Shown here in pieces: positions 1 to 33,387 of a DNA stretch of 33,387 bases. The translations under genes and the position numbers were made by a program. The stretch spans positions 1 through 33,387 of the forward strand of contig JAHDCG010000058.1 of assembly GCA_020629965.1 (NCBI GenBank), read 5' to 3'. The stretch's first letter is position 1. Each line of letters opens with the position of its first letter. This stretch comes from Saprospiraceae bacterium (GTDB lineage Bacteria > Bacteroidota > Bacteroidia > Chitinophagales > Saprospiraceae). The notes beneath the pieces were generated by a model. It saw nothing but the letters and a program-made list of their open reading frames with translations. It made no database searches and was not told where the DNA came from.

Positions 1-121
1 TATAGACAAGTGACGAAAAAACAGGGAAAATGTCGCCGATAGCTTAAAAAACGGTAATAGACAAAGTATAGACAAGTGACGAAAAAACAGGGAAAATGTC
101 GCCGATAGCTTAAAAAACGGT
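1..121. repeat. Two 55-bp direct repeats, 66-bp period
   Basis: Bases 1-55 and 67-121 are identical by eye, separated by the 11-bp spacer 56-66. After the second copy the sequence diverges. The first copy starts at the window edge, so the array may extend further left. No coding sequence is evident in it. It lies beyond the terminator of the 241-1233 gene. Two visible copies are too few to name a repeat class. Confidence 0.85.
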
Positions 122-185
122 GTTTAAAGTAGGTTCAGTCCTCGTTTTTCGATCATATAAAAAGCCGATTACAAAAAAAGAAAGA

Positions 186-209
186 AAGACACAAAATGAA
201 TTGTGTCTT
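186..209 (-). terminator. Intrinsic terminator of the 241-1233 gene
   Basis: The 9-bp arms 186-194 and 201-209 (AAGACACAA / TTGTGTCTT) enclose a 6-nt loop. On the minus strand the stem is followed by a T-rich run (complement of the A-rich 172-187). It lies about 30 bp after the stop codon at 241, as expected for a rho-independent terminator. Confidence 0.75.
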
Positions 210-240
210 CCCTTATTTAATATTGTATGAAATTCAAATT

Positions 241-1233
241 TTATTGCTTGACGAATTTCACGGTTTCTTTTTCCTTACCCGCATCCGCCGTCAAAAAGTA
301 TAAACCCTGCGGTAAATTTCTGACATCTATCTGCGCGGTATGCACGCCCGCAGCAATGGTTTGTACGGTTACAATTTTTCCGGTTTGGTCGAAAACGGTG
401 ACCTTTGTAGGTGCATCATTTTGGTAATTTACCTGCATAAAGTCACGGACGAGCGTCGGCTGCACGGACAAAATATTTTCTTTGCGTACCTCCACGGTCA
501 GCACTTCGCTCAAGCTGAAGGCACCGTCGAAGTCGATTTGGCGGAGGCGGTAGTAGTTTTTGCCTGCCACCGGAGCGGCGTGAGAAAAAACGTAATCCTG
601 TACCTCGTAAGTCGTACCGTTGCCGTCGATAAAGTCTAACTTCGTAAAGTTACGTCCGTCGGTGGCGTGTTCTACGGCAAAGCCCGCGTTATCGAGTTCG
701 GTGGCGGTTTGCCATTGCAGTGCGACTGCACCTTTCGCGTCATTTTGTGCCTTGAAAGCGGTCATTTCTACGGGCAAAACCGTGCAGCTTCCGCTTGCAT
801 TCGAGCAGGTTTCCCAGTATTCGTTGCCGGTTGCTCCCGCCTGATTAACACCGACAAATTTTTCTCTGCCCAAAGGAGTTGCCATGGAAGAGCAGCCGCT
901 GTTATCGACGGAAGACAAATTCTCGTCCGTGCCGCCGACGCTGTAGCGGTATTGTGCGTACAAAGTACCGGGATTGCCCGCGTTCGGGTGTGTGAAAGTG
1001 AAAGTCCAAACGTTATCACCGTCAGGATCGCTCATGGCAAAAGGGCCGGTGGCAATCGTACCGCCGGGCACGTTACTGTTGATAGTACCGATGACCGAGA
1101 CCGTACCGGGTACGGGAGGTGTTGCTTCACAGTCGGACGGTCTCAAATCCAAGGTAAAGGTGAGGGTAGTTTGTGCGTGCAGCGTTATTGCGCACAGCAA
1201 AACGGTAAGCAGGCTAAAGTAGATTTTTTGCAT
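241..1233 (-). CDS. Secreted T9SS type A sorting-domain protein
   Basis: A 330-aa protein with a signal peptide ending near LHAQ (residue 21). Residues about 22-145 form a beta-rich domain with DPDGDNVWTFTF and a following Y-R-Y, reminiscent of starch-binding or E-set domains; its ligand is not recognisable. Residues about 153-250 are the common Bacteroidota module that begins LPVE-type and contains WQTATELDNAGFAVE and YYRLRQIDFDG. It normally precedes a sorting tail. The last ~75 residues are a type A C-terminal sorting domain ending in KFVKQ, so export by T9SS is expected. It lies downstream of a GH50 gene on the same strand, but a 377-bp gap with its own candidate regulatory box suggests a separate transcript. 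A carbohydrate-binding role is only a guess. Confidence 0.8.
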   Translation of the reverse strand: MQKIYFSLLTVLLCAITLHAQTTLTFTLDLRPSDCEATPPVPGTVSVIGTINSNVPGGTIATGPFAMSDPDGDNVWTFTFTHPNAGNPGTLYAQYRYSVGGTDENLSSVDNSGCSSMATPLGREKFVGVNQAGATGNEYWETCSNASGSCTVLPVEMTAFKAQNDAKGAVALQWQTATELDNAGFAVEHATDGRNFTKLDFIDGNGTTYEVQDYVFSHAAPVAGKNYYRLRQIDFDGAFSLSEVLTVEVRKENILSVQPTLVRDFMQVNYQNDAPTKVTVFDQTGKIVTVQTIAAGVHTAQIDVRNLPQGLYFLTADAGKEKETVKFVKQ

Positions 1234-1405
1234 TTGTCATAAGTTTTTGTGATGCCGTCGCTTGTCATTGTACGGCTATCCGGTTTTGAAAAAAAAAGCT
1301 AAATTTCTTTCCCCAAAACTACTTTCATAACACAACAATTTCGTGTTTACGGGATAGATAAAACATAGACAAAATGCGCTTGTCCGCTCGCTTTCCGCGT
1401 TTTTT

Positions 1406-1423
1406 GCGGATAAAAACCGGACG
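1406..1423 (-). promoter_or_regulatory. Candidate regulon box, weak copy (upstream of 241-1233)
   Basis: The minus strand reads CGTCCGG-TTTT-TATCCGC, three differences from TGTCCGG-TTTT-TGTCCGG. It is in the coding orientation of the downstream gene and lies 172 bp upstream of its ATG. It is the least certain of the six boxes. Confidence 0.45.
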
Positions 1424-1459
1424 CAGGTCTTAAAAGCGGTACTGATGTTAAATCAAATG

Positions 1460-1574
1460 CCGTGTAACAAAAGTTTATTTGACTTTTGTCGTTTAAGAAT
1501 TTAGTAAGTTTAGGCGTTTAGAACGAGCCTCACAGCTAAACGACAAAACATTTAAACTGACTTTTGTTACGCGG
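1460..1574. repeat. Long imperfect inverted repeat
   Basis: Left arm 1460-1495 and right arm 1537-1574 pair over roughly 36 positions with few mismatches. The outer 15 bp (CCGTGTAACAAAAGT versus CCGCGTAACAAAAGT) differ at one base, and the inner TTTTGTCGTTTA is exact. The loop of about 41 nt has a small internal AGGC/GCCT hairpin. It begins 37 bp after the GH50 stop. It could be a MITE-like insertion or a large terminator/RNA-stability hairpin; no clear target-site duplication is visible. Confidence 0.7.
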
Positions 1575-1610
1575 TATTAAACCTGTGCCGGGTGAAAAAT
1601 TAGGCTGATT

Positions 1611-3782
1611 TTATTTAACAGTTCGCAAATTTACCGCAGCGGATTTTGTTTGTATTTTGTTATTTAAACGATATTCAAACAAGCCGTAATTGACCGCGCG
1701 CGCCGAGTCAATGAGTTCTTCATAAGGTGTGTCGCAATTATTGATAAAGCCGACGTTGTAATTTTCGCCGTCTTCGCGTCCCGTCGGAGCTTCGTCCATG
1801 TATTGAAACCAGTGTGCGCCGACGATTGCGGGGTTGTCGAGTGCGCTTTTGATGTAATCTCGGTACATTTCGCCGCGCTGTTCCTGACTTTCGGCGGCTT
1901 TTACGCCTTTATGAAATGCCCCTCTGTCTAATGCGCCGAAGTGAAATTCGCCGATCATAATCGGCTTATCGACACCGGCGGGCAGGGCTACATTGGCAAC
2001 GCTGTATTCGTATTTGTTAAAACTGACAATATCGAGATATTCGGCGGCGGCGGTGAGGGTGGCCTCGTTGTTTGCCCAGGCAAAACGGCAGCCGAGATAG
2101 AGTTGGTTGGGGGCGACACGCTTCAATTCTTCGTTGACAATGCGGAAATAGGTGCGCGCGATTTTTGAGTAAAAAGCGTGTAAATCTTCCTCGGCGGCGG
2201 CGCGGTCGGGGGTCGTCGTGTCGTGCGCGAATGCCTCCCATGAAAGGTGGTTGGTGTTCCATTTGCGATTAAGGTTATTGATGCTCTTGTACTTGGCTTT
2301 CAAGTCGTTGACAAACTCGATTTTGGCAGGCTGATTGGCGGGACTGCGCAGGGTGCCTTCGGCTAAAGAACCCGATTTACCCCACGACATTTCATTATCG
2401 ACAAAGTAGCCGATGCACCACGGGTCGTTCGCGCCTTCTTTTTGACTTTCGACGGATTTGCGGACGGTGAGGCGAAAATTCGGGTCGAATACATCATGAA
2501 ATTTGCCCCAAAAACCCTGCGAACCCTCGATTTTTGGGGTATCTCTAATCCAAATCGAACCGACATAAGGTGTTTTTTGCATTTGCGTCGCGCCGTTATC
2601 CGACACAAAACCAATCGTATTAAAACCCCAACTGCGCAGCCGAGTATGGATGTTATTCTGAAAATCGCTCAGCCAAGTGTCGCCGTATTTTTTGTACAAA
2701 TTGGCTTGATAAAATTGGTAAGCATCGTAAGGCACTTTATCTTGGTAAAAGCCGTGTGAAGCCCACCTGCCTTTATCGTAAAACTGCCCGAGTTCCGGGT
2801 CGTCTTTCGTCGGCAAATCCGCAAAATAATGTTCACGTCCTTCCGTGCCCGAGATGCCCGCATTCGATGCCATACAGTTCATGCCGACCGTCCAAAAAAG
2901 ACGGCCTTCCGGGTCAATCATCCACCATTTACCGTCGCGCTTTTCGGTGCGAAACCAACCCGTTGCTTCCGATTTCGGTCCTGCCGTCCAGCCGCCGTAT
3001 TGGTTTCTGTTCTTTGGTTCGACGTTAGCGGCAATGTCTTTTTGTTCTTTTTCGCGCATCGTTTTTAAGTCCTCGCGCTTGTGAATTTTGTTATTCCAAT
3101 CGCTGTGTACGTGTTGCCCGAATTCGTCGATAAAGGGGAAAAAGTCAGTCGTATCGCGGGTTGTCAGTTGACCCGTGGCGCGTACATTATCAATTAAAAA
3201 GTCGTTTTCGGAAGTCGCGTAGCGCGAGCGGAAGGTTATCTCCTGAATGGCGGCAATGTCCGTTTTTAACTTGCCCGGTGCGCCGCGCATGCCTACGATA
3301 TCGAGCTGCGGCTCGTGTACCCACGGCGTCCACGCGAGGTCAACGGTAATGGTTTTGCTTTCGCCGGGCAGCAAATCCATGTAGTCCGAGCAGTACCAGC
3401 GTTTCAGTCCGTCGGGGTCGTTACCGACAAACATTTCTACCTGTATTTCCTCGTCGCCCGCGTTGGTTACGTCGGCTTTGACTTGGTGATAGCCCTTGAG
3501 ATTCCATGGTTTATCGGCAGCGGCTAAGAGTTTTACCCCCGGTTCGATGTGGTCGGTGCCGTTGGTGACGTGCAGGGCGTTTCCGTCCGCTCCGGCGATG
3601 AGTTTAAAGACGGCATCCTGCGGAAAAACCGTTTTTTCGTCGAAGTCGGTTTCAAAGTCAAAAAGCACCAAGTCTTTTTTAACGGATACCTTCGAAGCGG
3701 AAGAAGTCGCACAGCTCGACCAATAGGCAAGAAAGGCACAAAACACGAGAAAACAGGAGAGAAACAGAATATTCTTTTTCAT
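1611..3782 (-). CDS. GH50 beta-agarase-like glycoside hydrolase (copy 1)
   Basis: A 723-aa protein with an N-terminal hydrophobic segment ending WSSC (C24), a possible but non-canonical lipobox. Residues about 38-205 form a beta-sandwich carbohydrate-binding-like domain. The GH50 (beta/alpha)8 catalytic region follows from about residue 215. Landmarks are IDEFGQ (218-223), GGWTAGP (263-269), WMIDPEGRLFWTVG (287-300), VDNEMSWG with the predicted acid/base E464, and IGEFHFGALDRG with the predicted nucleophile E612. HWFQYMDE and DGENYNVGF near the C terminus are also family-typical. Characterised GH50 enzymes are mostly exo- or endo-beta-agarases releasing neoagaro-oligosaccharides. Exact substrate (agarose, porphyran or a related galactan) cannot be read from sequence. 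It is preceded by a strong copy of the regulon box and paralogous to 28250-30586. Confidence 0.87.
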   Translation of the reverse strand: MKKNILFLSCFLVFCAFLAYWSSCATSSASKVSVKKDLVLFDFETDFDEKTVFPQDAVFKLIAGADGNALHVTNGTDHIEPGVKLLAAADKPWNLKGYHQVKADVTNAGDEEIQVEMFVGNDPDGLKRWYCSDYMDLLPGESKTITVDLAWTPWVHEPQLDIVGMRGAPGKLKTDIAAIQEITFRSRYATSENDFLIDNVRATGQLTTRDTTDFFPFIDEFGQHVHSDWNNKIHKREDLKTMREKEQKDIAANVEPKNRNQYGGWTAGPKSEATGWFRTEKRDGKWWMIDPEGRLFWTVGMNCMASNAGISGTEGREHYFADLPTKDDPELGQFYDKGRWASHGFYQDKVPYDAYQFYQANLYKKYGDTWLSDFQNNIHTRLRSWGFNTIGFVSDNGATQMQKTPYVGSIWIRDTPKIEGSQGFWGKFHDVFDPNFRLTVRKSVESQKEGANDPWCIGYFVDNEMSWGKSGSLAEGTLRSPANQPAKIEFVNDLKAKYKSINNLNRKWNTNHLSWEAFAHDTTTPDRAAAEEDLHAFYSKIARTYFRIVNEELKRVAPNQLYLGCRFAWANNEATLTAAAEYLDIVSFNKYEYSVANVALPAGVDKPIMIGEFHFGALDRGAFHKGVKAAESQEQRGEMYRDYIKSALDNPAIVGAHWFQYMDEAPTGREDGENYNVGFINNCDTPYEELIDSARAVNYGLFEYRLNNKIQTKSAAVNLRTVK

Positions 3783-3859
3783 GGAAAATTGGTTTGAAAG
3801 ATGTCTTTTATCCGAAAAACCAAATTAGGGTGAAGGAGACAGGCGGGAAAAGAAGGGGG

Positions 3860-3877
3860 CTTGACAAAAACCGGACA
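3860..3877 (-). promoter_or_regulatory. Candidate regulon box upstream of GH50 copy 1
   Basis: The minus strand reads TGTCCGG-TTTT-TGTCAAG. Its proximal edge is 77 bp from the GH50 ATG, the same distance as at the second GH50 gene (30664-30681). The 7-bp halves repeat directly with an 11-bp pitch. Confidence 0.65.
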
Positions 3878-3976
3878 GGGGGGAATTGGAGTATTTTTTA
3901 GCGAAAAACTATTTTGCTACGGATTTCGTTTTTTCTGTACAGACATTGTATTTTTACAAAAAATTAAATCTATATC

Positions 3977-4219
3977 ATGGCAATTATCATTTCAGACGAT
4001 TTAATCGGCAAAACCGGGCTGTCGGAAAAAGAATTGAAAACGGACTTTGCGTGTTGGCTGTACGCACAGGAAAAATTATCATTGGCACGTGGTGCCGCTT
4101 TCTTAGGTATTACGCGCATGGAAATGCAAGAAGAGTTGTCGAAAAGAGAGATAAATATTCACTATTCGGAAGCGGATGTGATGGAGGATTTATCGAATTT
4201 GAGTAAAATTATGAACTGA
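3977..4219 (+). CDS. UPF0175 family small protein
   Basis: An 80-aa protein. Residues 18-55 match the UPF0175 pattern: an acidic start, LYAQEKLSLARGAAFLGITR as the helix-turn region, then MEMQEELSKREINIHYSEAD and an acidic tail. UPF0175 proteins are often antitoxin-like and paired with a downstream PIN-type (DUF3368) toxin. Here the next gene is convergent and unrelated, so it is an orphan. The ATG at 3977 follows an AT-rich leader with TATTTTTA at 3949-3956, one base off the Bacteroidota -7 box TAnnTTTG. Confidence 0.8.
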   Translation: MAIIISDDLIGKTGLSEKELKTDFACWLYAQEKLSLARGAAFLGITRMEMQEELSKREINIHYSEADVMEDLSNLSKIMN

Positions 4220-4253
4220 TTTTTGAATTGATTACGAGTTGATTTTTACGCCA

Positions 4254-4286
4254 CAAGAGCTACTACCTTTCCAAAAGACAGTAGCT
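4254..4286. terminator. Bidirectional hairpin between convergent genes (copy A)
   Basis: AGCTACT (4258-4264) pairs with AGTAGCT (4280-4286), and the pairing continues inward through CCTTT/AAAAG. It sits between the 3' ends of the UPF0175 gene and the 4301-6028 gene, so it can serve both; a TTTT follows on the plus strand. A related hairpin lies at 28201-28232. Confidence 0.65.
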
Positions 4287-4300
4287 TTTCTGCTTTAAAA

Positions 4301-6028
4301 TCACCCCTTAAAAAACGACCCAAAAAACACTTCCTCCCCCGTAACCTTCACCAAAAAATACCCCGACGGCAACCCACTCACATCAAGCTGCACTTTACCT
4401 GTCTGCTGCTCATATTGCTGCGTAAAAAGTAGTTGACCCGCCACAGAATAGACCTCCACGATAAAATCACTCGCTTGCAAAGCCTCCGTTTGAACAGTCA
4501 GCACCGATTGCACGGGATTTGGAAAAACAATCAAAGTGTTTCGATTGTCGGAAGGGTTAAAAATCCCCGTCGTGCCGCCGTAATTCAGTCCGCTTTCCGC
4601 CGTCCCGCCCTCGGTTATGGTGTAGTGTTGATTCAAAGCGGGCAAAGCGAAAGTCTCTTCTTCGCCCGTTGTCCATTCAACGGTCAAACTCTCGACCGCC
4701 GTTGCCTCGCCCAAACCGATGTGCTGCATCAGCGTACTTTGACTTGACCAACTGCTTCCTGCGGTTACCTCATGATAGTGTAAAACGCCTGTATTGTCCA
4801 AAAGCGAAATTTTTGCGCCGACGGCATCGCGATTGCTTGTCGTTCCGACTAATTTCAGAGTAACCCAACTGCCCGCTCGTTCCGCATTTTTGTACAACTT
4901 TACTCCCGCTTCTGCATTGCGATTAGCGACTAAAATATCCGTATTTCCGTCTAAATCATAATCAAAATGCGCCGCGCCGTAGCTGTTTTCCGTACTGCAA
5001 ACGGAATTATCCGTTTCTGCTTTTTCAAATGTCGAGTCACCCGCATTGCGGTACAAAACATTGGGTGCGGCACTGATGGTATTGCCGTTTGCTACGTAGA
5101 TGTCTTCGTGTCCGTCATTGTCAAAATCCAAAAAGAAAGTACCCCAACCCATGCCGCCGTCATCGACCGCCGCCGATTCGGAAATTTCCGTGAAAGTCCC
5201 GTTGCCGTTGTTTAATAACAAGATGTTTGCCCACAAATTGGCAATGTAAATATCCAACCAACCGTCGTGATTGACGTCGCCGACATCCACGCCCATGCCG
5301 AAGCTCGCCGTATTTGCCTCCGTCGCCGCGCCGACTTCCGTAAAGCTGCCCGTGCCGTCGTTTTGATACAGGAAATTGGGATTATTACCGTCATGCACGA
5401 GGTACAAATCCGCGTCACCGTCTTTGTCATAATCGAAAAAAATCGTACCCATTGCCTGTCCCGAGTCCAATGCGCCCGCCGCGAAAGTATAATTGGTAAA
5501 AGTCAAATCGCCGTTGTTTAGATACAGCACATTTTCCGTCGCAAAATTTGAAATATACACATCCAAAAAGCCGTCGCCGTTCACGTCCGCCATATTGACC
5601 GATTTGGGAAATCCCTGCTGGTAAATGCCCGCCGCAAAGCTGATTTCGCTGAAGGTTTCGTTCCCGTTGTTGAGATAAAGTCGGTCGGCTTCCGATTTAT
5701 TACCGACGTATAAATCGACGAATCCGTCGTTGTTTAAATCACCCCAAACCGCCGCCTGTGTGTATATGTCCGCGTCCGCTAAAATGCCCGCCGTTGCGGT
5801 AATTTCGGTGAAAGTCGCGTCGCCGTTGTTGCGGTACAGCGCATTTTCGGAAACGGTATTGCAGACAAAAAAGTCGTCATAACCATCGTTGTTGAAGTCG
5901 CCGACGGCTATGCTTTCGTTGTCGGCGGTCAGGTTGATGCCGGCCTCCGTGCTGCGGTCGGTGTAGCCGTCTTGTGCCTGTGCGAGTAAGCAGAATAAAA
6001 GGAGGAAATACGTGAATTTATATTTCAT
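4301..6028 (-). CDS. Secreted FG-GAP/VCBS repeat protein with ASPIC/UnbV and T9SS tail
   Basis: A 575-aa protein with a signal peptide ending near AQAQ (residue 19). Seven FG-GAP/VCBS calcium-loop motifs (for example DFNNDGYDD, DLNNDGFVD, DVNGDGFLD, DYDKDGDAD, DVNHDGWLD) are spaced about 50 residues apart between residues 44 and 370. This spacing is consistent with a seven-bladed beta-propeller. Residues 387-470 are an ASPIC/UnbV domain (LVGTTSNRDAVGAKI and the HIGLG motif). From about 500 to the end is a type A sorting domain starting VFPNPV. It ends the operon 7 bp after the cytochrome gene 6036-8651. Function unknown; calcium binding and surface display follow from the domains. Confidence 0.87.
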   Translation of the reverse strand: MKYKFTYFLLLFCLLAQAQDGYTDRSTEAGINLTADNESIAVGDFNNDGYDDFFVCNTVSENALYRNNGDATFTEITATAGILADADIYTQAAVWGDLNNDGFVDLYVGNKSEADRLYLNNGNETFSEISFAAGIYQQGFPKSVNMADVNGDGFLDVYISNFATENVLYLNNGDLTFTNYTFAAGALDSGQAMGTIFFDYDKDGDADLYLVHDGNNPNFLYQNDGTGSFTEVGAATEANTASFGMGVDVGDVNHDGWLDIYIANLWANILLLNNGNGTFTEISESAAVDDGGMGWGTFFLDFDNDGHEDIYVANGNTISAAPNVLYRNAGDSTFEKAETDNSVCSTENSYGAAHFDYDLDGNTDILVANRNAEAGVKLYKNAERAGSWVTLKLVGTTSNRDAVGAKISLLDNTGVLHYHEVTAGSSWSSQSTLMQHIGLGEATAVESLTVEWTTGEEETFALPALNQHYTITEGGTAESGLNYGGTTGIFNPSDNRNTLIVFPNPVQSVLTVQTEALQASDFIVEVYSVAGQLLFTQQYEQQTGKVQLDVSGLPSGYFLVKVTGEEVFFGSFFKG

Positions 6029-6035
6029 AGTTTGA

Positions 6036-8651
6036 TTATTTTATTCCGTGAAAATGCACCGTCTGCGCTTCTCGATTTATGATTTTATTTTTCTTTTTAA
6101 AAGCCGCAATCATCAATTCTTCCTGCTCCCGGGGTCGATAAAATTCATACTTTTCTAACCACTCCGCCGCCTCTTTTTCCGCGCCCGTCGCATTTTTCAA
6201 CAGCATCATGCGGTAGATGACCGTATAATTTTCGGGATTGATTGTCAATGCACTTTGCAGCATTGCCTCGGCTTTTTCGTAGTCATTTATTTGATAATAA
6301 ATCTGACCCAAATCCGCTAAAAGTTGTACGTCTTCCGGATAAATTTTCAGCAACCGAACCCAATAAACGAGCGACTCGTCAAAGCGGCCTTGTACAAAAT
6401 ATGTCTGCCCCAAAAAGTAGGTAACTGTATTATTCTCGGGAAAACGGTTCTGCAAATCGCTCAATATTTCTTCTGCCGCAAACACGTTACCCTCCGCGAG
6501 CAAAGCACGCGCCCGGTTCAATTCTCCGTCCGGTCGAGCCGGAGCCAGTGTACTCACTTTTTTAAAAATTGCGTCGGCTTTTCTGTAATTTTCTTCCCGC
6601 AATAAGGCAATGCCGTAGTTGTTGTACCTCTGCCACAAAGGCGTTTGACTTACACCCGCGTCGGTCGTATTTTTCACGGCGGAAGTCAAAGTAATCACCG
6701 GAATTTCGGGCGCAAGCCCCTTCTCATATATCCAATCCTTAATCGCCTGCACCTCCCGATTTTTTGCAACGGTCGTCGAGTCGGCAAAGGTGAAATTGTT
6801 GATTGCCGCGTTAAATTTTCGGTAGTTCAGCCGCGCTTGAATTTCGCTGACTTCCGCCCCCGGCGGCACCGCAAACCGGTAGCGCACAATATGGCTCAAG
6901 CCCGAAGGAATCGCCCCTTTATAAGCCGTCGCTCGCCAGTCGTGTACGTTTCTGCGGTCGATGACACCGCCTCTTTCATCCAACAAAATCGCTTTGAAAA
7001 AATGCGCCGTGCTGTCCGTATTGCCGCCCGCGTCCGTATCGCCCGAGACGAAAACCGTTTTTCCGGCTTTATCGGTTGCCTTTACCTCTAACCACATTTC
7101 GTTGGAATCATTCGTGCCGGAGGGTAAACTGTGACCCGTGTTTTTGTTGCGTACCACGATTTCCAAGACCACTTCATCTCCCGCTTTTATCGGCGGTAAC
7201 ACTTCCGTCGGTTCGAGTTCCCGGTCATTGATTATTACCGAAAAAATATCCGTTTCCGCCACGTCGTTTTGCAAATATGCCCGCACCGCGTCGAGTTGTT
7301 GCGGATGATTGTTCAGTACCGGTAATGCCGTATTCGCTGCCGCAAAACGGTGATTTTTGATGTAGCCGTCGTCATTTCCCGCATCTTGCGAAGGCACTTT
7401 TTGCATGTGACAGGAAATACAATTTTCCTCGGCACGGCTGTAAAAAGCACGCGGATGTTTGCCCGAAAACGCCGTGCCGTACCAGTCATCGTAGTGATTT
7501 TGTCCGCGCTTCCAACGGTAGTCGTTGACCTGCGGCGGCACGGAAACCTTGTGGCAGGTCGCACAAAATTCGTCGCTAGATAAGTAAGGACTCGACAGCG
7601 ACGCGCCGTGCGGCTCGGGTTTTGTACGAATAAAAAAGCGACGCAAATCCGCATGCTCACCGAAAACCGTGCGTCCCAGTGCCTCATAACCGGGGTCGTC
7701 GATGATGTAATTTCCGTTGCCCGTCACGTCGGTTGCCGACTCGACGGCGTGGCAACTCAAACAGGTAATTCCCTTTTCCGCCTGCGGATGATTAACGAAA
7801 AAGTCCTTTTCCGCGTTTTGCATTTCGCCCGTCAGCAGCAGCAGCGGGTCGTGGCAAGAGGCACACCAACGCGCCTTTTCCGTACCGTTGTCCGCCAACA
7901 TGACCTCAATGGATTTTTGATAATACGGATTATTGAAAGAAGAAAAATGATGCGCCGACTCGTTCCATTGCGTATGAATGTCGGGGTGACAACCCGCCTC
8001 GCCGCAAGACGCGGAATTGTCCAAAACGGCGGGGTCTAAGTAATGCGCCCCCGCGACTACGGCCGCACCGGGGGCAAACGCGTCCGCAGTTTTTTCCGCG
8101 CCCTTTTGCTCAATCGGCAGAGAAATCAAGACCGCCAAAGCAAAAAGCAAGTGAGAAATAAACAACGTTTTGAAGAAAGGGTGCTGCCGAGTTCCGCTGC
8201 GACGCACGACCCTCGGCGCGGGCGGCTTGTAAAAGTGAAAATGCTGTTTGCGCCGTAATTTTAAATGTATAAAAAATCCGAGTACCGTTACCGCTACCGA
8301 AGCCAAATGCACATTTAATATCGAATTTTTTTGCGGAGTCAAATCGGTATCGTACAGCAGAAAACCCGTGATTATCGTCGTCGCCAACGAAAGTGTAAGA
8401 AACAAGCCCGCCGCCGTTGCCGCGTAGTTTTGGCGGTGCGGCATAGTCTTCAGATGCGGGTACAGAAACAAAAGTAAAGGCAGAATGACAACCGTGCCCG
8501 CCGCAATGTGAAACAACAAAGTACCGCGATACGCCGCAAAAAGTTGATTGAAATCCAACGCGAACAACAGGAGACTGTTGACCAGGAGGGTCGCGTACAG
8601 ACCCAACAGCACCATAATTCGATTGGCTTGCCGACGGTTGTTTTTCTTCAT
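6036..8651 (-). CDS. Membrane-anchored pentaheme cytochrome c with TPR repeats
   Basis: An 871-aa protein. Five hydrophobic helices lie at about residues 12-32, 43-65, 74-100, 112-132 and 160-178, with histidines H48, H115 and H129 in or near the second and fourth that could hold heme b. A periplasmic domain carries five heme-c motifs: an unusual CGEAGCH (C216-H222, CX4CH), then CASCH (263), CLSCH (297), CATCH (363) and CISCH (411). Residues about 455-660 are a beta-sandwich with NTGHSLPSG, a pattern shared by multiheme cytochromes. Residues about 690-850 contain TPR helices. The start overlaps the upstream stop as ATGA, implying translational coupling, and the 4301 gene starts 7 bp after its stop. 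Electron transfer across the inner membrane to a periplasmic partner is inferred; the partner is unknown. Confidence 0.85.
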   Translation of the reverse strand: MKKNNRRQANRIMVLLGLYATLLVNSLLLFALDFNQLFAAYRGTLLFHIAAGTVVILPLLLFLYPHLKTMPHRQNYAATAAGLFLTLSLATTIITGFLLYDTDLTPQKNSILNVHLASVAVTVLGFFIHLKLRRKQHFHFYKPPAPRVVRRSGTRQHPFFKTLFISHLLFALAVLISLPIEQKGAEKTADAFAPGAAVVAGAHYLDPAVLDNSASCGEAGCHPDIHTQWNESAHHFSSFNNPYYQKSIEVMLADNGTEKARWCASCHDPLLLLTGEMQNAEKDFFVNHPQAEKGITCLSCHAVESATDVTGNGNYIIDDPGYEALGRTVFGEHADLRRFFIRTKPEPHGASLSSPYLSSDEFCATCHKVSVPPQVNDYRWKRGQNHYDDWYGTAFSGKHPRAFYSRAEENCISCHMQKVPSQDAGNDDGYIKNHRFAAANTALPVLNNHPQQLDAVRAYLQNDVAETDIFSVIINDRELEPTEVLPPIKAGDEVVLEIVVRNKNTGHSLPSGTNDSNEMWLEVKATDKAGKTVFVSGDTDAGGNTDSTAHFFKAILLDERGGVIDRRNVHDWRATAYKGAIPSGLSHIVRYRFAVPPGAEVSEIQARLNYRKFNAAINNFTFADSTTVAKNREVQAIKDWIYEKGLAPEIPVITLTSAVKNTTDAGVSQTPLWQRYNNYGIALLREENYRKADAIFKKVSTLAPARPDGELNRARALLAEGNVFAAEEILSDLQNRFPENNTVTYFLGQTYFVQGRFDESLVYWVRLLKIYPEDVQLLADLGQIYYQINDYEKAEAMLQSALTINPENYTVIYRMMLLKNATGAEKEAAEWLEKYEFYRPREQEELMIAAFKKKNKIINREAQTVHFHGIK

Positions 8652-10387
8652 TTCTCGATTATACTGATTTGGTCGGAGTCTTCCGATATTTTGTAAAAAG
8701 TATCGACCGCGAGGTCACGGTAAATGCGGGTTTTTCCCTTGCCCGCCGGTTCGATTCTCAGGCTGTCGATTATGGTTGCGTTGCCTAAACCGAAAGTCAC
8801 CGGAAACTCGGATTGCGACAAATAGCTGTCCGAAGACTTGACGCGGCGCATTTGTTTTTTACCGTCGTAAAAAACCGTCAGCAGGGCGTCGATTGCGTTC
8901 GGATTTCCCGTTTCCGATTGCACCAAAATGCGCAGAAACCGATTGTTCGTTTCGGTATCGTTGCGCAGTAAATGCACCGCGCCGTTGTTTTCCGTTACCA
9001 GTAAATCCAAGTCACCGTCGAGGTCGATGTCTGCGTAAGCCGAGCCGCGTGCCACCATTTTTTGCTGCATCAATCCGCCGATTTTTGCCGCTTCGTCCGT
9101 AAAAACGCTTTTGCCGTTATTCACAAAAAAATGCGGTGCCTGTTTGTAAGAAATGTTCGCCGCTTTTTTGGCAATGTCCGTAAAAACGTGACCGTTCGCA
9201 GTAAACATATCCAAGTCACCGTCAAGGTCGGCATCGACTAAAGTGATACCGAAAGTCAGCGTCAGAAAACTCGGTTTGCCGACCCGAGAGGCGTAGGCGT
9301 TATCCTTAAAAGTGCCGCCGGGCAGGGCGCGATAGAGGCTGATAGGCTGCCGCGAAAAATTACCGATCGCAATGCTTTCGTAGCCGCTGTTGTCTAAGTC
9401 GCCGGCTGCGATACCCATGCCTGCGCGGGGTTGTCCCTTTTGGTTATAGGCGATGCCCGCCTGCGTTCCGACTTCCCGAAAAGTCCCGTCGCCGTTGTTT
9501 TGAAAAAGCAAATCGGGCTGCATATCGTTTGCCAATACCAAATCGGGATAACCGTTTTTGTCAAAATCAACGGAAACAATACCGAGAGTTTTCAGCGGGG
9601 CGACATCGCCGACTCCCGTAAAGCCGCGTGCCCGGGTTTGCTCCGAAAAAGTGCCGTCGCCGTTGTTGTAGTAAAAAACGCCCTGCTCACCTTCGTACAG
9701 ATTCGGGTGGCAATAATTATCGTTCACCCCGTCCAAAGAACAGAAGACGTTGCGGTCGATTGCTTGTGACCACTTGATGTAGTTACCTACAAACAAATCG
9801 AGGTAGCCGTCTTTATCGACATCCGTAAAAATCGAAGCCGTACTCCACACTTTTTCACCCGCCGTACCCGTCGCTTGCGCGACTTCCGTAAATTTTCCGC
9901 CGTCATTGCGCAGCAAAAGATTTTCTTCCAAAGCAGTTACATAAAAATCATCGTCGCCGTCGCGGTCATAGTCCCCGACCGTAATGCCGAAGCCGTAAGC
10001 ACTGACTTTATCCAAGCCCGTTGCTTTGGTTTGCTCGACAAAAGTGCCGTCGCCTCGATTGCGATACAGACGCAGCGACGGTACATGCTGCGTCTCGCTT
10101 TTCTCCCACGCGCCGCCGCCGACGAGTAAAATGTCTTGAAGATTGTCTCGGTCATAGTCGATGAATGCCGCGCCGCCTCCCATAATTTCGGGCATAAAAA
10201 ACTCGCCGTAGGCACCCGATTGATGCCGAAAGTCGATGCCCGCCCGTTCGGTTATTTCGGTAAATTTTATGTCCGCCGCCGGCGAAATTACCTCCGATTT
10301 TCGCGCTGCCGGTTGCTCTTTTTCGGTGCAGGCGGCGACGAAGAGGAGCAGGCAGAAGATTTCTATTGTTATTGCAGTGTGGTTCAT
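8648..10387 (-). CDS. CRTAC1-like FG-GAP lipoprotein with ASPIC/UnbV domain
   Basis: The ATG at 10387 gives a 579-aa protein with a lipoprotein signal and lipobox VAAC (C20). The open frame extends up to 10468, but the extra residues would bury the signal peptide. After ITERAGIDFRHQSGAYGEFFMPEIMGG-type sequence (typical of the family; GGGAAFIDYDRD near residue 65) come repeated FG-GAP calcium loops such as DYDRDGDDD, DVDKDGYLD, DFDKNGYPD, DADLDGDLD and DIDLDGDLD. The C-terminal ~85 residues are a degenerate ASPIC/UnbV domain with FGLGNATIIDSLRI. The stop overlaps the start of the pentaheme cytochrome by 4 bp, which suggests the two products function together. Role unknown. Confidence 0.85.
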   Translation of the reverse strand: MNHTAITIEIFCLLLFVAACTEKEQPAARKSEVISPAADIKFTEITERAGIDFRHQSGAYGEFFMPEIMGGGAAFIDYDRDNLQDILLVGGGAWEKSETQHVPSLRLYRNRGDGTFVEQTKATGLDKVSAYGFGITVGDYDRDGDDDFYVTALEENLLLRNDGGKFTEVAQATGTAGEKVWSTASIFTDVDKDGYLDLFVGNYIKWSQAIDRNVFCSLDGVNDNYCHPNLYEGEQGVFYYNNGDGTFSEQTRARGFTGVGDVAPLKTLGIVSVDFDKNGYPDLVLANDMQPDLLFQNNGDGTFREVGTQAGIAYNQKGQPRAGMGIAAGDLDNSGYESIAIGNFSRQPISLYRALPGGTFKDNAYASRVGKPSFLTLTFGITLVDADLDGDLDMFTANGHVFTDIAKKAANISYKQAPHFFVNNGKSVFTDEAAKIGGLMQQKMVARGSAYADIDLDGDLDLLVTENNGAVHLLRNDTETNNRFLRILVQSETGNPNAIDALLTVFYDGKKQMRRVKSSDSYLSQSEFPVTFGLGNATIIDSLRIEPAGKGKTRIYRDLAVDTFYKISEDSDQISIIEK

Positions 10388-10405
10388 TTTTCGTTTTTTC
10401 TCCGA

Positions 10406-10595
10406 AGGTGTCTGACACTTTCCGTCAAGTGAAGTTCGTAAAGTTCTGATCAGCAAAAAATCAGGCAAGTTCAGTGTTTGACACCTGATTACTGTTCATT
10501 TTTCCTTTAAACAGTTGTCAGACTCCCGCATTCGATTGATTTTAGCGGGAAACAGTATTTCTGTCTTTTTTGCCTGAAATTCGGAGTCAGACAAC
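10406..10595. repeat. Cluster of inverted repeats carrying TGTC-W-GACA-like motifs
   Basis: Two inverted repeats fill the gap between the two FG-GAP lipoprotein genes. One pairs 10406-10419 with 10473-10486; each arm contains a GTGTYTGACAC core, a palindrome at 10408-10418. The other pairs GTTGTCAGACTCC (10514-10526) with GGAGTCAGACAAC (10583-10595), one mismatch. The second ends directly at the stop codon of the upstream gene and encloses a CCCGC/GCGGG hairpin (10525-10549). Probably intercistronic RNA hairpins or repetitive extragenic palindromes. Confidence 0.7.
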
Positions 10596-13500
10596 TTACC
10601 GATTTCGGACACCGACCGCTTGCATCGCGCCGTCATTCACTCCGGCTAAGATAGCTTTTTGCCCGTTGTGCAGTTGAATAAACGACAAGTCTTTAATGTC
10701 GCCCGGCAGAAATAAACCGCTTTCGTGCGCGTCGATTGCTGTAAAATTTCCCTTGCCGTCGCCGCGCAGATACAGACCGATGCCGGCGTCACCGCGCGGG
10801 GTTTCGATTTCTGCATTGTACAAATTGCCGGCGAGGACGAGGTCTTGTCTGCCGTCCTTATCGACGTCGCCGACGAGGATGTCGTTGACGGCGGAAAGCT
10901 GCGCGAGCATCGGCAGCGGTCGCATCTGCCAACCCGCCGCGCCGCGATTTTCAAGGTGCATTGAGGCAAAGGTTTTTGCGGTCAGCCGTTCGGCATTTGC
11001 CAAACCTTTTTTGCCGTAAATGTCCGCTAAGTTTGCCTCGGCAAAAGAATGATAGTCTTTAAATTTGAGCGCAATCGCCGGAATTTGTTCGGCGGAGCAC
11101 TGACGACCGCGCACGGGATACTGCTCACCGTCCTGATAGTAACTCAGCACGACATCGGGGCGACCGTTTCGGTCAAAATCGGAGGCAAAGACCTCAAAAG
11201 GTGCGTCGGGTGTAGCTTTGTACTTATAATTTTGTCCCAAATTTCCCGCAACTAAATCTATATCTCCGTCCCCGTCAAAATCGCCTTGAGCCAAACTGTA
11301 CCACCAGCCTTCGGAGTCGGGCAGAGTCGTCGGTTCGGCAAATTTTTCGCCTTCGTTTACAAAAAAAGTCAGCGGCATCCATTCTCCGACGACGACTAAA
11401 TCCAAGTCATTGTCGCGGTCAATGTCCAAAAATTGTGCGTCGGTTATCATGCCGAGGTTGCGCAGCCTCGGAGCGAGGTCGTCGGTAACATCCGTAAATT
11501 TTCCGCTTTCGTTTTGCAATAAATAACTCGTGCCCGGCTGTGTGTAGTGACCGGGTTTCAGTCTGCCGCCGATGAAAAGGTCGAGGTCGCCGTCCGCATC
11601 GAAATCTGCTGCCGTAACGCGCCCGCCGCTGCCCGTAATCGGCGGTAAAGCCTCCGTTGCTTTGGTAAAAATGCCGCCGTCATTGAGGTACAGACGGTCT
11701 TGCAGCGACTCGGGACGGCGCATAAATTCATTGCCGCCGCTGACGACATACAGGTCGGCATCGCCGTCACTGTCCGCATCGAAAAACAGCGCACCGAGGT
11801 CTTCAAAGTCTTTATCGGCGGCAAAAGGTGCGGTAATGCGGCTAAAGCCGCCGTCGGTTTTTTGCAGGTAAAGCGCGGCGGTCGTACCGTAGGCATTTCC
11901 CGCAAAAAAATCATCGAGACCGTCGCCGTTTGCGTCGACGACCGCTAAGTGACCGCCGAGTTTGGAGGTCGCGTAGGGGAGGAGCGGCTCGATGCTGTAA
12001 TCGTCGAAATCATTTTCGCGGTGCCGGGCATTTTCGGGTAAAAGGCTGTCTAAGGTCACGAATAAACTTCGGTCTTCGCGTTGTTTTTCACCGACTTTCG
12101 TACCCGTTTTTTTGACAGTTAAAAGTTGATTGACGGCGACATTTTCGAGCGTTTGCAGTGTGCCGTCCTGCCACAGAATTTCAATTCTGTTGACGATTTC
12201 GCTTTCATTCAAACCAAAATGTAAGACAGGCTCGACGGCGGACTGATAACCGTGCGTCAGACTGAAATGCCGACTTTGCGTCGTTTCGTCGGTCATGACA
12301 TCGACCTGCGCACCGATGCCGAAACGGTTGTTTTTATCGCCCGCCAAACGAACGCGCAGATAATTTTTTGCGGGCAAACGGTTTTCGTAAAGGGCGGCAA
12401 TTTGGTCGGTATTGTTGACGATTAAATCCAAGTCGCCGTCATTGTCAAAGTCCGCCGCAGCGCAGCCGTGCGAAAAACCGGTCAGGTCGATACCCCATTT
12501 TTCACCGATATTTTCAAAGCCCAAACCCGTGTTCGCGCTCGTGTTTCTGAAGGCGAAATTGGGTACGGGTTCGGAAGGAATGTCTTCGTGACTGATAAAA
12601 TCTATGCTGCGCGTCAGGTTGATTTTCATTTTCATCGCATTGTGAAAATCACGGTTATTGACCTCGCGCTTGATGCCGTTGGTGATGTAAATATCCTGCC
12701 GTCCGTCATTGTCGAAATCGGCAAAAAACGGTGCCCAACTCCAGTCGGTTGTCGCCATGTTACCGAGTTGCGCGACGTTACTGAATATCGGTGTATTGTT
12801 GTCTGCGCCGAGGTTGCCGCGATTGAGTTGCAGGGCGTTGTACATGTATTGGTAATGAAAACCGGCGTTGACGACATCCCAAAAAGCCTGCGGATTCATG
12901 CTCGCCATGTTTTCCTTCGAGCGGCGGTTATTGCGCGGTGTCATATCGACCTGCAGGAGGTCTTGCAGTCCGTCGTTGTTGATGTCGGCGGCGTCGCAGC
13001 CCATACCGAACAGAGAAGTTTGGAAGGTGGTCTCTTTGATTTTATCGGTAAAAGTGCCGTCGCCGTTGTTGAAGAAAAAACGGTCGGGCGTGGCAAAATC
13101 ATTGGAAATATAGACGTCTTCGTAGCCGTCGTCGTTAAAATCCGCGACACTGATACCCAAACTCAAACCGTAGTTAGCGATACCGCTCGCCGCCGAAACA
13201 TCGGTAAAAGTGCCGTTGCCTTCGTTGCGATACAGGCGGTCGCTTTCGCCGAGGTCGGGATTTCGCATTTTACTTTTATAAAAAAAGATGCCCGCGCCGA
13301 AAGGAGCTTTAGGGTAATTGGCGACCAAGCAGTCTAAATCGCCGTCTTTGTCATAGTCAAAGAAAACGGATTGGACGGAAGAACCTGCGTCGGCCAAGCC
13401 GTATTGCTTTGCGGATTCGGTAAAAGTCAGGTCTCGGTTATTGACAAAAAGCAGGTTGGATTTATCGCCGTCTTCACCCGCTGCGCTGACGTAAATATCT

Positions 13501-13871
13501 AAGTAGCCGTCGTTGTCTATGTCAACCAAAGTCGTACCCATGCACCATTTTTCGGGCGCGGCAACGCCGGCGGTTTCGGTAATGTTTGCAAATTTAAAAT
13601 CGCCGAGGTTGCGGTACAGTTGATTGCCCGTCATGTTGCCCGAAAAGAAAATATCGGTCAGTCCGTCGTTGTCAAAGTCGCCGGTCGCTACGCCCGCGCC
13701 GAGGTAGAGATAAGGAAAAGTGAAGTAATTAACGGAGTCGGTTTCGGTGATACGGTTATTAAAAGTGATGCCGGAAGCAGACGCGGAGACTTGTCTGAAG
13801 GCGGGAGCATTGTCCGGTTTGCAGCCGAAAATCAGGAAGGTGAGGAAGAGGATAAGAAAAGTGTATTTCAT
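10596..13871 (-). CDS. Giant FG-GAP/VCBS lipoprotein with ASPIC/UnbV, two propellers
   Basis: The ATG at 13871 gives a 1091-aa lipoprotein (lipobox IFGC near residue 17). The open frame reaches 13901, but those codons overlap a hairpin and would displace the signal peptide. Residues about 30-470 carry a first FG-GAP array with calcium loops such as DFDNDGLTD, DIDNDGYLD, DYDKDGDLD, DFNDDGYED and DINNDGLQD. About 500-582 is an ASPIC/UnbV domain (FGIGAQVDV, LHFGLNESEIVNRIEILW). About 635-1085 is a second array (DANGDGLDD, DADSDGDAD, DFDADGDLD, DIDRDNDLD, DFDGDGDID, DVDKDGRQD). Such large double-array proteins frequently accompany susCD pairs in Bacteroidota, and here susD is the next gene upstream on the same strand. 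Likely cell-surface; function not established. Confidence 0.87.
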   Translation of the reverse strand: MKYTFLILFLTFLIFGCKPDNAPAFRQVSASASGITFNNRITETDSVNYFTFPYLYLGAGVATGDFDNDGLTDIFFSGNMTGNQLYRNLGDFKFANITETAGVAAPEKWCMGTTLVDIDNDGYLDIYVSAAGEDGDKSNLLFVNNRDLTFTESAKQYGLADAGSSVQSVFFDYDKDGDLDCLVANYPKAPFGAGIFFYKSKMRNPDLGESDRLYRNEGNGTFTDVSAASGIANYGLSLGISVADFNDDGYEDVYISNDFATPDRFFFNNGDGTFTDKIKETTFQTSLFGMGCDAADINNDGLQDLLQVDMTPRNNRRSKENMASMNPQAFWDVVNAGFHYQYMYNALQLNRGNLGADNNTPIFSNVAQLGNMATTDWSWAPFFADFDNDGRQDIYITNGIKREVNNRDFHNAMKMKINLTRSIDFISHEDIPSEPVPNFAFRNTSANTGLGFENIGEKWGIDLTGFSHGCAAADFDNDGDLDLIVNNTDQIAALYENRLPAKNYLRVRLAGDKNNRFGIGAQVDVMTDETTQSRHFSLTHGYQSAVEPVLHFGLNESEIVNRIEILWQDGTLQTLENVAVNQLLTVKKTGTKVGEKQREDRSLFVTLDSLLPENARHRENDFDDYSIEPLLPYATSKLGGHLAVVDANGDGLDDFFAGNAYGTTAALYLQKTDGGFSRITAPFAADKDFEDLGALFFDADSDGDADLYVVSGGNEFMRRPESLQDRLYLNDGGIFTKATEALPPITGSGGRVTAADFDADGDLDLFIGGRLKPGHYTQPGTSYLLQNESGKFTDVTDDLAPRLRNLGMITDAQFLDIDRDNDLDLVVVGEWMPLTFFVNEGEKFAEPTTLPDSEGWWYSLAQGDFDGDGDIDLVAGNLGQNYKYKATPDAPFEVFASDFDRNGRPDVVLSYYQDGEQYPVRGRQCSAEQIPAIALKFKDYHSFAEANLADIYGKKGLANAERLTAKTFASMHLENRGAAGWQMRPLPMLAQLSAVNDILVGDVDKDGRQDLVLAGNLYNAEIETPRGDAGIGLYLRGDGKGNFTAIDAHESGLFLPGDIKDLSFIQLHNGQKAILAGVNDGAMQAVGVRNR

Positions 13872-14185
13872 GTTCTGTGAAAGAAGAGGCAAAATCGGCA
13901 AATACTCAAAAGGTGACTTTGAGTCACGCTGTGAGTATTTGCGGATTTTGCACGGTAATTTTACAAAAGTCGAACCCGTAAGACAAAAAACAGAAGAGTC
14001 TCACCCGATTAGAAAATCAAATGAAACTCCTCTTTTGATATGAAGAATTTTTACTTACGAGCCGGAGTTTTATGCAGTTAAAAACTCTTGAATACGGATT
14101 GATAAATATCGCGGTAATCGAAGCATCGTAAACCGTCGTTTGTAAGCACGAACAAATAAACGAATCAACAGATAAACAATCCCCG
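13872..14185. other. susD to FG-GAP intergenic region
   Basis: These 314 bp hold the stem-loop 13889-13951 but no supportable gene. The rest, 13952-14185, is AT-rich with no clear promoter; a weak hairpin may form between 13996 and 14035. Confidence 0.55.
13889..13951. repeat. 20-bp-arm stem-loop upstream of the giant FG-GAP gene
   Basis: Arms 13889-13908 and 13932-13951 are complementary over 20 bp with one mismatch. The loop contains a second small palindrome (GTGAC-TTTGA-GTCAC). It lies 17 bp before the ATG at 13871, in the untranslated leader if transcription comes through from susD. No U-run follows, so an mRNA-processing, attenuation or translation-control hairpin is as likely as a terminator. 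Confidence 0.75.
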
Positions 14186-15682
14186 TTACATACAACACGG
14201 ATTCTGTGTCCAGTCCGGTCGCAGCAGCATTTCGTTTTGCGGTATCGGTGCGTAGTAATACGGCTCGAAAGAGCTTTCGTTGCTGACATCCACGGCGGGG
14301 TTCAGCGGCAGTTCGCGGTCGAATTCGCGGTCGGCGGTAGCTTCGGCGACGATTTGATTTCTGACCATATCGAACCAGCGTTCCCATTCGGCTGCCAGCT
14401 CCCAGGCGCGTTCCTGCAAGACGGCGGCGTGAAATTCATCACCCGACAGACCCGCCAAATCTACATCCGCATCCGGCGTATTGATATCTAAACCGGCGGC
14501 GCGGCGGCGGACTTGATTGACTGCTTCGTAGGCCGCGAAATTCGGCGCACCGTCGGCTTTGTTTTGCGCTTCGGCGTACAGCAAATGCACGTCTGCCATG
14601 CGCAAAACATAAGCATTGAGGCTGCTGATTTTTGCCGACTCAAAGCCCCGCGTTTTTTGGTAATACGGGTGCGCCTGTGAGGTGTTTTCCCAAGAAATAT
14701 TGCCGCTGAAGGTCGTTTGAAAAGTGACGTCTTTGCGGCGTCCTTCGGGAAATTCCTCGAAGAAATTAATTTCCGCGTAGTAGTCGTCCCAGCCGCCTTC
14801 TTCCGCCTCGGCACTGATAGAAAAGGGCATACGGTTGGCGAGCTGCCAATCGCCGCAGTTGTCGCAGGATTGAATTGCCAGGATGCTTTCGCTGTTGTTC
14901 GGATTTTCGGGCAGCCAAATCGCTTCAAAATCGGACAGCAGTGCGAAAGGAGAATTATCGACCACATCCTGCGCGAGAGAGGCGGCACGAGCATAGTTTT
15001 CCGTTCTTTTTAAAGGCCAACCCGCACTCGTCAAATATACTTTTGCGAGCAGAGATTTTGCGCCCCAACTGCGCACGCGACCGGGTTCGCCCAGCCAGTT
15101 TTGCGGCAGATTTTCTACGGCAAATTCCAAATCGGCAATGATTAAATCATATACTTCCGACTCCGGAGAGCGCGGTTCTTCGCCCGTTGCCGTGTTGCGA
15201 ATAATCGGCACCGGACCGTACATTCTGACCAAGCTGAAGTAAGCCCAACCGCGCAAAAACGAGGCCTCGGCGACGAGCGCGTCGCGGCTGAAAGACTGTT
15301 CGAGGTTTTCAAAATTATTCAAAACCGCATTGGCGAAAAAGACGGTTTGGAAGAGCACATCCCAGTTGTGACGCTTCAACCAATCGTAAGAAGGATTAGC
15401 GGTAAAGCGGTCGAAAGCGCGGTAAGGCTCCTTGTTACTGCCCTCGCGCGAGGTGACATCATCGCCGCCCAGCATAGTCAGCCCGCCCTGTGCGTTGAGA
15501 TAATACTCCATGAACGGACGGTAAGCGGCAAAAACGCCGGCTTGTAATTCTTCGTTGGTTTGATAAAAAGTCTGCGGTGTAAGTAAGCCCTGCGGGTCTT
15601 CTTCTAAGTCGGCGCAGGCACCGAAGGTAAATACAACTGCCAAAAACAACGGCAGGTTTTTGCAAAGTGTTCTATATCGCAT
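14186..15682 (-). CDS. susD-like: SusD/RagB family outer-membrane glycan-binding lipoprotein
   Basis: A 498-aa protein with a lipoprotein signal and lipobox FGAC (C23). DLEEDPQGLLTPQTFYQT after the cysteine is the usual SusD opening. Helical TPR-like segments (LRGWAYFSLVRMYGPVPI, WGAKSLLAKVYLTSAGWP) and the C-terminal VNQVRRRAAGLD and LQERAWELAAEWERWFDMVR blocks are SusD/RagB hallmarks. The length is typical. SusD is the lipid-anchored lid of the SusC transporter and binds oligosaccharide at the cell surface. It lies 97 bp after susC on the same strand. An agar-derived substrate is inferred from the GH50 and GH16 neighbours. Confidence 0.95.
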   Translation of the reverse strand: MRYRTLCKNLPLFLAVVFTFGACADLEEDPQGLLTPQTFYQTNEELQAGVFAAYRPFMEYYLNAQGGLTMLGGDDVTSREGSNKEPYRAFDRFTANPSYDWLKRHNWDVLFQTVFFANAVLNNFENLEQSFSRDALVAEASFLRGWAYFSLVRMYGPVPIIRNTATGEEPRSPESEVYDLIIADLEFAVENLPQNWLGEPGRVRSWGAKSLLAKVYLTSAGWPLKRTENYARAASLAQDVVDNSPFALLSDFEAIWLPENPNNSESILAIQSCDNCGDWQLANRMPFSISAEAEEGGWDDYYAEINFFEEFPEGRRKDVTFQTTFSGNISWENTSQAHPYYQKTRGFESAKISSLNAYVLRMADVHLLYAEAQNKADGAPNFAAYEAVNQVRRRAAGLDINTPDADVDLAGLSGDEFHAAVLQERAWELAAEWERWFDMVRNQIVAEATADREFDRELPLNPAVDVSNESSFEPYYYAPIPQNEMLLRPDWTQNPCCM

Positions 15683-15757
15683 AATTACTATTTGTTTAAA
15701 AGTTTAGTTGTTTAGGCGTTTAATCGTTTTTAAAAGACTAACTGCCCGAACCTGTTT

Positions 15758-15777
15758 AGACCGGATTTGTCCGGTCT
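15758..15777. repeat. Perfect palindromic hairpin between susC and susD
   Basis: AGACCGGA (15758-15765) and TCCGGTCT (15770-15777) flank a 4-nt loop, 2 bp after the susC stop. No U-run follows on the minus strand. It could lower or stabilise the downstream or upstream part of a susCD transcript. Confidence 0.7.
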
Positions 15778-15779
15778 GC

Positions 15780-18700
15780 TCAAAATCCCGCATTCACTCC
15801 GAAGGTGATTACCTTCGGGTTGGGATAAGTACCGTTGTCGATACCCAAATCGACGTTGGAGTCGCCCGCGCCCGATACTTCGGGGTCATAGCCTTTGTAG
15901 TCGGTAAAAGTAAGCAGATTTTGCCCGCTGACGTAAACCGTCAGACTTTTAAAGCCTTTGACGGCGGGCACGGTGTAGCCCAAGCGCACGTTGCGCAGAC
16001 GAATAAAACTCGCATCTTCGATAAAGCGCGAATCTTCCGGTGCCTGAAAGTTGGTGGACGAAAACGCGGGCGTATCCGTGTCTTGATTAGTCGGCGTCCA
16101 GCGGTCTCTGATGTCGCCGTGCGTCGGGGTTTTGACGTCGCCGCTCGTGCCCATCATGACGGCTCTTTGCACGTTAAATACGTCTTGCCCCATCATGGAT
16201 TGCAAGAAAATATTCAATTCGAATCCCTTATAACTGACGGTGTTGTTTAATCCCCAAATCAAATCCGGCGCACCGTTGCCGATAATGGTTACGTCTTCTT
16301 CGTTGATGACGCCGTCTTCGTTGAGGTCGCGGTATTTGGTATCACCGGGCTGCAAACCGTACACGGCTGCTTCCGACTCTTCGTCCGTATTCCAGGTGCC
16401 GTCGTTGATGTAGCCGACAAAATTTCCGAGTTCGCCGCCGACTTCTACGCGCGAAAGCAAACTGCCCGAACCCGCAAAACCTCTGCCCGGAAAGATGACG
16501 TCATTGTTGCCGATGTCCAAAACGGTGGTCTTATTTGCCGCCAAATTGAAAGCAATATCCCAACGTAAATCTTCGCGGTTGAGCGCAAGGTAGCCCAAAT
16601 CGACTTCAAAACCCTTATTGCCGATTTCACCGACATTTTGCAAGACCGCACCCAAGCCCGTGTAGGTCGGTGTGCTGACGAAAAGCAGCAGGTCGGAGGT
16701 GGTTTTGGTGTAATAATCAAAACCGGCGGTCAGTCTGCCGTCCATAAAGCCGAAGTCGATACCGATGTCGGTTTGAGTGGTGGTTTCCCAGCGCAAATTC
16801 GGATTGGCGGCTCGACCGGGCGCGATGCCGATGACGGGCGCGGTGTTGTCCAAAACGGGGTTAAACGCCGTCGGACTTGTTTGCAGTAAAGCAAGCGAAG
16901 AGTAAGGAGAAATAGCCTGATTACCGACCTGCCCGTAACTCGCGCGGAGTTTTAAGTTGTCGAAAATGCCTAAATCTTTGATGAAGCCTTCTTCGCTCAG
17001 TCGCCACGCGGCGGCTACCGAAGGAAAAACTCCGAAGCGGTTGGCTTCCGGAAATTTGGAAGAGCCGTCGGCGCGTACCGTACCGGTGAAGAGGTATTTG
17101 TCGTCAAATTCGTATTCGACGCGACCGACATAAGAGCGAATGGCTTCTGCGGACTGACCGGAAGAAATAACCTGCGTTTCGGCAAAACCGATGTTGTTGA
17201 TGCCTACGCTTTCTACCAAAAGATTTTGTCCGAAAGCAGCGGAGCCGTAGCTGTCCGAGTCCTGCTCTTCAAAAATGGCTTTAATACCGAAGTCGTGTTT
17301 CGCGCCGAATAATTTGGAATAACCCAAAACGTGTGTGTGCTGAAACTGCGTAAAGTCGCTGTTAAATACGTTCGCTTCCGTCTGCCCCGTCGTCGCATAG
17401 CTCGCCACGGCAATCGTCGAAGTCGCGTTGACATCTCTGACCCCTCCGGTAAAAGAGTAGGTGATGTCGTCGGTGATTTTCCAGTTAAAAAATGCGGTTG
17501 CCGTTGCGTTATTGGTTTGGCGGTTGTCGTTGCGTCCGAACGTCGAAGCCGTCGGCGAAACCGCGATAGACCCGTAGGGCGAAAACTTGGTCGGCGTGCC
17601 GTCTGCGGTAAAGGCTTCGGCGACGGGCGCGAAAATCAAAGCCGAGGCATTCGGGGCGAAAAGCAAATCGCTCGCAAAGCCGTTCAGAGCTTCCTCTTTA
17701 GAGTAAGTGATGTTCAAACCCGCCGTCATGCGGTCGTTGAGTTCAAAATCGAGATTACTGCGCAGCGCGAGTCTTTTGTAAAAATTGTTCGTTAAAATAC
17801 CTTCGTTATCGACCAGGTTACCCGCCACGTAGTAGCCGATTTTGTCTTTTTTGCCGTTGAAAGAAAGTGTATAGTTCTGCGTCAGGGCTTCCGTACCTTC
17901 ACGGTAGATTTCGTCTTGCCAATCCGTACCCGCACCGTTTTCAAATTCGGTGATGTCTTCTTCAAAAAACGCCGGCGCACTGCCGCCGACCGCCAACTGC
18001 TCGTTGACCAATCGGGCGTATTCGGCCGGACTCACGATGTCGATTTTCTTGGGCAAACTCTGCAAACCGAAAAAGGCATCCAAGTTGACATTCGAGCCGT
18101 CTTTGCCTTTTTTGGAAGTTACTAAAATAACACCGTTTGCGCCGCGCGAACCGTAGAGTGCCGTTGCCGAAGCATCTTTCAAAACCTGAATCGACTCGAT
18201 GTCGCTCGGGTTTATTGCTCCGAGACTTGCCCCGAGGATGCCGTCTAAGACCACTAAAGGACTGCCCGACCCGGTGATGGAGTTCGTACCGCGAATCCGG
18301 ATACGCGCATTATTGCCCGGCGAGCCGTTGGTATTACTCACCTGCACACCCGCCGTGCGCCCCTGCAGGGCATTTTCGACGCGGGTAATGGGCTGCGCCT
18401 CGAAGTCTTTGGCACTCAAGGAAGCAATCGAACCCGTCAAATCCACTTTCTTTTTGGAGCCGTAGCCGACTACGACTACCTCGTTGAGCAGGTTATCGGC
18501 GGCGGCGAGTTTGACATCCAAAGTTTTGCTCTCCGTCACTTTTATTTCCTGTGTTTGGTAGCCGGTGTAAGTGAAAATCAAAACAGCATCCGCAGCATCG
18601 ACCGTCAGGGAATAAGTGCCGTCGAAATCGGTAACGGTGCCGGTAGAAGTGCCCTCGGCGAAAACGCTCGCGCCGATGAGGGTCTCTCCGGAAGCTGCGT

Positions 18701-18812
18701 CGGCGACGATACCCGATATTTTGAGCTGAGCGAATGCGGAGACCGACAGAGTCAGCAGCAGTACTAAAACGAGATTTCGTTTTAGAAATCGGCAGGTAAT
18801 TATTTTTTTCAT
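15780..18812 (-). CDS. susC-like: SusC/RagA family TonB-dependent outer-membrane transporter
   Basis: A 1010-aa protein with a signal peptide ending SAFAQ (residue 29). Residues about 30-105 are a carboxypeptidase-regulatory-like domain (ISGIVADAASGETLIGASV, DFDGTYSL). The plug starts near EVVVVGYGSKKKVDLTGSI, includes ALQGRTAGVQVSNTNGSPG and DASATALYGSRGANGVILV, and is followed by the 22-strand barrel to the C terminus. Length and motifs fit the family. It imports oligosaccharides with SusD, powered by TonB. It is the first gene of the long minus-strand block. The 18-bp box at 18966-18983 lies in its divergent upstream region, though in the orientation of the MFS gene. Confidence 0.96.
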   Translation of the reverse strand: MKKIITCRFLKRNLVLVLLLTLSVSAFAQLKISGIVADAASGETLIGASVFAEGTSTGTVTDFDGTYSLTVDAADAVLIFTYTGYQTQEIKVTESKTLDVKLAAADNLLNEVVVVGYGSKKKVDLTGSIASLSAKDFEAQPITRVENALQGRTAGVQVSNTNGSPGNNARIRIRGTNSITGSGSPLVVLDGILGASLGAINPSDIESIQVLKDASATALYGSRGANGVILVTSKKGKDGSNVNLDAFFGLQSLPKKIDIVSPAEYARLVNEQLAVGGSAPAFFEEDITEFENGAGTDWQDEIYREGTEALTQNYTLSFNGKKDKIGYYVAGNLVDNEGILTNNFYKRLALRSNLDFELNDRMTAGLNITYSKEEALNGFASDLLFAPNASALIFAPVAEAFTADGTPTKFSPYGSIAVSPTASTFGRNDNRQTNNATATAFFNWKITDDITYSFTGGVRDVNATSTIAVASYATTGQTEANVFNSDFTQFQHTHVLGYSKLFGAKHDFGIKAIFEEQDSDSYGSAAFGQNLLVESVGINNIGFAETQVISSGQSAEAIRSYVGRVEYEFDDKYLFTGTVRADGSSKFPEANRFGVFPSVAAAWRLSEEGFIKDLGIFDNLKLRASYGQVGNQAISPYSSLALLQTSPTAFNPVLDNTAPVIGIAPGRAANPNLRWETTTQTDIGIDFGFMDGRLTAGFDYYTKTTSDLLLFVSTPTYTGLGAVLQNVGEIGNKGFEVDLGYLALNREDLRWDIAFNLAANKTTVLDIGNNDVIFPGRGFAGSGSLLSRVEVGGELGNFVGYINDGTWNTDEESEAAVYGLQPGDTKYRDLNEDGVINEEDVTIIGNGAPDLIWGLNNTVSYKGFELNIFLQSMMGQDVFNVQRAVMMGTSGDVKTPTHGDIRDRWTPTNQDTDTPAFSSTNFQAPEDSRFIEDASFIRLRNVRLGYTVPAVKGFKSLTVYVSGQNLLTFTDYKGYDPEVSGAGDSNVDLGIDNGTYPNPKVITFGVNAGF

Positions 18813-19141
18813 ACAGTAAGAAAATTTAGTGTTGTGTTTTGGATAGTTAATTTTTCCCGAAAAACGGAAACGGGTGATTTTTTTTCAAAATTTCGCCCTT
18901 TTTTCTTTAGCCAAGGTATGCGTTTATCGCAGCACGGAATTAACGTAAAAAGCGCTAATCACGGATGTCCGGTTTTTGTCCGGTGCAGGGCGAAAAGGTA
19001 GTGCGGCATTGGGCTTTTCTTTAGGTTGCAGGTGCTCGGCGGTGGCTTTTGCTTTTACAAAGCCTAATGACGAAAGTCGATGTTACGGTGCGGGTCGCCT
19101 TTTTTTTTAACAAAACGAAACAAGTAAAAACCATCAGCAGT
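18813..19141. other. Divergent control region between susC and MFS porter
   Basis: No gene is supported in these 329 bp. The only strong feature is the regulon box at 18966-18983, nearly midway (153 bp from the susC ATG and 158 bp from the MFS ATG). Near susC the region is T-rich on the plus strand. Confidence 0.6.
18966..18983 (+). promoter_or_regulatory. Regulon box, best copy (susC/MFS divergent region)
   Basis: The sequence is TGTCCGG-TTTT-TGTCCGG, two exact 7-bp direct repeats with a 4-bp T spacer, an 11-bp (one helical turn) pitch. This layout resembles OmpR/PhoB-type operators. Because it lies between divergent genes, one site could serve both. Confidence 0.7.
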
Positions 19142-20692
19142 ATGCGCTTAACAGCATTTAAGTACGCGGCTATCGTCGCCTTCGGAGGATTTGTGTTCGG
19201 TCTCGATGCCGCTTTGATTTCCGGAACGGTAAAATTTATCACCGCCGAGTTTGACCTGACGGACTTACAAGTCGGCAGCGTGGTCAGTGCGCCGGGTTTC
19301 GGGGTGATTTTCGCGCTTTTGGTCACCGGATATTTTGCGGATAGTTGGGGGCGCAGAAAGACTTTGCGGGTTATCGCACTTTTGTATTTGGTGTCGGCGG
19401 TTTCTTCGGCATTTGCGCCGAGTTATTTTGCGCTGCTCGCCGCACGTTTTTTGGGCGGTTTGGCATTTACGTCGTTATCTTTGGCAGCCATGTATATCGG
19501 AGAAATCGCGCCCGCCGAGCAACGCGGTAAACTCGGAGCGATGAACCAAATCAACATCGTGGTCGGGCTGTCGGCGGCTTATTTTATCAATTATCTCATT
19601 CTGCAACTGTCACAATCGGATGCGGCGTGGGTGGCGGATTGGGGCCTGCGTGAAAACACTTGGCGTTATATGTTAGGTACCGAGATTATTCCCGCTGCGC
19701 TGTGGACGGTACTGCTGCTGACGGTGCCGCGCAGTCCGCGTTGGTTAATTTTAAAAGGAAAAACTGAGGAAGCAAGAGCAGTGTTAGCACAACTGCTGCC
19801 CGCAAATCGGGTAAGCGCGGAAATTACGGAGATAGAAGCGAGTCTGGAAACTTCGGACAAAGAATTGTCTTATGTTGAGCAAATAAAGAGTCTTTTCGAC
19901 TCCAAACTCAAAAAGGCGGTGATTATCGGTTTCACCTTTGCGGTAGTGCAGCAGATTACGGGTATCAATGCTATTTTATTTTACGCACCGACGGTCTTCG
20001 AGCAGTTGGGACTCGGTACGGATGCGGCTTTTATGCAGTCGGTTTGGGTCGGAGTATGCAGCGTGGTTTTCACGGTTCTGGCTTTGCTGCTGATTGATAA
20101 AGTCGGTCGTCGCCCGATGACGGTGGGCGGTTTGCTGTGGGCGGTACTGAGTTTAGGGCTGTGTGCATACGGTTTTAACGAAGCGACTTATACTTTGCAG
20201 GAAGCGGATTTGGTGAGTATTGAAAATTTGGAAATCACTAAACTGCAAACGATGTTCGATGTGGAATACGGCTCGGATATCGAGTTTAAATCCGCCCTGC
20301 GCACGCGCCTCGGTGACACGGATGCACGGGCTTTCGAGGGTGATTTGTTGCAAAAAGCGAGTAAACTGCCGGGCACTTTGATTTTATTCGGGATTATGAG
20401 TTTTATTGCGGCTTTTCAGTTTTCGGTCGGTCCGATTATGTGGGTCGTTTTTTCGGAAATTTTCCCCGTACACGTGCGCGGTGTGGCTATTCCCGCCTTT
20501 GCTTTGGTGACGAGCATCGTGAGTTATTTGGTGCAGCAGTTTTTCCCGTGGCAGTTGACGAATATGGGTTCGCGTGACATTTTTCTGTTTTACGCGGTGA
20601 CGTCGGCGATTGGTCTGGCGGCTTTGTTTTTTACCTTACCGGAGACTAAGAATAAAACTTTGGAGGAGATACAGGGGGAGTTGAGTAGTTAG
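19142..20692 (+). CDS. MFS sugar porter family transporter
   Basis: The ATG at 19142 gives 516 aa starting MRLTAFKYAAIVAFGGFVFG; the open frame reaches 19049, but the added residues lack family features. Sugar-porter signatures are DSWGRRKTL (about residue 67), GEIAPAEQRGKLGAMNQ, QQITGINAILFYAPTVFE, DKVGRRPMTVGG, SEIFPVHVRG (about 438) and PETKNKTLEE (about 500). About 12 helices are expected. A charged loop of about 60 residues (roughly 345-410) interrupts the C-terminal half between helices 9 and 10. It probably imports a mono- or disaccharide released by the agarases (galactose or neoagarobiose are candidates). Its position beside susC and the shared box support induction with the locus. 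Confidence 0.9.
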   Translation: MRLTAFKYAAIVAFGGFVFGLDAALISGTVKFITAEFDLTDLQVGSVVSAPGFGVIFALLVTGYFADSWGRRKTLRVIALLYLVSAVSSAFAPSYFALLAARFLGGLAFTSLSLAAMYIGEIAPAEQRGKLGAMNQINIVVGLSAAYFINYLILQLSQSDAAWVADWGLRENTWRYMLGTEIIPAALWTVLLLTVPRSPRWLILKGKTEEARAVLAQLLPANRVSAEITEIEASLETSDKELSYVEQIKSLFDSKLKKAVIIGFTFAVVQQITGINAILFYAPTVFEQLGLGTDAAFMQSVWVGVCSVVFTVLALLLIDKVGRRPMTVGGLLWAVLSLGLCAYGFNEATYTLQEADLVSIENLEITKLQTMFDVEYGSDIEFKSALRTRLGDTDARAFEGDLLQKASKLPGTLILFGIMSFIAAFQFSVGPIMWVVFSEIFPVHVRGVAIPAFALVTSIVSYLVQQFFPWQLTNMGSRDIFLFYAVTSAIGLAALFFTLPETKNKTLEEIQGELSS

Positions 20693-20710
20693 TTTATGGT
20701 TTATGGAGAA

Positions 20711-20735
20711 GCCGCTGCATTTTGGGTGCAGCGGC
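20711..20735 (+). terminator. Strong intrinsic terminator after the MFS gene
   Basis: GCCGCTGCA (20711-20719) pairs with TGCAGCGGC (20727-20735), followed by TTTTTTGTTT. It lies 18 bp after the stop. The same GCCGCTGC stem recurs at 21381-21410 and 22411-22438. Confidence 0.9.
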
Positions 20736-20743
20736 TTTTTTGT

Positions 20744-21147
20744 TTAAACCGTAACGACTGCTTCTCTCTTATCGTTAATCGGATAATCCTGCACCAAAAT
20801 ATCGGTGGGAATGTTTAATGCTTTTGCAATACTTCTAATCATCGGTAAAGTGAGTTTTCTTTTTCTGTGTAAGATTTCCGATGCTCTTGATTTATAACCG
20901 ATAATCTCACCCAACTGAGTTACATTGATGCCCTTGTCATCCATTCTGCTTTTAATCGCTTCTATCGGATCGAGACTCTCAATCGGATAATGAACGTCTT
21001 CGTACTGCTCGACAAAACTTGAAATCTTGTCTAAATATTCAATTTCGGGCGTACCTTCTTTTGCTCCGTAAGGCTATAAACCGCATCGAGTGCCGCCTCG
21101 TATTCTTCTTTTGTTTTTATGATTTTCAGAAATTTTCGGTAGTCCAT
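20744..21147 (-). pseudogene. Frameshifted HigA-type antitoxin gene
   Basis: Translation from the ATG at 21147 gives MDYRKFLKIIKTKEEYEAAL, a HigA-type start, but stops early. One base shift near 21055-21072 reopens a frame reading GTPEIEYLDKISSF and YPIESLDPIEAIKSRMDDKG. It continues as an intact XRE helix-turn-helix (VTQLGEIIGYKSRASEILHRKRKLTL) to 20744. The corrected product would be about 134 aa, the usual length. The two frames are offset by 203 nt, so one base is missing. The surviving in-frame piece from 20944 (66 aa) keeps the DNA-binding motif. A sequencing error would explain this equally well; the slippery context is poor for programmed frameshifting. Confidence 0.75.
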
Positions 21148-21437
21148 AAATTGCCGGTTTTGTGTAATTGAATGCGCAAAATAATACTTTTACGTTACCC
21201 GCAACATTCAAAATTAACCAATACTGCAAGTCGCCCCCTCGGCGCAGCGCGACGTCACTATCGGTAGCAACGCATTTCAATCCGGTGTCGGCGGCACGGA
21301 GTGACGCGCCTATCGAACCTGATGCAAAAGGAACACCACGCTGTGCCGCCATGCAGCGGTCAAATTTTCATAAAAAAAAAGCCGCTGAAAACAAAACGTC
21401 CGCAGCGGCTTTCTTCAGTCATAAACCATAAACCAAT
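21148..21437. other. Gap with possible toxin remnant and GC-rich patch
   Basis: On the minus strand, about 21150-21232 translate as LNVAGNVKVLFCAFNYTKP, then AIYG. This weakly resembles the C-terminal NVGGN-strand-strand part of HigB toxins, the normal partner encoded before higA. No intact toxin is present. The adjoining 21230-21350 is GC-rich compared with other gaps and matches nothing recognised. The terminator of the GH16 gene lies at 21381-21410. Confidence 0.35.
21381..21410 (-). terminator. Intrinsic terminator of the GH16 gene
   Basis: GCCGCTG (21381-21387) pairs with CAGCGGC (21403-21409). On the minus strand nine T residues follow (complement of 21372-21380). It is 28 bp after the GH16 stop. 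Confidence 0.85.
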
Positions 21438-22349
21438 CTACTCCTCCACCAATTTCCAAGTCCGCACCCAATCCACGTACATTGTATTCATCGAGTCGTC
21501 CGCCAAATCTTCCTGTGCGGCGATACCGCCCGCCCAGTCCGCGTCGATTGTCCATAAATCCCAAATCAAATTCAGATCGCGGGTAAAATCTCTTGCCGAA
21601 ACGACGCTGCCCGCCGGCTCGCCGTCCAAATAGAACTGAATGTCGCGTGCGTTTTTCCACCACACGCCGACTACGTGATAGCCTTCGTTCCACTGCACAC
21701 CGCGCAACGGATTGTCACTCGACAGGGCACGGTTGTCGAAGTTGCCTTTGGCGCGTTGAGTGTCGCCGTCCACGACGTGAAAATACTGTGAGTTCATTTG
21801 CCACGGAAAGTTCGGCTCACAGTCGCACGAAGGCTTTGAGTTGTTTTCAATGATATCGATTTCGTCGCGGTTGTCGATGTCGCCGTTATTCATCCAAAAG
21901 GTATTGAAAGCGGAAATGTGCGCCGTCTTGATGCGACTTTCGGTGTACATCGGGTAGTTAATTTGGGTGTTGGAAGTGATGCGCGAAGTCTCGAACCAAC
22001 GGCTTGCGCCCTCGTCGAGCGTAGCTTTAATCCAAAGGTTGCCGTCTGCCACGCCCGAGTTTTCCGCTTTCATACGGACGGGCACGCCGTAGTTCCACAG
22101 TTCTTTTCTCCATTTTTCGGTGTCGAAGGTATCGAAATCATCGGTCAGCATTTCGACTTTTTCCCACTTTTGACCGGGGGGCGTTCGGTCGTCGATAGAA
22201 ACGAACATCGGCAGGTTCGGGTCGGTATTTTCAAAGTCACGGACGACCGGCTCCGGGTCGGGCGTCATGTTGACCTCTTCGTCGTCTTTACAGGAGGTCG
22301 CCAAGAAAAGGAGGGCGCATACGGGTAATAAGAATTTTACAAACTTCAT
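21438..22349 (-). CDS. GH16 family lipoprotein, agarase/porphyranase-type
   Basis: A 303-aa protein with a lipoprotein signal and lipobox ATSC (C20), then an acidic linker. The GH16 jelly-roll spans about residues 62-300. DEIDIIEN carries the catalytic signature ExDxxE: predicted nucleophile E163, helper D165 and acid/base E168. YTESRIKTAHISAFNTFWMNN before it and NEGYHVVGVWW / IQFYLDGEPAGSV after it fit the family. The FWM and EIDIIE context is closer to agarases, porphyranases and carrageenases than to laminarinases, but subfamily assignment needs a tree. It probably makes endo cuts in a galactan at the cell surface, feeding the GH50 enzymes. It lies 115 bp after the 22465-23169 gene, separated by a hairpin that could attenuate read-through. 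Confidence 0.88.
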   Translation of the reverse strand: MKFVKFLLPVCALLFLATSCKDDEEVNMTPDPEPVVRDFENTDPNLPMFVSIDDRTPPGQKWEKVEMLTDDFDTFDTEKWRKELWNYGVPVRMKAENSGVADGNLWIKATLDEGASRWFETSRITSNTQINYPMYTESRIKTAHISAFNTFWMNNGDIDNRDEIDIIENNSKPSCDCEPNFPWQMNSQYFHVVDGDTQRAKGNFDNRALSSDNPLRGVQWNEGYHVVGVWWKNARDIQFYLDGEPAGSVVSARDFTRDLNLIWDLWTIDADWAGGIAAQEDLADDSMNTMYVDWVRTWKLVEE

Positions 22350-22410
22350 AATTTTAAAGTTTTATCGGTTAAGAATTTTTTAATGCAGTCGGGAGAAAAA
22401 TCATATAAAA

Positions 22411-22438
22411 GCCGCTGCAAATCGAGTCTTGCAGCGGC
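22411..22438 (-). terminator. Intrinsic terminator between small T9SS gene and GH16
   Basis: GCCGCTGCAA (22411-22420) pairs perfectly with TTGCAGCGGC (22429-22438). On the minus strand TTTTATATGATTTTT follows. It is 26 bp after the stop of the upstream gene and 61 bp before the GH16 start, so GH16 may depend on read-through or its own promoter. Confidence 0.8.
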
Positions 22439-22464
22439 TTTCAGATTGGTGCAAAAATTAAGAA

Positions 22465-23169
22465 TTACTTAATCATCAATTTTTGACCGCTGATTTTACC
22501 GTCTTCTTCCACCCGAACGACGTGCATACCGGGCGCCAATGTGCTGACGTCGATTTGACCGTTCATAGTGTTAGTTTCCAAAACCAACCGGCCCGTCATG
22601 TTGTAAACCTGTACGTTCTTCTCCAAATTATTCGGAGTTGAAACAGAAATCAGGTCAGTCGCCGGGTTCGGTGCAATTTCCAAGCCTTCCAACACGGGGA
22701 AAGTCGTACCGGTGGACTCATCTACCTGCACAAACAAGTTCCAAAAAGTATCTTCCGCCGGGTCGTACTCGACGCGCACCTGCAAGATGTAGAACGCCGG
22801 GCTGTCCGTGTCCAAACTGCCGAAAACCGCTGCATCTTCGGGGAAAGTAAAATCGAAGTCGATAGTACCGTTCAACTCGCCCATGGTGCCGTCAGCGATG
22901 AACTGCTGCTCGTTGTACACTCTGCCCGACCAGTCCGGCGCGTACACATCGTAAGCCACCCACGCAGCCACGGCGTTGCCGATGTTGCCGTAAGATCCGG
23001 TAACGTTGAGGGTCGTACCCTGCGGAATATTTTCCGGGTAAGTATCGCCCGCCACGACTTCGTTGCCGCCGATGGTGTTGACTTCAATGGGACCCATGGT
23101 CGATTGTGCATTCATCGAAAATGCCAAAGCAAAAAGCAAAACAAGAGTGGTGTAAAAATTTCTTTTCAT
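22465..23169 (-). CDS. Small secreted T9SS sorting-domain protein
   Basis: The ATG at 23169 gives a 234-aa protein whose signal peptide ends SMNAQ; the open frame extends to 23235 but upstream codons would misplace the signal. Residues about 22-155 form a single beta-rich domain (STMGPIEVNTIGGNEVVAGD, TGSYGNIGNAVAAWVAYDVY) with no recognised family. Residues about 162-234 are a type A sorting domain (IAPNPATDLISVS, VYNMTGRLVLE, LAPGMHVVRVE). A regulon box lies 132 bp upstream, and GH16 is next downstream. A glycan-binding or adhesion role is a guess from context. Confidence 0.82.
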   Translation of the reverse strand: MKRNFYTTLVLLFALAFSMNAQSTMGPIEVNTIGGNEVVAGDTYPENIPQGTTLNVTGSYGNIGNAVAAWVAYDVYAPDWSGRVYNEQQFIADGTMGELNGTIDFDFTFPEDAAVFGSLDTDSPAFYILQVRVEYDPAEDTFWNLFVQVDESTGTTFPVLEGLEIAPNPATDLISVSTPNNLEKNVQVYNMTGRLVLETNTMNGQIDVSTLAPGMHVVRVEEDGKISGQKLMIK

Positions 23170-23301
23170 AATGAAGTTATTTAAAGTAAAGGGTTTGAAA
23201 TATGCGAGTGCATAAAGTACTTTTGTTAAGTACAAGTTGCCTTCGCGTTATTTTTGATGCCCAAATATGAACAATTAAAGGATGATTGTCCGTATCGCCG
23301 T

Positions 23302-23319
23302 CTTGACAAAAACTATACA
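23302..23319 (-). promoter_or_regulatory. Candidate regulon box upstream of small T9SS gene
   Basis: The minus strand reads TGTATAG-TTTT-TGTCAAG, 132 bp from the ATG at 23169 and in its coding orientation. The proximal half and spacer match the GH50 boxes exactly; the distal half is diverged. Confidence 0.5.
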
Positions 23320-23339
23320 GAGCCTGTTTTTCGGCAGCT

Positions 23340-23357
23340 TGTCCGGTTTTTGTCGGG
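23340..23357 (+). promoter_or_regulatory. Regulon box upstream of the haloperoxidase fusion
   Basis: TGTCCGG-TTTT-TGTCGGG lies 81 bp upstream of the ATG at 23439, in coding orientation, one base off the best copy. It is followed 32 bp later by a good Bacteroidota -7 box. Confidence 0.65.
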
Positions 23358-23389
23358 AATAGGTTTAAAATCGCGGTCGCCGATGAGTT

Positions 23390-23397
23390 TATTTTTG
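23390..23397 (+). promoter_or_regulatory. Bacteroidota-type -7 promoter box
   Basis: TATTTTTG fits the sigma-ABfr consensus TAnnTTTG exactly. TTTA about 22 bp upstream could serve as a -33 element (consensus TTTG). It is 41 bp from the ATG at 23439, and the regulon box lies just upstream, as expected for an activator site. Confidence 0.5.
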
Positions 23398-23438
23398 TAT
23401 TATAACTCTTTCACCCGGTTAAAAATTCCTTGGTTCGT

Positions 23439-26400
23439 ATGAAAAAAATTATTACGCTTTTTATTATTACGGCAATCTATCCCGCGCTTTTTCTCGCTCA
23501 ATCTTTTACGAAAATTACGGATAGAGCAGGCTTCGGCAATCTGCGCAGCAACACCGGCACCGCCGTCGCCGACTACGATGCGGACGGGGATTTAGACATT
23601 TTTATCGTCGGTAAAAGAGATTACACTTCTGTGCAACCGTCCACGCACAGCCGCCTTTTTGCCAATAATAACGACGGCACTTTCACGGATGTGACGGTCA
23701 CGGCGGGCTTCGATAACTTGTACGATTACGACGAAAGCGACCCCGGTTGGAACTACGGCGTGAAAATCGGTGCCGCCTGGGGTGATTACGACAATGACGG
23801 TTTTCCGGATTTGTGCCTGACCAATTATCAGCGTGTGCAACTCTTTCACAATGAAGGCAACGGCACTTTTGCCGAGGTCACGGCGGCGGCGGGTTTTCCG
23901 GTTTCGGACTCTTGCTACTACACCTCCGCGCTGTGGTGGGATTTGAACAACGACGGTTTTTTAGATGTGTACTTGTCGCGTTGGCGCGGTTGCGAAAATA
24001 ATTCTTACTACGAAAATAACGGCGACGGTACCTTTACGGAAAAAACAAACGCACTCGGTTTGGGCAGCGCACACGATGAGACGTGGATGTCAATTCCGCT
24101 CGACGTCAATGCGGACGGGATGTGGGATTTGTACTTAGCCAATGACTTTGCGCGCAATGAATTATTCGTACAAAATGCCGACGGAACCTTCAGCGACCGG
24201 GCGGCAGACTACAATTTGGACATTTTCGGCAACGACATGGGCATTGCTTACGGCGACTACGACAATAACGGCGACTTTGATATTTTCGTCAGCAACATCG
24301 GAGAAAACCGCCTGTTTTCGCCCTCGGCGGACGGCAGCACTTACACAAATATTGCCGAGGAAACGGGCGTTTTTAATACCTACTGGGCGTGGGGCTGTCG
24401 CTTCGCCGATTTTGATTTAGACGGCGATGAAGACCTGTTTGTCGCCAACGGTTTTGAAAATGACTTCATTCAATTTCCTGCCTTAAAAACCAATTTTCTT
24501 TTTAAAAATCTGACGCGAGAAGGGCAAAACACCTTTGCAGATATTTCGACGGCAGCGGGTGTCGCTGCGGAAACCAATACCATTGCCGTCAACATTTTTG
24601 ATTACGACAGCGACGGCGACCACGATATTTTTACCGCACAAACCAACGACATTCCGACCTTTTATGAAAATGAAATTATTGACGAAAATGCACCCGAAAA
24701 CCTGCATTGGACAGGGATGAAATTAGAGGGAACAACTTCCAATCGCGCGGGCTTAGGAGCTTATGTGAAAATTTGGACAGACGGACAAATGCAACAAAGA
24801 CTGTACACCGGCACGGATTTACTGTCGCAAAGTCTGCGCGGCGTACATTTCGGTTTGGGCGCTGCCGCGACGGTCGATAGCATGGAGGTGAAATGGAGTT
24901 CGGGCATTACGGAAACGCATTACGATTTACCCGCCGACATTTATTTACAACTTACGGAAGAGGAGGGCTACACCGTTTTGGATTTAGAGAGTCAAAAAAT
25001 TTACGGCTGCCTCGACTCGCTTGCCTGTAATTATAACGCCGCCGCCACGGTCAGCAACAACGGCTGCACTTATCGCATGGCGCCCTCCATCAGCGGTAAC
25101 GAAAACACGACTTATTTAGCAACGGAAACCTACACGACCGCCGCCGCACCCGGCAGCACTTTTCGCTGGAAAATCGAAAACGGACACATTCTCGGCGGAC
25201 AAGGCACACCGGCGGTGACCGTGCAATGGGAAATCGCGGAAACCGGTAGGGTAGAACTGCGCGAACTCAACGACTGCGTAAGCGAAGCCGCCGTTTTAAA
25301 CGTAAATCTGTCCTTCGACCCGACCGCAACCGAACACAGCATCGCCCGCCTGTGGAACGAAGCCTTGCTTTTTGCCATCCGCAATGACTTCGCCCGCCCG
25401 ACCGTACACGCCCGCAATTTGCACCACCTCAGCGCGGCAATGTACGACGCTTGGGCGATTTACGATGCGCAGGCAAGACCTTACTTAATCGGTAATACCG
25501 TCGGCGATTTTACGAGTGATTTTACCGATTTTACTACCGAAGAAAACCGCATCGAAGCGCGGCGCGAAACCATCAGCTTTGCCGCTTACCGACTGTTGCA
25601 CCACCGTTTTTTGCAGTCGCCGAGCTACTTGGTTTCCAAAGATGTTTTTAATCGTCTTTTCGCCGAAATGAGTTACGACGCTGACAACACTTCGACCGAT
25701 TACGCAAACGGTGACCCCGCTGCCCTCGGCAATTTTATCGCGCAAACCTACATCGACTTCGGGATGCAGGACGGCGCGACCGAACTGCAAGGTTACGCCA
25801 ATGCCTACTACGAAGCCGTCAATCCGCCCCTTGTCACCAATGAACCCGGCAACCCTAATCTCCGCGACCCCAACCGCTGGCAGCCCTTGGCTTTCGAGAC
25901 TTTTATCGACCAATCGGGCAATTTGATTGAAGGCACCGTTCCCGATTTTTTGAGTCCCGAATGGGGTAACGTCACGCCCTTCGCCCTCGACCCGACGCAG
26001 GCAGAAACCTACGTGCGCGACGGCGATTTGTACAACGTATTCACCGACCCCGGTGCGCCGCCTTACCTCGATACTTTGACCGCAACTGCCGATAACGCTG
26101 CTTATCGCTACGGCTTTTCTTTGGTGTCGGTTTGGGCGTCGCATTTGACGGCGGAAGACGGTGTAATGTGGGATATTTCGCCCGCCGGCATCGGTAATCT
26201 ACCCTTTGCGGATTTGCCGCGCAGCGTTACCGACTATCCGGATTTTTATAACTTAATCGACGGCGGTGACGGCAGTCCGGGGCATCGTGTAAATCCCGTT
26301 ACTGGCGCACCTTATCCGCCGCAGATTGTGCCGCGCGGCGATTATACCCGAGTTTTGGCGGAATTTTGGGCGGACGGTCCCGACTCCGAGACGCCGCCGG

Positions 26401-27440
26401 GTCACTGGTTTACTATTCTGAATAAAGTGAATGACGACCCGGATTTGGTTAAAAAATTAGGCGGTAAAAACGAGGTTCTGCCTACTTTGGAATGGGACGT
26501 CAAATCCTACTTTATCCTCGGCGCGGCGATGCACGATGCGGCGATTGCGGCGTGGAGTGTGAAAGGTTGGTACGACTACATTCGCCCGATTTCCGCCATC
26601 AGATACATGGCGGAAAAGGGGCAAAGCACCGACCCGAACCTGCCGAATTATCACGTCGCCGGTATCGGTTTAATTCCCGGCTACATCGAGCAGGTGCAGG
26701 TCGGCGATGCCTTAGCGGGCGCGGACAATCGGCACGTCGGTAAAATAAAACTGTACACCTGGCGCGGACATCCGTACATTAATGACCCCGCTACGGAGGC
26801 AGCGGGCGTCGATTGGATTTTGGCGGAAGACTGGCTGCCCTATCAGCGCATTTCCTTTGTTACGCCGCCTTTTGCGGGTTATGTTTCGGGGCATTCGACC
26901 TATTCGCGCGCAGCGGCAGAGGTCATGACCTTGCTGACCGGCGACGCCTTTTTTCCGGGCGGGGCGGGGGAGTTTATCGCTTACAAAAACGACTTTTTGG
27001 TCTTTGAAGATGGTCCGAGTCAGGATGTCGTGTTGCAGTGGGCGACTTACCGCGATGCCTCCGACCAGTGCAGTTTATCGCGGATATGGGGCGGCATTCA
27101 CCCGCCGGCTGATGACCTGCCCGGGCGCATCATGGGAGAAAAAGTCGGCAAAGAAGCCTTTGCTTATGCTGTGCCGTATTTCTCGACTCCCGACGCGGAA
27201 GAACCCGAAGAAACGGTACTTTACCCCAATCCGGCGGGGCAGTCGGCAACGGTCATTTTGACGGAAACGACGGCGGAAATGACTTTTGCAATATACGACG
27301 TGCAGGGGCGGCGCGTGACGGATTTTACGGCGGAATACGAACCGCTTTTTCGCTGTCATGCTTTGCGAGTCGGAAATTTGGCGAGCGGAGTTTATTTTGT
27401 AGCGGCGGGGGAAAGGGTTTGGAAGTTGGTGAGGGAGTAG
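23439..27440 (+). CDS. FG-GAP/ASPIC propeller fused to vanadium-haloperoxidase-like domain, T9SS tail
   Basis: A 1333-aa protein; ATG at 23439 is preferred over an upstream TTG because it starts the signal peptide (ending FLAQ, residue 21). Residues about 25-410 carry FG-GAP calcium loops (DYDADGDLD, DYDNDGFPD, DLNNDGFLD, DYDNNGDFD, DFDLDGDED, DYDSDGDHD). About 422-505 is ASPIC/UnbV, 522-545 a YGCLDSLACNYN-type Cys module, and 550-620 PKD-like. About 630-1245 is a vanadium-dependent haloperoxidase/PAP2 domain: KGWYDYIRP (K1042, R1049), VSGHS (S1150-G-H1152) and SRIWGGIHPPAD (R1215, H1221, D1225), so all three metal/phosphate-site motifs are present. A type A sorting domain (YPNPAG) follows from about 1259. 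Cell-surface halide oxidation or phosphatase chemistry is possible; activity is not proven. Confidence 0.9.
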   Translation: MKKIITLFIITAIYPALFLAQSFTKITDRAGFGNLRSNTGTAVADYDADGDLDIFIVGKRDYTSVQPSTHSRLFANNNDGTFTDVTVTAGFDNLYDYDESDPGWNYGVKIGAAWGDYDNDGFPDLCLTNYQRVQLFHNEGNGTFAEVTAAAGFPVSDSCYYTSALWWDLNNDGFLDVYLSRWRGCENNSYYENNGDGTFTEKTNALGLGSAHDETWMSIPLDVNADGMWDLYLANDFARNELFVQNADGTFSDRAADYNLDIFGNDMGIAYGDYDNNGDFDIFVSNIGENRLFSPSADGSTYTNIAEETGVFNTYWAWGCRFADFDLDGDEDLFVANGFENDFIQFPALKTNFLFKNLTREGQNTFADISTAAGVAAETNTIAVNIFDYDSDGDHDIFTAQTNDIPTFYENEIIDENAPENLHWTGMKLEGTTSNRAGLGAYVKIWTDGQMQQRLYTGTDLLSQSLRGVHFGLGAAATVDSMEVKWSSGITETHYDLPADIYLQLTEEEGYTVLDLESQKIYGCLDSLACNYNAAATVSNNGCTYRMAPSISGNENTTYLATETYTTAAAPGSTFRWKIENGHILGGQGTPAVTVQWEIAETGRVELRELNDCVSEAAVLNVNLSFDPTATEHSIARLWNEALLFAIRNDFARPTVHARNLHHLSAAMYDAWAIYDAQARPYLIGNTVGDFTSDFTDFTTEENRIEARRETISFAAYRLLHHRFLQSPSYLVSKDVFNRLFAEMSYDADNTSTDYANGDPAALGNFIAQTYIDFGMQDGATELQGYANAYYEAVNPPLVTNEPGNPNLRDPNRWQPLAFETFIDQSGNLIEGTVPDFLSPEWGNVTPFALDPTQAETYVRDGDLYNVFTDPGAPPYLDTLTATADNAAYRYGFSLVSVWASHLTAEDGVMWDISPAGIGNLPFADLPRSVTDYPDFYNLIDGGDGSPGHRVNPVTGAPYPPQIVPRGDYTRVLAEFWADGPDSETPPGHWFTILNKVNDDPDLVKKLGGKNEVLPTLEWDVKSYFILGAAMHDAAIAAWSVKGWYDYIRPISAIRYMAEKGQSTDPNLPNYHVAGIGLIPGYIEQVQVGDALAGADNRHVGKIKLYTWRGHPYINDPATEAAGVDWILAEDWLPYQRISFVTPPFAGYVSGHSTYSRAAAEVMTLLTGDAFFPGGAGEFIAYKNDFLVFEDGPSQDVVLQWATYRDASDQCSLSRIWGGIHPPADDLPGRIMGEKVGKEAFAYAVPYFSTPDAEEPEETVLYPNPAGQSATVILTETTAEMTFAIYDVQGRRVTDFTAEYEPLFRCHALRVGNLASGVYFVAAGERVWKLVRE

Positions 27441-27479
27441 GAGAAGGGTTAGTCTGATTTTTAAAACATCTCTCTGCAT

Positions 27480-27511
27480 TTTTAAAAGCGTTCATTTGAA
27501 CGCTTTTAAAA
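27480..27511 (+). terminator. Terminator of the haloperoxidase fusion gene
   Basis: Perfect 15-bp arms (27480-27494 and 27497-27511; TTTTAAAAGCGTTCA and its complement) are separated by 2 nt. The stem starts 39 bp after the stop and ends in TTTTAAAA, so it can work on either strand. Confidence 0.8.
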
Positions 27512-27567
27512 TCCTTATCTGGTTTTTGTATCTTTCCGCCTGCAAAGCGACAGATTAAAAATCAACT

Positions 27568-28119
27568 ATGAAAAAACAAGAAATCGAGGTTTTAGGCATT
27601 TCCGTAAAAATAAAAGCGGTAGGCGAAGACGACTATATCAGCCTGACGGATATTGCAAAAAGCGAAAGCGGACAGCCGGCGAAAGACCTGATACGCAATT
27701 GGTTAAAAAATCAGCGTACCCTGCTTTTTCTGACGGCTTGGGAGAAAGCGCACAATCCGGATTTTAAAAGCGACCAAATGGACGCTTTTAGATTGGAAGC
27801 CGCCAAACCTCGTTTTAATCCCTCCGTAAAAAGCTATACGGAAATGACCGGGGCGGTCGGCATTATCAGTCGGGCGGGCAGATACGGTGCGGGTACTTTT
27901 GCGCACGTAGAGATTGCCCTCTCCTTTGCTTACTGGTTGGAACCCGAGTTTCAGGTGTATTTTCTGAAAGAATTTAATCGGATGAAAAAAGAAGAAGCCG
28001 CCCTCATTGAAAGCAGCAGGAAATGGGCGTTTGAGAAATTGCTGCGCGGCGCGGAAGAATTCACGGCAGTAGCAAAATTCGGTTTGGAAGAGGTGCTGTC
28101 GAAGGAAGAAGAGGAGTAA
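27568..28119 (+). CDS. KilA-N domain protein
   Basis: A 183-aa protein. Residues about 1-115 fit the KilA-N DNA-binding domain: YISLTDIAKSESGQPAKDLI, RNWLKNQRTLLFLTAWEKAH, then NPSVKSYTEMTGAVGIISRA, RYGAGTFAHVEIALSFAYWL and EPEFQVYFLKEFNRMK. The C-terminal ~45 residues are helical and end in an acidic KEEEE tail. Many Bacteroidota relatives have a longer C-terminal part, so this may be a short form. KilA-N proteins are common in phages and mobile islands; here no other phage gene is visible and it stands alone between two galactan-locus genes. Function unknown. Confidence 0.85.
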   Translation: MKKQEIEVLGISVKIKAVGEDDYISLTDIAKSESGQPAKDLIRNWLKNQRTLLFLTAWEKAHNPDFKSDQMDAFRLEAAKPRFNPSVKSYTEMTGAVGIISRAGRYGAGTFAHVEIALSFAYWLEPEFQVYFLKEFNRMKKEEAALIESSRKWAFEKLLRGAEEFTAVAKFGLEEVLSKEEEE

Positions 28120-28200
28120 TTCTGAGTACGTCATTTCCGACGCAATTAAAAAACCGAATAAACAGGCATTTTACCGCGAGAGGTCAACAACTTAATTTTG

Positions 28201-28234
28201 CAAGAGGTACTGCCGTTCAAAAGGACAGTACCTC
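28201..28234. terminator. Bidirectional hairpin between convergent genes (copy B)
   Basis: GAGGTACTG (28204-28212) pairs with CAGTACCTC (28226-28234). It sits between the 3' ends of the KilA-N gene and the second GH50 gene. Over 28201-28232 it matches 4254-4285 at 26 of 32 positions. Confidence 0.65.
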
Positions 28235-28249
28235 CGCACTTGCCGCATT

Positions 28250-30586
28250 TTAGTTCTGTTCCCCAAACTTCCGCCCGTACAATTTCCGATTAAACTCTTT
28301 CGCCGCCCGTACCATCGGCGCGTAAGGTACGTCCGTATTTCTCACAAAACCGACATTGTAATTTTCGCCGTCGTGCGCTCTGCCCGACTGCGGAGAGTCG
28401 ATGTACTGAAACCAATGTGCGCCGACGAAGTACGGATTATCGACCACGGTTTCCATGTATTTTTTGTACATCCGCGCGCGGTCGGCTTGGTCGGTCGCGT
28501 GCACCAGGCCGGGGTGAAACAGTCCCGACTCCGTCGTGCCGATATGAAACTCTCCGATGAGACTCGGGCGGTCGATTTCCTTTAAAAATGACCAATATTT
28601 CTCGCCGAGCGCCTCTTCGTAAAAGTTATAACTGAACACATCGACGTATTTTTTTGCGGCTTTGCGCACCTCGGGTCCCATGCCCCAGGAGGCGAAGCGG
28701 CAACCCATGTACAGGTGATTGGGCATGACTTCCGCCAACGCGTCGTGCACCGTTTTGAAGTATTTGTCGGCGTAAGTCTCTAACAAGGCAGAAAAATCGG
28801 CGACCATTTTGTCCGAATAATTTTCTTTTTCAAGGTAGTCGATGCCGTCGTTCAACGTTTTCCAGTCTTTGATTTTAGTTTCCCATGCGGCGTTTAATGC
28901 GTCGATACTTTTATATTTTTCTTTTAAAATGCGCATGAACTCCGTCTTCACCGAGCTTTCTGCGGCGTTCCTTTTTAAAGCGTACAATACGATGCCGTAC
29001 TCCTTTGCCGTCTCGCCGGGCATGCCCCAACTTTTTTCGTTGTCGATAAAAACACCGACGCACCACGGGTTGCCTTTGACTTCCTCGGCAACGACATCGA
29101 CGGTGACTTTGACGCGGCGCGTAAACTCCGGGTCGAATACATCGGGCATCGGACCCCAATAATCCATACCCGATTTGACGGTTTGAAAATCGCCGATAAT
29201 CCAGCCGTTGGCGAAGTAGGGCATTCGGTTTTCGTGGTAAAATTCGTAGGCCGCCCAGTTGCCGAAGGAGGTAAAACCCCAGTTCAAAAAGCGATCTTGG
29301 GTCACGTCAATCCATTTTTTTAAATGCGCACCGGGAGTCGCCTCGCCGTAGCGTCTTTCCAGATTTGCCTGATAGTGACTGAAGGTCTCGCCGTGCGCAA
29401 ATTTGCCGATGTGTTGCTCGCGGCGGTAGCTGTAATTATTCGCCAAAGGACTGTCATAAGCCGGCAAATCCAAGAACATCCGGTTGCGCTCGGGATAGGC
29501 GACGTAGGCGGTATTTGTCACTTCTGCATCCAAAGCAACCATACCGCGCGAGTCTTCGGGCGTCACGTCTTCCGGGTCGCGGTAGCGGACTTTTTCGTTT
29601 TTAAAATCCATACCCGTAAAGCTCGTCGTGTTTGCCATGCGTACATTAGCGATGCCCGTTGAAAAAAACAGGTAGCCTTCGGGGTCCACCAAAGACCACT
29701 CGTCGCCGACTTTTTCGGTGCGGAAAAAGCCCGTTGCTTCCAACTGCGGACCGTCTGCCCAACCGCCGAATTTGCTTCTGCCCGCCATAGTGCCTTCTGT
29801 GGCGAGTTGTGCCAGTTCCGCCTCTGCAAGGGCTTTCAGTTCGGCTTCCGTTTTCACTTTACCGGGAAAATCCTGTTTGGCATTTTGTCCGAATTTATCA
29901 ATCAAACCGACCAGATAATCGTCCGGAATTGCGGGACTTTCGACCAAGCGTATATTATCTAAAATTAAAGACTTATCGACAATCGGGTGGGAAACGGTAA
30001 AGTGAATTTCGGCAATTTGTGAAAAATCAATCGGGTATTTCAGACCCATAATTTTCATCTGTACGGACTCGGTATTCCACGGGTTCGGGTCGTCGCGCAG
30101 TCCCGTTTCCGCGCCGACGTATTTGCCTGCCAGTTCAAAAAACAAGGTTTTCGTTTCGTTAATCGGCACGACGGCGGTGCGCTCGATGCTTTCGCCCCGA
30201 GCATTGACGACGCGCACAAAAAGCTGCGCGGAATAGACATCCGTCACGTTTGTGGCATCAAAAACTAAGCAAAAATTTTCAAAACCGCTTGCATCAATCG
30301 GAGTCGAAGGGATGTATTTTATGCCCGGTTTTTTGTGGTTGTGCGGAAAAGATACCCGCAGCGCACTTTTTCCCTGTGTGACTCCTTTCGTATTTTCTTC
30401 GGAAATAACGGCAGCGTCATCAATTTCGATTTCTGCGGTTATTTCATTTTCAAAATCCAAAAGCATCACCTGTTCTCGGTCGTTCCACAGAGTGTCGTTT
30501 TGTACTGTATTTTTTTCGGTAAAGGCACAGGAAGAAATGCCGACAGAAAGAAGAGAAATAAGAAGCACAGCTAAGGTCTTGTTCAT
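28250..30586 (-). CDS. GH50 beta-agarase-like lipoprotein (copy 2)
   Basis: A 778-aa protein with a lipoprotein signal and lipobox ISSC (C20). Residues about 40-215 form a carbohydrate-binding-like beta-sandwich (VMLLDFENE, LILDNIRLVE). The GH50 catalytic region follows: LIDKFGQ (228-234), GGWADGPQLEATGFFRTEK (274-292), DPEGYLFFSTGIANVR, FIDNEKSWG with predicted acid/base E517, and LIGEFHIGTTESGLFHPG with predicted nucleophile E679. HWFQYIDSPQSGR and DGENYNVGF near the end match copy 1. It differs from copy 1 by a longer catalytic-domain insert (about 320-400) and GTTESG in place of GALDRG after the nucleophile. That suggests a different preferred chain length or galactan. A regulon box lies 77 bp upstream, exactly as for copy 1. 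Confidence 0.87.
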   Translation of the reverse strand: MNKTLAVLLISLLSVGISSCAFTEKNTVQNDTLWNDREQVMLLDFENEITAEIEIDDAAVISEENTKGVTQGKSALRVSFPHNHKKPGIKYIPSTPIDASGFENFCLVFDATNVTDVYSAQLFVRVVNARGESIERTAVVPINETKTLFFELAGKYVGAETGLRDDPNPWNTESVQMKIMGLKYPIDFSQIAEIHFTVSHPIVDKSLILDNIRLVESPAIPDDYLVGLIDKFGQNAKQDFPGKVKTEAELKALAEAELAQLATEGTMAGRSKFGGWADGPQLEATGFFRTEKVGDEWSLVDPEGYLFFSTGIANVRMANTTSFTGMDFKNEKVRYRDPEDVTPEDSRGMVALDAEVTNTAYVAYPERNRMFLDLPAYDSPLANNYSYRREQHIGKFAHGETFSHYQANLERRYGEATPGAHLKKWIDVTQDRFLNWGFTSFGNWAAYEFYHENRMPYFANGWIIGDFQTVKSGMDYWGPMPDVFDPEFTRRVKVTVDVVAEEVKGNPWCVGVFIDNEKSWGMPGETAKEYGIVLYALKRNAAESSVKTEFMRILKEKYKSIDALNAAWETKIKDWKTLNDGIDYLEKENYSDKMVADFSALLETYADKYFKTVHDALAEVMPNHLYMGCRFASWGMGPEVRKAAKKYVDVFSYNFYEEALGEKYWSFLKEIDRPSLIGEFHIGTTESGLFHPGLVHATDQADRARMYKKYMETVVDNPYFVGAHWFQYIDSPQSGRAHDGENYNVGFVRNTDVPYAPMVRAAKEFNRKLYGRKFGEQN

Positions 30587-30663
30587 TTGAATTGCTTTTG
30601 AAATGTCGTATTAGTTTTGCTGCTAATTTAGCTCGACCCGACACCAAAAATGCAAAAATGTAA

Positions 30664-30681
30664 CTTGACTAAACCCGGACA
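30664..30681 (-). promoter_or_regulatory. Candidate regulon box upstream of GH50 copy 2
   Basis: The minus strand reads TGTCCGG-GTTT-AGTCAAG. Its proximal edge is 77 bp from the ATG at 30586. A possible -7 box overlaps the downstream TACATTTT (30654-30661), so the site may lie over the -33 region. Confidence 0.6.
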
Positions 30682-30803
30682 AAAGGGGAATTTTATTCTC
30701 AAAAGAAGGATTTATTTTGTTATAAAGAATTTTTGTCATTTCCATACCTCGGTAATAAACGCAGACGCATCGACCAATCAACAAATAAATTATTTTCACC
30801 AAC

Positions 30804-31715
30804 TCACCAACTCACCGACAAACCCATTTCGTGCGTCATTCCGAAGTTCGGCCCGTACTCCCGAAAGAAGTTAGTCACCGAATAACCGAATTTAAAGGTG
30901 CTGTTTCCGCCGTCCCACATTACACCCGCGTCGATACCCGCCGCACCGAAGGAAGAACCGTTCAGCCCTGCCCAAAAAATACTCTCGTAGTTGTAAATCA
31001 CCCGACCCGACACCATGACGGGTGTATTTTCAACGTAGCGCATCTCCGCCGAAGACTCTAAAAAAGAATCACCGTACAAGTCGATAAATCCGCCCGCCGT
31101 CGCATAGTAGTGCCGCACCCGATTGACACTGACGGTATTGTCTTCATCCCGAAAATCGAGATTTAAGCCGAATAACTGCGGCACATTCACGCCGAAATAA
31201 TATTGCTCGTCGAGGTAAACCGTTGCCCCGCCCCCGAAATCGGGAAAGATTTTGGTGATGCCGCCGTTTTCAATTTCGCCCGGTTCCAAAAAATTCAACT
31301 TATCGCCGTTGATGCGATATTGTACAATGCCGCCCGTCAATCCTGCGGCAATCATCACATCTCGACTCGCGCGTATGACGTAAGCCGTCTTGCCGTACAC
31401 GCCCGTTAAGCCCGTCGGTCCCGTTTGGTCATTGATAAAATTCGCGCCGACCAATACGTTGTAGTCTTCATTGAAATGAGAAAAATAAGCATTCATTGTA
31501 TTCGGTGCACCCTCTACGCCCGCCCATTGGTAGCGGTAACGCATCCCCGCCTGCGTCGGCATTCCGTACTTAAAATAATCACCGCCGATGAAGGAGGGAT
31601 TTAAGGTATTTTCATTTTGAATGAAAAAAGGGAGTTGCTGCGCATCCGTATGCTGCACCGCTAAAACGGCAACGGCTGCGAACAGAAATACTTTTATGTT
31701 GTATTGAATTTTCAT
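30804..31715 (-). CDS. PorP/SprF family type IX secretion membrane protein
   Basis: The ATG at 31715 gives 303 aa with a signal peptide ending TDAQ; the frame extends to 31742 but nothing supports the extra residues. QLPFFIQNENTLNPSFIGGD at the mature N terminus, MRYRYQWAGVEGAPNT, YVIRASRDVMIAAGLTGGIV and the closing FKFGYSVTNF are characteristic of PorP/SprF, an outer-membrane beta-barrel family. Members usually act with, and sit next to, one large adhesin bearing a type B (gliding-motility) C-terminal domain. That is the case here: the gene starts 33 bp after the stop of the type-B protein, indicating an operon. Unlike the galactan genes it has no regulon box in view. Confidence 0.92.
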   Translation of the reverse strand: MKIQYNIKVFLFAAVAVLAVQHTDAQQLPFFIQNENTLNPSFIGGDYFKYGMPTQAGMRYRYQWAGVEGAPNTMNAYFSHFNEDYNVLVGANFINDQTGPTGLTGVYGKTAYVIRASRDVMIAAGLTGGIVQYRINGDKLNFLEPGEIENGGITKIFPDFGGGATVYLDEQYYFGVNVPQLFGLNLDFRDEDNTVSVNRVRHYYATAGGFIDLYGDSFLESSAEMRYVENTPVMVSGRVIYNYESIFWAGLNGSSFGAAGIDAGVMWDGGNSTFKFGYSVTNFFREYGPNFGMTHEMGLSVSW

Positions 31716-31748
31716 TTTTGCTCTTTTAATTTTAATCAGCAATCGTTA

Positions 31749-33387
31749 CTACCTGACCACCGTAATCGACCCTTCTCTCGCACCTTCATCCGCGCCCATG
31801 TCGAGATAGTAGTAGTAAGTACCTTCGGGCAAAGGCTTTCCGTCACGGTTGGTCCCGTCCCAATCATTTTCGTAAGACTCGACACTGTACAAGACCGCCC
31901 CCCAACGGTTGACAATCGTCATGCGACGTACCTCTTTTTCTAAAATACCGGGAATAATCCAAGTGTCGTTCAGACCGTCGCCGTTCGGACTGAGGGCGTT
32001 CGGAATAATCAAATCGTCGATGGTAACGGTAAGATTGACGGTGGCTGTTGCGCAGATTTCGGGACAGTCCTCGGCGCAAATCTCGTAGATGAAAGCATCC
32101 GTCTCAGCGAGCAAGTCGGTCGCTTCGTAGGTAAAGGAGCCGTCTGAATTTATAATCAACGTACCGTTTTGCGGTTGCGAGATAATGTTAACCATCAAAT
32201 CTCCGAACTCGCCGCCCTCGTCGTTTGTCGTCACATTTTCGGCAAATGTCTGTCCGAAAATGACTTCGTACGCATCGTCTTCCGCAAAAAGACTGCTGTC
32301 GTCAATCGGTTCTCCCGTGCAGGGAATACAGATCGAACCGTCGCAATCGGAAATAATTTCGACATCATTGACGGTGCATTCATCGCCGTCGTCGCAGGGC
32401 AGTGCTGTCGTCGGCGCGTTGTTACAATCGGCGGGCAATGCTTCGCATTCACAGGTTTCGGAATTGTAGGTTTCGATACCGTTGGTGCAATCACCGTCAT
32501 CGATGCAAGCTGCGGGGTCGGGGATATTTAGCTGCTCACATTCGCAGACAGCTTCGTTGTAAAACTCCTCGCCGTTGGTACAATCGCCGTCATTGATGCA
32601 GGCGGTCGGGTCAGGAATGTTCAACTGCTCGCACTCACAGGTTGTGGTGTTCCAAACTTCCTCGCCGTTCGAGCAATCACCGTCATCTACGCAACTCACC
32701 GAGTCGGGAATGTTGATTTGTTCGCATTCGCAAATGTCTTCATTCCATATTTCAACGCCGTTTGAGCAGTCGCCGTCATCGGTACAAGTGCTTGCGTCAG
32801 GCACGTTAATTTGCTCACATTCACAAGTCGCTTCATTGTAAACTTCTTCACCGTTCGAGCAAATACCGTCATCTATGCAAGTCGTCGGGTCGGGTATGTT
32901 TAGTTGTTCGCACTCACAGGTTGCGGTATTCCAAACTTCCTCGCCGTTTGAGCAGTCACCGTCATTCACACAACTTGCCGAGTCGGGAATATCGGTTTGT
33001 TCACATTCGCAAGTATCTGTATTCCAAACTTCTGTGCCGTTCGAGCAATCACCGTCATCGACGCAAGGTGTCGGTGGTGTGCCGTCGATACATTCACACA
33101 AATCACCGTCCCAAACTTCTTCACCGTTGGTACAATCGCCGTCATCGCAAGTGCCGGGGTCGGGGCAGTCGAACTCACAGCTTCCGTCGTCGCAGGTTGC
33201 GGCGGGGTTGTAGTTAAATGCGGTCGAATTGGTACAGCCGTTGACGGGCGGGGTTACGTCGCATTCGCAAGTTTCTTCGTTGTAAAACTCAAAGCCGTTT
33301 GCACAGTCGCCGTCGTCAACGCAAGCCGTCGGGTCGGGAATATCGGTTTGTTCACATTCGCAAGTATCTGTATTCCAAACTTCTGTG
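31749..33387 (-). CDS. Cys-rich repeat surface protein with type B C-terminal domain (5' end outside window)
   Basis: The frame is open to the right edge, giving at least 545 residues; the start is not in the window and the internal Met at 33101 is not the start. The visible N-terminal part contains about nine modules of roughly 31 residues of the form C-x-DDGDCSNG-EEVWN-x3-CECEQ-x-NIPD, plus one NGCTNSTAFNYNPAATCDDG module. A cadherin-like/PKD-type domain follows (FAEDDAYEVIFGQTF, GTLIINSDGSFTYEATDLLA). The end is the gliding-motility-associated type B CTD (IPNALSPNGDGLNDTWIIPG, MTIVNRWGAVLYSVESYEND). It should be exported by T9SS with the adjacent PorP/SprF. The modules have four cysteines each and acidic DDGD loops, so disulfide and calcium stabilisation is likely. 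Probable adhesin; ligand unknown. Confidence 0.9.
   Translation of the reverse strand, partial: TEVWNTDTCECEQTDIPDPTACVDDGDCANGFEFYNEETCECDVTPPVNGCTNSTAFNYNPAATCDDGSCEFDCPDPGTCDDGDCTNGEEVWDGDLCECIDGTPPTPCVDDGDCSNGTEVWNTDTCECEQTDIPDSASCVNDGDCSNGEEVWNTATCECEQLNIPDPTTCIDDGICSNGEEVYNEATCECEQINVPDASTCTDDGDCSNGVEIWNEDICECEQINIPDSVSCVDDGDCSNGEEVWNTTTCECEQLNIPDPTACINDGDCTNGEEFYNEAVCECEQLNIPDPAACIDDGDCTNGIETYNSETCECEALPADCNNAPTTALPCDDGDECTVNDVEIISDCDGSICIPCTGEPIDDSSLFAEDDAYEVIFGQTFAENVTTNDEGGEFGDLMVNIISQPQNGTLIINSDGSFTYEATDLLAETDAFIYEICAEDCPEICATATVNLTVTIDDLIIPNALSPNGDGLNDTWIIPGILEKEVRRMTIVNRWGAVLYSVESYENDWDGTNRDGKPLPEGTYYYYLDMGADEGAREGSITVVR
32430..33387. repeat. Coding tandem repeats, ~93-bp unit, with an exact 55-bp copy
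   Basis: DNA repeats underlie the Cys-rich modules. Bases 32982-33036 and 33333-33387 are identical over 55 nt, 351 bp apart, while most other units have drifted at synonymous sites. This indicates a recent duplication or gene conversion. The second copy reaches the window edge and may be longer. Confidence 0.8.

Follow-up and report, generated by a model that had tools for sequence, protein, structure and literature searches.

What would a vanadium-haloperoxidase-like domain, fused to a propeller and to a type IX secretion system (T9SS) sorting tail, be doing among agarase-like genes? The question is raised by one gene (23439..27440, + strand) in a 33,387-nt stretch of Saprospiraceae DNA (contig JAHDCG010000058.1; ‘the window’). 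We think it probable that its product is a T9SS-exported, surface or secreted vanadium-dependent haloperoxidase (VHPO) carried on a CRTAC1-like propeller, and that one switch serves its gene, the agarase-like genes and a sugar transporter; as part of the same explanation, and with the same confidence, the modelled catalytic half is assigned to the bacterial NapH1/XhnO11/iodoperoxidase fold group.

The orf is open from 23430, and 1333 aa are counted from the ATG at 23439, all features of the protein being encoded on the + strand. A signal peptide of ~21 aa ending in FLAQ (23439..23501, judged by eye) is followed by a CRTAC1-like FG-GAP propeller and ASPIC domain (aa 22-510; 23502..24968), in which FG-GAP_3 matches seven stretches (4.2e-38) and UnbV_ASPIC (1.9e-13) lies after the FG-GAP repeats, as in CRTAC1/ASPIC propeller proteins. 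The model of aa 22-624 has a pLDDT of 92.1, and the nearest fold to the propeller plus ASPIC part is CRTAC1 (9etn; Z 41.1, rmsd 2.4, 451 aligned residues). Next come a Cys-containing module (GCxDxxxCNY) and a PKD-like linker (aa 511-625; 24969..25313); PKD_6 matches this linker in two relatives (L132 and L186), and the window copy, with no Pfam match in the linker, has strands there in its model. The VHPO domain (aa 626-1250; 25314..27188) matches DUF6851 (8.5e-11, 42.9 bits) and VCPO_2nd (1.4e-8, 35.4 bits), both with cut-offs of 27 bits, and the T9SS type A sorting domain (aa 1261-1333; 27219..27437) matches Por_Secre_tail (PF18962, 8.2e-7) and TIGR04183 (1.1e-5), both over cut-off. All five Pfam families exceed their curated cut-offs; the N-terminal propeller and C-terminal sorting domain proposed in an earlier sequence-only reading are thus borne out, the former also by its predicted fold, and the VHPO profiles agree with the haloperoxidase-like domain proposed there. 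With both a signal peptide and a sorting domain the protein bears the marks of T9SS cargo, and would be exported to the cell surface or secreted.

Three motifs, read directly in the sequence and aligned with homologs, make up the putative metal site: K1042-x6-R1049-P1050 (26562..26588), with the vanadate-binding Lys and Arg by homology; S1150-G1151-H1152 (26886..26894), the catalytic His motif by homology; and R1215-x5-H1221-x3-D1225 (27081..27113), directly preceded by S1214, in which H1221 is the presumed vanadium ligand. The same reading had described all three as intact, and they are: K1042, R1049, S1150, G1151, H1152, R1215 and H1221 are the same in 163/163 full-length domains, the window's included, and are therefore more than a chance resemblance. 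PAP2 phosphatases carry the same K/R/SGH/R/H motif set.

The fold separates these families more clearly. The model of the VHPO domain (pLDDT 91.4, pTM 0.93) has its helices in two groups (10-152 and 341-623, model numbering), and bacterial VHPOs match the domain at Z 27.8-30.5 over 386-440 residues (NapH1, Z 30.5; XhnO11, 30.4; NapH3, 29.5; Zobellia iodoperoxidase, 28.0), the fungal Curvularia chloroperoxidase at Z 22 and acid phosphatases at Z 12.5 over ~200 residues. The single-bundle fold with phosphatases as nearest neighbours that would mark a PAP2/class A acid phosphatase was not what this comparison returned; the fold match to known VHPOs extends over the whole domain, and the domain is a VHPO by predicted fold rather than a plain PAP2 phosphatase. 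Fold and sequence alignments agree in a way consistent with the vanadate-site residues lying close together in space. Model confidence is low for the loop 1136-1145, which includes F1145 (mean pLDDT 57). In the accessible part of PMC4859513, VHPOs are described as two helical bundles and acid phosphatase as one. The same part of that source relates the two families through a common site and reports phosphatase activity for the Curvularia chloroperoxidase, and a PafA-like alkaline phosphatase gene, read by eye, lies a few genes from the fusion in 23/80 database loci. A surface phosphatase or phosphate-ester hydrolase, whose site binds phosphate, not vanadate, and frees phosphate from algal matter, is nevertheless unlikely given the far closer fold match to VHPOs (Z 28-30, ~390-440 aligned residues) and PDB sequence matches that are VHPOs throughout; phosphatase activity is possible as a side activity.

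A VHPO fold need not imply haloperoxidase chemistry. NapH3, among the closest folds, is called, in the title of its structure entry, a homologue catalysing a rearrangement, and the 620-aa domain is strongly conserved across Bacteroidota (mostly 55-66% identity to that of the window; 49% for a Verrucomicrobiota copy), a degree of conservation suggestive of a specific substrate more than of bulk release of hypohalous acid (HOX). An enzyme that has, like NapH3, given up haloperoxidase chemistry for another reaction, its substrate being polysaccharide-linked or phenolic, would accommodate both observations, but we give it little credence: SGH is found in 163/163 full-length domains of this family where NapH3 has SGF, and none of the presumed vanadate-binding residues has been lost. 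For the haloperoxidase that we prefer, SGH in place of SGF (NapH3) or SGS (XhnO11) suggests that diffusible HOX is released.

The surroundings look agarolytic, as the sequence-only reading had supposed. Two agarase-like genes are present: one (1611..3782, - strand) with a GH42-like barrel over cut-off and Agarase_CBM just below it (26.1 bits against a cut-off of 26.3), the other (28250..30586, - strand) with Agarase_CBM (1.1e-32) and a GH42-like barrel; they are 38% identical over part of their length, and we take both to be GH50-like. Between them lie genes for SusD (14186-15682, - strand), SusC (15780-18812, - strand) and, divergent from the latter, an MFS sugar transporter (19067..20692, + strand; Sugar_tr 4.8e-94).

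What ties the fusion gene to these neighbours is a 15-mer, TGTCCGGTTTTTGTC, with exactly three exact copies in the 6.52-Mb genome, all within the window: 84 nt upstream of the fusion gene ATG (23340..23354, + strand), 80 nt upstream of the agarase-like gene 1611-3782 (3863..3877, - strand) and 86 nt upstream of the MFS ATG at 19067, or 68 nt from a TTG at 19049 (18966..18980, + strand). Copies with two mismatches precede the agarase-like gene 28250-30586 by 80 nt (30667..30681, - strand) and a T9SS-tailed gene, 241-1233, by 175 nt (1409..1423, - strand), so that spacing to the start is 80, 80, 84 and 86 nt for the two agarase-like genes, the fusion gene and the MFS gene. Five sites at ≤2 mismatches compare with 0.22 expected (P 3.7e-6), and when 14 intergenic stretches are compared, the longest word that three or more of them have in common is 15 nt long; in 500 resamples it was 8-12. 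The regulon box noted earlier is thus well founded; the good promoter claimed beside it is not, as sigma70-like matches in 22300-28300 (7, against 5.5, sd 2.6, in shuffled sequence) are no better than shuffles in a scan that reaches sigma70-type promoters and not Bacteroidota-type ones. No direct or inverted repeats were found in 23236-23438. Co-regulation of the fusion gene with the agarase-like genes is what this genome-unique box points to, and a common operator or promoter element would switch both, along with the sugar transporter. Neither the exact box nor an agarase relative at E ≤ 1e-60 was found in the 59 other genomes searched, from which it follows that the locus was probably acquired together with its switch.

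The fusion itself is not unique to this genome, with at least 79 database copies, mostly in Flavobacteriaceae. Among the fusion genes counted, 36/80 belong to loci in which two or more genes of a housekeeping site (porV/pdh ... SprT/MlaF) are present. A phmmer comparison (E ≤ 1e-6) of the 80 loci fetched from the database found nothing related to the agarases of the window in any of them; an agarase relative occurs anywhere in the genome, at E ≤ 1e-60, in only 6/31 fusion-bearing genomes. Several other copies do sit within CAZyme gene clusters, with GH10/GH43/GH97, fucosidase/sulfatase, GH92 or GH5 genes. The pairing of fusion and agarase holds for the window, through its common box, but not as a general rule; given 36/80 at the housekeeping site and 0/80 near agarases, a role in agar use cannot be the fusion's general role. 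Outside the housekeeping site, SusD is weakly enriched, near 6/34 loci against 2.4 expected (p 0.03), these loci having been picked after the data were seen, with near-duplicates removed from 41, and SusD having been counted with a custom-built profile and the expectation taken from PF07980 counts. Gene clustering of the fusion loci revealed the housekeeping site, but no partner gene whose function would be informative; counts over two flanking genes per side covered 113 proteins, excluding previously scanned genes, and the 25 commonest families per set. The occupancy of the housekeeping site and the slightness of the SusD signal would fit a housekeeping surface enzyme, for competition or biofilm, that landed beside the agarases by accident, a reading made improbable by the agarases' own unique box at the same spacing before the fusion gene and by the copies within CAZyme clusters.

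A second type of fusion (L098, L101, L121 and L147), without an ASPIC match in the three copies scanned, is set apart in a quick tree; in a careful tree L098 falls away from the other three. A single clade of all fusions is not rejected by the AU test (p 0.065), and this type may or may not have arisen independently. In the quick tree, type-A-like copies L202 and L218 lie outside the main clade and two propeller-less rows, L151 and L208, inside it; the tblastn match of L208 covers 7-1323, so its propeller may be present only in other frames. Placement of the window copy beside Reichenbachiella in the quick tree was without support in the careful one.

In the mechanism that we envisage for the VHPO, H1221 would hold vanadate, cradled by K1042, R1049, S1150, G1151 and R1215; H2O2 would convert it to peroxovanadate, and attack by a halide would yield hypohalous acid immediately outside the cell. 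Oligosaccharides that the agarases cut from agar would provoke red algae to release H2O2, which the surface enzyme may use up or convert to HOX. The accessible part of PMC11101764 reports for Gracilaria gracilis a median H2O2 release of 44.4 µM with agar oligosaccharides against 0.175 in the control, and a fall in bacterial numbers of >75% within 72 h after their addition. A surface haloperoxidase in an agarase regulon would be a bacterial counter-measure to this peroxide burst, and may thus act against algal defence; alternatively, host peroxide would be turned into hypohalous acid against rivals, under the digestion enzymes' own switch. The function may be redundant, since the genome also encodes the true orthologue of the Zobellia iodoperoxidase (E 5e-157) and a second large paralogue. 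More tentatively, and with some doubt, extracellular VHPOs on propellers could recur in polysaccharide-utilisation loci (for agar in the window) as an oxidative module that is interchangeable, gained with CAZymes and placed under the same switch, which would couple polymer attack to disposal or weaponised use of host H2O2, or indeed to a loosening of the polymer by oxidation.

Haloperoxidases are mentioned together with agarases or polysaccharide utilisation loci in the literature, including the accessible parts of PMC9296495 and PMC12188728. The literature searched yielded no description of a propeller-VHPO fusion and no paper combining haloperoxidase with VCBS repeat; papers found on haloperoxidase and type IX secretion did not include FG-GAP, and PMC10919026 contains no haloperoxidase terms.

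Compared with known systems, the window protein has a propeller half like CRTAC1, with which it has the FG-GAP propeller and ASPIC domain in common; to our knowledge CRTAC1 is an animal extracellular protein with no VHPO-type enzyme domain. The Curvularia inaequalis vanadium chloroperoxidase is 16-18% identical to the window domain, and we know of no propeller or T9SS tail in it; W three residues before K and F five before the S of SGH fit its W350 and F397. The vanadium iodoperoxidase of Zobellia galactanivorans (4cit/4usz), also from a marine Bacteroidota, has the PPF-x2-Y-x-SGHS context and SR-x5-H in common with the window protein, but is a 458-aa chain matching the window protein at only E 0.0012. 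NapH1 (3w35/3w36), a bacterial vanadium chloroperoxidase, and XhnO11 (9l8x) are alike in fold over the whole 620-aa domain and align in the K-x6-RP and SR-x5-H regions, at 18-24% identity; as far as the matches reach, their solved chains lack the propeller and T9SS tail present in the window protein. The window protein also brings out a large VHPO group, widespread across Bacteroidota and without a close relative among solved structures.

The vanadium haloperoxidase (VHPO) fusion gene lies in an open frame at 23430-27440 (+) and encodes 1333 residues counted from ATG 23439, with an N-terminus (MKKIITLFIITAIYPALFLAQ) that was judged by eye to be a putative signal peptide. Pfam matches comprise seven FG-GAP_3 stretches (E 4.2e-38), UnbV_ASPIC (aa 438-502), DUF6851 (aa 666-816), VCPO_2nd (aa 1123-1222) and a T9SS sorting domain (aa 1261-1322; also TIGR04183), the last bearing out the T9SS tail proposed in the sequence-only reading. 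The proposed N-terminal propeller was also correct: the best match of the aa 22-624 model (pLDDT 92.1, pTM 0.86) is murine CRTAC1 (Z 41.1, 451 residues, 2.4 A), followed by LGI1 propellers (Z about 30), and the propeller is therefore of the CRTAC1 kind (FG-GAP plus ASPIC). Immediately 3′ of the fusion gene is a KilA-N domain gene (27568-28119, +), just 5′ of which is a weak box-like word (27515; 3/16 mismatches).

VHPO-domain matches at E <= 1e-10, including small relatives of about 440-540 aa and counting the window's own genome in each set, were identified in 47/100 near genomes and 34/395 genomes of the phylum. Among 87 large-domain frames fetched (including the window's and partial ones), most consist of signal peptide, domain and a tail of about 70-150 residues, others carry MopE-like or other repeats C-terminal to the domain, and seven have an N-terminal propeller: type A (window, L132 and L154; L132, the copy scanned, has ASPIC and a PKD-like linker) and type B (L098, L101, L121 and L147; ASPIC absent from the three scanned copies). 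Type A was found in only two of the 100 near genomes, the window's own and G076, from another family of the order. The window's genome also encodes a 445-aa protein orthologous to Zobellia vanadium iodoperoxidase (contig C127; L012:1633-2970, -; E 5e-157 to 4cit) and a second large VHPO paralogue (G000:C272:59728-61608; L002:283-3441, -; 1052 aa, domain identity 59%), which instead of the propeller has five matches to MopE-type metal-binding motifs and a T9SS tail.

Of the best 80 loci among the matches listed in a contig database scan (84,980 species) with two type-A propeller patterns, 78 encode the propeller and the VHPO domain in a single frame (exceptions L208 and L222; L206 and L215, broken or cut, are counted as fusions). 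Listed holders are Flavobacteriaceae (Winogradskyella, Psychroserpens, Polaribacter, Maribacter, Flavobacterium and others), Reichenbachiella, and single records of Prolixibacteraceae, Saprospiraceae (on the contig of L154) and Opitutaceae. The Opitutaceae (Verrucomicrobiota) MAG carries its fusion at L218:7947-12071 (VHPO domain 49% identical), Tamlana nanhaiensis has a tandem pair of type-A genes (L192:7968-16044), and a Winogradskyella copy (L179) is preceded by two ~570-aa frames clustering with the fusion family. In a quick tree (165 rows), 78 of 84 propeller rows, plus two propeller-less rows, formed one clade (SH-aLRT 99), outside which lay L202, L218 and the four type-B rows. A careful tree (35 rows) placed type A on one side of a weakly supported branch (50/59), and the AU test did not reject a single clade of both types (p 0.065).

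Of 80 propeller-fusion genes counted (79 from the database, among the matches listed, plus the window's), 36 share their locus with two or more members of a conserved gene series (names assigned by eye), which has porU, porV, cdd, pdh, M28 and SDR on one flank and SprT, GMP, DUF389, MlaF/E and pafA on the other. Direct neighbours were scanned singly in 24 loci outside this series, chosen partly for close, co-directional genes, and six have CAZyme or sulfatase neighbours: GH97 (L157), pectate-lyase-like genes on either side with GH88 and fucosidases nearby (L161), GH92 (L174), glucuronyl-esterase-like and GH10 genes with GH43, GH97 and an arabinofuranosidase domain nearby (L186), fucosidase and sulfatase (L211), and GH5-CBM6 (L217). 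Four further loci (L176, L185, L192, L225) have DUF2264 neighbours, while the remainder have unrelated or unclear ones (e.g. aminotransferase, RecJ, transporters, thioredoxin-like proteins, glycosyltransferase). Proximity to polysaccharide-degradation genes is a tendency rather than a rule. SusD was present in 6/34 loci (2.4 expected), and relatives of the window's agarase in 6/31 fusion-bearing genomes; the 80 fetched loci contain no such relative.

The 15-mer box TGTCCGGTTTTTGTC occurs without mismatch at 3863-3877 (-), 18966-18980 (+) and 23340-23354 (+), the last confirming the regulon box claimed for the fusion gene, with no further exact copies in the remainder of the 6.52-Mb assembly. 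Because the word had been picked out by inspection, it was calibrated with 500 Markov resamples, in which the longest word common to at least three of 14 intergenic stretches was 8-12 nt, versus 15 here. When up to two mismatches are tolerated, 48 sites occur genome-wide, against 24 for the reversed control; the window accounts for five (0.22 expected, P 3.7e-6). Of the 30 sites looked at, 25 are outside the window, and 20 of those 25 fall within open frames of >180 codons. Along the site's own strand, box-to-start-codon distances are 80 nt for both agarase-like genes (1611-3782, -; 28250-30586, -), 84 nt for the fusion gene and 86 nt for the MFS transporter if it starts at ATG 19067; the fifth site, at 1409, is 175 nt 5′ of a T9SS-tailed gene. 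The pattern, TGTC-N7-TGTC, is a direct repeat whose two copies are spaced by roughly one helical turn, which would suit a regulator dimer. Since the exact box and any agarase relative at E <= 1e-60 were confined to the window's own genome among the 60 searched, and type-A fusions are rare in near genomes, the agarases, fusion and putative switch look like an acquired package. Elsewhere in the window, genes that all lie on the minus strand at 4301-18812 encode SusC-SusD, then three FG-GAP/ASPIC proteins and, with matches of the cytochrome c554 type, a TPR protein. The word AAAAGCCGCTGCA is repeated at 20727 and 22407, and the latter copy belongs to a terminator-like hairpin at 22406-22443.

PMC11101764 describes increased H2O2 release by Gracilaria gracilis given agar oligosaccharides (to a median of 44.4 uM versus 0.175 in the control) and a fall of >75% in bacterial numbers; a study in its reference list reportedly deals with how G. 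conferta defends itself against epiphytes that degrade agar. PMC9296495 describes upregulation of Zobellia vIPO3 on Ascophyllum. On the basis of such published work, the fusion protein may be tied to algal defence.

The VHPO domain (aa 626-1250, aligned with 73 relatives) was modelled by AlphaFold2 with pLDDT 91.4 and pTM 0.93, block 1136-1145 averaging only 57. The three PAP2/haloperoxidase motifs were all present, numbered as first proposed: K1042, R1049, S1150, G1151, H1152, R1215, H1221 and D1225 are identical in 163/163 full-length domains (window included; incomplete rows removed beforehand, some rows near-copies), as are D968, E975, H989, W1039 and F1145. W1039 and F1145 occupy the places of W350 and F397 of chloroperoxidase; in the alignment the iodoperoxidase also has W and F there, so that these positions are uninformative on halide. 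Foldseek ranked XhnO11, NapH3 and NapH1 highest, and VIA-align gave Z 30.5 for NapH1, 30.4 for XhnO11, 29.5 for NapH3, 28.0 for Zobellia iodoperoxidase, 22.1 for Curvularia chloroperoxidase, 14.8 for Ascophyllum bromoperoxidase and 12.5 for acid phosphatases. The family retains the SGH of the iodoperoxidase, where XhnO11 aligns SGS and NapH3 SGF. Fold, site residues and profile matches place the enzyme domain in the VHPO superfamily, which is already known; new, as far as literature and database searches reach, are its CRTAC1-type carrier, the spread of a large conserved VHPO group and, judged from sequence, a candidate switch common to the VHPO fusion and the agarases.
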